A stretch of DNA of 64,000 nucleotides from Alphaproteobacteria bacterium (GTDB taxonomy: Bacteria; Pseudomonadota; Alphaproteobacteria; TMED109). Below, piece by piece: positions 1 through 64,000 of the stretch (positions are counted from its first letter, which is position 1; each line of letters starts with the position of its first letter). The notes under the pieces are model-generated. The model was given only the letters and a program-made list of their open reading frames with translations. It was not told the origin of the DNA and did not search any database. The position numbers and the translations under genes were made by a program. The stretch spans positions 62,001-126,000 of the forward strand of contig JAJDWH010000032.1 in NCBI GenBank assembly GCA_022825705.1. The letters run 5' to 3'.

Positions 1-147
1 CCGGGCCACCGCGCATGCGGAGGCCCCTAGCAGGACGACGAGTTGGCCTCGTCGGAGGTCGCCGATGGCCCGGTCCACGGCAATGACCGAGCGCGGCACT
101 GTGCCGGACAAACGTTCCTGTGAACCTGTCGCATCGGGTTGGGACAT
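1..147 (-). CDS. ribA: GTP cyclohydrolase II N-terminus (partial, runs off the left edge)
   Basis: The minus strand from the ATG at 147 reads 49 codons without a stop to the window edge, beginning MSQPDATGSQ and continuing VDRAIGDLRRGQLVVLLG. An 'aVdRAixDLRRG' start is what I remember from alphaproteobacterial RibA-type proteins, which open the GTP imidazole ring in riboflavin synthesis. Only the N-terminal tail is visible; the zinc-binding cysteines and catalytic residues lie outside the window. The gene is divergent from the response regulator, with about 130 bp between them. The family call rests on this short stretch, so it is moderate. Confidence 0.55.
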   Translation of the reverse strand, partial: MSQPDATGSQERLSGTVPRSVIAVDRAIGDLRRGQLVVLLGASACAVAR

Positions 148-275
148 AGAGAATTCCGGAAGCGGGACGCTTCCTGCAGAGTTGGATGAAGCGGAAATAC
201 CGTCAGTATACTGTTTCGATAGCCCAGCCTAGGCGATGGCGGTCGCGAGCGGCGCCGAGGGCAGGAGAGCCATTC

Positions 276-1013
276 GTGGACAGCACAGCGCGCAAGACCT
301 GGGAAGCCGCACCCCAGGTGCTCATGGTGGAAGATGATGAGGCGCTGCGCGAATCGTTGTCGGAACACCTGTCGTACAGCGGCTTCAAGATGGTGGCTGT
401 GGCAACCGGTACGGAAGCGCTTGAACAGGTCCGGGCCCAGCGTTTCGACCTGATTCTGCTGGATGTGCGGCTGCCCGACGCCGACGGCCGCGACCTGTGC
501 CGCCGCATCCTGGAACTCGGCCGCACGCCGCCGATCATCATGCTCACGGCCGCCGATTCCTCTGCGGATATCGTGCGCGGTTTTGATTCGGGCGCATATG
601 ACTACGTGGTCAAACCGGTGTCTCCCCCGGCACTGGTGGCGCGCATGCGGGCGCATCTTCGCCAGCACGAATTGACCGACGACGCGGAGTTCGATCTCGG
701 CACCTTCCGGTTCCGTCCCGGCGCCAAGATCCTGATCGATGCGGATGGCCAGCAGGTCCGGTTGACGGAAAAAGAAAACGCGCTGCTCCGGTGTCTCCTG
801 CGGGCGCGCTCCGAACCTGTTTCCCGCAGCCGGATTCTGGAAGAGGTCTGGGGGTACCACCCGTCCGTACGAAGCCACACGCTGGAAACGCACATCTCCA
901 GGCTGCGCAAGAAGCTCGAGCCGCGGCCGGACAGCCCGCGCATACTCGCGACCGCGCCGGACGCGAAGGGGTATCTCCTGATTCGAAAGGGATCGGGGCC
1001 CGAAGCGGACTGA
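276..1013 (+). CDS. OmpR/PhoB-family DNA-binding response regulator (orphan)
   Basis: Two-component response regulator of 245 aa. The receiver domain opens with VLMVEDDEALRE (acidic pair) and carries the phospho-acceptor Asp in LLLDVRLPD at about residue 63 and the conserved Lys in VVKPV. The C-terminal winged helix contains LTEKENALLRCLL and the recognition helix region VRSHTLETHISRLRKKL, typical of OmpR/PhoB proteins. An open frame extends to 186, but GTG 276 is preferred because AGGAG lies 8 nt upstream and the receiver domain starts just after it. No histidine kinase is adjacent, so partner and regulon are unknown. It converges on the acyltransferase gene, with 5 bp between the ends. Confidence 0.9.
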   Translation: MDSTARKTWEAAPQVLMVEDDEALRESLSEHLSYSGFKMVAVATGTEALEQVRAQRFDLILLDVRLPDADGRDLCRRILELGRTPPIIMLTAADSSADIVRGFDSGAYDYVVKPVSPPALVARMRAHLRQHELTDDAEFDLGTFRFRPGAKILIDADGQQVRLTEKENALLRCLLRARSEPVSRSRILEEVWGYHPSVRSHTLETHISRLRKKLEPRPDSPRILATAPDAKGYLLIRKGSGPEAD

Positions 1014-1018
1014 CCGCT

Positions 1019-2173
1019 TCAATTCTGGCGGCAGTCGTCCTGGCGAAACGGCGAGAACTGGGTCCGAATCGCGTCGATCTCCAGCTGCACCGCCCGGGTC
1101 TCCTGCTGCAGGGCCTGGGCGACCGCATCTCGAAATTGCGGATGGCGGATCCAGTGCGCGCTGTACGTAGGAACCGGGAGATAGCCACGCTGGATCTTGT
1201 GCGGTCCCTGGGCGCCGGCCTCGACACTGTGCAGACCGTGCTCGATGGCGTAGTCGATGGCTTGGTAGTAGCACAGTTCGAAATGCAGGAACGCCTGGTA
1301 CTCGGAGCAGCCCCAGTAGCGCCCGAACAGGGTGTCCGGACCGGCAATGTGCAGGGCCCCGGCAATTGGCGTGTTCCCCGTCTGGGCGAGAATCAGGATC
1401 ACCTGGTCGCCTAGCGCGGCGCCCAGCCGGGGAAAGAAGTCTGCGGTCAGGTAGGGATGTCCCCATTTGCGGTTGCCGGTGTCCTCGTAGAAACGGAACA
1501 TCGTGTCCCAGTCGTCGGGGCGGATTGCGTCACCCTGCAAGCGAACGATGTCGATCCCGCTGTCCGTGACCGCACGCCGCTCGCGGCGGATCGATTTCCG
1601 TTTTCGCGCGCTGAGGTCAGCGAGGAACGCGTCAAACGATTCATAGCTCCGGTTGACCCAGTGGAATTGCTCTCCGGTCCGGGCCAGGAAGCCGACCTGG
1701 CTGAGCTGCCGGCATTCACTTTCCGTTGGAAAGGTGACGTGGAGGGATGACACGCCGGTTTGTTCGGCCACCGACACCAGGCCTTCGAGCAGGGCGGGCC
1801 GGGCGCCCTGGCTGGCATCAGGCCGCACGAGCAGCCTCGGTCCTGTGACCGGAGAGAACGGCACAGCCACCTGCAGCTTCGGGTAGTACCTGCCACCGGC
1901 CTCCGTGAACGCATGGGCCCAGCCCTGGTCGAACACGTATTCGCCCTGCGAATGACTCTTCGCGTACATGGGTGCGCAGCCCTCGATGCCGCCGTCGGCG
2001 CCCTCGAGCACCACGTGGAAGGGCATCCAGCCGGTCTCCGCTGTGGCCGACCCGGATTCCTCCAACGCCCGCAGGAAACCATGCCGCACGAAGGGGTTGT
2101 CGGCGCCGGCGCACGCATCCCAGTCGGCGGCAGGGACCTCCGAAATTCGTTCGACGGTACGGGCCGTGAACAC
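1019..2173 (-). CDS. COG3146-family GNAT/FemAB-like N-acyltransferase
   Basis: A 384-aa cytosolic protein matching the COG3146 (DUF482) family, a GNAT/FemAB-fold group of predicted acyl- or aminoacyl-transferases. Family-like stretches are NPFVRHGFLRALEESG near the N-terminus, YVFDQGWAHAF, LHVTFPTE in the middle, the basic segment RKRKSIRRERR, and WGCSEYQAFLHFELCYYQAI with EAGAQGPHKIQRGYLP near the C-terminus. The length is normal for the family. The start is GTG at 2173, three bases after the RidA stop, so the two genes probably share a transcript. The physiological substrate is not established for the family and cannot be read here. Confidence 0.85.
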   Translation of the reverse strand: MFTARTVERISEVPAADWDACAGADNPFVRHGFLRALEESGSATAETGWMPFHVVLEGADGGIEGCAPMYAKSHSQGEYVFDQGWAHAFTEAGGRYYPKLQVAVPFSPVTGPRLLVRPDASQGARPALLEGLVSVAEQTGVSSLHVTFPTESECRQLSQVGFLARTGEQFHWVNRSYESFDAFLADLSARKRKSIRRERRAVTDSGIDIVRLQGDAIRPDDWDTMFRFYEDTGNRKWGHPYLTADFFPRLGAALGDQVILILAQTGNTPIAGALHIAGPDTLFGRYWGCSEYQAFLHFELCYYQAIDYAIEHGLHSVEAGAQGPHKIQRGYLPVPTYSAHWIRHPQFRDAVAQALQQETRAVQLEIDAIRTQFSPFRQDDCRQN

Positions 2174-2176
2174 CGA

Positions 2177-2641
2177 TCAGGCGATTTCGAAGACGGCGTC
2201 GATCTCGACGGTGACGTTGCGCGGCAGCGCGTTCGCCCCGACCGCGAACCGGGCGTGACGGCCGGCTTCGCCGAATACCGCGAGCATCACGTCGGAGGCG
2301 CTGTTGGCGACCTCCGGCTGCCGGTCGAAGTCCTCCACGCACTGAACGAACACGCCGAGCTTCACGCACCGCCGCACCCGGTCGAGATCTCCGTCGAGAG
2401 CGGCACGCAAGGCGGCGAGAATGTTGAGCGCGCACGTTCTCGCGGCCTCACGCGCCGTGTCCTCGTTCACATCCCGCCCGACAGTTCCGGTGAATCGAAT
2501 CTCCCCGTCGACGGCCGGTATTTGGCCGGCGACGTACGCCATTCCGGAGGCAAGGACGACCGGCACGTAGCTGCCACCGGGCGCCGGAGCGTTGGGCAGC
2601 GTGATTCCGAGTTCGTGAAGTCGGTCGTCGATCGTCGACAT
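2177..2641 (-). CDS. RidA/YjgF/UK114-family protein
   Basis: A 154-aa member of the RidA superfamily, trimeric proteins that include deaminases of reactive enamine/imine intermediates. The fold is recognisable from LASGMAYVAGQIP, TAREAARTCALNILAAL, VRRCVKLGVFVQCVEDF and the C-terminal LPRNVTVEIDAVFEI. At the position of the catalytic Arg of true RidA (in the segment before the last strand) the sequence reads ARFAVGANALPRNVTVEID, which is closer to the longer YjgF-like subgroup whose deaminase activity is uncertain. It is the first gene of a two-gene unit with the downstream acyltransferase. The start ATG at 2641 faces a 390-bp divergent intergenic region. Confidence 0.92.
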   Translation of the reverse strand: MSTIDDRLHELGITLPNAPAPGGSYVPVVLASGMAYVAGQIPAVDGEIRFTGTVGRDVNEDTAREAARTCALNILAALRAALDGDLDRVRRCVKLGVFVQCVEDFDRQPEVANSASDVMLAVFGEAGRHARFAVGANALPRNVTVEIDAVFEIA

Positions 2642-3032
2642 AGTGGGCTCCCGGCAGCGGTGAGAACGTGCAAAGGGGTCATTCTATCCACGCCGACCAC
2701 GACATTGAGAACTGCAGTGCGACCCACCGCACGCAGATCCCGAGCGTATTCGCAGGTCCGGTCGGCGCCCGCGTGCGGCCGGTCTGGCCTTCCGGCGGGC
2801 GCCGCGCTGCGCATCCCGTACGAAGGTGGCGCCGAGCGACCGGGAGTGCGCCCCTGCTCCTGGTGGCGGCACCGCATTTGAAGCGCTTCGCGCCCGCGCT
2901 AAAACCTTTGCCAGCGTTGCGGTAGGATGCTGAGCATACGTGACGGTTATCACTAGGTTAGGTCGAGCGGTGCCTGAATCCACTTGCTGTCAGGGACGCG
3001 AACCGACGCCATTGCGGTGGGCGCGGACGCGC
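2642..3032. other. divergent intergenic region, ridA / eipB
   Basis: About 390 bp between two divergent genes. Open frames on both strands here lack domain-like sequence and start signals. It should hold both promoters, but I see no convincing sigma70 pair; a TTGCCA near 2910 is the only weak candidate for the rightward gene. Confidence 0.4.
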
Positions 3033-3839
3033 ATGCCATCCGTACGACGGTTGTTGATGCTGGCCATGCCGGTGGTGGTCTTCCTCGGCGTGGGCGCCGC
3101 AGCTGCGGCAGCGCAGGTGGTGCCGCATCGAGCCGAGTATCGGATCACGCTGGACCAGGTTCGGACCGGAGCCATGGTGACCGCCATGACCGGGAAACTG
3201 GGGTTCGAGTGGCGCGACGTCTGCGACGGCTGGGCCGTCAACCAGCGATTCGGCATCCACTTCACCGATACGCACGGGCGGCAACACTGGTCCGACCGGC
3301 GATACCTGACGTGGGAAGCCAAGGACGGCCGCGCGTTTCGCTTCTCGATTCGGGCGGTGCGGGACGATGTCGTGATCGAGGAGGCGGAGGGGCAGGCGGT
3401 TCTGCACGGTGACGGCTCGGGCGGCGAAATCCTGTTCAAGCTGCCGTCGGCCTATCGGGCCGCACTGCCCGAAGGCACGATCTTTCCGTCCTCCCATTTC
3501 CTGCGCATCCTGGAGGACCTCAGGTCGCCCGGGGGCCCGCGGGCCGACGTCGTGTTTTCAGGATCGGAAGAGGACGGTCTGCAGCGCGTCAATACCTTCT
3601 TTGGCTCGGAAATCGGCCCTGGCGCGGAGGCGCCGGGTTCCGGCTTGGCCGATCTGTTCGGCCGTCATGTCCGGATCGGCTACTTTCCCTATTTCGACAG
3701 GGACTTGCATGCCGATTATGAAGTGATCCTGCAGGTAAGGGAAAACGGGGTCTTGGATAGATTCGTGATCGACTACACCGATTTCAGCATCAAGGGCGTG
3801 CTCGACCAGTGGGTGAAGATCCAGCCGGCGAGCTGCTGA
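3033..3839 (+). CDS. eipB: EipB-family periplasmic cell-envelope integrity protein (DUF1849)
   Basis: A 268-aa exported protein of the DUF1849/EipB family, periplasmic beta-spiral proteins needed for envelope integrity in alphaproteobacteria such as Brucella. ATG 3033 starts MPSVRRLLMLAMP followed by a hydrophobic stretch and AAAAAAQ, a plausible Sec signal peptide; the frame is open further upstream to 2940, but that would bury the signal. Family features seen are VPHRAEYRITL, the DVCDGWAVNQRF segment with one conserved Cys, IFPSSHFLRIL, and a C-terminal Cys at the penultimate codon region (PASC), which could form the family disulfide. It stands alone, convergent with rpmG. Confidence 0.82.
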   Translation: MPSVRRLLMLAMPVVVFLGVGAAAAAAQVVPHRAEYRITLDQVRTGAMVTAMTGKLGFEWRDVCDGWAVNQRFGIHFTDTHGRQHWSDRRYLTWEAKDGRAFRFSIRAVRDDVVIEEAEGQAVLHGDGSGGEILFKLPSAYRAALPEGTIFPSSHFLRILEDLRSPGGPRADVVFSGSEEDGLQRVNTFFGSEIGPGAEAPGSGLADLFGRHVRIGYFPYFDRDLHADYEVILQVRENGVLDRFVIDYTDFSIKGVLDQWVKIQPASC

Positions 3840-3870
3840 CCGACGAACCGCCGCGACCGGACCGGCGCGG

Positions 3871-4050
3871 CTATTTGATCTTCGTTTCCTTGAACAGCAC
3901 GTGCTTTTTCGCCACCGGATCGTACTTCTTCAGTTCGAGCTTTTCCTTGCGCGTGCCGGCTCGGGTGCGCTGGGTCTTGCGCGTCACGTAGAAGTAGCCC
4001 GTGTCCGCGGTGCTCATGAGGCGAATCTTGTCTGAAACCGTCTTGGCCAT
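3871..4050 (-). CDS. rpmG: 50S ribosomal protein L33
   Basis: A 59-aa basic protein starting [18 protein letters not shown] and ending [12 protein letters not shown], a clear bacterial L33. It contains no CxxC zinc motif, so it is the zinc-independent form, which has YFYVTRKT where other versions carry cysteines. The ribosome binding site is GAAGGA, about 6 nt ahead of the ATG. It is a single-gene unit convergent with eipB; 31 bp separate the two stops. Confidence 0.97.
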
Positions 4051-4383
4051 GGCCTGTCCTTCGTGCCGGAGCGAGAGACGGCAGAGAAACCGATTTTGCC
4101 TGCCGTGTCAATTGCGGGGCAGGCGTCGGCAGCGGTGACGCTGGACGCGACCTGCGCGCAGGCTCAACGCCTTTGAGCCCGCATGGCTGGCAAGAGATCG
4201 CCTTTGACCCGCCGTCCAAGGGTGGAAGAGGTGCATCAGGTGACAATCGACGCGCTTGGAGGACCTCGTCGTCGACCGCCAGCATCTTGGCGTGGTGCCG
4301 CTGCGGAACAGCGGGCTTGGACATGGCTATGCTCAACGGCCGCTTTCCGAAGTGCACTCCGGTGATTGCAAGGAGATCCCGTC
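4051..4383. other. intergenic region between rpmG and the SDR gene
   Basis: A 333-bp divergent region. No tRNA-like cloverleaf, repeat or coding signal was recognised. Upstream of ATG 4384 the bases AAGGAGATCCCGTC form a good ribosome binding site for the SDR gene. Confidence 0.4.
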
Positions 4384-5127
4384 ATGACTTCAACTTCGGC
4401 CACGAAGGTGGCGGTGGTGCTAGGCGTGGGTGCTGCAAGGGGAACAGGGGCAGCCGTGGCACGCCGCATCGCCCGCGAAGGCGAGCATCGGGTTGTGATC
4501 GGCGGCCGTACCACGGATCGCCTGGACGCGCTCGTCCGGGAAGCCGAGCCGCACGGCGAACTGCTGACGGCCGTGACGACCGATGTCACCGACCCCGCTT
4601 CCATTCGGGCCGCATTCGACACCGCTGAAGCGCTGGGACCCGTCGATTTCGTCGTCTACAACGCCGGACCGAACCGCATGATTCCGTTTCTCGACCTCGA
4701 CGTCGAGACCGTCGAGGAATTCTGGCGAGTCAGCTGCCTTGGCGGTTTCGTTACCTTGCAGGAGGGAATCCGACGCATGCTGCCGCGACAGAGCGGTACC
4801 ATCATCTGTACCGGCGCGACCGGATCTTGGCGGGGCGGCGCCCGGTTCGGACATTTTGGTGCCGCGAAGTCGGGCCTGCGTATGTTCGTCCAGGCGGCCG
4901 CCCGTGAGTTCGGACCGCAGGGTCTGCACATCGCGCATGTTGTGATCGACGGCAGCATTGACGGGGAACGAATTCGCACCGTCGCTCCCGATCGCGTGAA
5001 GGCCAAGGGAGAGGACGGCCTTCTCGCCATCGACGGGATCGCCGACATGTACTGGCACATCTACCGCCAGCCCCGGTCGACCTGGACGCTGGAAGTCGAT
5101 CTCCGTCCGTTCAAAGAGCCCTTTTAG
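4384..5127 (+). CDS. SDR-family NAD(P)-binding protein with Phe at the catalytic Tyr position
   Basis: A 247-aa short-chain dehydrogenase/reductase. The cofactor loop is GVGAARGTGAAVA, and NAG of the Rossmann fold is present in VVYNAGPNR. The active-site Ser region is TIICTGATGSWRGG, but the YxxxK signature reads HFGAAKSG, so the general-base Tyr is replaced by Phe while the Lys is kept. I recall related SDRs with FaxAK in this position and the downstream GIHVAHVVIDG motif, seen here as LHIAHVVIDGSIDG, so this looks like a subfamily trait and not damage. Start ATG 4384 has AAGGAG 8-13 nt upstream. The NIPSNAP gene follows after 39 bp, likely cotranscribed. Substrate unknown. Confidence 0.88.
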   Translation: MTSTSATKVAVVLGVGAARGTGAAVARRIAREGEHRVVIGGRTTDRLDALVREAEPHGELLTAVTTDVTDPASIRAAFDTAEALGPVDFVVYNAGPNRMIPFLDLDVETVEEFWRVSCLGGFVTLQEGIRRMLPRQSGTIICTGATGSWRGGARFGHFGAAKSGLRMFVQAAAREFGPQGLHIAHVVIDGSIDGERIRTVAPDRVKAKGEDGLLAIDGIADMYWHIYRQPRSTWTLEVDLRPFKEPF

Positions 5128-5166
5128 CCGCGGCCCTGTCCGCACCTCATCCTGGAGACCACCCTG

Positions 5167-5805
5167 ATGATTCATGAACTCAGAATGTACACGTGCCGCC
5201 CGGGGACGGCCCCCAAAGTGATCGAGGCCAGCGGGACCGTCGGTCAGCGCATCCGAAACGGCGACACGTACGGACGGCTGGAGGGGCACTTCGGAAGTGA
5301 GATCGGTGGCCTCAACCAGTACGTGCATCTGTGGAGCTACGCGGACGTCGGCGAACTGGTCCGCCTCCGTGGCGAATTGGGGCAGCTGGAGGCTTGGCGG
5401 ACTGAATTCGTGCCCTTGGTTGCACCGCACATTCTTACGCAGACGGTACGAGTGCTGCGCCCGGCGCGGGACCTCCGCACCCCCGATACGGACGGCAACA
5501 TCTACGAGCTTCGGGTGTATCGGCTGAAGCCCGGGCGTGCCGCGTCCTGGGCTGAACGCATGTTGGCGGCATTTCCGGCCCGCGAGAAGTACTCGATGAA
5601 CGTAGGCCTCTGGACGACGGTGTTCCCGGACCCCAACGAGGTCATTCACCTTTGGGCGTACTCGAGTTTCGAGGAACGCGCCAAGGCGCGCGCCGGTTCC
5701 CAGGCTGATCCAGAGTGGAAAGCGTTCCTGGCGGAGGCGGTGCCGGACATCGAGGACATGACCTCCACCATCCTGCTTCCTTCAGCGTATTCGCCTCGGA
5801 AGTAG
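5167..5805 (+). CDS. NIPSNAP-family protein (two tandem domains)
   Basis: A 212-aa protein with two ferredoxin-like NIPSNAP/dimeric alpha-beta-barrel repeats. The first begins MIHELRMYTCRPGTAPKV with the strand LNQYVHLWSYADVGE; the second begins NIYELRVYRLKPGRAASW with VIHLWAYSSFEERAKAR. The arrangement ELR-Y, then HLW-Y, is diagnostic for the family. Bacterial members usually have no assigned biochemical role, though many sit next to oxidoreductases, as here behind the SDR. GGAG lies 10-13 nt before the ATG at 5167. No signal peptide. Confidence 0.87.
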   Translation: MIHELRMYTCRPGTAPKVIEASGTVGQRIRNGDTYGRLEGHFGSEIGGLNQYVHLWSYADVGELVRLRGELGQLEAWRTEFVPLVAPHILTQTVRVLRPARDLRTPDTDGNIYELRVYRLKPGRAASWAERMLAAFPAREKYSMNVGLWTTVFPDPNEVIHLWAYSSFEERAKARAGSQADPEWKAFLAEAVPDIEDMTSTILLPSAYSPRK

Positions 5806-5945
5806 GTTCGTCAGAGGGCCCCGAGCCGTTCCCGGCCGCGCGGCAGGTCGGGCGGCCGGGTTGGCCACCGGGTCGAGGACCCTGTTCGCTCACCGGAACC
5901 GAGCTGCACGGGCGGTTGGCGCCGGACCCGTGCGGTGCTCGGCAA

Positions 5946-8051
5946 TCAGAGCGAACCGGTTTCACGCACGCGGTAGAAGGCGACGCGCCCCCGTATCGGA
6001 TCGGTGTCCGCAAGACGCACCGTGATCGCGTCGCCCGGCCGGAACGTTTCTCCGGTGCGTTCGCTGCTGATTTGACGGGTCCGGGCATCGAATCGGAAGT
6101 ACCCTTCACCGAGACCGGACATCGGCAACAATCCTTCGATACCGTTCTCGTCGAGCCGGACAAATGCTCCGAAGCGCTCGACGCTGACAATCCGGCCGTG
6201 CAGGCTCGCCGCCGACATCCGCTGCAGGAACCGGCTTGCATACCGCTGGCAGGCCTCGCGTTCGGCGGCAACGGCCCGTCGTTCGGATGACGAGAGGTCC
6301 CTGCCGAGCGCCCAGAGCTCGTCCTCGCCGGCAGACGCCTGCCGCTCAGTTCCGAGGGTGGCCAGTAGCGACCGGTGGACGGAAAGGTCGCTGTACCGCC
6401 GGATCGGCGACGTGAAGTGCGTGTAGCACTGCAGCCCGAGCCCGAAATGACCGATGTTTTCGGGGCTGTACTCCGCCTGGGTTTGCGCCCGCAATACCGC
6501 CAGGTGAACCGCTTCTTCGTTTCGTGCGCCGCGCGCACCTTCCAGGACATCGTTGAAGCGTCGGGTGTTTGCCCTTCCCGTCATGGTTCGCCATCGCCCG
6601 GTCAGGGCGCGCAGGTCGTCCTGCAGTGACCGGAGGCTGGTGGAACGGGGCTCCCCGTGGACCCGGTAGAGAAACGGAACCTCATGTCGGGCCAGGTGCC
6701 GGGCCACCGCCGTGTTGGCCAGGACCATGAACTCTTCGATCAGGCGATGCGAGTCGAGGTGGCGGACAGCCGCGATGCTGTCGGGTTCTCCGGTGGCCGG
6801 GTCCAGCGTAATCCGGTGTTCGGCGGAACTGAGGTCAAGGGCGCCCCGTCGGTCCCGGGCCGCACGAAGAACGCGATAGGCGCCATACAGTGCGGCGACG
6901 TCCTCTCGGTCGATGCCTGGGATCGGCGCATCGTGCCGCGCCGCCTCGTCCAGGGCTTCGTAGGTGAGGCGGGCGCGCGAACAAATCAATGCGCGGGTAA
7001 ATGCCGCCCGTACCAGTTCCCCGCGAGGGCCGATGTCCAGTTCGGCCACGATCGCGCCGCGTTCACGGTGGGGCACCAGCGAGCACCAGCCGTTCGAAAG
7101 GTTTGCGGGCAGCATCGGCAGGACGTGCCCAGGAAAGTAGACCGAGTTCCCCCGCATTTGCGCGGCCTGGTCGAGGGCGCCCCCCGGGCGCACGTAGTGG
7201 GCGACGTCGGCAATGGCCACGTGGATCCGGAACCCGCCTTCGGGTCCGGCCGCCGCCGCCACCGCGTCATCAAAGTCCCTGGCGTCGTCACCGTCGATGG
7301 TGACGAACGGCAGTCCGGTCAGGTCTGTTCGCCCATGATCCGTGGGGGGCCCGCATGCCGCGGCCTCCCGTTCGGCATCCGCATCGAAATGCGTCGGGAT
7401 TTCGTGACGCGCGGCCACCATCGCCGGGATGCACCGTGGATCGTCCAGCGGTCCGATCCGTTCGAGGATTTGCGCTTGACCACCCGCTCCGCGCGGACTC
7501 GCGCAGTAGACCACGTCGCCAATTCCAACGGTCTCGCTGGCTTGGAATCGATGCGTGGTGTCGGGTTTCGCGGCGCAATCCTCTACTCGAAGATCGCCGC
7601 CGAGGTTCGGCACGATGACTCCGACGAACGTCTCTCGACGCCCTGGTAGGCGGGCCATGATGTGGCCCGTCGCGGACGACCCATGCGCCGTGTCCACACG
7701 AACCAGTACGCGGTCGCCGACGCTGCTGGCGTGGCGCCCGGCGCGTCGTCGGGGAGCCGCTCGGTTCAAGATGATTTCGGCGGATCCTGAAGCTGAGCGG
7801 ACGCTTGGTTTCGCGACGAGATCGCCGTCACGGGTCACCCTGATCACTTCCGCGACCACCACGCGCGAGTCGGAATGAGGGGCGGCTGCCGTCCGCTCAC
7901 GGCGAGACTGGCGAAGGACCTCCTTCAGCAGCCGGCGCCCGCCCGGGTCGCGGATATCGAACGCGCGGGCCAGATCGCGCAGGTTCGCTCGATCGGGATG
8001 GGCGCAGATCCATGCCCGGAGCGCTTCTGCCGAGGGTCCGTCGCCGCTCAC
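5946..8051 (-). CDS. rnr: ribonuclease R (3'-5' exoribonuclease)
   Basis: RNase R of 701 aa from GTG 8051. Visible domains: an N-terminal winged-helix-like region (LRDLARAFDI), cold-shock OB folds, the RNB catalytic core with the metal-binding acidic run DGDDARDFDDA, the segments SVYFPGHVLPMLPANLSNG and HFTSPIRRYSDLSVHRSL, and a C-terminal S1 domain (LHGRIVSVERFGAFVRLDE). It lacks the long Lys-rich tail of the E. coli enzyme. The frame is open upstream to 8147 with a TTG, but that would overlap the end of topA; GTG 8051 lies 22 bp after the topA stop and aligns with the usual N-terminus. The topA-rnr order is common in alphaproteobacteria. Confidence 0.95.
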   Translation of the reverse strand: MSGDGPSAEALRAWICAHPDRANLRDLARAFDIRDPGGRRLLKEVLRQSRRERTAAAPHSDSRVVVAEVIRVTRDGDLVAKPSVRSASGSAEIILNRAAPRRRAGRHASSVGDRVLVRVDTAHGSSATGHIMARLPGRRETFVGVIVPNLGGDLRVEDCAAKPDTTHRFQASETVGIGDVVYCASPRGAGGQAQILERIGPLDDPRCIPAMVAARHEIPTHFDADAEREAAACGPPTDHGRTDLTGLPFVTIDGDDARDFDDAVAAAAGPEGGFRIHVAIADVAHYVRPGGALDQAAQMRGNSVYFPGHVLPMLPANLSNGWCSLVPHRERGAIVAELDIGPRGELVRAAFTRALICSRARLTYEALDEAARHDAPIPGIDREDVAALYGAYRVLRAARDRRGALDLSSAEHRITLDPATGEPDSIAAVRHLDSHRLIEEFMVLANTAVARHLARHEVPFLYRVHGEPRSTSLRSLQDDLRALTGRWRTMTGRANTRRFNDVLEGARGARNEEAVHLAVLRAQTQAEYSPENIGHFGLGLQCYTHFTSPIRRYSDLSVHRSLLATLGTERQASAGEDELWALGRDLSSSERRAVAAEREACQRYASRFLQRMSAASLHGRIVSVERFGAFVRLDENGIEGLLPMSGLGEGYFRFDARTRQISSERTGETFRPGDAITVRLADTDPIRGRVAFYRVRETGSL

Positions 8052-8073
8052 GAACCGGTGGAGGGGTGCGCGA

Positions 8074-10641
8074 TCACGACTTCCGGGTGGTGCGGCGTCT
8101 GCGTGCCGGGGTTTTCTTGGCGCCCTTGCGTTGGGCCCTGGCCGCAAGCAGCGCGACGGCCTGTTCCATGGTCACGTCGCCCTTGGAGGTCTCCTTCGGC
8201 AGCGAAGCATTCAGGCTGCCGTGTTTCACGTACGGACCAAAACGGCCGTCGTGCACGGTGATGTCCTTGCCGTCGGTCGGATGTTGTCCCAGTACCGTGC
8301 CGGGCGACGAACGCGGACCTCCCTTGTTCTGCGCCAGCAGGTCCATCGCTCGGTTCATGCCGATCGTGAGAACACTTTCGCCCGCGGGAATGGAGCGGTA
8401 GTCCTTTTCGTGCTTGACGTAGGGCCCGTAGCGTCCAATCCCCGCCTGGACGGGCTTCCCCGATTCCGGATGCACGCCGATGTCGCGCGGCAGCGCCAGC
8501 AGTTGCAGCGCACAGTCCAGGTCCACGCTGCCCGGCGCGATGTCGGCCGGAAGCGAGACGCGTTTCGGTTTCTGGTCCTTCCCGGCCTCGTCACCGAGTT
8601 GCACGTAGGGTCCGAACCGTCCCGTTCGGAGGGTCACCGGCTGGTCCTGAAATTCCCCGAGCGCTACGGGCTCGCCGTTCTGCTGGTCTTCGTCGAGCCC
8701 AAAGTTCCGTGTGTACTTGCATTCCGGGTAGTTGGAGCAGCCGAAGAACGCACCGAACTTGCCGATGCGCAGCCCAAGCTTTCCCTCGCCGCACGTCGGG
8801 CAAAGACGCGGGTCTCGCCCGCTATCGTCGGTCGGAAACACGGCAGGACCAAGGATGGCGTCGAGCCGGTCGATCACCGAGCGCAGGCGGATCTCGGCGA
8901 CGTCGTCGACGTTCTCCTTGAAACTGTTCCAAAAGTCCTTGAGGACTTCCTTCCAGTCGACCTGGCCACGAGAAATGTCGTCGAGTCGCTGCTCGAGGTT
9001 GGCGGTAAAGTCGTACTCCACGTAGCGCTCGAAAAAGCACTCGAGAAACGTCGTCACGATCCGGCCGCGAGACTCGGGCACGAACCGCTTGCGCTCCAGC
9101 CGCACGTATTCGCGGTCCTGCAGCACGGAAATGATCGCGACGTACGTGGACGGCCGCCCTACGCCCAACTCTTCCAGTCGCCGCACCAACGAAGCCTCCG
9201 TGAAGCGCGGCGGCGGGACCGTGAAATGTTGCTTGGGTTCAGCCGCGCGGGACCCCAGCGGCTCGTTCCGTTCGAGTGCAGGCAATCGCCGGGCGTCCTC
9301 GTTCTCCGCGTCTTCCTCTTTTTCAGGTTGGTCGCGGCCTTCGCTGTAGAGGCGCTGGAACCCGTCGAAGACGACCGTCGATCCCGTGGCGCGAAGACCG
9401 ACGTCTCCGTCACTATTCTGCAGGTCGGCCGTGGTCTGATCGATTTCCGCCTTCGCCATCTGGCTGGCGACGGTGCGATTCCAGATCAATCGGTAGAGCT
9501 TGGCCTGATCGGACGTGAGCTGCTTGGCGAGCACCGTCGGGCTGCGGGCGACATCGGTCGGTCGGATGGCTTCGTGCGCCTCCTGCACGTTGCGGGCCCG
9601 GCTCCGGTAACTGCGGGGCGCAGCCGGCCGGTACCGCTCACCGAATTCCCGTACGATGGTTGCCCGGACAGCCGATATGGCTGTCGGGGCAAGGTTCACG
9701 GAGTCCGTCCGCATGTAGGTGATGAGCCCCGCGCTTGCCCCGTCGATCGCCACACCCTCGTAGAGGGACTGGGCCGTGCGCATCGTGTGGGCTGCGGAAA
9801 AACCAAGCTTGCGCGACGCTTCCTGTTGGAGAGTCGACGTCGTGAAGGGGGCGGAAGGGGAGCGCAGAACCCGTTTCTTCTTGACAGCGGAGACCACGAA
9901 GGAACTCGCGTCCACCCGTTTGGCTGCGTTCGTGGCGGCGGCTTCGTCAGGAAGGCCAAACTTGCCGAGCGCCTTTCCATCCAGGTCCACCAGCCGTGCC
10001 GTAAACGCCGCCCCACTGCGATTGGTCAGGGCAACTTCCAGCGTCCAGTATTCGCGCGGAACAAAGGCCTCGATTTCTGATTCCCGTTCACAAATCAGTC
10101 GAAGGGCAACCGACTGAACTCGGCCGGCCGAGCGGGCACCGGGCAGCTTCCGCCACAGAATCGGCGAGAGCGTGAATCCGACGAGGTGGTCAAGTGCGCG
10201 GCGGGCCTGCTGAGCTTCCACCAGGTCCATGTTGATCGCGCCCGGCGTCTGGAACGCATCGAGGATGGCCTCCCGCGTCACCTCGTTGAACGTGACCCGA
10301 TACGTGGTGAAGTCGCCCGGCTTCTTGCCTCGTCGCTCCCGCAGGGCGGTTAACACGTGCCACGCGATGGCTTCGCCCTCCCGGTCCGGGTCCGTTGCCA
10401 GGAACAGGGTTCCATCGGCGCCGAGGTCACTGGCGATGCTGCTGAGGTGCTTGCGGCTGTCGCTCGGTGTCTCGTAATGCATGCTGAAGTCGTCATCGGG
10501 CCGGACGGCACCGTCCTTGGCCACAAGATCTCTCACATGTCCGTAGCTTGCATGCACTTTGTAGTCCGGTCCTAGATACCTGCCGATGGTCCGCGCCTTG
10601 GCAGGCGATTCCACAACTACGACGTTGGCAGCTTTAGGCAT
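8074..10641 (-). CDS. topA: DNA topoisomerase I (type IA)
   Basis: An 855-aa type IA topoisomerase that relaxes negative supercoils. The Toprim domain opens VVVVESPAKARTIGRYLG and has the acidic triad in TDPDREGEA. The active-site Tyr is in LITYMRTDS at about residue 300, and the region SAGRVQSVALRLI is typical. One intact four-Cys zinc ribbon (CPTCGEGKLGLR with CSNYPECKY) follows the core, then several short repeats with RFGPYV motifs and a Lys/Arg-rich tail ending RRRRTTRKS. ATG 10641 is used; the frame is open two codons further to a TTG. In many alphaproteobacteria dprA precedes topA; here it does not. Confidence 0.97.
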   Translation of the reverse strand: MPKAANVVVVESPAKARTIGRYLGPDYKVHASYGHVRDLVAKDGAVRPDDDFSMHYETPSDSRKHLSSIASDLGADGTLFLATDPDREGEAIAWHVLTALRERRGKKPGDFTTYRVTFNEVTREAILDAFQTPGAINMDLVEAQQARRALDHLVGFTLSPILWRKLPGARSAGRVQSVALRLICERESEIEAFVPREYWTLEVALTNRSGAAFTARLVDLDGKALGKFGLPDEAAATNAAKRVDASSFVVSAVKKKRVLRSPSAPFTTSTLQQEASRKLGFSAAHTMRTAQSLYEGVAIDGASAGLITYMRTDSVNLAPTAISAVRATIVREFGERYRPAAPRSYRSRARNVQEAHEAIRPTDVARSPTVLAKQLTSDQAKLYRLIWNRTVASQMAKAEIDQTTADLQNSDGDVGLRATGSTVVFDGFQRLYSEGRDQPEKEEDAENEDARRLPALERNEPLGSRAAEPKQHFTVPPPRFTEASLVRRLEELGVGRPSTYVAIISVLQDREYVRLERKRFVPESRGRIVTTFLECFFERYVEYDFTANLEQRLDDISRGQVDWKEVLKDFWNSFKENVDDVAEIRLRSVIDRLDAILGPAVFPTDDSGRDPRLCPTCGEGKLGLRIGKFGAFFGCSNYPECKYTRNFGLDEDQQNGEPVALGEFQDQPVTLRTGRFGPYVQLGDEAGKDQKPKRVSLPADIAPGSVDLDCALQLLALPRDIGVHPESGKPVQAGIGRYGPYVKHEKDYRSIPAGESVLTIGMNRAMDLLAQNKGGPRSSPGTVLGQHPTDGKDITVHDGRFGPYVKHGSLNASLPKETSKGDVTMEQAVALLAARAQRKGAKKTPARRRRTTRKS

Positions 10642-11096
10642 GGGCAAGGACTACGTGGGCGGGCAGACGCACCGGCCCGGATCGGTTCCGGAGGCGCGAG
10701 TGGGAGAATCGGGGCCGAAAAATGGAGAGCGTCTTGATGAATGTCAAAGGGGGCGCCCACGCGCCGCGGGTCGGGCTCTGCACCATCCTGCCCGGCCGTA
10801 GCGGTTTCGCTCGCTACAGAACCTGCGCGAAGCCGTTGACACGGCGTCCCGGCGGACCGTACCTTGCTCGGTGTTCAACTCCAGTCCGTGTCGCTGCAGA
10901 TGATGGATGCCTTGATCAACGCTGATTCCTATTCGGCGGGTTCGATGCACACGATCTGACTTGGACCGCTGTTGGCGCAGACGGGTCCCGCGGCGCGGGT
11001 TGGCGTGCCGACCACATCATGATTGAGCCTCGGATGCAATGACGCCTGGCGCGCCGCCCGTCCCCGTGATCGTTCGCAACCGGTGACTCCAGTTCC
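10642..11096. other. divergent intergenic region, topA / RND exporter
   Basis: A 455-bp stretch with no convincing gene. The best feature is a TTGACA at 10836 followed 18 bp later by TACCTT, a weak sigma70-like promoter pointing right towards the RND gene, with a leader of about 225 nt. Short open frames here have no recognisable protein features. Confidence 0.35.
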
Positions 11097-13436
11097 GTGG
11101 ACAAGCAAGGCGTAGCAAGAGAACCATTCGCGAAGCGGTTTGCCGAGCGGGTGCTGGCGTTCCGCTGGCTCGTGATTGCTGCCACGCTGGTGGCGGTCGC
11201 GGTCGCGTCAGCCGGCATCGCCCTGCTCGAATTCTCGGCCAACTACCGCATTTTCTTCGACGAAGACAATCCGCAGCTTCTGGCGCTGGAAGCTCTGGAG
11301 AATACGTACGGGAAGAACGAGAACATCGCCTTTCTGGTAGTTCCGGACGATGGCGACGCCACCTCGGAAAGCGCACTCGCGGCGGCTGCCTGGCTGACAG
11401 ATGCCGCCTGGCTGACGCCATACTCGAGACGCGTCGACTCGCTTGCCAACTTTCAATACACGACCGCCGAAGGCGACGACTTGTATGTGCGGGACCTCGT
11501 GGACCCGCAAGATCTGGACCGAGCAGAAACGCGCGCGCAAATCCGTGCAGTTGCGCTGTCCGACCCGCGTATCGCCGGCAGCATTCTGGCCCTGAACGGC
11601 GACGTGAGCGTCGTGAACGTCACGATCGAACTTCCGGAGAACGGTCTGCTGGAGGCTGTCGCCGAAGTCGCCGAGTTCGCCAGGTCGGTCGCCACGGAGG
11701 CAGAAGAGCGATTTCCCGGCATAGATCTGCGCGTCGTCGGCACGGTCATGATCAACCAGACGTTCGTGGAAGCTTCCATCAGCAGCCAGATGGTGTTCCT
11801 GCCTGCAAGCCTCCTGCTCATGGCGCTGGTCCTCGGTGTCCTCACGCGTGGCTGGCCGGGAGTGGTGGCGACAGGGGCGGTCATCGTCTTTTCGATTCTC
11901 TCTTCACTGGGTCTGGGCGTGTGGGCCGGTCTGCCCTTCTCTCCACCGATCTCGCCGGCACCGACCATCGTGCTGATGATCGTCGTGGCGAACTGTGTGC
12001 ACCTTCTGGTGGCGTTGCAGCGGCGACTGCGCGCCGGAGATTCCAGGCACGATGCCATCGTCGAATCCATCCGGCTCAACCTGCATCCGGTGTTTCTGGC
12101 GAGCCTCACGACGGCGCTTGGCTTCCTGAGCATGAATTTCTCCGAAGTGCCGCCCTACCGGCACCTCGGCAACTTCGTCGCGTTCGGCATCGTCGCCTCT
12201 TTCATTCTCTCCGTGACGTTCCTGCCGGCACTGCTATCGCTGCTTCCGATTCGTGCCGCGAAGGATCGCAGGCTCCCGGGACCCACGATGAACCGGCTGG
12301 CGGATTTCGTGGTGCGGTACAGAAAGGCGTTCATTTGGGGATGGCTGCTGATCGTGCCCGTGTTGATCCTGGCGATTCCGCGCAACGAACTGAATGACGT
12401 CCTGGTGCATTTCTTTGATGAGAGCGTGGAGTTTCGGCAGGACACGGATTTCATGGACGAGCGCCTCAGCGGCAACACCCTGCTCGAGTACTCGCTGGAA
12501 GCATCTTCCGAGGGGGGAGTCACCGACCCCCTGTTTCTCGCCGAGGTCTCTGACTTCGCCGCCTGGTACCGGGAGCAGCCTCCTGTGCGGCACGTGGCGA
12601 CCATCACCGATACCTTCCGGCAGCTCAACCAGAGCATGCACGGCGACGATCCTGCCGCCTACCGGATCCCGGAGAGCCAGGAGCTGGCCGCACAGTACCT
12701 GCTGCTGTACGAACTCTCGCTTCCGCAGGGCCTGGACCTGAACAATCAGATCGACCGGTCCCGATCAGCGACGCGCGTGACGATATCGGCCGAGACGCTC
12801 TATTCCCAAGACCTGCTGGATCTGAATGGCCGTGCGGAGGCATGGCTGGAAGCCAACGCGGAGCACGTAGCCGGCGTCAACAGCACCGGTCCCGCGGCGC
12901 TGTTCGCCTACATCGGGCAGCGCAACATACGCGCCATGCTGGTCGGGACCGTGGTCGTACTCCTTGCCATTTCCGCCATTCTCCTCTTTGCCTTGCGGTC
13001 GCTGCGGCTGGGCTTGATCAGCATCGTTCCCAACGTGATCCCCGCCGTATTGGGCTTCGGCGTCTGGGGGTTGACGGTTGGACAGGTGGGCCTCTCGCTG
13101 TCGGTTGTGGTGGCTATGACCGTGGGCATTGTGGTGGACGATACGGTGCACTTTCTTAGCAAGTACCGCCGGGCACGGCGTGAATACGGCCAGGGGCCTG
13201 AAGAAGCGGTGCGTTACGCCTTTGATACGGCCGGCCGGGCCCTGATGACGACGACGGTCGTGCTGGTGGCCGGTTTTCTGATATTTGTGTTTTCTCCGTT
13301 CGTTCCCACCGCCCAGGTCGGGGTCTTGACCGCGATGATCATTGGTTTTGCGCTCATCGCCGACCTGTCGCTGCTGCCGGCACTGTTGACGGTGGTGGAC
13401 CGGAATGCTTCGGAGAAGGGCACGTCACGGCCCTAA
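11097..13436 (+). CDS. RND-superfamily (MMPL-type) exporter
   Basis: A 779-aa integral membrane protein of the COG1033/MMPL branch of the RND superfamily: two repeats, each of a TM helix, a large periplasmic loop and five TM helices. The first loop contains FFDEDNPQLLALEALENTYG, typical of this branch. TM blocks include the run MVFLPASLLLMALVLGVL and, in the second half, SLSVVVAMTVGIVVDDTVHF with the conserved acidic residues. The start is GTG. Relatives are often paired with a LolA-like periplasmic protein; a matching partner is found at 25178, but 12 kb of RiPP genes lie between. Substrate unknown; hydrophobic or lipid-like cargo is usual for the branch. Confidence 0.9.
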   Translation: MDKQGVAREPFAKRFAERVLAFRWLVIAATLVAVAVASAGIALLEFSANYRIFFDEDNPQLLALEALENTYGKNENIAFLVVPDDGDATSESALAAAAWLTDAAWLTPYSRRVDSLANFQYTTAEGDDLYVRDLVDPQDLDRAETRAQIRAVALSDPRIAGSILALNGDVSVVNVTIELPENGLLEAVAEVAEFARSVATEAEERFPGIDLRVVGTVMINQTFVEASISSQMVFLPASLLLMALVLGVLTRGWPGVVATGAVIVFSILSSLGLGVWAGLPFSPPISPAPTIVLMIVVANCVHLLVALQRRLRAGDSRHDAIVESIRLNLHPVFLASLTTALGFLSMNFSEVPPYRHLGNFVAFGIVASFILSVTFLPALLSLLPIRAAKDRRLPGPTMNRLADFVVRYRKAFIWGWLLIVPVLILAIPRNELNDVLVHFFDESVEFRQDTDFMDERLSGNTLLEYSLEASSEGGVTDPLFLAEVSDFAAWYREQPPVRHVATITDTFRQLNQSMHGDDPAAYRIPESQELAAQYLLLYELSLPQGLDLNNQIDRSRSATRVTISAETLYSQDLLDLNGRAEAWLEANAEHVAGVNSTGPAALFAYIGQRNIRAMLVGTVVVLLAISAILLFALRSLRLGLISIVPNVIPAVLGFGVWGLTVGQVGLSLSVVVAMTVGIVVDDTVHFLSKYRRARREYGQGPEEAVRYAFDTAGRALMTTTVVLVAGFLIFVFSPFVPTAQVGVLTAMIIGFALIADLSLLPALLTVVDRNASEKGTSRP

Positions 13437-13504
13437 CCTGCTGCCGTCTTCAGATTGATCGCGGGAAAGTCGGTCCGTCTGAGCCGGTCCCGGTCGAGAT
13501 TGCG

Positions 13505-13510
13505 TATAAT
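13505..13510 (+). promoter_or_regulatory. possible -10 element ahead of the RiPP operon
   Basis: A perfect TATAAT stands 47 bp before the GTG of the HlyD-like gene, in a locally AT-rich patch. No acceptable -35 hexamer is found 16-18 bp upstream, so if real the promoter needs an activator or another sigma factor. It is the only promoter-like signal seen for the rightward operon. Confidence 0.3.
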
Positions 13511-13556
13511 CTTTTAGCGCTTTAACCCAACCGAATGAGATATTCTCTGTCCTTGC

Positions 13557-14138
13557 GTGATCTTTGTGAGGTGGCTACGCACGGCCGTGTTCAGTAATCC
13601 GTTTGACTCCTTTCACAATACTGTTGCCGAAGCAAAAGAAGAGCGCGAACGGCTCGACCGGCTGCTGACCGTCTCCACGCCGCGGGAGCGGCTTCTTGTT
13701 GCCATCATCGCCCTGTTCCTGCTGCTCCTTGCGGCATGGCTCTACTTCGGCAGCGTACCCCGCAGCCTGACGGTGGACGGCGTACTGGTCGGGGCTGGGC
13801 AGGAGTTGCCGGAGGGTAGCCGGTCGGTCCAGGCGCTTGTGTGGCTCCAAAGCGACCTCGCGCCGGCAATCAAACCCGGCATGCCGGCGGCAATCGAACT
13901 GGTCCATGCGGACGGAGAAGCGGGCATCCTCGACGGAGAGGTTGCGACCACTACCGCCGTCGCTGCGTTCGAGCAGCTCCCGGCGCTGCAGGTTGCGGCG
14001 CCGGTGTCCGTGCACCGCATCGAGATCACGCTCGATGAAGGCTCGGATCTTGCCCCCTCGGCAGATGTCGAATGCCGGATCGTCGTCGAACTCGGCAAAC
14101 AGTCTCCGATCGCGCTCTTCGGAATGAAACGGCCATAA
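13557..14138 (+). CDS. NHLP-system HlyD-like membrane fusion protein, shortened
   Basis: A 193-aa single-pass protein. Residues about 24-40 (KEERERLDRLLTVSTPRE) precede one TM helix, LLVAIIALFLLLLAAWLYFG, followed by VPRSLTVDGVLV. This start resembles the NHLM-type HlyD adaptors that serve NHLP bacteriocin exporters (family TIGR03794 from memory). The C-terminal part has a beta-barrel-like strand pattern with IKPGMPAAIEL. Usual relatives are about 400 aa with a lipoyl half and coiled-coil hairpin; here both appear to be missing. It lies two bases ahead of the peptidase-ABC gene, which supports the role. The start is uncertain: GTG 13557, 13566 and 13587 are all possible. Confidence 0.75.
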   Translation: MIFVRWLRTAVFSNPFDSFHNTVAEAKEERERLDRLLTVSTPRERLLVAIIALFLLLLAAWLYFGSVPRSLTVDGVLVGAGQELPEGSRSVQALVWLQSDLAPAIKPGMPAAIELVHADGEAGILDGEVATTTAVAAFEQLPALQVAAPVSVHRIEITLDEGSDLAPSADVECRIVVELGKQSPIALFGMKRP

Positions 14139-14139
14139 G

Positions 14140-16350
14140 ATGCTGCGGCGCGCCTCCAAAGGGGCAAGCGACAGGTCCGGCTCGGATGCTTTGAAACAGC
14201 GGATAATCACGCCGATCCAGCTGCAAATGCACGCGTCGGAATGTGGTGCCGCGTGCCTCGGCAGCGTTCTGGCCTACTTCGGGCGGCGGGTACCGCTTAC
14301 GGAATTGCGCGAGAAGTGCGAGGTGAGCCGAGACGGCAGCAGTGCCGCGAGCATCGTGCGCGCCGCCAGGCACTACGGTCTTGAATGCAATGGACTAAGT
14401 GTACGTGCCGAGCAACTGAGCAAGTTGCCGTTTCCCTTGATCCTGTTCTGGCAATTCAGTCATTTCGTCGTCCTCGAAGGACATGACGGCCGTTACTTTC
14501 ACCTCAACGATCCCTCCACGGGGCGGCGCCGGCTTTCCGCTGAGGAGTTCACCAAGGGCTACAGCGGAATCGCGTTGCGATTCAAGCGTGGTGCCGATTT
14601 CCGGCCCGGCGGCGAATGGCCCGGCCTGTTCAGGCAATTGGGCGCCTTGCTCACCGGATCACGGAGAGCATTAGCCGGGGTAGTTGCCTGCGCGCTCATG
14701 TTGACGTTGCTGGCACTCATCGTTCCCGCAGCCCTCGGCGCCTTTGTGGACGATGTTCTGGAAAAACAAGGTGCATGGGGCGGATTGGTGACGGCCCTGC
14801 TGGGCGGCGGGGCCCTGGTCTACGTCCTGTCCTTGCTGAAGCACCGATTCCTGAGGCGGCTGGCGGTACGAATTTCGGTGATCGGCTACAGCCGGGGTGT
14901 ATCGCGGCTGCTGCGGCTGCCCGTGGAGTTCTTTGACCACCGGCTGGTCGGCGATCTGACAGATCGGGTTTCGTCCATCGACCGAATCGCGAAGAATCTG
15001 ACGGACCAGTTTCTTGTACTCGTCGTCGACATCGCGATGAGCGCGGTGCTGCTCATCGCGATGCTGGTCTACGACTTTCTGCTGACGCTGATCGTGCTGC
15101 TGCTCGCCATCCTGCACGGGATGCTCGCCCACTTCCTCCACGCGCTTCGGGCTGTTCGAAGCCAGGCGATGAGGCGTGAGCAGGGATTGCTGATCGGCGT
15201 CGGCATGCAGATGTTGAGCCATGCGGACAACCTGCGCACGACGGGATCGGACGACCGGTTTTTTTCGCACTGGAGTGGTCAGCAGGCGCGGAAGTTGCAT
15301 GCGCGCCAGCTCTACTCGGAATTGGGTTCACTGAACGCTGCGCTGCCGGGCCTGATCGCCGCGCTTCGGAGCGCGGCAATCCTTGGGGTTGGTGCAAGTC
15401 TGGTGATCGCAGGAGAAATGACGCTGGGGACGCTGGTCGGGTTCTACATCCTGGCAGAAATGTTTCTGGCGCCGATCGGACGCTTTCTGGAGTTTGCCGA
15501 CAAACGCCAGGCACTCGAAACCGACTTGCAGCGACTGGAAGACATCTCGAAGACCGCTGAAGACCCGGTGTTCAGCCGCCGGGTTCCGGACTCGGAGACC
15601 ATCCCGACGTTCAACGGGCGGCTCCAACTTGCCGGCGGCCTGGAACTGCGAAACGTCACCTTCGGTTACAACAAGAGCCGGCCGCCTCTGATCAAGGACT
15701 TCAACCTCGTGATCAAGCCAGGGCAGCGGGTCGCCGTGGTCGGGCCCAGCGGCTCCGGAAAGTCGACCTTGGCGCGTCTGGTTTCTGGTATCTGCCGGCC
15801 CTGGTCGGGCGAAATCCTGTTTGATGGCCATCTGCGCGATGAGATACCCGAGGAAGTGCTGCGGCGGTCCATTTCCATGGTCGATCAGGATGTCGTGCTG
15901 TTTTCCGCGTCCCTCCGCGACAACATCACCTTGTGGAACCCGGCTGTTCCGGATGAAGTCATCATCGCCGCGACGCGGGATGCCGCCATCCACGACGAAA
16001 TCCTGCTCAGGTCGCAGGGGTATTCGACCCCTGTCGAGGAAGGCGGGGTGAATTTCAGCGGCGGCCAGCGGCAGCGACTGGAAATCGCCCGCGCCTTGGT
16101 CGGGAATCCGACCGTGCTCATTCTGGACGAGGCGACCAGTGCCCTCGACGCGGCGACCGAGGAAGCTGTCGATGATGCCTTGCGGTGTCGCGGCGTTACC
16201 TGCTTGATCGTGGCGCACCGGCTGAGCACCGTACGCGACTGCGACGAGATCATCGTGCTCGACAAGGGCGTCGAAGTGCAGCGCGGCACGCACGACGAGT
16301 TGATCGCCGACCGGGATGGCACGTACTACAAGCTGGTCAAGTCGGGCTGA
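14140..16350 (+). CDS. NHLP-type peptidase-containing ABC exporter (C39 peptidase-TM-ATPase)
   Basis: A 736-aa transporter that should cleave the leader and export the peptide. The N-terminal C39 peptidase has the catalytic Cys in MHASECGAACLGSVLAYFG, the His in FSHFVVLEGH and the Asp in LNDPSTG. A six-helix membrane domain occupies about residues 165-445. The ATPase is complete: Walker A GPSGSGKST, signature NFSGGQRQRLEIARAL, Walker B VLILDEATSALD and the switch His in IVAHRLSTV. It corresponds to the NHLM ABC1 type (permease/ATPase/peptidase). The ATG follows the HlyD stop by one base, and its stop overlaps the ATG of the second ABC gene (TGATG), indicating translational coupling. Confidence 0.94.
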   Translation: MLRRASKGASDRSGSDALKQRIITPIQLQMHASECGAACLGSVLAYFGRRVPLTELREKCEVSRDGSSAASIVRAARHYGLECNGLSVRAEQLSKLPFPLILFWQFSHFVVLEGHDGRYFHLNDPSTGRRRLSAEEFTKGYSGIALRFKRGADFRPGGEWPGLFRQLGALLTGSRRALAGVVACALMLTLLALIVPAALGAFVDDVLEKQGAWGGLVTALLGGGALVYVLSLLKHRFLRRLAVRISVIGYSRGVSRLLRLPVEFFDHRLVGDLTDRVSSIDRIAKNLTDQFLVLVVDIAMSAVLLIAMLVYDFLLTLIVLLLAILHGMLAHFLHALRAVRSQAMRREQGLLIGVGMQMLSHADNLRTTGSDDRFFSHWSGQQARKLHARQLYSELGSLNAALPGLIAALRSAAILGVGASLVIAGEMTLGTLVGFYILAEMFLAPIGRFLEFADKRQALETDLQRLEDISKTAEDPVFSRRVPDSETIPTFNGRLQLAGGLELRNVTFGYNKSRPPLIKDFNLVIKPGQRVAVVGPSGSGKSTLARLVSGICRPWSGEILFDGHLRDEIPEEVLRRSISMVDQDVVLFSASLRDNITLWNPAVPDEVIIAATRDAAIHDEILLRSQGYSTPVEEGGVNFSGGQRQRLEIARALVGNPTVLILDEATSALDAATEEAVDDALRCRGVTCLIVAHRLSTVRDCDEIIVLDKGVEVQRGTHDELIADRDGTYYKLVKSG

Positions 16351-19295
16351 TGCGCGACGCGAGGCCCGAGCACACATCGATCGCCGAGCTCGCTGCTCGC
16401 TCCGGCACGTCCGTGCCTTGCGCCGGCAACCTGCCGGTGCGACTCGACGATCCGGATAGTGTCTGGTTCATCGATCAGGGCGCCGTCAACCTGTTCCTGG
16501 TCGAATTCAAGGACGGAGTGGAGCGGGCGGCACCGCAGCATCTGCTTCGCTGCGAAACGGGCAGATTGCTGCCGGGTGTTGCTCCGGACGAAGAAGACGC
16601 GAACGAGAAGGACACGTCGCTCAGCCTCATTGCCAAGGGATCGCCAGGTACCCTTCTGAAACGCCTGCCGGCGTCCTTGCTGTCGGAGGTGCATCCAGCA
16701 GAACTGGCCAAACAGACTGATACCTGGCTCACCGCCGTAACCGACACGCTTTCGCGCTTTGCCAGCCGCCTTCCGCGTCCGACCGCGCTGGCTGAACCTG
16801 GTCTGACCCAGACCCTGGCACCGTGCACGCTGTCCGTGCGTCGCGGCGTGGTGTGGGTTTCCCAACCGTCCCGTGGTGTCAGCCTGTACATGGATATGGT
16901 CGACCAGGCTGAACTTGCCGACGCCGGGGGCCCCCATGAGGCAGTGATACCGTTGACGCGGACGAGCTGGCTCACCTTGCTCGACGAGGCGACACTCGCG
17001 GGCAAATCCACTGAAACGCTGGCACAGCAAGGGGCGCTGCTGCCGGCGCTTGCCTCATTTCATACGGTCGCCTTCAACCTGGAACGCCTGAACCGCCGGC
17101 TGGCCGTGGTCGATGACGCGACCCGGGCGGGCGCGCGGACGAGGTGCGGGCGCACGGCCGAGGCGGCGGCCCGACGGCGGCTTTTCAACATCTACGACCG
17201 GCCGATCGACCGGGATGCAGATGTCGCGGACACGGCGCTGGCAGATGCCCTGAAGATCATCGGCCGCCATCAAGGAATCGATTTTCGGATCCCGGTACGC
17301 TCCACGCTGTCCGATTCTCCGGTGGGTCTCGTTGATGTCCTCGATGCGTCGGGCGTACGGGCCCGGCGCGTGCGCTTGGAACCCGGGGGCAACTGGTGGC
17401 GCGGCGATAGCAATGCGCTGCTGGCATTCCGTGCGAACGACGGTCAGCCCGTTGCGCTGCTCCCCGGAATGTTCGGGCGCTACCGGGAGTTCGACCCAGT
17501 GAGCAAGCGCAGTATCCGTGTGACGGCGGATCGGGCCGGCGCGCTCAAGAAGGAAGCCTGGATGTTCTATCGGCCGCTCCCGGCCCGGAACGTGAAACTA
17601 GGAGACCTGCTGAGAATCGCCCTGCATGGATCGGCCGGGGATCTGGCTCGGCTGGTGATCGCCGGGCTGCCCGGCGGGCTGATCAAACTGCTGCCGGCGC
17701 TCGCACTCGGGTTTGTGGCGAATCACATTGTGGCGGGCGGAAGCGCCGGAGTGCTCTACGCCGTGGCCGCGACGCTGGCAGGCTTCGGCCTGTTCGGCGC
17801 ACTGCTGCACCTTCTACAAAGCACAGCAATGATGCGGCTGGAGGGACGCTCGGCGTCGCGGGTCGAGGCGGCCTTCTGGGACCGCCTCATGCGACTTCCG
17901 TCGGGCATTCTGCGCCGTCATCCAGCTGGCGATCTGGCCATGTCGGGAATGACATTCCAAAGTCTTCGCGACGGGTTGCAAGGGGCCGTCGCCGACAGCC
18001 TGCTGTCGGTCGTTTTTCTGCTGCCGGTGTTCGGTGTCATCTTTTTCTACGATGCCACGTTGGGAGTCATCACCCTTGCATTCAGCCTGGGCTCGCTGCT
18101 GGTGACCGCAGCCCTCGGGCTGCGCCAGATTTCACCGTACGGGCGCATGATCGCCGCAGCCCGCGGCGTGGCGGGCCGGCTGTTCCAGATCGTGGGCGGT
18201 ATCGTCAAGCTGCGCGTGGAAAGCGCGGAAGGATCGGCCTACGCCATCTGGGCGCGGGACTATCGTGAACAGAAGCGCGCCGAACTGGAACTGGGCGCGC
18301 TCGAAGCGCATTCGCGTGCATTTGCAGCCGCGCTCCCCTTCCTCGCCGGCGGAGTACTGCTGTTCGCGGTGGTCATCGTGAGCGACCGGAACGTTCCGGT
18401 CGGCGATTTCCTCGTTGTCTACACCGTCTTCATCGCATTCCAGTCGGCGATCGCCCGGCTCGGCGAGTCGTTCGGCACTGTTGCTGCCATGCTGCCGGCG
18501 TTCAAACAGATGCGCCCGTTGCTCGCCGCGGTTCCGGAAACCGACGTCGAGGGAGAGCCGGTCAACCGATTGGGCGGCGAAATTCTGTTCGACCGCATTT
18601 CGTTCCGATACGAGCCTGACGGCCCGTTGATTCTCGACGATGTGACAATTCACGCCAGGCCCGGCGAATTCATCGCGATCGCCGGCGAGTCCGGCGCCGG
18701 CAAGAGCACCCTGTTCCGGCTCGCGCTTGGAATCGACAGGCCCACCGCTGGCGCGGTGTATTACGACGGGCGTGATCTGCGGCACCTGAACCTGAAACAG
18801 GTGCGCCGGAAAATTGGTGCCGTGCCGCAGTCGGTCGGACTGCATCCACAGGATCTTTGGGACAACCTGGTCGGTCACCACGAAGAAGTCGGGACCAAGG
18901 AAGTATGGGCGGCGGTCCGAATTGCCGGAATCGAAGACGAGATCAAGGGCATGCCCATGGGCATGATGACCATGGTCGGTACCAGCGGGGCGGTGTTGTC
19001 GGGTGGGGAAAGTCAGCGCGTCACGATCGCGCGCTCGGTGATCGGCAGCCCGCGCATCATGCTGTTTGACGAGGCAACCAACTGGCTTGACAACGAAAGT
19101 CAGGCCGAGGTGATGCGCAACCTGACCGCTCTGACTTCGACCCGGGTGGTTATCGCCCATCGCCTGTCCACGTTGGAGCAGGCGGACCGCATTTACGTCT
19201 TGCAGGCCGGAAAAGTTGTCCAGAGCGGCTCCTTCAGGGGACTCATGGAGACCGACGGGGTCTTCAGGGAACTGGTCAAGCGGCAGATCGCTTGA
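16350..19295 (+). CDS. NHLP-type second ABC exporter (permease/ATPase with large N-terminal domain)
   Basis: A 981-aa ABC protein of the NHLM ABC2 type. The first 400 or so residues are soluble and start with a cyclic-nucleotide-binding-like stretch, VWFIDQGAVNLFLVEF; then come the membrane domain (LARLVIAGLPGGLIKLLPAL onwards) and an ATPase with Walker A GESGAGKST, signature VLSGGESQRVTIARSV and Walker B IMLFDEATNWLD. It has no C39 peptidase, so it probably partners the preceding exporter. The frame is open upstream to 16185, inside the previous gene, but ATG 16350 overlaps that gene's stop and is preferred. Role by family: secretion of NHLP-leader peptides; the job of the N-terminal domain is not established. 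Confidence 0.92.
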   Translation: MRDARPEHTSIAELAARSGTSVPCAGNLPVRLDDPDSVWFIDQGAVNLFLVEFKDGVERAAPQHLLRCETGRLLPGVAPDEEDANEKDTSLSLIAKGSPGTLLKRLPASLLSEVHPAELAKQTDTWLTAVTDTLSRFASRLPRPTALAEPGLTQTLAPCTLSVRRGVVWVSQPSRGVSLYMDMVDQAELADAGGPHEAVIPLTRTSWLTLLDEATLAGKSTETLAQQGALLPALASFHTVAFNLERLNRRLAVVDDATRAGARTRCGRTAEAAARRRLFNIYDRPIDRDADVADTALADALKIIGRHQGIDFRIPVRSTLSDSPVGLVDVLDASGVRARRVRLEPGGNWWRGDSNALLAFRANDGQPVALLPGMFGRYREFDPVSKRSIRVTADRAGALKKEAWMFYRPLPARNVKLGDLLRIALHGSAGDLARLVIAGLPGGLIKLLPALALGFVANHIVAGGSAGVLYAVAATLAGFGLFGALLHLLQSTAMMRLEGRSASRVEAAFWDRLMRLPSGILRRHPAGDLAMSGMTFQSLRDGLQGAVADSLLSVVFLLPVFGVIFFYDATLGVITLAFSLGSLLVTAALGLRQISPYGRMIAAARGVAGRLFQIVGGIVKLRVESAEGSAYAIWARDYREQKRAELELGALEAHSRAFAAALPFLAGGVLLFAVVIVSDRNVPVGDFLVVYTVFIAFQSAIARLGESFGTVAAMLPAFKQMRPLLAAVPETDVEGEPVNRLGGEILFDRISFRYEPDGPLILDDVTIHARPGEFIAIAGESGAGKSTLFRLALGIDRPTAGAVYYDGRDLRHLNLKQVRRKIGAVPQSVGLHPQDLWDNLVGHHEEVGTKEVWAAVRIAGIEDEIKGMPMGMMTMVGTSGAVLSGGESQRVTIARSVIGSPRIMLFDEATNWLDNESQAEVMRNLTALTSTRVVIAHRLSTLEQADRIYVLQAGKVVQSGSFRGLMETDGVFRELVKRQIA

Positions 19296-19385
19296 TCCGA
19301 TTCCGCAGACTGGCTGGGAGGGCCGTATCAGACTGGTGACCGCGCAATCGACACTCTCCCGGGTCCGGGACCGTGGGGTGCAGCA

Positions 19386-20687
19386 ATGAAGAATCCCGTT
19401 GACGCGGCAAAATTCCTTGTCTCGAGAGCCGGCGAAGACAGTGACTTTCGCGAACGTCTTCTGGCGAAACCGAAAGCAACCATCGAGCAGGAATTCGGCG
19501 TAACGCTGGCCGAAGATCATGCGATTCATGTGCACCAAGAAACCGACGCCACGACGCACGTGGTGCTGCCGCCGCGTAGCAAGCTCAGCGAGGCCGAACG
19601 GAAGGAGGCGTTGACTGGAGCTGCGTCACTCGAGTTTCTCAAGCGGACGATGCACGACCCTGCACCTCCGTTTCGCCCACCTGCCCTGAAACCAACGCCT
19701 GCCCAAGCGGGCACGCTATCGCCCGAGGCCCTGGCGACAGCCGGCAGAGAAAGCATCCGCCGCGGCCTCGTGTTCCTGGAATCGACCATCGACGATCGCG
19801 GGGCCTGGCACTGCATCCGGTTCAACGTAGCCGACCCTGACATTCCGCGGCACTTCGAAAGGCCTCCCTTTATTTCCGCACTCTGTGTACTCGCCCTGGA
19901 AAGTTCGGATGAAGCGCGGGCCAAGACCATCTGCACCAGCACAAAAGCCTATCTTGTCAATACCATTGAACATCCTGGGTTCTGGCGATACTACCGGCAT
20001 CTTCCCCAGGACCTTGACAGCACCACGCTCTGCTCGCTTGTCATCGGCACTCATCCGTGGATGGTGCTGGGGAGGAACGTCCCGGGGATGTTGGCGAATC
20101 GTGACCGGCAAGGCCGTTTCATGACGTGGGTGCTCGCGGAGGATCAGCCCGATGTCGTGTCGACCTTCCGTATCGAAGCGGACCCGGTCGTCAATGCGAA
20201 TGTCATTGCCTACCTCGGTGACCACCCCGAAACCGAAGATGCCCAGCGGTGGTTGGAAGCCCTGGTTTCCGAGGACGCGCTTGAGGGTTCATCCAAATGG
20301 TATCCGGACACAGTTGCGATCCACTACGCGATCACCCGCGCCATGGTTCGCGCATATCCCGTCCTTGATCAATTGCGCCCAATCCTCGCGGGCCAGATTC
20401 GGAGCCTGCGTGATGACAGGGGCGAATTTGACAACATCCTGCAGACCGCCCAGGCGGTGTCGGCGCTCTACAACATCGGAGAACTTGAGGCCGTTGACGC
20501 GAGCCGCCAGATGGAACGGCTACTGAACTCGCAGCAAGAGGACGGCAGCTGGCCGGAACTTCTTGCTTTTGGCGACCAGTCGCTGCAATGGGGTGTGGTG
20601 GGGCAGATCGGACATGGTTCCGAAGCCGTGACCACCGCGTTTTGCATCGAAGCTCTGGAGCGCCTCGTCCAAGTCCTGAGAGGCTGA
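19386..20687 (+). CDS. NHLP leader domain fused to a terpenoid-cyclase-like alpha/alpha-toroid domain
   Basis: A 433-aa two-part protein. Residues 1-75 are an NHLP (nitrile hydratase alpha-like) leader: DFRERLLAKPKATIEQEFGV then HVHQETDATTHVVLPP, matching the precursor at 24502 in about half of positions by eye. A Pro-rich linker (about 90-115) leads to a helical-repeat domain like squalene cyclases and protein prenyltransferases, with RRGLVFLESTIDDRGAWHC, a QW-type motif QQEDGSWPEL and the final helix EAVTTAFCIEALERL. The DxDD acid of squalene-hopene cyclases is not obvious. No signal or TM segment. It sits 90 bp after the ABC genes with GGGGTG ahead of the ATG. Function unknown: it might modify the precursor, or be a decoy or chaperone using the same recognition surface. 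Confidence 0.82.
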   Translation: MKNPVDAAKFLVSRAGEDSDFRERLLAKPKATIEQEFGVTLAEDHAIHVHQETDATTHVVLPPRSKLSEAERKEALTGAASLEFLKRTMHDPAPPFRPPALKPTPAQAGTLSPEALATAGRESIRRGLVFLESTIDDRGAWHCIRFNVADPDIPRHFERPPFISALCVLALESSDEARAKTICTSTKAYLVNTIEHPGFWRYYRHLPQDLDSTTLCSLVIGTHPWMVLGRNVPGMLANRDRQGRFMTWVLAEDQPDVVSTFRIEADPVVNANVIAYLGDHPETEDAQRWLEALVSEDALEGSSKWYPDTVAIHYAITRAMVRAYPVLDQLRPILAGQIRSLRDDRGEFDNILQTAQAVSALYNIGELEAVDASRQMERLLNSQQEDGSWPELLAFGDQSLQWGVVGQIGHGSEAVTTAFCIEALERLVQVLRG

Positions 20688-20763
20688 CAGGCAGACGGGT
20701 TACTGCCCCCGGTGGTACCATGACGTTCCGCGTCAGGGACTGGTACGCCGTCAGAGGAGCTGT

Positions 20764-20841
20764 ATGCCGCAACTCGCATCCGCACGTGGAGCCTTGGGCT
20801 GGGTCGAGGCTGACATCGTGCCGGGTTCAGCGGTTGACTAG
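20764..20841 (+). CDS. possible 25-aa small ORF ahead of the YcaO gene
   Basis: ATG 20764 is preceded by GAGGAG four bases away and encodes MPQLASARGALGWVEADIVP plus five residues, ending in TAG 42 bp before the YcaO start. It has no NHLP leader and no Cys, so it is not a second azoline precursor. The ribosome binding site is good for this locus, but the reading frame is very short and may be chance or a translational coupling device. Confidence 0.25.
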   Translation: MPQLASARGALGWVEADIVPGSAVD

Positions 20842-20882
20842 TTCGCGACGCGGGCCCTCTCCGGGAGCTGCGCGTTCATTGC

Positions 20883-23243
20883 GTGCGCCTGAAGGTGCCG
20901 GCTAACCCTGCGCAGAAGTCCCGGGTGCAGGCGCAGACCGACCGGAATTCCCGGCGCGGGATACTGATCAGGGCGACTCCCGAGGATCAGGGCCTCGTCA
21001 CACTGCCTGCGCTCACCCCACACCTCCGGTTTCACGACGTCAACGAACAGCAGATGCTGCTAGTTTCCGAGTCATTCAATACGTTGCTGCACGGCAAGCT
21101 GTACGGAGATCTGCTGCCGTTGCTCGACGGACAGCATTCACACGACGAGATCGCCGCGGCTCTCGAGGGCCGCCATGCCTCGGCCGACGTTCTCGCGGCC
21201 ATCGTCTCGCTCTCGGGCAGGGGCTATGTCGTCTCCGCCGACCACAGCATGGAGCAGTCCAGGGCGGCCTACTGGTCGTCGGTTGGCGCGACGCCACGCT
21301 GGGTCGAACAACGGTTGGCAGAATCGCGCATTTCGGTGGTCGGCGACCGGGGCCGGCTGGCCGGACACCTGCACGACTCTGGCGCCAGGGTGGGAACTGA
21401 CGACCCTGAGCTGACCGTTGTGGTCTGTGAAGATTATCTCGAGGAAGAGCTTGCCGACGTCAATCAGCGTCAGCTTGAGCTCGGCGCTTCCTGGATGCTG
21501 GCGAGACCGCGCGGCATCCAGCCGCTGCTCGGCCCCGTCTTTCGCTCGGATGCAGCGGGAGCTTGCTGGGCCTGCCTCAGCTACCGCCTGCGCAGCCACC
21601 AGGAGGTGCACAGTTTTCTCCGTAACTTTGCGGGCGAGGGGGCTGCCTTCAAGCCGTTCGCGGCGGAGCCGGCGGTGCTCGAAGCGCTCTACCGGCTGAT
21701 CGCGGCTGAGATTGTCAAATGGGTGGTGCTCGCTGAGGCCGCCCCCATACACGAACACGCGATCGCAGTAGACGTCGGTACGTTGGCCAGCTCTCGGCAT
21801 CGGGTCGTACGACGGCCACAGTGTCAGGCATGCGGCGACCGAGCGCTGCATCGCCCGGATCGACCGCCGGTTCCGCTCTCTCTGAAGGCGAGTCCCAAAG
21901 CGCATCGCAACAGCGGCGGTGCGCGCACCGTGGCACCGGAAGTCACCTTGGCCAAGTACCGCCACTTGGTGAGTCCGATCAGTGGTGTCGTGACGTGGCT
22001 GTCACCCACCACCGATGAGACTGATTCCTGGCTGCACGTCCACTGGGCCGGCAGCAATCTCGGGATGAGAACCCGAAGCTTGAGCTCTCTCAGGCGAAGT
22101 TTGCGGAGCAAGAGTGCGGGGAAGGGCAGCACAAGAGAGCAATCCGAGGTCAGCGCGCTCTGCGAGGCGATCGAGCGCTATTCAGGTGCCCTTCACAGTG
22201 ACGAGATCCGTGTGCGCAAGCCATTCGTCGAGTTCGCCGGGAGTGAAGAGGCAATCCATCCCAACGATGTGCAGCTGTTCAGTGACGATCAGCTGAATAA
22301 CGCCAAGAGCATCAACGCAAAGGGACACCCGTACAACATCGTCCCGCCGCGGCTCGCACCCGACACCGAAATCGACTGGACTCCAGTGTGGTCGCTTACG
22401 CGGGGGCGGCACCGGTATCTGCCGACGTCAATGCTCTACAGCATGCCCGCCGAACAGCGCGGTCCGGCCGATCTGATTGCCGATTCCAACGGCTGTGCCG
22501 CCGGAAACACGCTGGAAGAGGCCATCCTGCAAGGATTCTACGAACTGGTCGAGCGCGATGCCTTTGCCATCTGGTGGTACAACCGGTTACACGTGCCCGC
22601 GGTTGACCTTGCCAGCTTCGACGACGGCTACCTGGCCTCTGCCGTTGATTACTACGGCCGCCGAGAACGGGAACTGTGGATGCTCGACGTCACCTCCGAT
22701 ATCGGCATTCCCACCTTTGTCGCGCTTTCGCGCAGCCCGGACGCTCAGACCGAGGACATCATTTATGGTGCCGGCGCCCATGCTGACCCGCGGTTGGCGG
22801 CACTGCGGGCAGTCTGCGAATTAAATCAGTGTCTTAGTTGGCTGCCGCAGCCCGGAAGTAGTGACGGTCGGCCAATGATTGATGATCCGCTGGCGCTTTG
22901 GTGGTGGAAGACCGCTCGACTCGCCGATTGCTCCTGGCTAGCGCCATCGCCGGACGAGCCGCCCCGCAGGGCGTCACACTACCCTGCGATCGAATCGACG
23001 GACACACGGGACGACGTGGAATACTGTCGCGCACTCGCCGAAGCCAGGGGCATGGACTTCCTGGTGCTGGACCAGACTCGGCCCGACGTCGGCATGCCGG
23101 TAGCGCGGGTCATCGTGCCGGGCATGCGTCACTTTTGGGCAAGATTCGCGCCGGGGCGGCTGTACGACGTGCCGGTCAGGATGGGGCATCGTAAGTTCCC
23201 CGTCACTGAAGCAGACGTCAATCCGGCACCTGTTATCGCGTGA
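20883..23243 (+). CDS. fused TOMM leader-binding/E1-like protein and YcaO azoline-forming cyclodehydratase
   Basis: A 786-aa enzyme expected to turn Cys (or Ser/Thr) residues of the precursor into azolines using ATP. The N-terminal part (about 38-350) is the leader-peptide-binding, E1-like partner domain: LTPHLRFHDV, YGDLLPLLDGQHSHDEIAAAL, and two CxxC pairs (C228/C231 and C314/C317) forming the usual zinc tetrad. The YcaO part (about 355-786) keeps the ATP-binding acids in SALCEAIERYSG, ILQGFYELVERDAF and AALRAVCELNQ, and ends NPAPVIA, a relaxed form of the Pro-rich C-terminus of TOMM YcaO proteins. GTG start 195 bp after the toroid gene; the next gene starts 9 bp downstream. No SagB-type dehydrogenase is seen nearby. 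Confidence 0.93.
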   Translation: MRLKVPANPAQKSRVQAQTDRNSRRGILIRATPEDQGLVTLPALTPHLRFHDVNEQQMLLVSESFNTLLHGKLYGDLLPLLDGQHSHDEIAAALEGRHASADVLAAIVSLSGRGYVVSADHSMEQSRAAYWSSVGATPRWVEQRLAESRISVVGDRGRLAGHLHDSGARVGTDDPELTVVVCEDYLEEELADVNQRQLELGASWMLARPRGIQPLLGPVFRSDAAGACWACLSYRLRSHQEVHSFLRNFAGEGAAFKPFAAEPAVLEALYRLIAAEIVKWVVLAEAAPIHEHAIAVDVGTLASSRHRVVRRPQCQACGDRALHRPDRPPVPLSLKASPKAHRNSGGARTVAPEVTLAKYRHLVSPISGVVTWLSPTTDETDSWLHVHWAGSNLGMRTRSLSSLRRSLRSKSAGKGSTREQSEVSALCEAIERYSGALHSDEIRVRKPFVEFAGSEEAIHPNDVQLFSDDQLNNAKSINAKGHPYNIVPPRLAPDTEIDWTPVWSLTRGRHRYLPTSMLYSMPAEQRGPADLIADSNGCAAGNTLEEAILQGFYELVERDAFAIWWYNRLHVPAVDLASFDDGYLASAVDYYGRRERELWMLDVTSDIGIPTFVALSRSPDAQTEDIIYGAGAHADPRLAALRAVCELNQCLSWLPQPGSSDGRPMIDDPLALWWWKTARLADCSWLAPSPDEPPRRASHYPAIESTDTRDDVEYCRALAEARGMDFLVLDQTRPDVGMPVARVIVPGMRHFWARFAPGRLYDVPVRMGHRKFPVTEADVNPAPVIA

Positions 23244-23252
23244 CGAGACGGC

Positions 23253-24371
23253 ATGGATATTGACGAAGCAGTCGCACTTACCCAGGACCGCCTCGCCGAA
23301 GAGGGTGGCAGCATGGGTGACTTGCTCGGTCACTTTCGAAATGGAGTTTCGCCGACGCTTGTCGGTGACCCGGAATGGGAGCGCATACTTGAATGCGCCG
23401 GGAATCTTCCGATCACCATGGGCGCGCTTCCGTTCGGCTTTGAACTGCCGCTGCACACACCGAGGCCGGAGGCGGATTTCGGCGTTTCCTTGGCGAGCGG
23501 CACCAGAACGGCTGAGTTTTTCCTCGAGCGGGCGCGGACCGACAGGACCGACGAGACCGCGACCGCGATTGCGCGGTTGTTCAGGCAAATCGAGACAGAG
23601 AACTCGCCTTTGCGTGAAATTGTGGGCCGAAAGTTGATGCTGGAATATGACATCGGCTCGGCCGGGGAGGGGGAGGGCGAGTATCCGGGCATGTTCCTGC
23701 GGCCCGGAGCGCGACCGATCATCGGTGCCCGTGGCCAGGCGGACGACGTCGGCATGGTGGTGGACGCCCTTGTGTCCTGTGCAGGCTGGGAGCGGAACGA
23801 TTCCGAACGCGAGAATGTCGAGCGCGTTTACTTGGCGCAGCCACCGGGAACGCGCATGGATTCGTTCGGGGTATTTCCGTCTCGTTCACGAGCCATCCGC
23901 TTGGCCATCATGGGCTTCGAAGCGCAGCAGGACCTCTGTTCGTATCTCGCAGGCACGGGTTGGCCGGGCCAGATCCCGGCCGTCGAATCCGTGATGTCCC
24001 GATTCGCGCGGCGCGCGAACGTCGCAAGGGCAGGGGTGAACGTTGACGTTCAGGAAGACGGTCTCGGTGCAACGCTTGGCCTGACGTTCATGGTCAAGCA
24101 GCGGTACACAAGAGACGCACGTTATTGGTTGGACGGCCCGGGTGATTGGGATCCGTTTCTGGCGGCATTAGACCACGAGGATCTGGTCGTTCCGGAGAAG
24201 GTCGCGGCGCTTGCGGGCTGGGTCTCGAGACCGAAGCCGCTTTTCGCGAAGTCTGGGCGTTATTGGCTCCTGCGCGGCATCCACCACGTCAAGCTGGTCA
24301 TATCCGGAAACGGGCTACGAGAAGCCAAAGCCTACGTGTTCATGGTGCTGTCCGGAGCGGCCACCTCCTGA
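23253..24371 (+). CDS. unrecognised RiPP-cluster protein, 372 aa
   Basis: Not assigned to a family by me. It starts nine bases after the YcaO stop, so it is almost certainly in the same operon. The sequence is soluble-looking, with no signal peptide or TM helix. Notable stretches are ITMGALPFGFELPLHTPRPE, FRQIETENSPLREIVGRKLM, LEYDIGSAGEGEGEYPGMFL, SRSRAIRLAIMGF, and a C-terminal IHHVKLVISGNGLREAKAYV. It has several evenly spaced aromatic/charged strands and a conserved-looking late His-His-Lys. An ABBA-type prenyltransferase fold was considered because of the strand pattern, but no signature is secure. A tailoring enzyme or substrate-handling protein are both open. Confidence 0.7.
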   Translation: MDIDEAVALTQDRLAEEGGSMGDLLGHFRNGVSPTLVGDPEWERILECAGNLPITMGALPFGFELPLHTPRPEADFGVSLASGTRTAEFFLERARTDRTDETATAIARLFRQIETENSPLREIVGRKLMLEYDIGSAGEGEGEYPGMFLRPGARPIIGARGQADDVGMVVDALVSCAGWERNDSERENVERVYLAQPPGTRMDSFGVFPSRSRAIRLAIMGFEAQQDLCSYLAGTGWPGQIPAVESVMSRFARRANVARAGVNVDVQEDGLGATLGLTFMVKQRYTRDARYWLDGPGDWDPFLAALDHEDLVVPEKVAALAGWVSRPKPLFAKSGRYWLLRGIHHVKLVISGNGLREAKAYVFMVLSGAATS

Positions 24372-24385
24372 CAGCGGCGTTCAGC

Positions 24386-24412
24386 GGGCGTGCCCAACCA
24401 TCAGGCGCGCCC
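24386..24412. repeat. inverted repeat between convergent RiPP genes (possible terminator)
   Basis: Arms GGGCGTGCC (24386-24394) and GGCGCGCCC (24404-24412) pair over 9 bp with one wobble around a 9-nt loop. It lies between the last rightward gene and the leftward precursor gene. No T-run follows on either strand, so intrinsic termination is uncertain. Confidence 0.35.
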
Positions 24413-24501
24413 GCCCGGGGAAGGAAAGTGAGTCGAAGCCACGCCGAAACGTGGTTTCGATCAACCCGGAACCTTGACCGCCCGCCCGCCGGTTTCGGAG
24501 A

Positions 24502-24753
24502 TTACCAGCAGCAACAAAGACCAGCCGAAATAGCTTCGAGTTGCTCCTCGGTGATGTTGGGATCTGGCGGTAGCGCGACATGCACGGTCTGCATGTCACT
24601 TTCATGCACTTTGATATTCATGGACTCAGGTATTGTGATACCTAATTCCTCGCTAATGGTACTCTTGGGATTCGCCAGAAGCTGTTGTCTGAATTCAGGG
24701 TCCAATGAGGACTTCTCAACAATTTGCTTCAGCATGTCATCGCCGCTACGCAT
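24502..24753 (-). CDS. NHLP-leader RiPP precursor with LCCCW core
   Basis: An 83-aa precursor. The leader has the nitrile-hydratase-alpha-like pattern DPEFRQQLLANPKSTISEEL, then IKVHESDMQTVHVALPPDPN and ITEEQLEAISAG. The predicted cleavage follows Ala77-Gly78, a double-Gly-type site for the C39 exporter at 14140, leaving Leu79-Cys80-Cys81-Cys82-Trp83. Three adjacent Cys are natural substrates for the YcaO cyclodehydratase at 20883. ATG 24753 is chosen over GTG 24756 because AGGAG sits 6 nt before the ATG. It is transcribed convergently with the operon, from its own promoter. Local composition upstream is distinctly more AT-rich than the rest. No other Cys-containing precursor was found. Confidence 0.87.
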   Translation of the reverse strand: MRSGDDMLKQIVEKSSLDPEFRQQLLANPKSTISEELGITIPESMNIKVHESDMQTVHVALPPDPNITEEQLEAISAGLCCCW

Positions 24754-24756
24754 CAC

Positions 24757-25177
24757 GATCTCCTTCCATCAAACGTGACGATTCACGTCCGTCAAGGGAC
24801 AGCTGATAGCATACACAAAGATGCGGAAAAATGCAACTTTTTTAGGCTGATGAACCGCGCCGCGATCACCGCTGGCACCGCGGATTCGCTTATCCATTTG
24901 CCTTCCTGCTCACATTCGCATCCGCGAAATTGCGCTGAGTTTTTCGAGGCGGAGGAACCGTGCCCATCACGTGCCAACGAGCTCGTTCTCTGCAACGCAG
25001 CCTGTTGGGCCGGTTCGTTTCTCGGCGTGGGCGTCTCTTGCGCTTCCAGTCACGGACTCCTTCGGGAGGTCCCGGAATCGATTCACGGTAGAATGCAGTG
25101 TGTCCATCACGGGACCTGAACGGATGTTGATCCACCGCGAATCCGCCGAGAATCGGTGTACAGGCCAAAACCGGGCG
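24757..25177. other. divergent intergenic region, precursor / LolA-like gene
   Basis: A 421-bp region that is AT-rich near 24800-24850, unlike its surroundings. It contains the precursor promoter described separately. The rest has an open frame continuous with the LolA-like gene but lacks a signal-peptide-compatible start upstream of 25178. Confidence 0.4.
24808..24836 (-). promoter_or_regulatory. sigma70-like promoter for the RiPP precursor
   Basis: Read leftwards, TTGCAT (-35, 24836-24831) and TATGCT (-10, 24813-24808) are separated by exactly 17 bp. Predicted transcription starts near 24801, giving a leader of about 48 nt that includes the strong AAGGAG site. This suggests that the precursor is expressed independently of, and probably more strongly than, the biosynthetic operon. 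Confidence 0.55.
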
Positions 25178-25996
25178 ATGGGGTTCCGATGTCTCCGCGG
25201 CGCCTGGGCCGTCGCCTTGGTGCTGGCCTTGGCGGGCGTCTGCCTGCCGCATTCGCACGCCCACGCCCAGGAAGAGACACCGGAGGAAAAAGGGCTTCGG
25301 ATCGCGAGCGAAGCGAGCGCCCGGAACGAAGGTTTCGGGGATTTCTCTGCCGGATTGACGATGGTGCTCCGCGACCGGCACGGTCGCGAGAGCGTGCGCC
25401 AGATGCGGTTCAAGGTTCCGGAGGTGCTGACGGATGGCGACAAGAGCCTGTTCGTGTTCGATCAGCCGCGAGACGTACAGGGAACCGCGCTCCTGACCCA
25501 TGCTCACATCAACACGCAAGATGACCAATGGCTGTATCTCCCCGCCCTGAAAAGGGTGAAGCGCATCAGTGCAGCGAAGCGCTCAGGGTCATTCATGGGA
25601 AGTGAGTTTTCGTACGAGGACATGAGCCCTCCGGAGGTGGAGGAGTACACCTACAAGTATCTTCGCGACGAACCCTGCGGCGAACTGACCTGTACGGTGA
25701 CCGAACAGGTTCCCCTGGATGAGAAATCCGGCTACAGCCGCAAGGTCGTGTGGCAAGATGCGGGCGAACTTCGAACCTGGAAGATGGAGCTCTACGACCG
25801 GAAGGGCTCGCATCTGAAGACGCTCACGCTCGCCAACTATCAGCAATATCTGGATCAGTACTGGCGGGCAGAAGAGCAGACGATGGTGAATCACCTGACC
25901 GGCGCGAGCACGGTCCTTCACTGGACGGATTTTCGGTTCCGCACGAATCTTGATGACAGCGAATTCACCCAGACCGCACTTCGACGCGTGCGCTGA
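25178..25996 (+). CDS. LolA-like outer-membrane lipoprotein-sorting-type periplasmic protein
   Basis: A 272-aa exported protein. MGFRCLRGAWAVALVLALAG is a Sec signal peptide ending near AHAQ. The mature part matches the LolA-like family that accompanies MMPL/RND exporters (PF17131 type): ASEASARNEGFGDFSAGLTM, LFVFDQPRDVQGTALLTH, DDQWLYLPALKRVKRISA, GSFMGSEFSYEDMSP and a late TLANYQQYLDQYWRAEE. These proteins are thought to shuttle lipids or hydrophobic cargo across the periplasm. ATG 25178 is preferred over upstream in-frame ATGs because it places the signal peptide at the N-terminus. The expected RND partner is not adjacent but at 11097, on the other side of the RiPP genes. Confidence 0.87.
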   Translation: MGFRCLRGAWAVALVLALAGVCLPHSHAHAQEETPEEKGLRIASEASARNEGFGDFSAGLTMVLRDRHGRESVRQMRFKVPEVLTDGDKSLFVFDQPRDVQGTALLTHAHINTQDDQWLYLPALKRVKRISAAKRSGSFMGSEFSYEDMSPPEVEEYTYKYLRDEPCGELTCTVTEQVPLDEKSGYSRKVVWQDAGELRTWKMELYDRKGSHLKTLTLANYQQYLDQYWRAEEQTMVNHLTGASTVLHWTDFRFRTNLDDSEFTQTALRRVR

Positions 25997-26183
25997 TGCC
26001 ATTCTGCATCGCCATCGAAACCGGTGCGTCCACCGGCATCTCAGGCGCGGGCGCGACGGCTCTCGCGGCGTGCTGCCTCCTGGGCCAGGCCGGCGAGCGA
26101 GCCCCCTTGCCAGGGTTTGAGCGCCAGAGATGAGCGCTCTCGGACAGATGACTGACGGACACCCACGGAAGCCTCGTAGGTAA

Positions 26184-27455
26184 ATGGTGCCGGACGGCCA
26201 ATCCTTACGGAAGATCGCGATTGTGGGGCGGGGAACCGCGGGTTCGCTGGCGGCCGCCAGCGTGACGAGTCTCCACCCCGACAGCGATTACGAGCTGCAC
26301 CACATCTATGACTCGCGCATCCCGGTCATCGGCGTGGGTGAAGGCAGTTGGCCCAGCCTGGTTCAGCAATTGCAGCAACTGACCAAGTTGCCCCATGCGG
26401 CTGTGCAGCAGCGTTTGAAAGGAACTCGCAAGTACGGAGTGGCATTCGAGGGATGGGGTCGGCGCAATCGAGACTTCACCCACTACTTCACGCCGCAGCA
26501 GGTGTCCTACGCCTACCACCTGTCCGCCGACTACATGGCGGAATTGCTGCACGAAAGCACGCGTGCGCACCACATCGACGCGAACGTGGTGAATATCGCG
26601 AGGGTGGAGGGGGGCGCAGAAGTGGAGTTCGAGGAGCGGGCGCCGGAACGCTACGACCTGGTCTTCGATGCCCGCGGGTTTCCCAAAGAACTCCATCCCG
26701 ACCACCACATCGACATTTCCTTTATTCCTACCAACACGGCCGTCATCCGTCGCTGCCCGGCAATCGTCGCGGAAAGCGGGGAGGGCCCGGTACTGCAACA
26801 CACCTACACCCGTGCGGTCGCCCGTCCGCACGGGTGGATATTCGTGATTCCGCTCACGGTTCACACGTCGTACGGGTACATCTTCAATCGCGACGTATCC
26901 AGCCTCGACGACGTCGAATCGGACTTTGACGCGTTCCTTGACGCCGACGGCGTCTCCGATTTCGAGCGGCGTGCCGTTATCCCGTTTCCCAATTTCGTCC
27001 ACCGTCAGATCTACGATGGCGCAGTGGCCCGCATTGGCAATGCTGCAGCCTTCATGGAGCCCCTCGAAGCAACCGCGATCGTATCGGCCCAGTTGCAGAT
27101 CGGGATGGTGCTCCACATTCGTCTAAACCGACCGGTCGAAACGCTTGCGCGCGACGCGCCTGTGGTCAATCGATTTCTCGTCAACAACATGCTCTGCTAC
27201 GGCCTGTTTGTTGGTTGGCACTATTCCTGCGGCTCCCAGTACGACAGCGAGTTTTGGCGTAACGCTCGTGACCACGTCTGGCCGCAACACCGCGTGGCGG
27301 CAGACCCGGACGTCGTGGATTGCGCTGCGCTCGAGAAGTTTGACGAGATGATCGAACTGCTGAACCGGCCCGTCATCGAGAAGGCGGACTGGAATCGGAT
27401 GTGCGCAGTTCCCCTCACCAGTTATGCCCAGATGTCGCAGGGTCTTGGCTGTTAG
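26184..27455 (+). CDS. flavin-dependent tryptophan-halogenase-family enzyme
   Basis: A 423-aa FAD-binding protein of the tryptophan halogenase family (PF04820 type). The dinucleotide site is IAIVGRGTAGSLAAASV; VIGVGEGSWPSLVQQL matches the second conserved region. A Lys in LKGTRKYGVAFEGWG sits where the catalytic Lys of PrnA-like enzymes lies. The usual WxWxIP motif reads GWIFVIPL, so the second Trp is Phe. FMEPLEATAIVSAQLQIG is the family's conserved PLEATG-type segment. A flavin reductase is not present in the window. It lies 190 bp after the LolA-like gene on the same strand. Substrate may be free Trp, another aromatic, or the Trp of the nearby RiPP; the last is inference. The related non-halogenating members cannot be excluded. 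Confidence 0.85.
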   Translation: MVPDGQSLRKIAIVGRGTAGSLAAASVTSLHPDSDYELHHIYDSRIPVIGVGEGSWPSLVQQLQQLTKLPHAAVQQRLKGTRKYGVAFEGWGRRNRDFTHYFTPQQVSYAYHLSADYMAELLHESTRAHHIDANVVNIARVEGGAEVEFEERAPERYDLVFDARGFPKELHPDHHIDISFIPTNTAVIRRCPAIVAESGEGPVLQHTYTRAVARPHGWIFVIPLTVHTSYGYIFNRDVSSLDDVESDFDAFLDADGVSDFERRAVIPFPNFVHRQIYDGAVARIGNAAAFMEPLEATAIVSAQLQIGMVLHIRLNRPVETLARDAPVVNRFLVNNMLCYGLFVGWHYSCGSQYDSEFWRNARDHVWPQHRVAADPDVVDCAALEKFDEMIELLNRPVIEKADWNRMCAVPLTSYAQMSQGLGC

Positions 27456-27623
27456 CCGCGCGTTGGGACGTTTCGGCGGAGCCTCTCTTCGATCGGCGAT
27501 TAGGGCACCCGCCGATTTCCGCTCGCGATCGCGGCGGTGGTCGCCGGGCGCTTGCGGTGGCGTGGTCGGTGGTCGACGATTGCCGGTTCCGAATGCCCGT
27601 CGGCACTGCACCGGGAAGCGCGG

Positions 27624-28319
27624 ATGACGACCAGCGAGTCGGACAGATCAAGCCAGCCGCCGTATCGGTATCCCGACTACGTGTCGACACGCTTGCGGGC
27701 GCCCACCCAGCCGCCTATTCGGATACCCGGTTTCTCGTCAAGGCACGCGGGTCCGGCCCTCGACGATTCGGCGCTGTCCCCGCTGGACGCCGACCTCACC
27801 AGGAACGGGCGCCGCAACGGCGAACCCGTCGGGGAACGGATCATCGTCACCGGCCGGATCATTGATGAAATCGGACGGCCGGTGCCAGGCGCCCTGCTCG
27901 AAATCTGGCAGGCGAATGCGGCCGGCAGGTACATCCAGCCAACCGATCAGCACGATGCCCCGCTCGACCCGAACTTTCTCGGTACCGGGCGCTGTCGATC
28001 CGATGCCACCGGTCATTACGGCTTTCGCACCATCAAACCCGGTGCATACCCGTGGCAGAACCACCCCAACGCCTGGCGGCCCAACCACATCCATCTGTCG
28101 CTGTTTGGGCCTGACTTCGGTTCGCGGCTGGTGACGCAAATGTACTTCCAGGGGGATCCGCTGCTGCCGCTGGATCCCATCTTCAATAGCGTGCCGGAGG
28201 ATGCCCGCGACCTGCTGGTGGCCCAATTCGAACTGGACCGCACCGAGCCCGGCGTCGCGCTTGCCTTCCGGTTCGACATTGTCCTGCGCGGCCCCAGGGC
28301 GACGCCGCGCGAGGCTTAG
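27624..28319 (+). CDS. pcaH: protocatechuate 3,4-dioxygenase beta subunit
   Basis: A 231-aa beta subunit of the non-haem Fe(III) intradiol dioxygenase that cleaves protocatechuate to 3-carboxymuconate. The N-terminal YPDYVSTRLRAPTQPP is typical, as is IIVTGRIIDEIGRPVPGALL. Iron ligands are visible: the Tyr in RCRSDATGHYGFRTIKPGAY, a second Tyr nearby, and two His in WRPNHIHLSLFG. ATG 27624 has GGGAAG about 9 nt upstream; the open frame reaches further but without family sequence. pcaG follows after six bases. It opens the four-gene 4-hydroxybenzoate catabolic run. Confidence 0.95.
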   Translation: MTTSESDRSSQPPYRYPDYVSTRLRAPTQPPIRIPGFSSRHAGPALDDSALSPLDADLTRNGRRNGEPVGERIIVTGRIIDEIGRPVPGALLEIWQANAAGRYIQPTDQHDAPLDPNFLGTGRCRSDATGHYGFRTIKPGAYPWQNHPNAWRPNHIHLSLFGPDFGSRLVTQMYFQGDPLLPLDPIFNSVPEDARDLLVAQFELDRTEPGVALAFRFDIVLRGPRATPREA

Positions 28320-28325
28320 GGCCAA

Positions 28326-28922
28326 ATGCCGCGACAAACCCCCTCGCAGACGATCGGGCCGTTCTTCGGCTTCGGCCTCGCGCCGGACCAGTACGGTTTT
28401 GCGGGGACCGCCGTTGGCAGCGGAACCGTGGCGGCGGATCAGGTCGCTGGCCAGCGCATCCGGGTCGTCGGACGTGTGTTCGATGGTGCCGGGGCCGTGA
28501 TTCCGGACGCCCTGATCGAGATCTGGCAGGCAGATGCAGCCGGCCGCTGCGACGGTTTCGCGAACGAACCGCCGTCCGGGCGGTCCGGCGCTCCGTTCAC
28601 CGGCTTCGGCAGGGCGGGGACCGGTGCCAGGTCGGACGGCCGGTTCGAGTTCGACACGATCAAGCCCGGCAGCGTCGACGGACTTCAGGCTCCGCACTTG
28701 CAGGTCACCCTGTTCATGCGTGGCCTGCTGCGCCACGTGGTCACGCGCGTCTACTTCGCTGACGAGCACGAGGCGAATCTCCGGGACCCGGTGCTGTGCG
28801 CGGTACCCCGCAACCGGCGGGACACGCTGATCGCACGGTGCGACGATGCCCATTCGAGCCACACGTATAGTTTTGACATTCACATGCAGGGGGAACGCGA
28901 GACCGTCTTCTTCGATGTCTGA
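28326..28922 (+). CDS. pcaG: protocatechuate 3,4-dioxygenase alpha subunit
   Basis: A 198-aa alpha subunit, structurally related to PcaH but lacking the iron site; it pairs with it to form the active unit. TPSQTIGPFFGFGLAPDQ at the N-terminus and VVGRVFDGAGAVIPDALIEI are diagnostic, with DGRFEFDTIKPGSVDG further on. Length is standard. It starts six bases after the pcaH stop, so the subunits are cotranslated from one message. pcaB begins 21 bp after its stop. Confidence 0.95.
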   Translation: MPRQTPSQTIGPFFGFGLAPDQYGFAGTAVGSGTVAADQVAGQRIRVVGRVFDGAGAVIPDALIEIWQADAAGRCDGFANEPPSGRSGAPFTGFGRAGTGARSDGRFEFDTIKPGSVDGLQAPHLQVTLFMRGLLRHVVTRVYFADEHEANLRDPVLCAVPRNRRDTLIARCDDAHSSHTYSFDIHMQGERETVFFDV

Positions 28923-28943
28923 GCTGCCTGCAGTCGCACCCGC

Positions 28944-30269
28944 GTGACTTCCGACCCCTTTTCGGCGCCGTCGTACGGCGGGCTGTTTGCGCCGGCAGAC
29001 ATTCGGGAACTGCTCTCCGACGACCGTCGCACGGCCGCGATGGTCCGCGTCGAAGCCGCCCTTGCCCGGGCAAACGCCAGATGCGGAGTCATTCCGGCGG
29101 CCGCAGCGGACGAGATCGACCGGGCATTGGCCGAGTTCACTCCCGATCTCGCCCGGCTGGGTAGCGGGACGGAGTCCGCTGGCGTGCCGGTGCCGGTACT
29201 GGTCACCCAGCTTCGGGAAGCGGTGGGCGGCCTGTCGGCCGACTACGTGCACTGGGGCGCCACGTCGCAGGACGTAATCGACAGCGCGCTGGTTCTGCTG
29301 CTTCGGGATCTGCTGGCGCGTCTCGATACCCAGATCACGGCATTGATCGAGTCGCTCGGGGCCCTCGCGCGCCGCCACCGAACGACGGTCATGCTCGCGC
29401 GGACCCGGATGCAGCAGGCGGTCCCCACGACCTTCGGGCTGAAGGTGATCGGGTGGCGCCAGCCCCTCCTGCACAGTCGCGACCGACTGGCCCAGCTGCG
29501 CCCTCGTCTGCTTTCCGTGCAGCTCGGTGGCGCGGCCGGAACGCTCGCCCCCTGGGGAGACGCTGGAACGAGGGTGCGCGAGGCGCTGGCAGACGAGCTG
29601 GATCTCGCTGCCCCGCCGGTGCCCTGGCACACGCAACGCGACGGCATCGTCGAATGTGCCGGATGGCTGAGCCTGGTGACCGGCGCGCTGGGCACCATGG
29701 GGCTCGACATCGGCCTGCTCGGGCAGAACGAAGTCGGCGAAGTCGCCGAAACGTCAGCGGCTGGTCACGGCGGGTCCTCGACGTTGCCGCAGAAGAGCAA
29801 TCCTGTCCGCAGCGAGGTCCTGGTGGCCTTGGCCCGGTACAACGCCAATGCCCTGGGGGCCATGCATCAGGCGCTCCTCCATGAGGGCGAGCGGAGCGGG
29901 GCGGCTTGGTCGCTGGAGTGGCTCACGCTGCCGGGCATGGCGCTGGCTGCCGGCGGGGCTCTGGCGCAGGCGCAGCGCCTGGTTTCCGGGCTTGCGGTCG
30001 ATACCACGCGGATGCGCCGGAACCTGGAGGCGACGCGGGGCCTGTGTTTGGCGGAGGCGGCGGCCTTTGCCCTGGCCGAGCACATGCCGCGAGAGCGGGC
30101 CCAGGCACTGGTGAGCGATGCCTGCCGTGAGGCCAAGGCTGGTGGGGAGGGATTGATCGCCCTGCTCGAGCGGCAGACCGATGCCCCGGTTCACTGGCGC
30201 ACGGTTGAAGACCCGGAACGTTATCTGGGATCGGCTGTCGCCATGGTGGACGCGGCCCTGAGCGCCTGA
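28944..30269 (+). CDS. pcaB: 3-carboxy-cis,cis-muconate cycloisomerase
   Basis: A 441-aa member of the fumarase/aspartase superfamily that lactonises 3-carboxymuconate in the beta-ketoadipate pathway. The superfamily signature is GGSSTLPQKSNPV at about residue 273; the other conserved regions are VHWGATSQDVIDSA and TVMLARTRMQQAVPTTFG. The start is GTG 28944. Length matches PcaB of proteobacteria. No pcaC or pcaD was found downstream in this window, so later steps must be encoded elsewhere. Confidence 0.95.
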   Translation: MTSDPFSAPSYGGLFAPADIRELLSDDRRTAAMVRVEAALARANARCGVIPAAAADEIDRALAEFTPDLARLGSGTESAGVPVPVLVTQLREAVGGLSADYVHWGATSQDVIDSALVLLLRDLLARLDTQITALIESLGALARRHRTTVMLARTRMQQAVPTTFGLKVIGWRQPLLHSRDRLAQLRPRLLSVQLGGAAGTLAPWGDAGTRVREALADELDLAAPPVPWHTQRDGIVECAGWLSLVTGALGTMGLDIGLLGQNEVGEVAETSAAGHGGSSTLPQKSNPVRSEVLVALARYNANALGAMHQALLHEGERSGAAWSLEWLTLPGMALAAGGALAQAQRLVSGLAVDTTRMRRNLEATRGLCLAEAAAFALAEHMPRERAQALVSDACREAKAGGEGLIALLERQTDAPVHWRTVEDPERYLGSAVAMVDAALSA

Positions 30270-31517
<1,248 letters not shown>

Positions 31518-31521
31518 ACTG

Positions 31522-32523
31522 ATGATGATCCGTCCAGAAGTCGCGTTCCCGGAATTTCGTCCAAGGCTCCCGTGGTGGTCAGGGGACCTGCAGACATGCC
31601 GCAACTCGCTAGGGGGCCGGTCCGTCAGCCTGGCCGAGTTCGAGGCCCGCCGGTTGCGCGTGCCGGCGTCGGACGGGTCGGGCGATTGCCAGCAGGCGGT
31701 GCTGAATTCTCCGCTGACAGACGCGAACCAGCCATTGCTGCTCCTGGTTCACGGGCTGGCCGGGTCTGAGGACAGCGACTACCTGCGAGCCAGCGCGCGT
31801 TATTTCCTCAAACACGGGTACGCGGTGCTGCGCGTGAACCTGCGCGGAGCCGGACCGTCAAGCACTACCTGCCGGGTGCGGTACTGCGCAGGCAGCAGCA
31901 CGGACCTTTCGGACCTCATCGCGGACCTTCCTGCGGAACTGGTGGGCAACGGCGTGGTGGTGATGGGCTTCTCGCTGGGCGCCAACATCCTGCTGAAGTT
32001 CCTGGGGGAACCGGGCGGTGCCCGCAGGCGAGTATTGGCAGCAGTTTCCGTATGCGCCCCGATCGATCTGGCTGCAACCTGCAGCAACATTCTCCGGTGG
32101 CGGAATACTGGCTATCACCGGTGGTTCCTTTCGCACATGAAGGCGGAAACGCTGGCGTCCGCTGTGTCCCTCGACGCTGGAACGCGATCCGGGATCACAC
32201 GGGCCAGGACGATTTATGAGTTTGACGAGTGTTTCACCGCGCCAAGCCATGGCCATGCCAGTGCGGACGACTATTACCGGCAGTGCTCAGCCAAGGAGTT
32301 TCTGGAGGGGATCAACGTGCCGACGCTGGTGATTACCGCTCAGGATGATCCGATTGTCCCGTTCGCACCCTATCGCGTGCAGGACTGGCGGCGGGCGCCG
32401 GCGCTGACGTGCCTGTTTCCACGCTCCGGCGGACATGTCGGATTTCACGGCCGAGGGTCGACCACGCCGTGGCATGATCGCTGTGCCCATCGGTGGTTCC
32501 AGCACGCAGCCCACCGGACATGA
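31522..32523 (+). CDS. YheT-family alpha/beta hydrolase
   Basis: A 333-aa alpha/beta-hydrolase of the YheT (COG0429) group. The oxyanion strand is LLLLVHGLAGSEDSDY, the nucleophile elbow is GFSLGANILLKFLGE (Ser in GxSxG), and the acid/His ends are in TLVITAQDDPIVPF and SGGHVGFHG. RVNLRGAGPSS is the family's characteristic turn. No signal peptide. It begins four bases after pobA and may ride on the catabolic operon, but an ester hydrolase role in that pathway is only a guess. The ATG-ATG start is used. Confidence 0.87.
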   Translation: MMIRPEVAFPEFRPRLPWWSGDLQTCRNSLGGRSVSLAEFEARRLRVPASDGSGDCQQAVLNSPLTDANQPLLLLVHGLAGSEDSDYLRASARYFLKHGYAVLRVNLRGAGPSSTTCRVRYCAGSSTDLSDLIADLPAELVGNGVVVMGFSLGANILLKFLGEPGGARRRVLAAVSVCAPIDLAATCSNILRWRNTGYHRWFLSHMKAETLASAVSLDAGTRSGITRARTIYEFDECFTAPSHGHASADDYYRQCSAKEFLEGINVPTLVITAQDDPIVPFAPYRVQDWRRAPALTCLFPRSGGHVGFHGRGSTTPWHDRCAHRWFQHAAHRT

Positions 32524-32537
32524 CCTGCATCACTTAA

Positions 32538-32566
32538 TTGACATCATGATGTGCTCCTCGTAGCAT
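32538..32566 (+). promoter_or_regulatory. vapBC promoter with internal palindromic operator
   Basis: TTGACA (32538-32543) and TAGCAT (32561-32566) are 17 bp apart. A perfect 12-bp palindrome, ACATCATGATGT (32541-32552), overlaps the -35, as expected of an autorepressing antitoxin. Transcription would start at or within a base or two of the vapB ATG at 32574. Confidence 0.6.
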
Positions 32567-32573
32567 CAATCGC

Positions 32574-32819
32574 ATGAGAACCACGCTGAAGCTGGACGAC
32601 GACAACGCAGCCAAGTTGCGCGACGAGATGGCGCGCACGGGCAGGAGCCTCAAGGAAACCGTCAACGAATGTCTTCGCCGCGGCTTCGAGGCGCCCACGG
32701 AAGAGGACTTGGCGACACGATTTTCCGTCAAATCGCAGGCGATGGGTCTCAGGCCCGGATGCGACCTCGATGACATCGGCGGCCTGCTGGATCTACTCGA
32801 TGGCCCGACGGCCCGGTGA
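32574..32819 (+). CDS. vapB: VapB-type antitoxin
   Basis: An 81-aa antitoxin. The N-terminal MRTTLKLDDDNAAKLRDEMA with RTGRSLKETVNECLRRGFE is a ribbon-helix-helix DNA-binding pattern of VapB proteins; the C-terminal tail (LDDIGGLLDLLDGP) is the toxin-binding part. Its last codons overlap the vapC start in a GTGA junction. There is no Shine-Dalgarno sequence ahead of the ATG and the promoter lies immediately upstream, suggesting a leaderless message. Confidence 0.82.
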   Translation: MRTTLKLDDDNAAKLRDEMARTGRSLKETVNECLRRGFEAPTEEDLATRFSVKSQAMGLRPGCDLDDIGGLLDLLDGPTAR

Positions 32820-33253
32820 TTCTCATCGACGCCAACCTGCTTCTCTACGCCTCCGATACCGAAAGTCCGCATCATGAGCCGTCTCGGATTTGGCTGGAGA
32901 ACACGTTGTCATCCGGCCGAGCGGTGCGATTCGCCCTTGTAACCGTGCTGGCGTTCGTCCGGATTGCATCCGACCGCCGCATCTTCAGCCGCCCCCTGTC
33001 CCCGGCGGAGGCATGTTCGCGGGTCGGCGAGTGGCTCGCGTTGCCAAACGTCCATCTTCTCCAGCCGGGGCCGAATGCATGGCGTTTGCTGGGCAGAATG
33101 TGTCAAGAGGGCCAGGCGAAAGGCCCCATGGTGATGGATGCGCACCTTGCTGCACTGGCGATGGAGCACGGCGCGTCAATTGCAACCACCGATCGTGACT
33201 TCATGCGTTTTCCGGACATCGAAGTCGTGAATCCTGTTGCGCCAAACGCATGA
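32816..33253 (+). CDS. vapC: VapC-type PIN-domain toxin
   Basis: A 145-aa PIN-domain ribonuclease. Conserved acids are in MILIDANLLLYASD (first Asp), the helix VTVLAFVRIASD, VMDAHLAALAMEHGA and ATTDRDFMRF, giving the usual metal-binding cluster. It starts at GTG 32816, overlapping vapB by four bases, the normal arrangement for translationally coupled toxin-antitoxin pairs. Target RNA unknown; VapC members cut tRNA or rRNA. Confidence 0.92.
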   Translation: MILIDANLLLYASDTESPHHEPSRIWLENTLSSGRAVRFALVTVLAFVRIASDRRIFSRPLSPAEACSRVGEWLALPNVHLLQPGPNAWRLLGRMCQEGQAKGPMVMDAHLAALAMEHGASIATTDRDFMRFPDIEVVNPVAPNA

Positions 33254-33754
33254 TGAGCACTGCAGGCACCGGAGCTGCAACTGGTTTCCGGACGGTTTCA
33301 GCCGGTGTGCGTCCGCCCGCCTGAATCTTCGCGCAAGGGCTCGGCGAAAGTAGCGGAATCAAGTACGAACGAAACCCCGTCCTGTTCGGAGGAGCGGGGT
33401 AGGGTCGCCGCGCCGCAGACGGGTGTTCGGGCGGAGAAGCGCGGGGAGCGCGCGGCGCCAACGCCGCTGCTGAACGCGACCAGCCATGGTTCCTGGTCCG
33501 ATCTCAGCGAAGATCTCCTCAATCTCTGAACCTGCTCGCTCGGTGAGCTCAACCTTGCATGACAGGTGTGCGGGAGCCCCTTGCGGTGGCGTGCGCGCAG
33601 CGTGCAACTGCCATGCCACGGACATCGTCCTGGCAGTCGGGTACCGATCGGGGCATGACGAGAGACTGGCGGCTTGTCGAAGCCGTCCAACTTGTTTCAT
33701 GTCCGCTCCTGCTGAATCATGCACGTATCTGGGCCAATGCCGGAGACCAGCACA
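33254..33754. other. gene-poor stretch after vapBC
   Basis: About 500 bp. Several short open frames exist on both strands, none convincing. On the minus strand near 33480-33560 a peptide with VELTERAGSEIEEIFAEI resembles the start of ParE/RelE toxins but then loses similarity and lacks a start, so it may be a relic or chance. No RNA gene or repeat seen. Confidence 0.35.
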
Positions 33755-34459
33755 ATGGACGCTGAACTGCGTGCTGCGCTAACCACCTGTTCGACTGCAA
33801 CCATTACCATGCAATTGCTCAAACGCGGCATTCGCGCGACGGCGATGCGCGGTGTTGCACCGCTCGCGGGGGGACAGGGGCGTGCGGTCGGCGAGGCCTA
33901 CACCGTCAGGTTCATCCCCATGCGGGAGGACCTCTCGGCCCCCGCCGTTCTGGGTGCAAGGGAAAACCCGCAGCGTCGCGCGATAGAGGAATGTCCCGCC
34001 GGGGCGATCCTGGTAATGGACGGTCTCGGTAATTCCAATGTCGGGACACTCGGTGACATCCTCGCGGAACGCTTGCGTGTGCGCGGTGTCGCCGCCTGCG
34101 TAACGGACAGCGCGGTGCGGGATGCGGAAGCCGTCGTGGCGACCGGCTTTCCGGTGTGGTGCGGTGGACGGGCGGCACCACCCAACAACACCGGGCTTGC
34201 GATGGGCGACCTGCAGACGCCGATCGGCTGTGGCGGCGTGGCGGTCATTCCGGGCGATGTGATGGTATGCGACGGCGACGGTGTGGCGGTCATCCCGAAG
34301 GCCATGGTAGAGAGCGTTGCAGCCGATGCGGTCGAGCAGGAGCGGGTGGAAACCTTCGTGCTGGAGCGGATCCGCGCGGGCGATGCCGTCCCCGGCACAT
34401 ACCCGCCCAATGAAGAGACCTTGTCGGCCTACCAAATCTGGAAACAGGGCCGCGACTGA
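33755..34459 (+). CDS. RraA-fold protein (RraA / 4-hydroxy-4-methyl-2-oxoglutarate aldolase family)
   Basis: A 234-aa member of the RraA family, which covers regulators of RNase E and class II aldolases for protocatechuate-derived intermediates. Family motifs are CSTATITMQLLKRG, GRAVGEAYTVRF, GAILVMDGLGNSNVGTLGDIL, and VAACVTDSAVRDAEAVV, with GDVMVCDGDGVAVIP near the end. The Asp/Arg pair for metal and substrate in the aldolases (RD in VRDAE) is present. Three in-frame ATGs compete (33719, 33737, 33755); 33755 has GGAG at suitable spacing. Proximity to the pca genes makes an aldolase role thinkable but unproven. Confidence 0.85.
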   Translation: MDAELRAALTTCSTATITMQLLKRGIRATAMRGVAPLAGGQGRAVGEAYTVRFIPMREDLSAPAVLGARENPQRRAIEECPAGAILVMDGLGNSNVGTLGDILAERLRVRGVAACVTDSAVRDAEAVVATGFPVWCGGRAAPPNNTGLAMGDLQTPIGCGGVAVIPGDVMVCDGDGVAVIPKAMVESVAADAVEQERVETFVLERIRAGDAVPGTYPPNEETLSAYQIWKQGRD

Positions 34460-34881
34460 CTGCCGGCCGGCGGGACCGATGGGGTCGCCTCTCCGGTCCG
34501 ATCCCTCCACCGGCACGTTTTTTTGGGCCAAGACTTGCGCCGGTATCAGCGGCCAGTCGAATCGAAACGGCCGACGCACGCGGTTTGCACTCCGCACCCG
34601 GCCGTGCCTGATACGAGGCGCATTCCTCATCCACATCGAGGCGTGGCGCCCCGGCTCCGACACATGTCCTCCCCGAGGCCTTCTCCCGATGGCTACCGGG
34701 TTCGATCGGCTGCCGGGCGACGGCCGTCGGTCCACGTCCGCCTGTCGACACGGCGCTATATCTGGACTTGACCGGCGAGTACCGCCCGGGGCCGCCATCC
34801 CATTGGCTTTACCAGCGTTGCCCTGTTGCGCGAAAATGAGGAGGTCGGGACAGGCGAGAAGGACCGAGCCAGGAGGTCACC
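34460..34881. other. intergenic region upstream of the alkB fusion
   Basis: A 422-bp region with no gene. GGACCG and CGGTCC form a loose inverted repeat at about 34475-34500, followed at 34518 by a T7 run, but the spacing is wrong for an intrinsic terminator. A very strong AGGAGGT sits 5 nt before ATG 34882. Confidence 0.35.
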
Positions 34882-37326
34882 ATGGCTGAAAGCGTTGTCG
34901 AGCCGGGTATGCCAACCGAGGCGACTCCGGCCCCGGGAGGCGCGGTCGAGCCGTCGCTGTGGAATGCACTTCCGCATTTTCTGCCGTTGGCGATCTTTCC
35001 GCTGATATTCAATGCCGCCGTTTTCGGCGGCTGGTGGATTGGCGCATGTTTCATCTTTTTCATGCTGGCGGGTCCGCTGGACATCGCACTGGGCGTGGAT
35101 GAACGGAACATGGATCCCGCCAGGACGTCTGAGCGGCGGTTGCTCTGGCACAATCTGCCGGTCTGGGTGTGGGCGTTTCTCTGGCCAGTGACCCTCGTGT
35201 TCGGTCTCTGGCAAATCCTCCTGGCCGACCACTTGGCCACGTGGGAAGCGGTCTCGATGGTTGTCATCCTGGCCGTGGAGGCACAGGCAGTCTTCATCGT
35301 CGGCCACGAGTTGGTCCATCGGCGCACTGTGTGGGAGCGACGCCTTGGGGAGTTCCTGCTCGCCTCGGCCTCCTATCCGCACTACGCGACCGAGCACATC
35401 TATATCCATCACGCCCTGGTGGGCACGCCGCTCGACCTCGGCTCGGCACCGAAGGGTCAGAGCCTCTGGCACTACTTTCCGCGCGAGCTGGCCAGCAATA
35501 TCACTGGCGCATGGCGAGTGGCCCGCGAGCGGTTGGCACGGCGCGGCCTGCCGGTCTGGCACTACACGAATCCGTTCTGGCGATACGGCGGCGAAACGGT
35601 CGCCTGGTACTCGCTGATCTACTGGATGGGCGGTCCTTGGGCCATCCTCATTTTCGCCATCCTCTGCCTCGGCGTGGTTCTGTCGATGAAGATCAGCAAC
35701 TACATCCAGCACTACGGACTGCGTCGCATCCGGCTCTCGACCGGTCGGTTCGAGCGTGTACGGCCTCGCCATTCCTGGAGCGCCAATTGGCGATTCAGCA
35801 ACTGGATGTTCTACAACATGCAGCGGCACCCGGATCACCATGCCGTGGCAAGCCGCCATTACTCGCTGCTTCAGCATCACGGCGGGGACGAATCGCCGCA
35901 GCTGCCTGGCAGTTACGCCAAGATGTTCAATCTGGCGGTGCGTCCGCGGCGCTGGTTCGAGACCATGGACCCCCTGGTCGATCGCTGGCGCGCGCATTTC
36001 TATCCGGAAATAGACGACTGGAGCGCCTACGACAGCCCGGTTTCCGCTGCCCGTCCCGAAGCGTTTGACGCGATCGTCGAGATCTTCGGCGCGGCGCCTC
36101 GGCTCGCGCGGCAGATCGAACGCCATCCCGAGTTGCTCGACACGCTCCAGGACAGGGAGTTCACCGATCTCGATCTTCCCACGGGCTTCGGACCGGACCC
36201 GGAAAGCGAAGCCATTGCCCGACGTGGCCTGACCCGGATCTACTGGACGCGCGAGTTCGGGGTACCGGAAATGCGCGCGCAAATCGCCGAGGCGCCGTTT
36301 CAGGATGCCGGCGACGCTGCGGAAGTCGTTCGGAACTGGGCAAACGACAAGGCATTTCAAATCGGCGTTCACACCCTGCGGGGGAATCTGTCGCCGATCG
36401 AAGCCGCGACGGCCCTTTCCCACGTCGCAGATGCTGCCGTGACCGCCGTGTTGGCGGCCGTCCAGGATGAATTTGCCGAGCAGCACGGTCCGGGCGACGG
36501 GGGCGGGTTCGCCGCCGTCGTCCTGGGCGATCTGGCGAGCAGGGAGGCCGCGCCGGACGCGGAACTCCATCTCTTGTTCGTGCACGAGGGCGGTCAGCAG
36601 GATCACTACGACTCGCTGTGTCGCCGAATTCTGGAGGCGACAGATGGCTTATCGGTCGACAGCCTGCTGTTTGCGCCGCTTCCGACCGCCCGGAACAGGC
36701 GGGACGTGTGGTTACTGGCCGACTTCGTGGGACATTTCCGGGAGGGCGCCACGACCGACGAGCTTCGCGACCTGATCCGGGCGCGATGCCTCTACGAGTC
36801 TCCCGGCTCCGGCATGGAGCGACGGTTCGCTGAAGCACGGAGCGAGGCGCTGTCCGGCTCCACGGTACGCGGAGAGCTGATCGCGGAACTCGCCGAGCCA
36901 GCCACGGACGCCGGCGAAGCCTGTCTGTCGGCAATCGACAGTGGACGTGGCGGCCTCGGCGATGTGGAGCGCGTAGCCCGATGGCTGCAATTGCACCACT
37001 TCCGAGACATGCCAGCCGAAACCGCCGCCACCGCGGCTTCGGTCTTCGAAACGGCTGCCACGCACGGATGGATCGCCGACGGGGCCGCAAAGCGGTTGGC
37101 CGAGGCGGCCAACCTGTGGCGAAATCTGCAGGGAGCTGTCCGCCTTGTTGCCGGTGCCAATCCCGAGATCGACGCACTCGGCAACCGGGCCAAGGCCGTG
37201 CTCGCGCAATGCTGCGGGGCCGACGACTTCAAGGCACTGGTGACCGCAGTGACGGACATGGTTGCCAGCACCGCCGGAGAGATCGACGCGGTGCGCGGCA
37301 ATGATGCTTCCGAGTCGCAGGCTTGA
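34882..37326 (+). CDS. AlkB-type alkane/fatty-acyl hydroxylase fused to a degenerate GlnE-like adenylyltransferase module
   Basis: An 814-aa fusion. Residues about 25-385 are an integral-membrane di-iron hydroxylase of the AlkB family: TM helices, then the His boxes GHELVHRR (141), EHIYIHHALVGTP (171), NYIQHYG (273) and QRHPDHHAVASRHY (314). Residues about 395-814 resemble glutamine synthetase adenylyltransferase GlnE: IERHPELLDTL, NDKAFQIGVHTLRGNLSPIE, GFAAVVLGDLASREAAPDAE and the helical region with DSGRGGLGDVERVARWLQLH. The catalytic nucleotidyltransferase motif (GKLG...SDxDLxF) reads GDLA...AELHLLF, with Glu and His replacing the two Asp, so it is probably inactive. Standalone gene with AGGAGGT. 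AlkB usually needs rubredoxin, not seen here. Role of the tail unknown. Confidence 0.85.
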   Translation: MAESVVEPGMPTEATPAPGGAVEPSLWNALPHFLPLAIFPLIFNAAVFGGWWIGACFIFFMLAGPLDIALGVDERNMDPARTSERRLLWHNLPVWVWAFLWPVTLVFGLWQILLADHLATWEAVSMVVILAVEAQAVFIVGHELVHRRTVWERRLGEFLLASASYPHYATEHIYIHHALVGTPLDLGSAPKGQSLWHYFPRELASNITGAWRVARERLARRGLPVWHYTNPFWRYGGETVAWYSLIYWMGGPWAILIFAILCLGVVLSMKISNYIQHYGLRRIRLSTGRFERVRPRHSWSANWRFSNWMFYNMQRHPDHHAVASRHYSLLQHHGGDESPQLPGSYAKMFNLAVRPRRWFETMDPLVDRWRAHFYPEIDDWSAYDSPVSAARPEAFDAIVEIFGAAPRLARQIERHPELLDTLQDREFTDLDLPTGFGPDPESEAIARRGLTRIYWTREFGVPEMRAQIAEAPFQDAGDAAEVVRNWANDKAFQIGVHTLRGNLSPIEAATALSHVADAAVTAVLAAVQDEFAEQHGPGDGGGFAAVVLGDLASREAAPDAELHLLFVHEGGQQDHYDSLCRRILEATDGLSVDSLLFAPLPTARNRRDVWLLADFVGHFREGATTDELRDLIRARCLYESPGSGMERRFAEARSEALSGSTVRGELIAELAEPATDAGEACLSAIDSGRGGLGDVERVARWLQLHHFRDMPAETAATAASVFETAATHGWIADGAAKRLAEAANLWRNLQGAVRLVAGANPEIDALGNRAKAVLAQCCGADDFKALVTAVTDMVASTAGEIDAVRGNDASESQA

Positions 37327-37828
37327 AACTCAGAAGGATTGTTTTTGAAGCGGCGAATCGTGGCAGAACGCGAACCTACGTTTGCGCGCGGATCCGACGT
37401 CAGAGGTGAGACCTGACAAGTCTTCTCGAGGTGTTTGGACCCCCAACCTGCGCTCACCTGCAGGCTCTTGACATTCGTCCTTGACAGGGGTTCGGGCCGT
37501 AAGTGTGACGGGCCCAGCTAGGCTGCCTCATCTGATCCGCGCGATGAGAACTTTCGGCGCCACGCTCGCGGTTTCCGCAATTGCGATTGATCCCGCCTTT
37601 TCGGGTTTGGCTTTCGAGCCTGCCGTCCGCAAGCGGCCCAAGTCGCGGGTCGTTGCGTTTGGCGGGCATGGCTAGAGGTTCAGTTTTCTCGAGTAGCTTA
37701 GCAACATCACCCCAACCGTGGCCGCGCCCTGCGCGGACGAAACCGTTCTTCGCCACCAGCGTCAGAAACCCGACCCAGAGTATGATCTGCAGGTTCGCAC
37801 CATGACCAATAATCAGGCCATGGCCTTA
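37327..37828. other. gene-poor stretch before the mobile-mystery genes
   Basis: About 500 bp without a supported gene. On the minus strand at about 37690-37805 a peptide containing LQIILWVGFLTLVAKNGFV resembles the AKNG helix of AcrB-like RND pumps with a small deletion; no start or remaining domain is present, so it could be a small relic or chance. No repeat ends or tRNA detected. Confidence 0.3.
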
Positions 37829-37863
37829 TTGACAAATACGAACAAACAGGCTATAACCTGTTT
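37829..37863 (+). promoter_or_regulatory. mobile-mystery promoter with operator over the -10
   Basis: TTGACA (37829-37834) and TATAAC (37852-37857) are 17 bp apart. The inverted repeat AAACAGG-N6-CCTGTTT (37844-37863) covers the -10 box. A second copy with an intact left arm (AAACAGG, 37877-37883) and a degenerate right arm starts 33 bp downstream and reaches the ATG of the HTH gene. Autorepression by that HTH protein is likely. Confidence 0.65.
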
Positions 37864-37893
37864 TACTGTCACTGACAAACAGGTCGTCACCTT

Positions 37894-38355
37894 ATGAGAA
37901 CTGGTACGAGAGCTATTTCGCGCCAACGCTTGGATCAACGCTTTTCGTCCATGAAGCCGGAATACCGCTACCAACCTCCACCGAAAGGCTGGATCAGGGC
38001 GATACGCGACGCTTTGGGCATGTCCGGCACCCAACTTGGCCGACGCATGGGGGTGAAAGCCCAAAGCGTCGCAGACATCGAGAAGTCGGAGGCTTCTGGA
38101 ACCATCCAGCTCAAGACGCTTCGCAGGGTGGCGGAGGCGCTGGACTGTGTTGCGGTTTACGCGCTCATTCCCAAGTCTTCGCTGGAAGAATTGGTTCAAC
38201 GAAACGCCCGCGAGATCGCACGCAAAGAACTCGTCCGGATCGCGCATTCGATGGATCTTGAAGCCCAAGGCCTGTCTCCGGAAGAACGCGAAGGACAACT
38301 CGAAAACTATATTCGCCAACACCTTCGAGAACGTGATCTATGGAAGGATGCTTGA
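37894..38355 (+). CDS. mobile mystery protein A (XRE-type HTH regulator/antitoxin)
   Basis: A 153-aa protein of the mobile mystery A family (TIGR02612 type), always paired with a Fic protein. The middle is a Cro/C1-type helix-turn-helix: WIRAIRDALGMSGTQLGRRM then VKAQSVADIEKSEASGTIQL and TLRRVAEALDCVAVYALIP. The C-terminal third is helical and charged, probably contacting the partner. It is preceded by a good promoter whose -10 is covered by an operator. Its stop overlaps the Fic gene start by 16 bp. Likely the repressor and antitoxin of the pair. Confidence 0.87.
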   Translation: MRTGTRAISRQRLDQRFSSMKPEYRYQPPPKGWIRAIRDALGMSGTQLGRRMGVKAQSVADIEKSEASGTIQLKTLRRVAEALDCVAVYALIPKSSLEELVQRNAREIARKELVRIAHSMDLEAQGLSPEEREGQLENYIRQHLRERDLWKDA

Positions 38356-38942
38356 ACGATCTCTTCGATGAGCCGGCGCATACCACCCCTCTCGAGCCGG
38401 GAGAGCGCAGAGGTCTTCTCCAGACCTGGATTACCTATCGGCGAGATCTGAACGAGGCGGAGCAAACGAACGTCGCTGCGGGCACAGTATGGGCTTGGCG
38501 CGTTCGCCGACGACGCGACCTGCTTGAGGAGAAATTCATCCGGCAACTTCACAAGCGCCTGTTCGGTGACGTCTGGGCCTGGGCCGGCGAGTTTCGCATG
38601 ACCGAGCGGAACATCGGTATCGAGCCGGTACGGATTCCCGTCGAACTAAGAATGGCATTCAACGACGCTCGTTACTGGATTGAACACGAATCATTCCCGC
38701 CCGACGAGATTGCCGTGCGACTGCATCACCGGCTTGTCGCGATTCATCCGTTTCCCAATGGAAATGGCCGAACGACGCGCCTGATGGGAGATTTGGTGGC
38801 AGCCCGCCTCGGCCAGGACCCGTTTACGTGGGGCAGACAGGATCTGACCGATGTCAGCGAAACGCGTACTAGATACATCGCCGCCCTTCGGGCCGCTGAC
38901 TACCACGACATTGGTCCGCTGCTGGAGTTTGCGCGCTCGTAG
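38340..38942 (+). CDS. mobile mystery protein B (Fic-domain protein)
   Basis: A 200-aa Fic-fold protein (TIGR02613 type). The catalytic loop HPFPNGNGRTTRLMGD holds the full HPFx[D/N]GNGR motif, so AMP- or related nucleotide transfer to a target hydroxyl is expected. Other features are LHKRLFGDVWAWAGEFRMTE and LHHRLVAIH. No classical inhibitory [S/T]xxxE[G/N] helix is evident inside it, consistent with control by the preceding HTH protein. Overlap with that gene shows coupling. The name reflects the family's frequent presence on mobile elements; no element ends are visible here. Confidence 0.9.
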   Translation: MEGCLNDLFDEPAHTTPLEPGERRGLLQTWITYRRDLNEAEQTNVAAGTVWAWRVRRRRDLLEEKFIRQLHKRLFGDVWAWAGEFRMTERNIGIEPVRIPVELRMAFNDARYWIEHESFPPDEIAVRLHHRLVAIHPFPNGNGRTTRLMGDLVAARLGQDPFTWGRQDLTDVSETRTRYIAALRAADYHDIGPLLEFARS

Positions 38943-39232
38943 ATGCTCAGGGCGATCCGTAACCATGTAGGACTGATCGCGGTAGGGCGATTGTTCGAGC
39001 ACCAACCTGAATTTGGCCGCCGGCTCTGCGGCTCCGGAAGCTGTCCGCATTTCAACCCCGATTCCGCTGGCCTGCAAGCAGCGAGGCCGGAGACTTCACC
39101 GGAAGCGTGAATCCATCCGGGCGCCGCTCATGGAGCGCCGTCGCCGTCTCGGTCCGGGTGGGCTGGGCCGTGCGCCGGCAACCCGTGGTCACCGGTGCGA
39201 GGGCGGGAGGCGCCGTTTGCCGGCGGAATCCC

Positions 39233-39922
39233 TTAGCTGGGTCCAGATTGGTCGCGGGTTCCGCGACCGAGGTCGATCTCCGGCTCCGTACCCTTCAGCA
39301 AACGCCGCACGTTGGCGTGATGGCGAAAGGTGACGAGCAGTGCGATCAGGATCAGGGAGGACAAGTGCGCAGGATCGCCGGGAAGTCCGATCGGCAGGTG
39401 ACCAGCCCGCTGCAGTTCCAGCAGTCCCCAAAGGAGGACGGGAGCGCCCGCCGCTAGTGCGCCCAGCGCCCCGACCGAGGACTTGCGGAATATCGAGACG
39501 AGCGCGACCCATCCGGCTGCCGACACGAGTGCGACCGGCCACGTCAACGCCAGCAACGTGCCGTACGTGGTGGCAACTCCCTTGCCGCCGCGGAAGCCGA
39601 GCCACACGGGAAACATGTGTCCGGTGACGGCGGCCAGCGCCGCCCAGCCTGCGGGCTCGGGCCCGAACCGCACGGCCAGTACGACGGCCAGCGTCCCCTT
39701 CGCGGCGTCCAGGACGAGCGTCGCTAAGGCCAGATCGCGCCGTCCGGTACGCAGCACGTTGGTCGCGCCGATGTTGCCCGACCCGCGCTGCCGCACATCG
39801 CCGACGCCCGCCAACCGGCCCAGGATCAGACCGAACGGAATCGAGCCAAGCAGATAGGCCGGGACCAGCACGGTCGCCCAATAGACGATCTGCCCCGTCC
39901 CCAGCACGAGGTCCGGGATCAT
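39233..39922 (-). CDS. plsY: acyl-phosphate:glycerol-3-phosphate acyltransferase PlsY
   Basis: A 229-aa membrane enzyme making lysophosphatidate from acyl-phosphate and glycerol-3-phosphate. The three cytosolic motifs of PlsY are present: LLGSIPFGLILGR, RQRGSGNIGATNVLR, and MFPVWLGFRGGKGVATTYG, with hydrophobic helices between. Its start overlaps the pyrC stop by four bases, so it is the last gene of a pyrB-pyrC-plsY unit, a conserved alphaproteobacterial arrangement. The acyl-phosphate donor is made by PlsX, encoded at 53913. Confidence 0.95.
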   Translation of the reverse strand: MIPDLVLGTGQIVYWATVLVPAYLLGSIPFGLILGRLAGVGDVRQRGSGNIGATNVLRTGRRDLALATLVLDAAKGTLAVVLAVRFGPEPAGWAALAAVTGHMFPVWLGFRGGKGVATTYGTLLALTWPVALVSAAGWVALVSIFRKSSVGALGALAAGAPVLLWGLLELQRAGHLPIGLPGDPAHLSSLILIALLVTFRHHANVRRLLKGTEPEIDLGRGTRDQSGPS

Positions 39923-41238
39923 GGTCCTTCGCCGAAGACCGGGCGGCCGTCGACAACTGTTCGGACCGCCCGGCCGCGAACCGGATGCGCGGTGTATGGC
40001 GCGTTCTGGGACTTGCTTCGAAATTCCTTGGCGTCCAGGACCCAGGCCTGATCAAGGTCTAGGAGGACGAGGTCGGCGGGCTCGCCTGGAGCCAGGCGCC
40101 CGCCCGGGACGCCGAAGATGGAGGCCGGGTTCCAGGTTACCCGCCGGAGCAGCTCGATCAGAGAGAGTTGACCCGAATGCACGAATTCCAGGGCCAACGG
40201 CAGCACGGCCTCCAGAGCGGCCATCCCAAAGTCCGCCTGCTCGAACGGCTGACGCTTGCTGTCCTCATGGTGGGGCGAGTGGTCGCTCGCGATGACATCG
40301 ATCACGCCGTTCACGACGGCCTCGGCGACGGCGGCCCGGTCGGCCTCGGAGCGCAGCGGCGGCGACACCTTGGCGAAGGTGCGCCAGCCCTCGACCTCGT
40401 TTTCGGTAAGCGCGAAGTAGTGCGGCGCCGTTCCGGCCGTGACCGCCACGCCCCGCGCCTTGGCAGCCGCGACGGCGTCCACCGCGCCACGGGTCGAGAG
40501 AAGCGGGAAGTGGATGCGCGACCCGGCCGCTTCGGCCAGCCGCAGGTCACGCTCGATCAGGATCATTTCCGCGATGGGCGGACGGCTGGGCAGGCCAAGC
40601 CGCGTGGCAAGAACACCCGCGTTCATGGTGCCGTTCCCCGCCAGGGCAGGATGTTCCGGGTGCTGAACGAGCAGCAGATCGAGCGAGCGCGCATACTTGA
40701 GAGCCCGGAACATCAGGCCGGCGTTCTCGACAGCGCGATTGGCGTCGGTGAACGCGGGCACACCGTTCTCGGCCAGCAGGCCCATCTCGGTCAGCGCCTC
40801 GCCACGACTGCCGACCGTGATGGCCGCCATCGCGAAGACCTTGACGAGGCTGGTCTCGCGCGCCCGCCGGCTGATGAACTCCACCTCGGCCACGCCGTCG
40901 ATGACCGGGTCGGTATCCGGCGTACACAGGATGCTGGTGATGCCGCCGACCGCTGCCGAACGGCTGGCCGTGAACAGGGTTTCCTTGTGCTCGGCGCCGG
41001 GCTCCCGGAGATGGGCGCGCGTATCGATCAGGCCCGGCGCCAGCACGAGGCCCGTGCAGTCCACGTGGACCGCGTCCTCGGGGGCTCCGTCGGTGAACAA
41101 CCCGGGTCCGACATCGATGATCTGCTTGCCTTCGGTGAGCAGCCCGCCCTGCGCGTCCAGCCCTGACGCCGGATCCACGAGACGCCCCCCGGTGTAGGCC
41201 GTTCGCCGCGGTGGGGCGCGGAAGCGCTTGCCTGCCAT
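39919..41238 (-). CDS. pyrC: dihydroorotase (class I, alphaproteobacterial PyrC; metal site altered)
   Basis: A 439-aa amidohydrolase-fold protein of pyrimidine synthesis. Family features are HLREPGAEHKETLFTASRSA, TDPVIDGVAEVEF, LVQHPEHPALAGNGTMNAG, GTAPHYFALTENEV, and VIASDHSPHHEDSKRQPFEQ. The first metal motif, normally DxHxHLREPG, reads DTRAHLREPG: the first His is Arg while the second is kept. This variation is common in the alphaproteobacterial version next to pyrB, some of which are thought to be structural partners of PyrB. Its start codon touches the pyrB stop (shared base at 41238). Catalytic competence is uncertain. Confidence 0.92.
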   Translation of the reverse strand: MAGKRFRAPPRRTAYTGGRLVDPASGLDAQGGLLTEGKQIIDVGPGLFTDGAPEDAVHVDCTGLVLAPGLIDTRAHLREPGAEHKETLFTASRSAAVGGITSILCTPDTDPVIDGVAEVEFISRRARETSLVKVFAMAAITVGSRGEALTEMGLLAENGVPAFTDANRAVENAGLMFRALKYARSLDLLLVQHPEHPALAGNGTMNAGVLATRLGLPSRPPIAEMILIERDLRLAEAAGSRIHFPLLSTRGAVDAVAAAKARGVAVTAGTAPHYFALTENEVEGWRTFAKVSPPLRSEADRAAVAEAVVNGVIDVIASDHSPHHEDSKRQPFEQADFGMAALEAVLPLALEFVHSGQLSLIELLRRVTWNPASIFGVPGGRLAPGEPADLVLLDLDQAWVLDAKEFRSKSQNAPYTAHPVRGRAVRTVVDGRPVFGEGP

Positions 41239-42200
41239 CAGCCGGGGACTCCCGCTGCGGCGTTCTGGACCAACGCTTCGAGCACGGCGATCCGCACCGC
41301 GACTCCGTGCGCCACCTGCTCGAGAATGAGCGAACGGCCGATGTCATCCGCCAGCACGCTGTCGAGTTCGGTCCCGCGATTGATCGGGCCGGGATGCATG
41401 ATCACCGCATCGTCCTTGGCCGCGCGCAACTTGTCCGAATCCAGGCCAAAAAACCGGAAGTATTCGCGGGTAGACGGGACGAGCGAGCCGTGCATGCGTT
41501 CGAGCTGCAGGCGGAGCATCATGACGACGTCGGCCCCGTCCAGCCCCTCGGCCATCGATTCGAACGGCTGGGCGCCGAGCGCCTCGATGCCGGCGGGCAT
41601 GAGCGTCGCCGGGGCCACGACGCGGACCGTTGAACCCATGATGGCGAGCAGGCGCATGTTCGAGCGCGCCACCCGGCTGTGCATGATGTCGCCGCAGATG
41701 GCGACGGTCAGCCCCTCGAGGGTGCCCTTGCGCCGCCGGATCGTCAGGGCGTCGGTCAGGGCCTGGGTGGGGTGCTCGTGGTTCCCGTCACCGGCGTTGA
41801 TCACCGCGCAGTTGACCTTGTGACTCAGGAGATGGGGCACCCCGCTCATGGCGTGGCGCACGACGAGCACGTCGGGGCGCATGGCGTTGAGCGTCATCGC
41901 CGTGTCCAGCAGGGTCTCCCCCTTGCCGGTCGAACTGGTTGCGAGCGACATGTCCACGACGTTGAAGCCGAGATGCTGGCCGGCAATCTGGAACGACGCC
42001 CGGGTGCGGGTCGAATTCTCGAAAAACAGGCTGATCAGCAGGTGGCCGGGCAGCGGGTCGGGCGGACGATTGTCCTGGGCCAGGCAATCCGCGATGAGGT
42101 CGGCCCGATCAATGAGGTGGACGATCTCGGTGCGGCTCATCTCCTCGATTCCAAGGAGATGGCGGCGAGCTACGGGAACGGTGGATGCAGCTTCGCCCAT
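41238..42200 (-). CDS. pyrB: aspartate carbamoyltransferase catalytic subunit
   Basis: A 320-aa ATCase catalytic chain, condensing carbamoyl phosphate with aspartate. Carbamoyl-phosphate binding is shown by [20 protein letters not shown], and other conserved regions are [20 protein letters not shown] and [18 protein letters not shown] 42200 is chosen; the frame is open back to 42245 with a weaker start. No pyrI is present. It heads the pyrB-pyrC-plsY transcript and is divergent from dacA. Confidence 0.96.
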
Positions 42201-42282
42201 GAGTTCGCACGATAGGTCAGGTCCGGGGCGACGGCAAGCAGCCAAGGCTGCCCTGCTTGTGCGTTCGCCGGATAATGACTAC

Positions 42283-42299
42283 CGGATATGGGGTATCCG
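42283..42299. repeat. inverted repeat in the pyrB/dacA divergent region
   Basis: CGGATA (42283-42288) and TATCCG (42294-42299) flank a 5-nt spacer. It lies between the divergent starts, close to a TGGTACACT extended -10-like sequence at about 42302 for dacA, so it could be an operator. Evidence is the sequence symmetry only. Confidence 0.3.
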
Positions 42300-42346
42300 C
42301 GTGGTACACTAATGCGCTTCTCATGCATCAGTCTTCGGGGTGTTAC

Positions 42347-43513
42347 ATGAATCCTCACTTGCGTACTGGTCGCCGTCGGCTTGTATCGCTCGCCGGCGCT
42401 GTTGCCGTCTTCGCGTGGGCTCTGCCCGTTCCCGCCGTCGCGGTCGAGTTCACGACGACCGCACCGCAGGGGTACCTGATCGACGCCGAGACGGGCACGG
42501 TCCTGCTGGCGAAGGAGGCCGACCAGCCAATGCCGCCGGCGTCGATGAGCAAGCTGATGACCGTGTACATGACGTTCGAGGCGCTCAAGGATGGCCGCCT
42601 CTCGATGGACACCGAACTGCCCGTGAGCCGGGAGGCCTGGCAAAAGGGCGGGTCCAAGATGTTTGTGGAAGTCGACACGATGGTGCCGGTCATCGACCTG
42701 CTGCGCGGCGTGATCGTCCAGTCGGGGAACGACGCGAGCATTGTCCTTGCAGAGGGGATCGGCGGGACCGAGAGCGGTTTTGCGAGCCTGATGAATCACC
42801 GAGCGCGCGAACTTGGCCTCCAGGACAGCCATTTCACCAATTCCACGGGCTGGCCGGACCCGAACCACGTGATGTCCCCCCGCGACCTCGCCCTCCTGAC
42901 CATCCTGATCGTCGACCACTTCCCGGAATACTTCCCACTGTTTTCCGAGACTGAGTACACGTACGGCGGCATCAAGCAGCAGAACCGCAATCCGCTGCTG
43001 TACCGGAACATGGGGGCGGAGGGCATGAAGACCGGCTACACGAAGGCAGCCGGGTACGGCCTGACCGCTTCTGCGCTTCGGAATGGACGGCGCCTGGTAC
43101 TGGTGCTGAACGGCATGAATTCCCCGCGACAGCGCGTGTCCGAGGCGACACGCCTGTTGGAACTGGCGTTTGCACAGACCGAGGCGGTCCACCTGGCCGA
43201 CGCCGGCGAGGTCATTGGGGCGGTGTCCGTGGCCGGCGGGCGGGACCTGGAGGTCCCGGTGGCGTCGGCAACGAGGCTGGCGGCGACCTTGCCGAGGGGG
43301 TCAGGACGCGACGACACCGAGTTCTTTATCCGCTATGAGGGACCGGTAACTGCGCCGATCTCGGCCGGGACCCAGGTTGCCTCGCTGGTGGTCAGCAATC
43401 CGATGCAGGCGCCCACGGAGTATCCGCTGGTCGCGGCCACCCCTGTCCCCGAGGTGGGCCTCTTCATGCGGATGGTCCGGGCCGCCGGGTTCCTGATCTG
43501 GGGCCCTCCATAG
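42347..43513 (+). CDS. dacA: D-alanyl-D-alanine carboxypeptidase (peptidase S11, PBP5/6-like)
   Basis: A 388-aa periplasmic penicillin-binding protein that trims the terminal D-Ala of peptidoglycan stems. ATG 42347 begins a signal peptide (RRLVSLAGAVAVFAWALPVP, cut near AVA). Active-site motifs: SxxK in PPASMSKLM, SxN in VQSGNDAS, KTG in GMKTGYTKAAGYG. A C-terminal beta domain (VASLVVSNPMQAPTEYPLVA) and an amphipathic tail with FMRMVRAAGFLIW for membrane attachment follow. Upstream ATG 42323 is possible. Its stop TAG overlaps the presumptive tmk start. The dacA-tmk-holB-metG-tatD series looks like one operon. Confidence 0.95.
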   Translation: MNPHLRTGRRRLVSLAGAVAVFAWALPVPAVAVEFTTTAPQGYLIDAETGTVLLAKEADQPMPPASMSKLMTVYMTFEALKDGRLSMDTELPVSREAWQKGGSKMFVEVDTMVPVIDLLRGVIVQSGNDASIVLAEGIGGTESGFASLMNHRARELGLQDSHFTNSTGWPDPNHVMSPRDLALLTILIVDHFPEYFPLFSETEYTYGGIKQQNRNPLLYRNMGAEGMKTGYTKAAGYGLTASALRNGRRLVLVLNGMNSPRQRVSEATRLLELAFAQTEAVHLADAGEVIGAVSVAGGRDLEVPVASATRLAATLPRGSGRDDTEFFIRYEGPVTAPISAGTQVASLVVSNPMQAPTEYPLVAATPVPEVGLFMRMVRAAGFLIWGPP

Positions 43514-44181
43514 TCCGCTCCGCTGCCCGGCGCGCTGCTTTCATCAGCTTCGAGGGAATTGATGGCAGCGGGAAGACGGTCCACGCACGTCTCGTTGCGG
43601 ACCGTCTCGAATCGTGCGGAATCCCGGTCGTCCGGACGCGCGAGCCGGGCGGAAGCGAAGGGGCCGAGGCGATTCGCTCGCTCCTCAACAGCGGGGTCCT
43701 TGAAAGCTGGGATGCCATCACCGAAACGTTCCTGCTGTCGGCTGCCCGGACCGATCACTGTCGGCGCGTGATCGAGCCCGCCCTGCGACGCGGATCGTGG
43801 GTAGTGTCGGATCGGTTCGTTGACTCGATGTTCGCATATCAGGGCGCCGGGCGTGAAGTCTCCAACCGGTTCCTGCAAATGGTGACGCAGTATTCGGTGG
43901 GCGAGCTGATGCCGGATCTCACCGTGGTCTGCGATGTCGACGTGGACACGGCCAATGCCCGGATCGAGGGGCGCAGCCTGGAAGGGGGGGGACTGCGGAC
44001 CCGGTACGAGCAGACCGACCGGGAACTTCGGCAACGGATACGCGAAGGGTTTCTCGACCATGCGTCGGTGGTGCCGGAGCGCTGCGTCGTCGTGGACACG
44101 ACCGAACCCCAGGACAAGGTCGCGGCCCGGATCTGGTCGGTGATCGTCGAGCGGCTGGACGTGGATGATGGCGAAGGCTGA
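43510..44181 (+). CDS. tmk: thymidylate kinase, apparent ATA start
   Basis: A 223-aa dTMP kinase. The P-loop FISFEGIDGSGKT, the dTMP site RTREPGGSEGAEAI, the DRF in SWVVSDRFVDSMFAYQG, and a late LID region with Arg residues are all present. In this frame there is no ATG, GTG or TTG between the stop region upstream and the P-loop; GTG 43768 would delete the P-loop. The best candidate is ATA 43510, whose bases overlap the dacA stop (ATAG), copying the ATGA-type couplings seen elsewhere in the window. A CTG at 43498 is an alternative. Its end overlaps holB. Confidence 0.88.
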   Translation: MVRSAARRAAFISFEGIDGSGKTVHARLVADRLESCGIPVVRTREPGGSEGAEAIRSLLNSGVLESWDAITETFLLSAARTDHCRRVIEPALRRGSWVVSDRFVDSMFAYQGAGREVSNRFLQMVTQYSVGELMPDLTVVCDVDVDTANARIEGRSLEGGGLRTRYEQTDRELRQRIREGFLDHASVVPERCVVVDTTEPQDKVAARIWSVIVERLDVDDGEG

Positions 44182-45250
44182 GCCCGACTACGCGGTGGAT
44201 CCGCTGCACCCCCGCCGCGCCCCGGAACTGGTTGGCCACGAGCGGGCCCGGGAGTCCTTCCGCGCGTCGCGGGCTGGCGGGCGGGTTCCGCATGCATGGC
44301 TGCTCGTCGGGCCGAGGGGGGTTGGCAAGGCGACGTTCGCCTATCAGGCTGCGATCGAGGTGCTGGCCGGCCGGAGCGGAGACCGGCCGTCGGCGGGGAC
44401 CGAAGCGGCCGATCATCCCGTCCGGCGGCGGGTGTGGGCGGGGAGTCACGGGGACCTGCTGGCGGTCGAGCGGGTTGGCGACGGCGGCGAGACACGGGGG
44501 ATTCCGGTCGTGGCCGTTCGCGATCTGCGCCATTTCTTTGCCCTCACCTCGGCGGAAGCGGGCTGGCGCGTGGCCATCGTGGACGCGCTCGATGACCTGA
44601 GCCTCCACGGCGTCAACGCCTTGCTCAAGATCGTCGAGGAGCCGCCGCCTAGGGCGCTGTTGTTCCTGATCGCCCATCGCGCGCGATCGGTTCCGGCGAC
44701 GATCCGCTCCCGGTGCCGCTGGTTGCCCTTCGCGGGCCTTGCGCAAGACGAATGCGTCCAGGTGCTGGAGCGGCTGTTGCCCGATCAGGATGCCGCCCAG
44801 CGATCCGGCCTGGCGCATCTCGCCAACGGTGCGCCCGGACTCGCCCTGACGTTCGCCGAAGCCGAGGCATTGACCCTGTTCAGCGAGATCACGGGGCTCT
44901 GCCGGACGTTGCCCGCACTCGACGTTCCGGCCGCGCATGCGTTCAGCGATCGTTTTGCCCGGCAGCCGGGCTCGGAACGGTTCCCGACGTTCACCGCCAT
45001 GTTCAAGATCTGGGTGTACCGCGCCGCAATCCGCATCGTTGCGGGCGACGAGGCGGTCGGGAACGACATCGTGGACGGAGAGGGAGAAGTGCAGCGCCGC
45101 TACAGCACGGCGGCGGGCCTTGCGGGGGTGCTGTCCTTGTGGAACGATGTCGGGCAGATTGCGGACGCCGCGATTCACGCGCACCTTGACCGCAAGCAAG
45201 CCGTACTGGACGTGTTGTTCGCCAGCCGCCGTCTGGCGCGCGGCGCTTGA
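44165..45250 (+). CDS. holB: DNA polymerase III delta prime subunit
   Basis: A 361-aa clamp-loader subunit of the AAA+ fold. It shows HAWLLVGPRGVGKATFAYQ (P-loop), NALLKIVEEPPPRALLFLIA and the SRC motif TIRSRCRWLPF. Like other delta-prime proteins it lacks a full Walker B. The start overlaps the tmk stop by 17 bp; both ATG 44165 and 44168 are possible. metG follows after 13 bp. Confidence 0.93.
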   Translation: MMAKAEPDYAVDPLHPRRAPELVGHERARESFRASRAGGRVPHAWLLVGPRGVGKATFAYQAAIEVLAGRSGDRPSAGTEAADHPVRRRVWAGSHGDLLAVERVGDGGETRGIPVVAVRDLRHFFALTSAEAGWRVAIVDALDDLSLHGVNALLKIVEEPPPRALLFLIAHRARSVPATIRSRCRWLPFAGLAQDECVQVLERLLPDQDAAQRSGLAHLANGAPGLALTFAEAEALTLFSEITGLCRTLPALDVPAAHAFSDRFARQPGSERFPTFTAMFKIWVYRAAIRIVAGDEAVGNDIVDGEGEVQRRYSTAAGLAGVLSLWNDVGQIADAAIHAHLDRKQAVLDVLFASRRLARGA

Positions 45251-45263
45251 GCGGGGGAACACT

Positions 45264-46829
45264 GTGGACGCCTCGCCGAAGCCGCCGCGCTTTTACCTGA
45301 CGACCCCGATCTACTACGTAAACGACGTGCCGCATCTGGGGCACGCCTACACCACGGTGGCATGCGACGCGCTGGCCCGGTTCATGCGCCTGGACGGCCG
45401 GGATGTCCGGTTCACGACCGGGACGGACGAGCACGGCCAGAAAGTGGCGAAATCTGCGGTGGCGGCCGGGCTGGAGCCCGGCGCGTTCACGGACCGGGTG
45501 TCCGAGCGCTTCCGCTCTCTCGTCGAGGCGGTGGGGGCCACGCCGAACGATTTCATTCGGACGACCGAAGAGCGTCACTACCGGTCGGTCCAGGAGATCT
45601 GGCGCCGGCTGGTCCAGCGCGACGAGATCTACGCGGGCAAGTACGAGGGCTGGTACTCGGTTCGGGACGAGGCCTATCTTGCGGAGAGCGAGCTGATTCG
45701 CCAGCCGGACGGCTCCTTCCGGGCCGCTAGTGGGGCGCCGGTCGAGTGGGTTGCCGAATCGAGCTACTTCTTCCGGCTGTCGCGCTGGCAGGAGCCGCTG
45801 CTTCGGTGGTACGCGGAGCACCCCGATTTCATCGGGCCGGAATCGCGCCGCAACGAGGTCGTTCGGTTCGTGGAAGGCGGCCTTGACGACCTTTCGGTGT
45901 CCCGAACCAGCTTTCGTTGGGGCGTGCCGGTTCCCGACGACCCCGATCATGTCATTTACGTGTGGGTGGATGCGCTCACCAACTACCTGACCTCGGCCGG
46001 GTTCCCGGACGAGGATTCGGACACGTACAACCAGTTCTGGCCGGCCGATGTGCACGTCGTCGGGAAGGACATCGTCCGCTTTCATGCCGTCTACTGGCCG
46101 GCCATGCTGCTGGCTGCCGGGGTTGCCCCGCCACGACGGGTGTTCGCGCACGGGTGGTGGACGGTGGAAGGTCAGAAGATGTCGAAATCGGTCGGCAACG
46201 TGGTCGACCCGTTCGAGCTCGTGAAGGAGTACGGACTGGATCAGGTCCGCTACTTCCTGCTTCGCGAGGTACCCTTCGGGAATGACGGCGACTATTCCCG
46301 GGCGGCGATGATCCACCGCGCCAATGCCGACCTCGCGAACGACTTCGGAAATCTGGTGCAGCGGGTCCTGACGCTGGTGCAGCGGAACTGCGAGGCCGCC
46401 GTTCCGGAGCGCGGCCCGGCGACGCCGGAGGACGACACCCTGCTACAGGCGGCGGCCGGTCTCGGGGCTGAACTGCGGTCATTGATGGAAACGCAGCAAA
46501 TGCATGCCGCCCTGCGGGCGCTGTGGGACGTGATCCGGGCGGCGAATGCCTACATCGATCACGCGGCGCCGTGGGTGCTTGCCCGCACCGACCTCGATCG
46601 GTGCCGGACCGTGCTGAGCGTGTTGCTGGAGGTCCTCCAGCGAGTCGCCATCTTCTCGCAGCCGTTCGTGCCGGCCGGCGCAGCGGCGATTCTGGACCAG
46701 CTCAGCGTGCCCGCCGATCAGCGGCAGTTCGGGCACGCCGGCCGTGGCCCCGCCCCGGGGACGCCGCTGGCCCAGCCAAGTCCCGTCTTTCCGCGCCTGA
46801 CATCCAAGGTCGAAGCCGATGCTGGTTGA
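45264..46829 (+). CDS. metG: methionyl-tRNA synthetase
   Basis: A 521-aa class I aminoacyl-tRNA synthetase charging tRNA-Met. Signatures: FYLTTPIYYVNDVPHLGHAY (HIGH as HLGH), TTGTDEHGQKV, and GQKMSKSVGNV (KMSKS). The zinc-knuckle cysteines are absent from the connective region (EIYAGKYEGWYSVRDEAYL), so it is the zinc-free type, and it lacks the C-terminal tRNA-binding extension of E. coli MetG. GTG 45264 follows a GGGGG run. Its 3' end overlaps tatD by 11 bp. Confidence 0.97.
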   Translation: MDASPKPPRFYLTTPIYYVNDVPHLGHAYTTVACDALARFMRLDGRDVRFTTGTDEHGQKVAKSAVAAGLEPGAFTDRVSERFRSLVEAVGATPNDFIRTTEERHYRSVQEIWRRLVQRDEIYAGKYEGWYSVRDEAYLAESELIRQPDGSFRAASGAPVEWVAESSYFFRLSRWQEPLLRWYAEHPDFIGPESRRNEVVRFVEGGLDDLSVSRTSFRWGVPVPDDPDHVIYVWVDALTNYLTSAGFPDEDSDTYNQFWPADVHVVGKDIVRFHAVYWPAMLLAAGVAPPRRVFAHGWWTVEGQKMSKSVGNVVDPFELVKEYGLDQVRYFLLREVPFGNDGDYSRAAMIHRANADLANDFGNLVQRVLTLVQRNCEAAVPERGPATPEDDTLLQAAAGLGAELRSLMETQQMHAALRALWDVIRAANAYIDHAAPWVLARTDLDRCRTVLSVLLEVLQRVAIFSQPFVPAGAAAILDQLSVPADQRQFGHAGRGPAPGTPLAQPSPVFPRLTSKVEADAG

Positions 46830-47604
46830 CAGCCACTGCCATCTCGATTTCCCGGCCTTCGCGGACGACTTTCCGGCCATGCTGGAGCGCGCGCGAGCGG
46901 CGGGAGTGCGGACGCTCCAGACCATTTCGACCCGTCTGGCGACGGTGGACACCATCCTCGACGTGGCGTCCCGGGATTCCGACATCTGGTGTTCGGTGGG
47001 CCTGCATCCGCACGAGGCCGCGACCGAGGAAGACGTGTCGCCGGATCGAATCGTGGCGTTGGCCGACCACCCGGACGTGATCGGGGTGGGTGAGACCGGC
47101 CTCGATTACTACTACGAGCACAGTCCGCGCGAGCGGCAGCAGGAAAGCTTCAGGAACCACATCGAGGCCAGCCGCAGGACCGGGCTGCCGTTGATCGTGC
47201 ACGCCCGTGACGCGGACGACGACATCGTGGCGGTGCTCAGGGAGGAGTACGAGGCGGGTCCGTTTCCCGGACTCATTCACTGCTTCACGGCCGGCCCGGA
47301 GCTGGCGCGCGCCGCATTGGACATCGGATTCCTGATCTCCATTTCCGGCATCGTGACGTTCAAGAAGGCGGAGAACGTACACGCCGCGGCCCGCGAGGTC
47401 CCGCTTGATCGATTGCTCGTGGAAACGGACGCGCCGTTTCTGGCACCCGTGCCGCACCGGGGCAAGCGGTGCGAACCCGCGTTCGTCGCGCGCACGGCGG
47501 CGGCGATCGCGGAGCTGCGGCAAGTCGATTCGTCGCGCCTGGCCGAGGCCACGACCGACAACTTCTTCCGGCTTTTCTCCAAGGCCAGGCGGCCGGCGAA
47601 CTGA
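46819..47604 (+). CDS. TatD-family metal-dependent DNase (YcfH-like)
   Basis: A 261-aa TIM-barrel hydrolase. Metal ligands: MLVDSHCHLDF, CSVGLHPHEA, GVGETGLDYYYEHS, LPLIVHARDADDD, LIHCFTAGPELA and LVETDAPFLAPVPHRGK. It overlaps metG by 11 bp, an arrangement widespread among bacteria (metG-ycfH). Relatives are 3'-5' exonucleases or have unknown substrates. Confidence 0.93.
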   Translation: MLVDSHCHLDFPAFADDFPAMLERARAAGVRTLQTISTRLATVDTILDVASRDSDIWCSVGLHPHEAATEEDVSPDRIVALADHPDVIGVGETGLDYYYEHSPRERQQESFRNHIEASRRTGLPLIVHARDADDDIVAVLREEYEAGPFPGLIHCFTAGPELARAALDIGFLISISGIVTFKKAENVHAAAREVPLDRLLVETDAPFLAPVPHRGKRCEPAFVARTAAAIAELRQVDSSRLAEATTDNFFRLFSKARRPAN

Positions 47605-47642
47605 GGGCGGTTCCACGGCTGCCGCGAATGCGCTAAGTTCAA

Positions 47643-48233
47643 ATGATGCTGACCATCATGTCGCAGTCCCCGCGTATCCACCTGATCGTGTTGACAGTTT
47701 TCGTCATCGCGCTGCCGGCGCACGCGGTTGATGCGCCGGAGGCGGCGCCGCCGTGTCTCACCTGTCATGCCGCCGACGGGCTAGCCGCCGACGCCGTCAC
47801 GCCGCTCGTCGCGGGGCTTCGCAAGAAGCACGTTCTCGCGGCGATGCAGGACTATCGCGCGGGTGAGCGCCTGCATGAGGAGATGCAGCAGGCGGTCCAG
47901 GGCCTCGACGATGCAACCCTCGACGTGTTCGCTGCCTGGTATTCCGAGCAACCCTGGATCGCGACCGAGCGTCCGGTTGACAGCGATCTTGCAAAGGCCG
48001 GCAGCAGGAAGGCCCGCGCGTCATGCAGTTCGTGCCACCGCCGCTCCGGCGAGGGCGGGATCGGTGCGCCCCGCCTGGCCGGCCAGAGCGTCGACTACCT
48101 CGTGGCGGCGAGTACCGCCTACCGGGACGGTGGCCGTACCAGCCCGGCTGCCCGCGGGAAAGGCTTCGTCATGGGCGACCTTACCGATGACGAAATCCTC
48201 GCGCTTTCCCACTACTACGCGAGTCTCCGCTAG
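47643..48233 (+). CDS. dihaem cytochrome c (c4-like)
   Basis: A 196-aa periplasmic c-type cytochrome. A signal peptide (IHLIVLTVFVIALPAHA) precedes two haem sites, CLTCH at about residue 38 and CSSCH at about 128; Met in the second half (FVMGDLTDDE) is a likely axial ligand, and HHEE-like residues near ERLHEEMQQAV could serve the first. Two tandem c domains make it c4-like. It is likely an electron carrier to a terminal oxidase, but no oxidase genes are nearby. Three Met starts lie within six codons, so the start is approximate. Confidence 0.88.
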   Translation: MMLTIMSQSPRIHLIVLTVFVIALPAHAVDAPEAAPPCLTCHAADGLAADAVTPLVAGLRKKHVLAAMQDYRAGERLHEEMQQAVQGLDDATLDVFAAWYSEQPWIATERPVDSDLAKAGSRKARASCSSCHRRSGEGGIGAPRLAGQSVDYLVAASTAYRDGGRTSPAARGKGFVMGDLTDDEILALSHYYASLR

Positions 48234-48353
48234 CCCACCGCAGCGGCGCGACCGGCATGGTCGCGCCATATGCCCTAGTTGCCTGCGGCGCATGAGCGGG
48301 TGCCCCCAGCAAAGCCGCCGCCGCCGTTGGGTCCCGACCGCGCGGCGGTCGCG

Positions 48354-49121
48354 CTAGACGCCGATGCCGATCAGCGAGAGCAATCGGCCGTAGCGTGGTT
48401 CCCCGGCCCGGAAGTTCCGGCGGTAACTGAAGAAGCTGTCCGGTTCGCCGGCGGTGTCGCGGTCGAGCACGTCGACGGCGCCAATCCCTGCTCTCTCGAG
48501 ACAACGGATCACGTATCCGGGCAGGTCGAACAGAAGCTTCGCGCCCGCTCGTCGAAACAGGGACTCAACGCTCAGGTCGTCTCGCAGGAAGGGCTCGGCG
48601 AACGGGGGATCCACCTCGTAGCTGGCCTGGGCGATTGCCGGCCCGATCGCGGCGACCATGCGCTCGCGCTTGGCGCCAAGCCGTTCCATCCGATCGACGG
48701 TTGCCGGCAGCACGCCGGCCAGCGCGCCCTTCCATCCGGCATGGGCGGCGCCAACCACGCCGGCGACATGATCGGCGAACAGGACCGGAGCGCAATCCGC
48801 GGTCAGGATGCCGACCGCGACCCCCGGCTCCGCGGTCACGACCGCATCCGCCCGTTGCGCGGGCGTCGGCTCGGGCCCGGCGACGATGACGCGGGTGCCG
48901 TGGACTTGATAAGGGGTTACCAAGGGCGCGATTCCCAGGCCCGCGGCCGCAACCGCCCGGCGGCGATTCTCGGAAACCCGTGCGCGCACGTCATGGGATC
49001 CGAACCCGCAGTTGAGGGACCGGAACGGGCCGTCGGATACACCGCCGCCGCGGGTCAGGAAGCCGTGCCGCACCGGGCAGTCCTCGAACACCGGGGACTG
49101 GAGCACCTCTACCCGATCCAC
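48354..49121 (-). CDS. pgeF: peptidoglycan editing factor PgeF (multicopper-oxidase-like purine nucleoside phosphorylase)
   Basis: A 255-aa DUF152 protein. Metal-binding residues are in TPYQVHGTRVIV, LTADCAPVLFADH and GAAHAGWKGALAG; FGSHDVRARVSENRR and AAIGPAIAQASYEV are family stretches. Members act on purine nucleosides or correct mis-incorporated residues in peptidoglycan stems. GTG 49121 overlaps the stop of the upstream methyltransferase gene by one base, so the lgt-methyltransferase-pgeF order is an operon, conserved in alphaproteobacteria. Confidence 0.93.
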   Translation of the reverse strand: MDRVEVLQSPVFEDCPVRHGFLTRGGGVSDGPFRSLNCGFGSHDVRARVSENRRRAVAAAGLGIAPLVTPYQVHGTRVIVAGPEPTPAQRADAVVTAEPGVAVGILTADCAPVLFADHVAGVVGAAHAGWKGALAGVLPATVDRMERLGAKRERMVAAIGPAIAQASYEVDPPFAEPFLRDDLSVESLFRRAGAKLLFDLPGYVIRCLERAGIGAVDVLDRDTAGEPDSFFSYRRNFRAGEPRYGRLLSLIGIGV

Positions 49122-50185
49122 TAAGCGAACCCCGCGGGATCCGGGCCATTCGGGCAGGCCACCGACATGGCGTGGAAGCGGGACCCCATGCCCTCCGAAT
49201 GAACAAGACGGTGAAGGGCGGTCTCGATGCCGGAGCTTGCTGCGGGCTGCATGGCAGCCAACCGCCGCGCGCGCTGCCGGATGCCGATGGTTTCGAGGAA
49301 CTCGCCCTGCTTCCGAGGACCATGGACGCAGGCACCGCTCGTGCGCGCCGTGGCCGCCAGCGCCTCGAAATCCACCCGGGAAGACAGGTCCGCCGAGCCG
49401 GGGTCGTCCAGCGGGTCCACCTGCCGGTGCGACCGGACCGCCTGCAGGGTTCCGAATGGCTCCTCCCGATCGCGCGCGTAGTCGACAATCAGGCTGGCGC
49501 CGCCATTGCTTGCGGCACGGGCGGCAAGATCAGCGACGACGGCCTGGGCGGCTGGCGAAATCTCCACCACCTCGCCTTCGCCTGCCGACTCCGGCAGCCG
49601 ACACGTGATGGGCGAGGGGCGAGGGGCAAGCGCGAAGACGAAACGGGAGCTTGATTCGTCCCAGGCGACCGTCCGTTCGCGCCAGTCCGTGCCGGTCTTG
49701 ACGTACTGATGAATGGGTAGTGCGTCGAAGAACTCATTGGCCACGACCAGTGAGAACGCCTGCGGAACCGAGGCGAGTTCGGTGGCAAAGCAAGCGTCGG
49801 GAACGGCGGCGGCCTGCGCGCCACGCAGTCTGGGTGAGGTCTCCACGAACCAGATGCTGGCGGCACGGGCGAACGAGGGCGCCACGGTGACGGCGGTTCG
49901 CAGGATGTCCTGTACGAGCGTACCCCTGCCGGGGCCGAGCTCGACGAGGAGAAGCGGTTCGGGGCTTCCGGAACGGTGCCAGTAGTCGATCAGCCAGCCC
50001 GCGATCATCTCGCCGAACATCTGGTGGATTTCCGGTGCGGTCGTGTAATCACCCGCTTCGCCGATCGGAGTGCGGTTGGCGTAGTAGCCCAGCTCCGGAT
50101 GCAGCAGGACCGTGGCCATGAAGTCGGCAATCGGCAGCGCGCCGTCGCGACCGATCCGCCGGATCAGGACGTCCCGCAGGGTCAC
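49121..50185 (-). CDS. MidA/NDUFAF7-family class I SAM-dependent methyltransferase
   Basis: A 354-aa methyltransferase of COG1565. Characteristic are PIADFMATVLLHPELGYY, GDYTTAPEIHQMFGEMIAGW, LLLVELGPGRGTLVQDILR (SAM loop) and VVANEFFDALPIHQYV. Mitochondrial NDUFAF7 methylates an Arg of complex I; the bacterial substrate is less sure. The frame is open to 50335, but GTG 50185 overlaps the lgt stop in a GTGA junction and gives the family's usual N-terminus. Confidence 0.92.
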   Translation of the reverse strand: MTLRDVLIRRIGRDGALPIADFMATVLLHPELGYYANRTPIGEAGDYTTAPEIHQMFGEMIAGWLIDYWHRSGSPEPLLLVELGPGRGTLVQDILRTAVTVAPSFARAASIWFVETSPRLRGAQAAAVPDACFATELASVPQAFSLVVANEFFDALPIHQYVKTGTDWRERTVAWDESSSRFVFALAPRPSPITCRLPESAGEGEVVEISPAAQAVVADLAARAASNGGASLIVDYARDREEPFGTLQAVRSHRQVDPLDDPGSADLSSRVDFEALAATARTSGACVHGPRKQGEFLETIGIRQRARRLAAMQPAASSGIETALHRLVHSEGMGSRFHAMSVACPNGPDPAGFA

Positions 50186-50970
50186 GGTCCGGGCCGGCGA
50201 TAGGCCCGCGCCCACACGACCGCGCCGATGACCAGGACCGGGATCGACAGCACCATGCCCATCGTCAGCGGACCCGCCAGGTAACCCAGGTGGGCATCCG
50301 GTTCTCGAACGAACTCCACGAGGATGCGAGAGCACGCGTAGCCGGCGAGGAATACGCCGGCCAGGGCGCCGGGGCGGTGGACCATCGGCGTCCGCGTAGC
50401 CAGGAAACGGAGCACGAGGAACAGGACCACCCCTTCCAGCGCGGCTTCGTACAACTGGCTCGGATGGCGGGGTTCAGCGCCCGCTCCCGGAAACACAACG
50501 CCCCACGGGAGCTCGGTGGGCCGGCCCCACAGCTCTCCGTTCACGAAATTGGCGACGCGCCCGAAGAAAAGGCCGACCGGAATCACGCAGGCGATCGCGT
50601 CGCAGAACGAAGCGAACCCGAGGCCACGGATGCGACAGAACAGCCAGGCCGCACCGGCACTTCCGGCGAGGCCTCCGTGGAAGGACATGCCTCCCTCCCA
50701 GACAGCGAAAGCGGCAGCAGGATCCCGGGCGAGGATCTCGTGACCGTAGAACAGCAGATACCCGAGGCGGCCGCCCACGATGATCCCGAGTATCGTCCAG
50801 AGGACGAAGTCAGCGACATCCTTCGGCGTCGCATTGGCAGGAAACCTGTGAATGGATTGCGACAGAAGGCGCCATCCGAGAAGGATGCCGGCGATGTACG
50901 CTAGGGCGTACCAGCGGATGGTCAGCGGACCGATGGCAAAGGCCACCGGATCGATGTCGGGGAACGGCAC
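50182..50970 (-). CDS. lgt: prolipoprotein diacylglyceryl transferase
   Basis: A 262-aa polytopic membrane enzyme that attaches diacylglycerol to the lipobox Cys. Signature segments are IGPLTIRWYALAYIAGILLG, MSFHGGLAGSAGAAWLFC, RVANFVNGELWGRPTELPWG and EPRHPSQLYEAALEG. The frame is open to 51081, but the family N-terminus starts at GTG 50970 (VPFPDIDPVAFAIG). Divergent from the UbiK-like gene. Confidence 0.95.
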   Translation of the reverse strand: MPFPDIDPVAFAIGPLTIRWYALAYIAGILLGWRLLSQSIHRFPANATPKDVADFVLWTILGIIVGGRLGYLLFYGHEILARDPAAAFAVWEGGMSFHGGLAGSAGAAWLFCRIRGLGFASFCDAIACVIPVGLFFGRVANFVNGELWGRPTELPWGVVFPGAGAEPRHPSQLYEAALEGVVLFLVLRFLATRTPMVHRPGALAGVFLAGYACSRILVEFVREPDAHLGYLAGPLTMGMVLSIPVLVIGAVVWARAYRRPGP

Positions 50971-51056
50971 TTCGGGAGGTCTTGTCGGGGGCGGCGCAGA
51001 TGGAAGATCAATGCTGATCCGTATACTAGCGGCACACTTCGGGGAGAGACACGTCG

Positions 51057-51356
51057 ATGGCCACGTCCCGGCGGATCGCATCCGACCTGTTTCGGCTCAC
51101 TAGGGGGGCTGTGCGGACCTGTCGTCGGATCGGCAGGGAAGCGGCCTGCCGCGGACTGCCCGCGCGGGACCAGCTGCTCGACCGGCTGGGATTGGTACCT
51201 CGCGAGGAGTTCGACGCGGTTCGCGAGCTGGCCGAGAACGCACGCCTGGAAAGCGAACGATTGGCCGAGCGAGTCGCGGGGCTGGAAACCGGTGGGCGAA
51301 AACGGACGACCAGACGGCGCAGCACGACCGGGAAGGCTGGAGAGTCCTCGTCGTGA
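51057..51356 (+). CDS. BMFP-domain / UbiK-like accessory protein
   Basis: A 99-aa helical protein of COG2960. LVPREEFDAVRELAENARLE followed by coiled-coil SERLAERVAGLE is the typical C-terminal half of UbiK, an accessory factor of ubiquinone synthesis and membrane-fusogenic protein. A basic tail GRKRTTRRRS follows. Divergent from lgt and followed by proC. Confidence 0.77.
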   Translation: MATSRRIASDLFRLTRGAVRTCRRIGREAACRGLPARDQLLDRLGLVPREEFDAVRELAENARLESERLAERVAGLETGGRKRTTRRRSTTGKAGESSS

Positions 51357-51378
51357 TTCCTGGCGCGCCGGTCAAGCC

Positions 51379-52212
51379 TTGACCTTGCCAGCGGAGGCAC
51401 TTCGGGTCCTGCTCGTCGGGTCGGGCCGCATGGGCTCGGCCATGCTTCGCGGCTGGCTGGGACAGTCGATCACGGACCCCGCCGCCATCACGGTTGTCGA
51501 GCCCGACGAAGACCGTCGCAGCCAAGCGGAGTCTGCGCACGGGGTACCCGTGAGCCCTGTTGTGCCGGCGGCGTGGTCCGGCGACGCCGTGGTGTTTGCC
51601 GTCAAACCGCAAATCCTGGATCAGGTCCTGCCTGCCTACCGCGCACAATGTGCCGCCAGTTGCGCTGTTTCCATCGCCGCCGGAAAGGACCTGCGGACGC
51701 TTGCGCGCGGTGTCGGCGACACGGTCCCGATCGTGCGTGCAATGCCCAACTTGCCGGCATCGGTGGGGCAGGGGGTGAGCGTGGCAGTTCCGAATGACCA
51801 CGTGGACGCGGGTATCCGGGAACGTGCCAGTCGGCTGCTCGGCGCCGTCGGCGCCGTTCACTGGATCGAGGATGAGACGTTGATGGACGCGGTCACGGCG
51901 CTCTCGGGGAGCGGGCCGGCCTATCTATTCCTCCTCACCGAAGCGATGGCGAAGGCGGGCGAGCGGGCCGGACTGCCGTCGGGTCTCGCGCGCAGCCTGG
52001 CGCGGGAGACGGTGGCCGGCGCGGCGGCGCTGATGGCCGCGACCGACGATGACCCTGCCCAGCTCCGGGCCGACGTGACGAGTCCGGGGGGCACTACGGC
52101 AGCCGCACTTCGCGTGCTGATGGACGATGAGCAGTGGGCCTCACGGGTGGACCAGGCCGTGGCTGCCGCCGCTGCCCGCTCACGCGAACTCGCTGCAATC
52201 AGGGACGACTGA
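51379..52212 (+). CDS. proC: pyrroline-5-carboxylate reductase
   Basis: A 277-aa enzyme reducing P5C to proline. NADPH loop [20 protein letters not shown], catalytic-domain motif [21 protein letters not shown], and [15 protein letters not shown] near the C-terminus. The start is unclear: TTG 51379 or 51385 give the standard N-terminus, GTG 51292 would overlap ubiK. It ends 49 bp before the GST start. Confidence 0.94.
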
Positions 52213-52261
52213 GCGAATCGCTCGAGTGGCCCGACAAGCACCGGCCAATGCTGCCGATCCC

Positions 52262-52951
52262 ATGCTGATGACCACCGGCTCCAGTCCCGTGATTGACTTG
52301 TATACGGCAGCCACGCCGAACGGCTACAAAGTGTGCATCGCGCTGGAGGAACTGGGGCTTCCCTATGACCTCCACGCATTGGATCTGGGCGCGAACGAGC
52401 AGCGGGAGGATTGGTTCCTCAGGATCAGTCCCAACGGCCGCATTCCGGCCATCGTCGATCGGGATGCCGGCGATCTGTCGGTCTTCGAGTCCGCTGCGAT
52501 TCTCATCTATCTGGCCGAGAAGACGGGGCAGCTGATGCCGTCGGACGTGAGGGGGCGCTCCGAGGTACTGCAGTGGCTGATATTCCAGATGGGCGGCGTC
52601 GGGCCGATGCAGGGGCAGGCAACCGTGTTTCACCGCTATTTCGAACCGAGACTCCCTGCGGCGGTGGAGCGATACCGGAACGAGACCGCCCGCCTGTACC
52701 GGGTTCTGGACCGACGGCTTCGGGATCGTGAGTGGTTGTGCAGCGCGTACTCGATCGCCGATATCGCGACGTGGCCGTGGGTACGCCGCTACGACTGGTC
52801 GGGAATCCCGGATGTCGAGGACCTCGAGCATCTGCAAGCGTGGATGGACCGCATGGCGGCCCGGCCGGCCTGCGCACGCGGGGTCGCGCGTCCGCCGTCC
52901 CCGAGACGGACCGAAGTGGTCGACGTGGCCAGGAAAATGCTGATTCGCTAG
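52262..52951 (+). CDS. glutathione S-transferase (YfcG/nu-like)
   Basis: A 229-aa GST. The thioredoxin-like N-domain has [30 protein letters not shown], and [19 protein letters not shown] with the Ser/Glu that binds the glutathione gamma-glutamyl group; the helical C-domain has [17 protein letters not shown] and [12 protein letters not shown]. TPNGxK and the [10 protein letters not shown] helix point to the YfcG-like disulfide-bond reductase subgroup. Its stop overlaps the convergent merR stop. Confidence 0.91.
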
Positions 52952-53364
52952 GTGGCGGCGAGATCCGCGCGCGCCGCCAGCAGGTCCTCACGAAGCTTGC
53001 GCAACCGTTTCCGGAGTTCCGGCTCCATGGTGACCGCCCCCGGGTACCGTACGACGTCGATCCCTTCCTCACGCAATGCCTTTTGCGCACCGTCGATAGT
53101 GAGGTGGCGCTCGTGCAGGAGACGCTTGATACCCCTGAGGAGGGCCACGTCCTTGGGGCTGTAGCGGCGACGCCCGCCCCCAACCCGCCGGGGCTTCAGG
53201 GCCGGAAACTTGTCTTCCCAGTAGCGGAGCACATGCTGCGGAACGTCGAGTTCGGTGGCCACGTCTCCGATTTCACGAAGCGCTGTGCTTCGGAAATCAA
53301 GCCGCCCAGGTTCGGAGACCGGTGAACTCGGCGGTTGTCCCGCCTTTGCCGGATCTGGTTTCAT
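52948..53364 (-). CDS. MerR-family transcriptional regulator
   Basis: A 138-aa MerR-type protein. [20 protein letters not shown] is the winged-helix, [20 protein letters not shown] the second DNA-binding part, and a short coiled-coil C-terminus with [19 protein letters not shown] follows. No Cys for metals, so an effector is not evident. This gene directly after ihfA is the usual alphaproteobacterial order. ATG 53364. Confidence 0.88.
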
Positions 53365-53422
53365 GGTTTCGCCTGCAGGCCGACCTGCGGGCTCGGTGTG
53401 AGGGTCCGACTCGCCTGACAGC

Positions 53423-53728
53423 TCACTTGTCCCGCGGCGCGGAATTGACTCGTCGCTTCAAGTTGTTCGAGGATCGGAAACTGACTACCCGCCGAGGCTT
53501 GATGACGGCCTCGACTTGCGTGTTGGGGTTTCGTCCCAGCCGCATCCCCTTCCGGTGCAAGATAAACCGACCGAAGTTGCGAATTCTGACCACCTCGCCT
53601 TCGGCCAGACGCTCGGCAATCTCTTCGAATACCCGGTCCACGAGGGTGGAGGCGAGTTGTTGGGAAACCCCGAGCTGTTCGAATATTTCCCGGGCCAGGC
53701 CAGCGCGGGTCAATGTTCCCTTGCGCAT
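53423..53728 (-). CDS. ihfA: integration host factor alpha subunit
   Basis: A 101-aa HU/IHF fold protein, the alpha chain of the DNA-bending heterodimer. [40 protein letters not shown] and [16 protein letters not shown] match IhfA, including the Pro that intercalates DNA (GRNPNTQ). ATG 53728 has GGGGG about 5 nt upstream and is preferred over GTG 53734. The plsX gene lies upstream, with fabH missing between. Confidence 0.93.
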
Positions 53729-53912
53729 GCGCACCCCCGTCGAACCCGATGTCTAATCTATCCATCAGTTAATGCTAATGTCAATGCTAAATACCGTGAC
53801 ATTCGGCGCCTGGGCGCCCAATGGGAAAAGTTAAACTTATTGAATTCAAGGACAGGTATTGGACGTGGTCTTGACACTGATGTTACGGAATTGCTCTCTA
53901 ACAGGAATGCCG

Positions 53913-54941
53913 CTAGGCAGGTGCAGCTTCTCCAATCTCCCTGATAGCCGCGAGAATGTGCTGATTAACGTCGCCGCGCACCATATCGTACGCCACGTCA
54001 ATAGAGTGCGCGAACCCCAGTGCATCAGTGCCGCCATGGCTCTTGACAGTCACGCCGTTCAGGCCCAGCAGAATCGCGCCGTTGTGTTTCCGGGGATCAA
54101 GTTTCTCGCGCAGGGTCTGGAACGTGGGGCGCGCCAGTATTCCTGCCATCAGGCCGCCTAGCGAACTCCTGAGCGCGGTGCGCAGGTAGTGGCTGCAGAG
54201 TTTTGCCGTGCCTTCTGCCGTTTTCAGCATCACGTTGCCGGTGAAACCATCGGTCACCACCACGTCGGCCTCGCCGGCCGCCACGCCATCACCCTCGATG
54301 TATCCCTGATAGTTCTCACTGAGCGGGCCGTTCCGCAAGTGTGCATCAGCCTGACGGATGACGGCACGTCCCTTGCCACGTTCCTGCCCGATGTTGAGGA
54401 GTCGGACTTCCGGGTCGACGCGGCCGAGTACCACGCGCGCGAACGCGGTCCCCATGACCGCGAACTGGACCAGGTGGCTGTCCTCGCATTCGGCGTTGGC
54501 GCCCATGTCCAGCAGCACGATCTCGCTGCGCCGTGTGGGGATCGTGGCCGCGATGGCCGGGCGGTGGATTCCGGGAAGGCATTCGAGAAGCTTGACCGCG
54601 AACGCCATCAAGGCGCCGGTATTTCCTGCTGAAACCGCGGCATCCGCCGTCCCGTCCTTCACCGCGCCGATGGCGAGCGCCATGCTCGAGTCCATCTTGT
54701 TGCGGAGCGCGAGGGACGGCCTCTCGCCGGCTTCCACGCTCGCACCTGCCGCGACGACGTCACAGCGGCTGCGCAGCGCCTTCTGGCGATCCAGGAGTGG
54801 TTTGATGCGGTCCGGATCTCCCATGAGATGGATGCGGGCGTCGGGATGGCGTGCGCACGCCAGTGCGGCCCCCCGGATCACGAGTTCCGGCGCGCGATCA
54901 CCTCCCATCGCATCCACTGCGATAGTCGGTTGTCGCTTCAT
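53913..54941 (-). CDS. plsX: phosphate acyltransferase PlsX
   Basis: A 342-aa enzyme making acyl-phosphate from acyl-ACP, feeding PlsY. TIAVDAMGGDRAPELVIRGA, VSAGNTGALMAFAVKLL, LLDMGANAECEDSHLVQFA, and GAILLGLNGVTVKSHGGTDA are characteristic. ATG 54941; a longer open frame to 55022 enters rpmF sequence. The usual downstream fabH is replaced by a 184-bp gap before ihfA. Confidence 0.96.
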   Translation of the reverse strand: MKRQPTIAVDAMGGDRAPELVIRGAALACARHPDARIHLMGDPDRIKPLLDRQKALRSRCDVVAAGASVEAGERPSLALRNKMDSSMALAIGAVKDGTADAAVSAGNTGALMAFAVKLLECLPGIHRPAIAATIPTRRSEIVLLDMGANAECEDSHLVQFAVMGTAFARVVLGRVDPEVRLLNIGQERGKGRAVIRQADAHLRNGPLSENYQGYIEGDGVAAGEADVVVTDGFTGNVMLKTAEGTAKLCSHYLRTALRSSLGGLMAGILARPTFQTLREKLDPRKHNGAILLGLNGVTVKSHGGTDALGFAHSIDVAYDMVRGDVNQHILAAIREIGEAAPA

Positions 54942-54951
54942 GGAGAAAGGT

Positions 54952-55143
54952 TCAGTCGCGAGCGGAGGGCGTGTCGTCGACGAAGTTCCGACCACGATAA
55001 TGCCCGCACGACCCGCAAACATGGTGTGGGCGCCGGTAGGAACCGCAGTGCGGACATGCGACGGCGTTCACCAGCTTCAAGCGCTGGTGCGCGCGACGAT
55101 GCCCTCGCCGCGAACGCGTCACTTTCTTACGCGGAACTGCCAT
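54952..55143 (-). CDS. rpmF: 50S ribosomal protein L32
   Basis: A 63-aa protein: [19 protein letters not shown] is diagnostic. It retains a zinc site, CPHCGSY and CGSCGHY, unlike rpmG above which has none. It lies ten bases before plsX, the standard linkage. Confidence 0.97.
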
Positions 55144-55242
55144 GAGGTTGCCTGATCAGAGTCGAACAAGACTTGGGGGCGGACTTGGTAACCCAATTGA
55201 CGCCGCTACGCAAGCACGGAACTTGCCAGCGGCGCCAGGGAT

Positions 55243-55776
55243 TCATGCACGATCGCTCGGATCCTTGAGGCGGGCAAGCTGCGAAGCGAACTCGGATTCC
55301 GTGCTGCCTTCCAGCCAATCCGCCTGCCCGGGCGGCGGCGCGTCCGGGTGCCGGGGATACGGATCCAGGGCCAGGGACAGATGCTGGATGGCCAGCTCCC
55401 CCAGTTCCAGCCCCTCCGCGCCGAGCGGCTCAGGGAGGTCGCTCTCCGGGTCAGCCGGTTCTTCAACCGGGACAGAATGACCGGCGCGTTCGTCGAAGGT
55501 CGTCTCGAGCGGGAGCACGATTGCTTCCTCGAAGTCTTCGAGTGTCACGACACAGGTCCGGATCAAGCGAGCACGGACCACAGCCTCAAGGCGGACCGCG
55601 CTGCCGGATACGGAGGCAACCCTTGCCTCGACCGTAAGGGACTTCAGTCCCGACAAGCCAAGCCGTTCCACCACTTCGGGACGTTCCGCGCCTGCGCAGC
55701 GAAGTCGAAAGCGGCTGTTGACCGTACTGCATAGTTCCGCCGGGACGGGATCGAGCAGCGGGCGGGCGGTAGGCAT
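55243..55776 (-). CDS. DUF177/YceD-family protein
   Basis: A 177-aa YceD-type protein, linked to rpmF and 23S rRNA accumulation in many bacteria. The N-terminal half is divergent; RTCVVTLEDFEEAIVLPLET corresponds to the family's cysteine motif region, and GAEGLELGELAIQHLSLALD with PYPRHPDA to the C-terminal signature. ATG 55776; it lies 99 bp before rpmF. The ubiquinol-cytochrome c chaperone often upstream is absent. Confidence 0.87.
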   Translation of the reverse strand: MPTARPLLDPVPAELCSTVNSRFRLRCAGAERPEVVERLGLSGLKSLTVEARVASVSGSAVRLEAVVRARLIRTCVVTLEDFEEAIVLPLETTFDERAGHSVPVEEPADPESDLPEPLGAEGLELGELAIQHLSLALDPYPRHPDAPPPGQADWLEGSTESEFASQLARLKDPSDRA

Positions 55777-56223
55777 GCAAACGGGGTCCTCCGGACGTCT
55801 GGGTGACCACCTCAATTGCGCCCGCGCACTGACCGGCGAGGTTCGATGCAGGCGAGGTGACCGAAGGGAAGGACGAGGGAGAGTCTAGTTCACCGGGCGC
55901 CGGACGACATGGTGTGACAAGAGGCGGCACGTGGCGGAAGGGTACGCCACGAAGCGCGTTCGCTTGGATTGCAGTGATGCCTCGTCGAAGCGCTGCTGGC
56001 CTAAAATGTCCGTTGGCACGGCAGGTACCGGGCCACAGGCCGGATCGTGGGCGGTCCCTCGTCGACGGCGAAAACCCCCGCCCGATGCGGCGACTCGTGG
56101 ACCGGGCATCAGCTACCATGTCGCCTCTAATTCGGGCGCGCATGTCCCCATGGCTCGCCGTTGCGACACCGGCAGCCTCGCCGGTGCTTTCGTGTTTCAG
56201 GACCGTACGAGGAGAAATGATCC
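55777..56223. other. divergent intergenic region with a hairpin
   Basis: A 447-bp region between DUF177 and the TPP-enzyme gene. CACCGGC (56167-56173) and GCCGGTG (56180-56186) form a perfect 7-bp stem with a 6-nt loop, 38 bp before the ATG. A TPP riboswitch was looked for because the enzyme binds TPP, but its conserved CUGAGA element is not visible. GAGGAG lies at 56209. Confidence 0.4.
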
Positions 56224-57846
56224 ATGAAAGTCGTTGAATCAGTGGCCGAGATCCTGAAGCGCGAGAACGTCGAGATCATTTTCGGCTACCCGGTCAATCA
56301 TATCCTGGAGTACGCGGCCCGGGCCAACATTCGACCGATCATCGTGCGGCAGGAGCGCATTGGCCTGCACATGGCTGATGCGATGTCCCGCATTACGTCG
56401 GGGGCCAAGATCGGTGTGTTCGCGATGCAGCACGGGCCCGGTTCCGAGAACGCGTACGGGGCAGTGGCCCAGGCGTTTGGTGAATCGGTGCCGATACTGG
56501 TGCTGCCGATGGGATACGCGCGGCGACTGGCCCACATTTCCCCCAATTTCAATTCCACGCAGGCCATGCGCCCGGTCGCAAAGTCGACGGAGCCGGTGAC
56601 AGCAGCGGCGGAAGTCGGCAACGTGCTGCGCCGGGCGTTTTCCAAGCTGAGAACCGGTCGGGGGGGACCGGCGGTGGTCGAGATTCCGGCCGACCTGATG
56701 CAGGAGGAACTGCCCGACGAACTCGATTACGAACCGGTCTATGCGACCCGCTACGGACCCGCCCCCGAGGCCGTCGCCGAGGCGGCCGGCCTCCTTCGGT
56801 CGGCGGCGCGGCCGATCATCTATGCGGGCCAGGGAATCCACTATGCAAGGGCGTGGTCCGGTCTTCGGGAGCTGGCTGAGAAACTGGCAATTCCCGTTTG
56901 CACCAGTCTCGGGGGCAAGAGCGCCTTTCCCGAGGACCACCCGCTGAGTCTGGGTTCGGGCGGGGTATCGATGCCGAAGCCGGTCCGGACCTTCCTGGAT
57001 CAGGCGGACGTGATTCTCGGAATCGGGTGCAGTTTCACGGAAACTGCATTCGGTGTGTCTATGCCGGAAGGCAAGACGGTCATTCACGCAACGCTGGATC
57101 CTTCGGACCTGAACAAGGATGTCCGCTCGAAAGTCGGTCTTGTCGGCGATGCCGACTTGACCCTGACGGCGCTGTTGGCGGCGTTGGCGGATGAACCGCC
57201 GCGCGATTCGTCGGCCGTGGAGGCCGAGATTTCGCAAAGCGCGGAAGCGTGGATGGCGGAGTGGCTGCCTAAGCTCACCAGCGATGCGACGCCGCTGAAC
57301 CCGTACCGCGTCCTGTGGGAACTCCAGCAGTCGGTCGACAAGTCGAATGTCGTCATCACCCACGATGCCGGCAGTCCGCGCGATCAGCTTTCGCCATTCT
57401 GGAAGGCCACCACGCCGCTCTCGTACATCGGCTGGGGCAAGACCACCCAGCTGGGCTACGGCCTCGGGCTTGCCATGGGGGCCAAGCTGGCCTGCCCGGA
57501 AAAGCTCTGTATCAACGTCTGGGGCGACGCCGCGATCGGTTTTACCGGTATGGACTTTGAGACCGCGGTTCGTGAACGCATCCCGATTCTCTCGATCCTG
57601 CTGAACAACTTCTCGATGGCCATCGAACTCAAGGTCATGCCGGTCTCGACGGAGAAGTATCGATCGACCGACATTTCCGGCGATTACGCTGCCATGGCCC
57701 GCGCATTCGGCGGGTACGGAGAGCGAGTCACAGAGCCGGGCCAGATCCACGAGGCCATTGCGCGAGGGATCGCTGCGACCGAGAGCGGCCAACCGGCGCT
57801 GCTCGAGTTCATCACGTCGAAGGAAGTCCAGGTATCCAGACACTAG
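56224..57846 (+). CDS. thiamine-pyrophosphate-dependent enzyme (acetolactate-synthase-like)
   Basis: A 540-aa protein with the three-domain ThDP architecture of the AHAS/benzoylformate decarboxylase family. The catalytic Glu region is RPIIVRQERIGLHMADAMS; the TPP/Mg motif is NVWGDAAIGFTGMDFETAV ending ILSILLNN. The FAD-like middle domain (PIIYAGQGIHYARAWSGL) is present. HGPGSENAYGAVAQAF follows. The product cannot be deduced: decarboxylase, carboligase and sulfoacetaldehyde acetyltransferase relatives all look alike. GAGGAG sits 9 nt from ATG 56224. It lies between genes usually adjacent in this lineage (DUF177 and bamE). Confidence 0.9.
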   Translation: MKVVESVAEILKRENVEIIFGYPVNHILEYAARANIRPIIVRQERIGLHMADAMSRITSGAKIGVFAMQHGPGSENAYGAVAQAFGESVPILVLPMGYARRLAHISPNFNSTQAMRPVAKSTEPVTAAAEVGNVLRRAFSKLRTGRGGPAVVEIPADLMQEELPDELDYEPVYATRYGPAPEAVAEAAGLLRSAARPIIYAGQGIHYARAWSGLRELAEKLAIPVCTSLGGKSAFPEDHPLSLGSGGVSMPKPVRTFLDQADVILGIGCSFTETAFGVSMPEGKTVIHATLDPSDLNKDVRSKVGLVGDADLTLTALLAALADEPPRDSSAVEAEISQSAEAWMAEWLPKLTSDATPLNPYRVLWELQQSVDKSNVVITHDAGSPRDQLSPFWKATTPLSYIGWGKTTQLGYGLGLAMGAKLACPEKLCINVWGDAAIGFTGMDFETAVRERIPILSILLNNFSMAIELKVMPVSTEKYRSTDISGDYAAMARAFGGYGERVTEPGQIHEAIARGIAATESGQPALLEFITSKEVQVSRH

Positions 57847-58050
57847 TGTGCTGCCAGAACGGGGCCGGGCCGGGATGGTTGCAGTGTCCGCCCGCGTGCG
57901 GAGGGCCGGGGGCAGACACCGGAGCCAGCATTGGTACCGTCATGCCGTACCGATGTGCCCGTCATGGGAACGGACGGCAACGCATCGTCTGGCCTGAAAG
58001 ACGAACCCGCTTATGCTGACGGCTTCGCGTACCTCACGGGAGTTCCGCTG

Positions 58051-58545
58051 TTGCGCATCTCGCCGCTAGCGTTGCCGCTGATCGCCTTGCTGGTGGCGTT
58101 GGCTGCCTGCGGGTCTCCGCGCGTCACGACCAACGGGTTCCTGTTTTCGGGGCTCGATCTTTCCTTCTTGGAAGAAGACGGCGTCACCTGTGAAGACGTC
58201 CTGGCAACACTGGGAACGCCCACCGCGCGGCGGCACTTCACGGGCGAGCCGTTCGGCAACGACGCGTGGTTCTACATCGGCCAACGTGTCAGCTACTACG
58301 CCTTCCTGAAGCCGGACGTGATCGAGCAGCGGGTACTTGCAGTACTCTTCGACGCGGAAATTGACGCGGCTCGGTCGAACTGCGGCGACAACCCCCCTGT
58401 GCTCGCGGTTGCGAACTACGGTGACAACGAACTCCGCAACATGGTCTTCAATCCTGATGCCACGGTCGTCGTCGGGAACACGCGGACCCTGCTGCAGGAA
58501 CTGTTCGGCGACATCGGCCGATTCTCCACGCCGACTGTCCAGTAG
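58051..58545 (+). CDS. bamE: outer membrane protein assembly factor BamE
   Basis: A 164-aa lipoprotein of the BAM complex. LRISPLALPLIALLVALAAC is a lipoprotein signal with the lipobox LAAC. The mature part has LEEDGVTCEDVLATLGTP, FGNDAWFYIGQRVSYYAF and QRVLAVLFDAE, the SmpA/OmlA fold. TTG 58051 is preferred because GGGAG lies 8 nt upstream and the signal peptide starts there; an ATG at 57964 is open but bears no signal. Confidence 0.87.
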   Translation: MRISPLALPLIALLVALAACGSPRVTTNGFLFSGLDLSFLEEDGVTCEDVLATLGTPTARRHFTGEPFGNDAWFYIGQRVSYYAFLKPDVIEQRVLAVLFDAEIDAARSNCGDNPPVLAVANYGDNELRNMVFNPDATVVVGNTRTLLQELFGDIGRFSTPTVQ

Positions 58546-59142
58546 CCAGCCGGCGGAGCGCGCAAGCGTATACGCGATCACCTGCCAGGACGTACGGCCC
58601 TGACCGAATGACCGCTTGACGTCCCGATCGTTCCACAAGGAGTCGAGGGTGCGGGGGGTACAAACGTGCTCTCCGACCGGAATGTCACCCAGAGTTGCCG
58701 GCGCTACCAAGGCTTGAATGCTTGGCGACGCGATAGCATGTCGCGATGACTGCGGGCACGGAGAGCCGTTGCTGCATTCGAAAGACGCCTGACAGCGCAG
58801 ATGCGCGGTCCTCGGGCTGTCCGAGTGGATGCGCCGCCAGCGGCACGGCGACGACTATCGAAACGCGGTAATTGGCCGACCGGAGAACCTGAAGCCCGCA
58901 CTTGGACATTCGAATGCGCCGTGCCGCTGGAGCTTCACCATCCGGTCTCGGGAAGCTCGCTGGCCAATCCTTTTTCGGCGCGACATGGTGGAGATCGATT
59001 CGTCCTGGTCCGGCGCCTGTCTCCTGATGGGCAGGATTCACGCTTGGCGGCGTCCGCGGACGTCTTCGGGCGCCGGACCCGTTTGAGCACCGGGCCAACT
59101 GGGTGGAGGAACGGGACAGCCCTAGGCGGCCGCTCACTGGTC
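58546..59142. other. gene-poor stretch between bamE and the dipeptidase
   Basis: A 597-bp region between convergent genes. Several 65-150 codon open frames overlap on both strands, all with low-complexity Arg/Ser/Pro-rich translations and no recognised domain. I see no tRNA, repeat or terminator with a T-run. Confidence 0.35.
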
Positions 59143-60390
59143 TTACGGTACTGCTGCCAACGTCTCCACAGCTTTCATCACCCGCAGTAGGTTGCCGCCC
59201 CAGAGCTTGGCGATGTCATCTTCGCCGTATCCTCTGCGCATCAGCTCGATGGTGACGTTAATGGCTTCATCGGCGGCGTTCCAGCCTTCGATTCCACCGC
59301 CGCCGTTGAAATCGGACGTAATCCCGACGTGGTCGATTCCGATGAGATTGACGGCATAGTCGATGTGATCGGCGAGGTGGCTCACCGACGCCTTTGGCCA
59401 TGTCTGATCTAATGCGACGCGGCGCTCGACATAAGTGTCGCGCTCCGCCTCGCTCATTCGCTGCCAGTCAACCGCATCCCGGAGATCGAACTCCGTCCGT
59501 AACGCCGCAAGAGCAGCTTGCTTTTCCTCGGGTACGGGGTGCAGGTAGGAGTCGAAAGCGACAATGGATACGACCCCGCCGTTCCGGCGGAGAGCCCGAA
59601 GGGCTTCATCGGAGAGATTGCGTGGATGGTCGTGCACACCGCGTACAGCCGAGTGGGAGGCGATTACCGGCGCACGCGAAGTATTGATGGCGTCGAGTGC
59701 TGTCGTCATGGCGGCGTGCGAGATGTCGACGATGATTCCAAGGTTATTGGCGCGGGCGATCACTTTGCGCCCGAAGTCGCTTAGGCCGCCATGCTCCGCC
59801 GGAAGCTCGCCCCGGCGTCGATTGGGAACAGCGGAATCACCGATGTCATTGTGGCCATTGTGAACAAGGCCCAGGTAACGGACACCGAACGCGTAATAGG
59901 TATCGAGGAGGTCGACATTGCGGCCCAAGGCAAACCCGTTCTCCATGCCCATGAGGGCCACGCGCTTCCCTTCTGCGTGGATCCGGTGCACATCACGGGC
60001 GGAAAGGGCCAGGCCGATTCTGTCCGGAAACTGGAGGTCGGTCATTCCCCTGATCGCTGCAACTTTGACAAACGCATCGGATAAGGCGCGCGCGTATCCC
60101 GAAGGATTACGTTCGCGTTGCGGGACGTACACGACGAAAAAGGCGGCATCCAGTCCGCCTTTCTCCATTCCCGGCAAGTCCACCTTCTGGCGCGGAGGCT
60201 TGGCTCGGAGAATGTCGTAGGCCGCGGTGCCGAAGGTGGGCGGAATATCCACATGGGTGTCGATGGTCAGCACGCGCGCATGAACGGCCGCGGCTTCAGC
60301 CTGGAAGGCGGCTTCACGGGTCGCGGTCGCCGGATTCGCGAAGAAGGCGATGCCAAGCGGAACTATCGCCGACACAAAGGCAAATGGCAT
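59143..60390 (-). CDS. membrane dipeptidase (peptidase M19)
   Basis: A 415-aa exported zinc dipeptidase of the renal dipeptidase family. ATG 60390 begins a signal peptide (MPFAFVSAIVPLGIAFFANP). Metal and active-site segments: VLTIDTHVDIP, ALMGMENGFALG (Glu bridge), RYLGLVHNGHNDIGDS, VDISHAAMTT, IASHSAVRGVHDHPRNLSD, and HVGITSDFNGGGG. GGAG is 9 nt from the ATG. The frame is open to 60606 but without a signal sequence there. Substrates may be dipeptides, D-amino-acid or beta-lactam-like. Confidence 0.95.
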   Translation of the reverse strand: MPFAFVSAIVPLGIAFFANPATATREAAFQAEAAAVHARVLTIDTHVDIPPTFGTAAYDILRAKPPRQKVDLPGMEKGGLDAAFFVVYVPQRERNPSGYARALSDAFVKVAAIRGMTDLQFPDRIGLALSARDVHRIHAEGKRVALMGMENGFALGRNVDLLDTYYAFGVRYLGLVHNGHNDIGDSAVPNRRRGELPAEHGGLSDFGRKVIARANNLGIIVDISHAAMTTALDAINTSRAPVIASHSAVRGVHDHPRNLSDEALRALRRNGGVVSIVAFDSYLHPVPEEKQAALAALRTEFDLRDAVDWQRMSEAERDTYVERRVALDQTWPKASVSHLADHIDYAVNLIGIDHVGITSDFNGGGGIEGWNAADEAINVTIELMRRGYGEDDIAKLWGGNLLRVMKAVETLAAVP

Positions 60391-61082
60391 CGTTTTGCGC
60401 TCCAGCAGCAATTCGTGCGGCAACCCGTCGCGGAGCCGCTGCGCTTCGGGGGCTCCGGCAGTGTCATGCTCGGTACGGAAGAGGTCGCGACACGTAGGGT
60501 AACGTCGTGAACGGTATTCGTGGACCAGGCTCTCCGCTGCCTGAAATCGCCAGGTCGCTGCTTGCCCGAACGGCTGCGCGGCAGTTGCTGCCATGGTGGC
60601 GGTCATGCAGAGAGCCGGCGGTGTACCTAGGCAGAGAAGGCACGCTCGAATCGGATGGGGGGTTACCTTTTGAAGCCCGTATCACGAGAGGCTTCCTCCA
60701 CCCCGATGCGTTTCTTCTTCGCGTCTCGCTCCCGCCGGCCGGACGGCTATCAGGCGACATCGTTCCTGGCGCCTGACCCCCCTTTTCTGGTGCCGAGAGT
60801 CGGCCGTCCGAGGGGTGCCGATTCCCGGTGGCGCCAGTCGCCGGAGCTACAGGATTTGTAATCGTTGCGCCAACTGCACAGCATCAATCGGTATTGGAAA
60901 CAAGTGCAAGAAGCCGCTATACGTTTTGGGGATCGTGATAGTCAGGACGCGCATGGGTCAGCTGCGCTAACTAGGACCATGGTTGAATTCGCAGCGGTAC
61001 ACGCGTCGCTGACACTCTAGGTGTCCGTGGGCGGGCACCGCCGCCGAATTGCTGGAGACCGCCTCAATTGGATGCTTGGCGG
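60391..61082. other. divergent intergenic region, dipeptidase / polyketide synthase
   Basis: A 692-bp non-coding region with somewhat lower GC at 60860-61020 than the flanks. No clear promoter pair, operator or RNA was found. It should contain the promoters of both flanking genes. Confidence 0.4.
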
Positions 61083-64000
61083 ATGAGTTCACAGGAGTCC
61101 GATTTCCCGGTCGCCATTACCGGGTACAGCTACCGCTTGCCTGGCGGCATCCACACCGATTCCGACTTTTGGGATCTGCTCAGCAGGCGCGAAATCGTTC
61201 AGGAGTCCGTAACCGATCGCTACGGGAGAGGTTACCGGCCGATCGGCGGCTTCTCCGGTCCAGGCCGGTTTGCCAGCGCCTACGAAGGTCTCATTCGCGA
61301 CGACGAAGAGAAGCTCTTCGACCGCAGTCTCTTCGGGCTGTCCCAAAGCGAAATGCTGTCGACGGATCCGCAGGTGAGGATGCTGTTGACATGCGCGTGG
61401 GAAGCGTTTGAGCGCGTCGGCTGGGATCTCCATTCGCTCCGCAACAGCTCGACCGGCGTCTACATCGGTGCGCAAGTACCCCCCGTCTCGAACTGGCGGC
61501 CGATGCGGGGCGCACAGCCGTTCGACGTGACGAGTATCAGCTTGGCCATGCTCGCCAACCGTATCTCCTACCACTTCAACTTGATGGGGTCCTCGACGAC
61601 CTACTGCACGGCATGTTCGGCGAGCCTCACCGCTCTCCATGCGGCAATGAACGGCCTCCAGCGCGGTGACTGCGAGCAGGCGCTGGTCGGTTCCGTCAAC
61701 TACATGGGAACTGCCAGGCTGAGCGCCTCCTTCAATGCGCTGGGAGTAATCAGCCCCGACGGGAAGTGCCATTCCTTCGACGCGGAAGCCAATGGCTACA
61801 TGCGCTCAGAAGGGGCGTTCGTCTTCACCATCAAACCGCTGGCGGCAGCCGAGCGCGACGGGGACCCCATCCACGCCGTCATCGAATCCACCGCCGTGAA
61901 TGCGGCCGGCGCCGCCGACGGGAGTGAGGGCTTGGCGCAGGGACGCTACATCACGGCCCCCACCCGTCACGCCCAAGCGGAGTTGATGCGGGTTGCTGGC
62001 ACCCGCGCCGGTCGCGCGCCGCAGGAATTCGACTACATCGAGGCACATGCCACCGGCACGGTCGTGGGGGACCGGATCGAAGGAAACGCCATCACGGACG
62101 CGTTTGCCGGACCCGAACGAGAGGCCCCGCTGCGGATCGCAAGCGTCAAGAGCAATCTGGGGCACATGGAAGCCGCGGCGTTCCACTGCGCCCTGCTCAA
62201 GGTCCTCCTGATGCTGCAGAGGCGGACATTCGCGCCGATCTCCAAGAATTTCGTGGTGCCCAATCCGGAAATCGACTTCGACCGCTGTCCCATGCAGGTG
62301 CAGACCGACTGCGAGCCGTTTCCCGAGCGTCCAGTGGTCGTGGGAATCAACTCGTTCGGCTTTGGCGGTGCCAACGGGCACTGCGTGGTGCGTGAATATC
62401 GCCCGGCCCGGCCCCGTATCTGGTCGGTGCCGCTCGCCCCGGAGGCCGGCTTCATGATTCCGCTGTCGGCCCGCACTGGCAGCGCACTCACCGAGGGCGC
62501 ACGGCAGCTGCGAGACTTCGTCGCCGAAAACGAACCCGACCTCTACACCCTGGCCGGCAATCTCAGCCGCCGCCGCACGCATTTCGCCATGCGCACGTCA
62601 TTCGCGGTCCGGAACCGCGAGGAACTGGTCGAAGCGCTCGAGGCCTTTGCGGAGGATCCGCCGCCCGTCCACTCGGTCGACGACGGCAGGCGTCGCGTGG
62701 CGATGGTGTTTTCCGGTCAGGGCACCCAGTGGGCGGGGTGCGGCCGCGACCTGTATGACGCCGAGCCCGTGTTCCGGAGGGCCATCGATTCCATCGAGGC
62801 GCATTGGCGCGAGCACTCGGAGGTTTCGCTGCGCGATGCCTGCTTTGGTGCGTCGCAGACTGAGCTGAACGAGGTGCAGCTGGCGCAGCCGGTCATCTAC
62901 ATGATCCAGTGCGCTCTGGTGGAGCTGTTCAAGACCTGGGGCGTCTACCCCGATTGTGTGGTTGGCCACAGTTCGGGCGAGGTCGCGGCGGCCTACGCGA
63001 GCGGGGCGCTGTCGCTGCAGGAAGCCACGCGTCTGGTGTTTCATCGCGCCACGCTCCAGCAGCGGACAGCCGGATCCGGCCGCATGCTGGCGATCGGCCT
63101 CGATCGTCCGGGCGTGGAAGACCTGCTGACGGAACTGGGCGTCGCCTTTGGTTGCGGGGAGGACGACTCCGACCAACCGACACAGGTGGAGATCGCGTGC
63201 GAGAACGCCCCTGCCAACACTGTGATCTGCGGAACCGAGGAAGCCCTGCAACCGGTCATGGCGGCGTTGGACCACAGGCATCTGCAGAATCAGCTGCTGC
63301 CCGGCAACATCGCCTTTCATTCCACCGCGATGCAGCCACTCAAGGACGATGCGCTGGCGGCGCTGTCGTTCCTGAATGACCTCGACTTCGACGCGGATGT
63401 CCCGTTCGTGTCGTCGGTGACCGGGCTGCCGACACGACGACTGGACAACGCGTACTGGTGGTCAAATATCCGCCAGCCGGTGCGGTTCGCTGCCGCGATG
63501 CAGTCGATCACGCGAGAAATTGAGCCGGACGTGGTGCTGGAAATCGCGCCTCACTGCGCGCTTCAGTCCACCATCGCCCAGTGTTTGGAAGGTAGCCGCA
63601 CGGTGCCGGCCAGCATTCCGACGCTGACCCGCGAGACGGACGTCTGCATCGGCTTTCAGACCGCTCTGGGCGCACTGTTCCAGGCGGGCGTTCCCCTGAA
63701 CTTCGCGGCCCAGTATCCCCGTCCGCAGCCCATAGCGGATCGCCTCCCCGGACACTTTCGGGAAGAACGGGCGGCGATGGATCTCCATTGCGACAACGAG
63801 ATGTTCGTCCGGCAGGGCGAATACTCGCAAGGTCCACTGGTCGGCCACCGGGTCCCATGTGAGCACCTGCAGTTCGAGGCACGGCTGTCGGAGGCCGATT
63901 TCCCCTGGCTGGCGGACCATCGCGTGCATCACGCGGCGATCATGCCGGCGGCGGGCTACATCGAGCTCATCCTTGAGGCGCTGGGCGGGGTTCCGGTCCA
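61083..64000 (+). CDS. type I modular polyketide synthase, KS-AT-DH start (partial, runs off the right edge)
   Basis: At least 972 codons without a stop. Ketosynthase (about 8-440): PVAITGYSYRLPGG, the Cys in YCTACSASLTALHAAM, the His in EAHATGTVVGD and KSNLGHMEAAAFH. Acyltransferase (about 535-835): VAMVFSGQGTQWAG, GHSSGEVAAAY with the catalytic Ser, and NIAFHSTAM, an AFH-type motif that favours malonyl-CoA. The dehydratase begins near residue 935 (WLADHRVHHAAIMPAAGYIE), with the catalytic His but His in place of the usual Gly of HxxxGxxxxP. No loading module or ACP precedes the KS. KS edges differ from the common EPIAIVGMACRFPG. ATG 61083; no strong ribosome binding site. Product unknown. 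Confidence 0.96.
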   Translation, partial: MSSQESDFPVAITGYSYRLPGGIHTDSDFWDLLSRREIVQESVTDRYGRGYRPIGGFSGPGRFASAYEGLIRDDEEKLFDRSLFGLSQSEMLSTDPQVRMLLTCAWEAFERVGWDLHSLRNSSTGVYIGAQVPPVSNWRPMRGAQPFDVTSISLAMLANRISYHFNLMGSSTTYCTACSASLTALHAAMNGLQRGDCEQALVGSVNYMGTARLSASFNALGVISPDGKCHSFDAEANGYMRSEGAFVFTIKPLAAAERDGDPIHAVIESTAVNAAGAADGSEGLAQGRYITAPTRHAQAELMRVAGTRAGRAPQEFDYIEAHATGTVVGDRIEGNAITDAFAGPEREAPLRIASVKSNLGHMEAAAFHCALLKVLLMLQRRTFAPISKNFVVPNPEIDFDRCPMQVQTDCEPFPERPVVVGINSFGFGGANGHCVVREYRPARPRIWSVPLAPEAGFMIPLSARTGSALTEGARQLRDFVAENEPDLYTLAGNLSRRRTHFAMRTSFAVRNREELVEALEAFAEDPPPVHSVDDGRRRVAMVFSGQGTQWAGCGRDLYDAEPVFRRAIDSIEAHWREHSEVSLRDACFGASQTELNEVQLAQPVIYMIQCALVELFKTWGVYPDCVVGHSSGEVAAAYASGALSLQEATRLVFHRATLQQRTAGSGRMLAIGLDRPGVEDLLTELGVAFGCGEDDSDQPTQVEIACENAPANTVICGTEEALQPVMAALDHRHLQNQLLPGNIAFHSTAMQPLKDDALAALSFLNDLDFDADVPFVSSVTGLPTRRLDNAYWWSNIRQPVRFAAAMQSITREIEPDVVLEIAPHCALQSTIAQCLEGSRTVPASIPTLTRETDVCIGFQTALGALFQAGVPLNFAAQYPRPQPIADRLPGHFREERAAMDLHCDNEMFVRQGEYSQGPLVGHRVPCEHLQFEARLSEADFPWLADHRVHHAAIMPAAGYIELILEALGGVPV

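Follow-up and report, generated by a model that had tools for sequence, protein, structure and literature searches.

The srp biosynthetic gene cluster (BGC), of a sponge-derived RiPP proteusin, was reportedly described by Nguyen et al. in 2021. According to the accessible portions of the srp literature, the precursor SrpE has the core LCCCW, the YcaO enzyme SrpC forms three thiazolines and SrpI brominates the C-terminal Trp, and it is through these two enzymes only that the product has so far been described (PMC10858898, PMC10286304); SrpI is active in vitro without other srp genes, conversion by SrpC in E. coli is partial (PMC10858898, PMC10286304), and the cluster is reported as highly distributed across marine sponge microbiomes (PMC10858898, PMC10286304, PMC9426513). 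Prenylated RiPPs are known from other systems. As far as the available extracts go, NctPC combines an alpha-beta-beta-alpha (ABBA) prenyltransferase with an MstE-like cyclase and acts on Trp of a ribosomal peptide, the P domain of ChrPC having another, trans-IDS-like fold (PMC13290415), and the mpp BGC of Moorena producens has a working leader-dependent ABBA prenyltransferase, MppC (PMC11791876, PMC12715784).

We compared with these systems a locus in a window of 64,000 nucleotides (the whole stretch of DNA that was analysed), where the following genes are found:

11097..13436, plus strand: MMPL/RND lipid-type transporter (PF03176, E 6.9e-30)
13557..14138, plus strand: short HlyD-like periplasmic adaptor, 193 aa (TIGR03794, E 2.7e-5, residues 31-81 only)
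14140..16350, plus strand: C39 peptidase/ABC exporter (TIGR03796, 829.7 bits, cut-off 853.3; PF03412, E 3.5e-34)
16350..19295, plus strand: second NHLM-type ABC transporter, ABC2 (TIGR03797, 679.7 bits, cut-off 709.4)
19386..20687, plus strand: NHLP leader domain (about 1-80) and predicted class II terpene cyclase domain (about 113-433), from profiles, AF2 model and structure matches
20883..23243, plus strand: fused RRE/ThiF-like leader-binding and YcaO cyclodehydratase, SrpC counterpart (TIGR03882, 136.9 bits; TIGR03604, 277.7 bits; PF02624, 323.9 bits)
23253..24371, plus strand: ABBA-fold prenyltransferase candidate, 372 aa, from AF2 model, Foldseek and VIA-align lists and family alignments
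24502..24753, minus strand: NHLP precursor, SrpE counterpart, 83 aa (TIGR03793, 70.7 bits, cut-off 50.9)
25178..25996, plus strand: LolA-like periplasmic lipid/lipoprotein carrier (PF17131, E 3.8e-60), its start inferred from a Met preceding a signal-peptide-like stretch
26184..27455, plus strand: flavin-dependent tryptophan halogenase, SrpI counterpart (PF04820, E 6.1e-42)
34882..37326, plus strand: AlkB/desaturase-type membrane oxygenase with a GlnE/GlnD-like C-terminal part (PF00487, E 3.7e-23; PF03710, E 1.5e-8)

By its sequence the locus is a member of the srp family, a copy of a known cluster. The sequence-only reading had set its limits at 13557..24753, and every gene that it named is present where it had placed it; the locus reaches past those limits, the MMPL, LolA-like, halogenase and AlkB-like genes also belonging to it, and the flavin halogenase at 26184-27455 had been overlooked. 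The same reading held the locus to be of no characterised class, an idea that we rejected because its core equals that of SrpE and because its enzymes are of the SrpC and SrpI types. As it had proposed, there is an NHLP precursor with a five-residue core and the expected product is small and Cys-rich: the leader, ending ...NITEEQLEAISAG, shows the nitrile-hydratase-like proteusin feature (TIGR03793 over cut-off), and the C-terminal end reads AISAG-LCCCW. The YcaO protein, the sole YcaO found in the genome assembly, exceeds the cut-offs of both TIGR03882 and TIGR03604 and, by this family-model content, corresponds to SrpC. The earlier description of a leader-binding YcaO fusion stands, and the two CxxC pairs of the supposed Zn tetrad (residues 228 and 314) are indeed present, but they sit in the TIGR03882 part (203-370) and not in the YcaO domain (412-749). 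The halogenase matches tryptophan halogenases in the PDB, and its K83, Y101 and Y109 correspond, at a constant offset of one, to the published positions Lys84, Tyr102 and Tyr110 of SrpI, the leader-dependent Trp brominase. An NxTEEQL motif at 66-72 of the NHLP leader and a spread over many bacterial taxa are further likenesses to the srp BGC as far as it is described in the accessible literature, and no difference was found in core genes. Profile scans of the genes at window positions 8074 to 37326 found no FMN azoline dehydrogenase, which fits thiazolines rather than thiazoles.

The relatives with an srp-type locus are metagenome-assembled genomes from many phyla, which we take to be sponge bins, and an LCCCW precursor is present in 20 of 21 further genomes of many phyla. 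A search of relatives, suggested beforehand as a check on gene order, bears the grouping out: the gene set recurs, as far as contig ends permit, in most of the 23 loci having the 372-aa protein, which makes the assembly more than chance. The exceptions are L026 and L030, where the YcaO gene lacks an adjoining cyclase, and the divergent L035, where YcaO is absent at the locus; that the whole L035 genome has none is a weakened claim, since its other srp pieces lie on short contigs and the 2.3 Mb genome is probably incomplete. The halogenase is absent or weakly matched in 4 of the 21 genomes, including the chromosome-level G030 with LCCCW. A rule that the halogenase and a C-terminal Trp in the core always go together was likewise weakened: G023 (LCCCF) has none, but neither do G030, G037 and G041, and G038 has only a 28% match, although G030, G038 and G041 all have LCCCW. 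A look at viral contigs led nowhere (0 of 4 stretches).

The transport genes had been called NHLM-type. The NHLM families are indeed the nearest, but HlyD, ABC1 and ABC2 all fall under the NCBIfam equivalog cut-offs, HlyD most weakly (TIGR03794, 23.3 bits against 156.2); with these families nearest, they would work like NHLM export, below the equivalog level. HlyD, the C39-ABC1, ABC2 and NHLP are common to the window and to the NHLM export system in the accessible part of Haft et al. 2010 (PMC2887384), from which the window locus differs in these scores and in its additional MMPL and LolA genes. The short HlyD was considered as damage, a reading rejected on the grounds that srp relatives align along its full length, without a long insert (conservation across srp loci, 54-96%). 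The C39 exporter has C35 within SECGAAC and a downstream H/D region, presumably catalytic. An ABC2 start at 16185 was rejected, since the TGATG overlap with the preceding stop puts the start at 16350. The MMPL protein scores 123.7 bits, far under cut-off, against the hopanoid transporter model HpnN (TIGR03480); its gene adjoins HlyD in L023, L034, L044, L045 and L046, and ABC2 in L017 and L021.

The srp chemistry described in the accessible literature leaves two genes unused, one with the look of a prenyltransferase and the other with that of a terpene cyclase. The 372-aa gene, which begins 9 nt past the YcaO stop, had been listed as an unknown protein; no Pfam or NCBIfam family covers it, as that description implies, but its predicted prenyltransferase fold had been missed. 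The AF2 model (pLDDT 88.1, pTM 0.88) is predicted by Foldseek and VIA-align to be an alpha-beta-beta-alpha barrel, and its structural neighbours are mainly indole prenyltransferases (rmsd 4.5 A, identity about 11%). For the structure alignment the window protein was joined by those from 20 loci; the other three of the 23, L026, L033 and L034, were left out as broken or partial. ABBA aromatic prenyltransferases shield the diphosphate with basic and Tyr residues, and in a family alignment of 12 members, L112 being aligned along its C-terminal part only, K316, H345, K347, K359 and Y361 are invariant and R211 and R216 are present in 11. The family profile has no match up to E 10 among PDB sequences, and up to E 10 Pfam and NCBIfam give single-member, chance-level matches with no prenyltransferase among them. 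With no sequence match to a known prenyltransferase, a point that we count against the main reading, the candidate assignment draws on fold and context.

The neighbouring NHLP-toroid fusion at 19386-20687 had been recognised beforehand, and both parts are detected, each under its cut-off (TIGR03793, E 5.1e-11, 42.3 bits against 50.9; SQHop_cyclase_C, a weak 24.6 bits against 26.1); what was overlooked is the class II terpene cyclase fold, of which the toroid looks like a candidate. Its model has the predicted alpha-barrel fold at a mediocre pLDDT of 69.9, with drimenol synthase and drimenyl diphosphate synthases among the top structural matches. Class II terpene cyclases carry a DxDD acid motif. 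The window protein has DLDS at 209-212, both Asp being invariant in 18 of 18 sequences (the window and 17 loci, with an intact L034 copy left out), and the second Asp is presumably the acid; homologues have DLDDT (L107) or EVDST (L112) in its place. Fold, D-x-D and QW-type motifs are common to MstE, drimenol synthase and the toroid, whereas the N-terminal NHLP domain and the DLDS motif set the window protein apart. The model confidence, DLDS instead of DxDD and squalene cyclase models under cut-off also count against the main reading.

One precedent for such a predicted pair is NctPC, where, in the accessible text, an ABBA-type prenyltransferase likewise goes with an MstE-like cyclase; there the two form one fused protein, whereas the window encodes them separately, on either side of the YcaO gene, with an NHLP domain on the cyclase and with the YcaO enzyme and a brominase in the cluster too. 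The mpp BGC, so far as described in the available excerpts, offers an SrpI-like halogenase, MppC, the terpene synthase MppD and an oxygenase, but is a lanthipeptide (LanM) cluster with a Nif11-like leader in place of the YcaO thiazolines and NHLP leader of srp (PMC11791876, PMC12715784).

Based on these genes we consider an srp pathway extended by a prenyltransferase and a terpene cyclase the likely explanation of the locus. The YcaO enzyme would form three thiazolines from the Cys residues of the SrpE-type core and the SrpI-type halogenase would brominate the C-terminal Trp with the NHLP leader still attached, as partly accessible work describes for srp. The ABBA-fold enzyme probably attaches an isoprenoid to the core, with the Trp indole as the most likely site, and the toroid would protonate and cyclise the core-bound isoprenoid, its own NHLP domain being probably a docking module. 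The AlkB-like protein (59% to a gene located within srp clusters) may hydroxylate the terpenoid part. Cleavage of the leader after AG would fall to the C39-ABC exporter, and a small amphiphilic product would leave via C39-ABC, HlyD, ABC2 and the lipid-type MMPL/LolA pair. The product may thus be part peptide and part terpene, probably a pentapeptide bearing three thiazolines, a bromine and a cyclised prenyl group. The fullest version, a ribosomal meroterpenoid joining that pentapeptide to a polycyclic terpenoid, made by an unrecognised prenyltransferase family and a cyclase that docks by its own leader copy, we advance tentatively, at a little short of even chances. No prenyltransferase or terpene cyclase reading of srp was found in the open-licence literature, which excludes the primary srp paper.

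The terpene chemistry might be absent altogether: LCCCW with its three thiazolines and the bromine would then be the finished product, and the ABBA-like protein and the toroid would be without catalytic activity, as chaperones or docking parts that present the leader to SrpC, SrpI or the exporter. The accessible srp work mentions cyclodehydration and bromination only and has SrpI working without other srp genes (PMC10858898, PMC10286304), neither "prenyl" nor "terpen" occurs in the main text of PMC10858898, and an NHLP domain on the cyclase is what one would expect of a docking part. A scaffold, however, needs neither the invariant Lys/His/Tyr positions nor the DLDS motif, and on other NHLP contigs homologues of the two proteins occur together although the leader fusion is missing there; the partial conversion by SrpC in E. 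coli (PMC10858898, PMC10286304) and the working leader-dependent enzyme beside an SrpI-like halogenase in mpp (PMC11791876, PMC12715784), both taken from partly accessible sources, also speak against it, and we judge it quite improbable. Alternatively, the order could be of a drimenyl type, in which the NHLP-cyclase acts first, on free farnesyl or geranylgeranyl diphosphate, and the bicyclic diphosphate so formed is what the ABBA enzyme transfers to the peptide; the top structural matches include drimenol and drimenyl diphosphate synthases, which act on free diphosphates, and we regard this order as unlikely. That the window locus is a non-functional srp relic has next to nothing to recommend it: the AlkB-like gene is parted from the cluster by protocatechuate-type catabolic genes, but all core genes are open, their proteins are 73-100% identical to those of G022 and G024-G027 (HlyD 55-96%), and the precursor is unchanged along 77 aa in G000, G022, G024 and G027.

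The prenyl acceptor might also be Cys, a terminus or Phe, with bromination and prenylation on separate residues. Homologues of the 372-aa protein stand beside the cores LCCCF and (GG)GSAGCM, both without Trp, and Cys is found in each of the five core types that the srp-like set comprises (LCCCW, LCCCF, WCCCGQ/N, SAGCM, LPWCSSGGCW). Against this, every core, taken as the residues after GG/AG, on the six further contigs that carry a homologue of the prenyltransferase candidate (a partial one in two cases) has Trp or Tyr, five of the six have no Cys, and the structural neighbours of the model are mainly indole enzymes; a non-Trp acceptor seems to us rather doubtful. The cores without Trp leave the acceptor unfixed, which we hold against the main reading, as we do exceptions in gene content: besides the 4 of 21 genomes with an absent or weakly matched halogenase, the G023 cluster retains the prenyltransferase while cyclase and halogenase were not found in its genome; G041 has LCCCW, YcaO and a prenyltransferase gene in broken frame, again with no cyclase or halogenase found; and L110, one of seven further NHLP or cyclase contigs taken, is without a prenyltransferase homologue.

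If the prenyltransferase and cyclase reading is true, it names a prenyltransferase family lacking a database model, puts terpene cyclases at work in several NHLP clusters and offers an example on which to study tailoring enzymes that bring their own leader domain, a new way of organising RiPP assembly; a cyclised prenyl group would shift the expected masses, and the compound could be searched for in existing sponge MS data. For the brominated tris-thiazoline LCCCW bearing a C5, C10, C15 or C20 isoprenoid, the calculated [M+H]+ values (79Br) are 719.150, 787.213, 855.275 and 923.338, with 15.995 to be added where a hydroxyl group is present. As a minor observation, a protein at G000:C24 taken at one point for a tandem NHLP protein was rejected as such: it carries a CTLCSCY motif, which we take to be the nitrile hydratase alpha chain signature, and looks like a genuine chain of that kind.

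Judged by sequence against the published descriptions of SrpE and SrpI rather than their deposited records, the locus is srp, the sponge-derived proteusin cluster. The precursor ends in ...NITEEQLEAISAG-LCCCW and carries NITEEQL at residues 66-72, numbering from MRSG; SrpE, in the portions consulted of PMC10858898 and PMC10286304, has the same core and NLTEEQL at residues 66-72. Those portions also describe formation of three thiazolines by SrpC and bromination of the terminal Trp at indole-6 by SrpI, only with the leader attached. The window's halogenase has K83, Y101 and Y109 for SrpI K84, Y102 and Y110, a shift of one. Core, leader motif and halogenase residues thus overturn the suggestion of the sequence-only reading that this is not a characterised class. 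Flavin halogenases usually carry W-x-W-x-I-P at a motif that reads GWIFVIPL here, as in the halogenase of L037, a related locus.

All genes named in that reading are present in the window. Family scans back the exporters, the leader-binding/YcaO fusion (the one YcaO found in this assembly), the precursor and the NHLP-toroid fusion (a predicted terpene cyclase, hereafter the cyclase), whose NHLP part scores E 5.1e-11, under the curated cut-off; they return nothing for the 372-aa protein. The HlyD is there, albeit short and weakly matched, and the supposed Zn tetrad of the YcaO protein exists as two CxxC pairs, but in its ThiF-like part. The precursor stands with corrected strand and the second ABC exporter with corrected start; the halogenase and the membrane oxygenase are listed with them:

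24753 down to 24502, minus strand: NHLP precursor (family scan)
from 16350: second ABC exporter (ABC2)
26184-27455: halogenase (Trp_halogenase by family scan), outside the limits first drawn for the locus
34882-37326: AlkB/desaturase-type membrane oxygenase (family scan)

The comparison with related genomes proposed in the sequence-only reading finds the order HlyD-ABC1-ABC2-cyclase-YcaO-372-aa-precursor repeatedly on contigs of sufficient length. With the 372-aa protein as query, genome contigs yielded 23 loci; the MAGs that hold them, which we take to be of sponge origin, are labelled Rhodospirillales, Pseudomonadales, Gemmatimonadetes, Vicinamibacteria, Nitrospinota, Binatia, Nitrospirales and others. 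Identity to the query is 68-93% in 22 of the 23 (three of these broken or partial), with L035 as the divergent exception at 27%. Transporters lie on the opposite side in L017 and L021; L030 has a YcaO without adjoining cyclase, with one cyclase elsewhere in its genome, and L026 lacks the cyclase altogether. Across the 21 genomes behind L014-L032, L035 and L036 (G029 being apparently the same genome as G022), an LCCCW precursor was found in 20 (a contig-end fragment in G035; none in G037), 24 of 30 returned loci having been read for cores. The full-length NHLP-cyclase occurs in 20 (not G041), and the halogenase, at at least 75% identity, in 17, two of them in pieces; none was found in G030, G037 or G041, and the best match in G038 is 28%. 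Since G030, a chromosome-level record, has LCCCW without the halogenase, bromination is not shared by all. In the window's order 28 genomes were covered, many of them small and incomplete; only the seven from the window's genus were found to carry the 372-aa protein (YcaO 7/7, halogenase 6/7, full-length cyclase 6/7). One of the seven, G023, has YcaO and core LCCCF, with neither halogenase nor full-length cyclase found; its L039, with L113, is a paralogous srp-like cluster.

Beyond the thiazolines and leader-dependent bromination established for srp (PMC10858898 and PMC10286304), we infer that the 372-aa protein, a putative prenyltransferase, prenylates the core, after which the NHLP-fused cyclase would cyclise the isoprenoid; hydroxylation is possible, the C39 domain would remove the leader after AG, and export would come last. 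The cyclase's NHLP domain shares about 40% identity with the leader of the precursor, but it closes with TGAASLEF where the precursor has AG and its core, and is therefore read as a docking domain. Alternatively, it may be cleaved at G-A or G-G, a site that varies across the cyclase alignment. The cyclase motif is DLDS, not DxDD, and the absence of the cyclase itself from G023 and G041 counts against the prenyl-terpene reading. A prenyl acceptor other than Trp seems unlikely, the more so because five of six further cores have no Cys; on the other side, LCCCF and SAGCM cores are also accompanied by the putative prenyltransferase.

Each piece has a known relative. Ribosomal peptides bearing cyclised isoprenoids have been described: NctPC is an alpha-beta-beta-alpha prenyltransferase joined to an MstE-like cyclase and acts on Trp (PMC13290415). 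The mpp cluster combines a halogenase resembling SrpI with a prenyltransferase, a terpene synthase and an oxygenase (PMC11791876). In the literature covered, we found no statement that srp encodes both prenyltransferase and terpene cyclase, nor any mention of a terpene cyclase with an NHLP domain of its own; Hubrich 2024 and the primary srp paper, outside this scope, may state so. The main text of PMC10858898, as consulted, contains neither "prenyl" nor "terpen".

The membrane oxygenase combines an AlkB/desaturase signature with a GlnE-like tail. In 10 of the 23 loci its gene sits between those for the cyclase and the YcaO protein; in five others it lies past the prenyltransferase candidate. 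Between halogenase and AlkB-like gene, 27537-34459 holds a dioxygenase pair, lyase, FAD monooxygenase, hydrolase and RraA-like genes, which look like protocatechuate-type catabolism. A lipid-like product would fit the MMPL, weakly similar to hopanoid transporters in family scans, and the LolA-like proteins.

Related NHLP clusters vary. In L037 (1682-7830) and L038 (G026:C6, G025:C98) the canonical srp halogenase is immediately followed by a second precursor, core WCCCGQ or WCCCGN, which is accompanied by an MMPL of its own and a second prenyltransferase homologue; L037 has two methyltransferases between them. L040 (G024:C54) has core (GG)GSAGCM and a 42% prenyltransferase homologue; the sole YcaO match in G024 sits in its srp cluster. 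Leaderless terpene cyclases in L106, L107 and L112 (G028:C36, G028:C80, G031:C196) share contigs with precursors of cores AVPTGDW, GGCWSYG and IAPTDDSY, and adjoin a prenyltransferase homologue in L106 and L112. At L110 (G028:C94) a precursor ending SGGGFTDGSSWSSW stands beside a distant tryptophan halogenase (25-31%), with no prenyltransferase homologue in the contig part examined. In L035 (1437-11095) a precursor ending LPWCSSGGCW precedes a small protein whose GRDP-like match is sub-threshold and the 27% homologue of the 372-aa protein, together with NHLM-type transporters; 6 kb upstream there is a gene of the nitroreductase family. Farther afield, a 1218-aa "tetratricopeptide repeat protein" of Nostoc sp. 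C052 plasmid pC052_D (L122, 5937-9593) contains PhyH, UbiA prenyltransferase and class II cyclase-like regions. The 372-aa family also has a homologue at the N terminus of a "2OG-Fe(II) oxygenase" encoded within a LanM/Nif11 lanthipeptide cluster of Pseudanabaena galeata plasmid pPg_03 (L123, 8001-9794).
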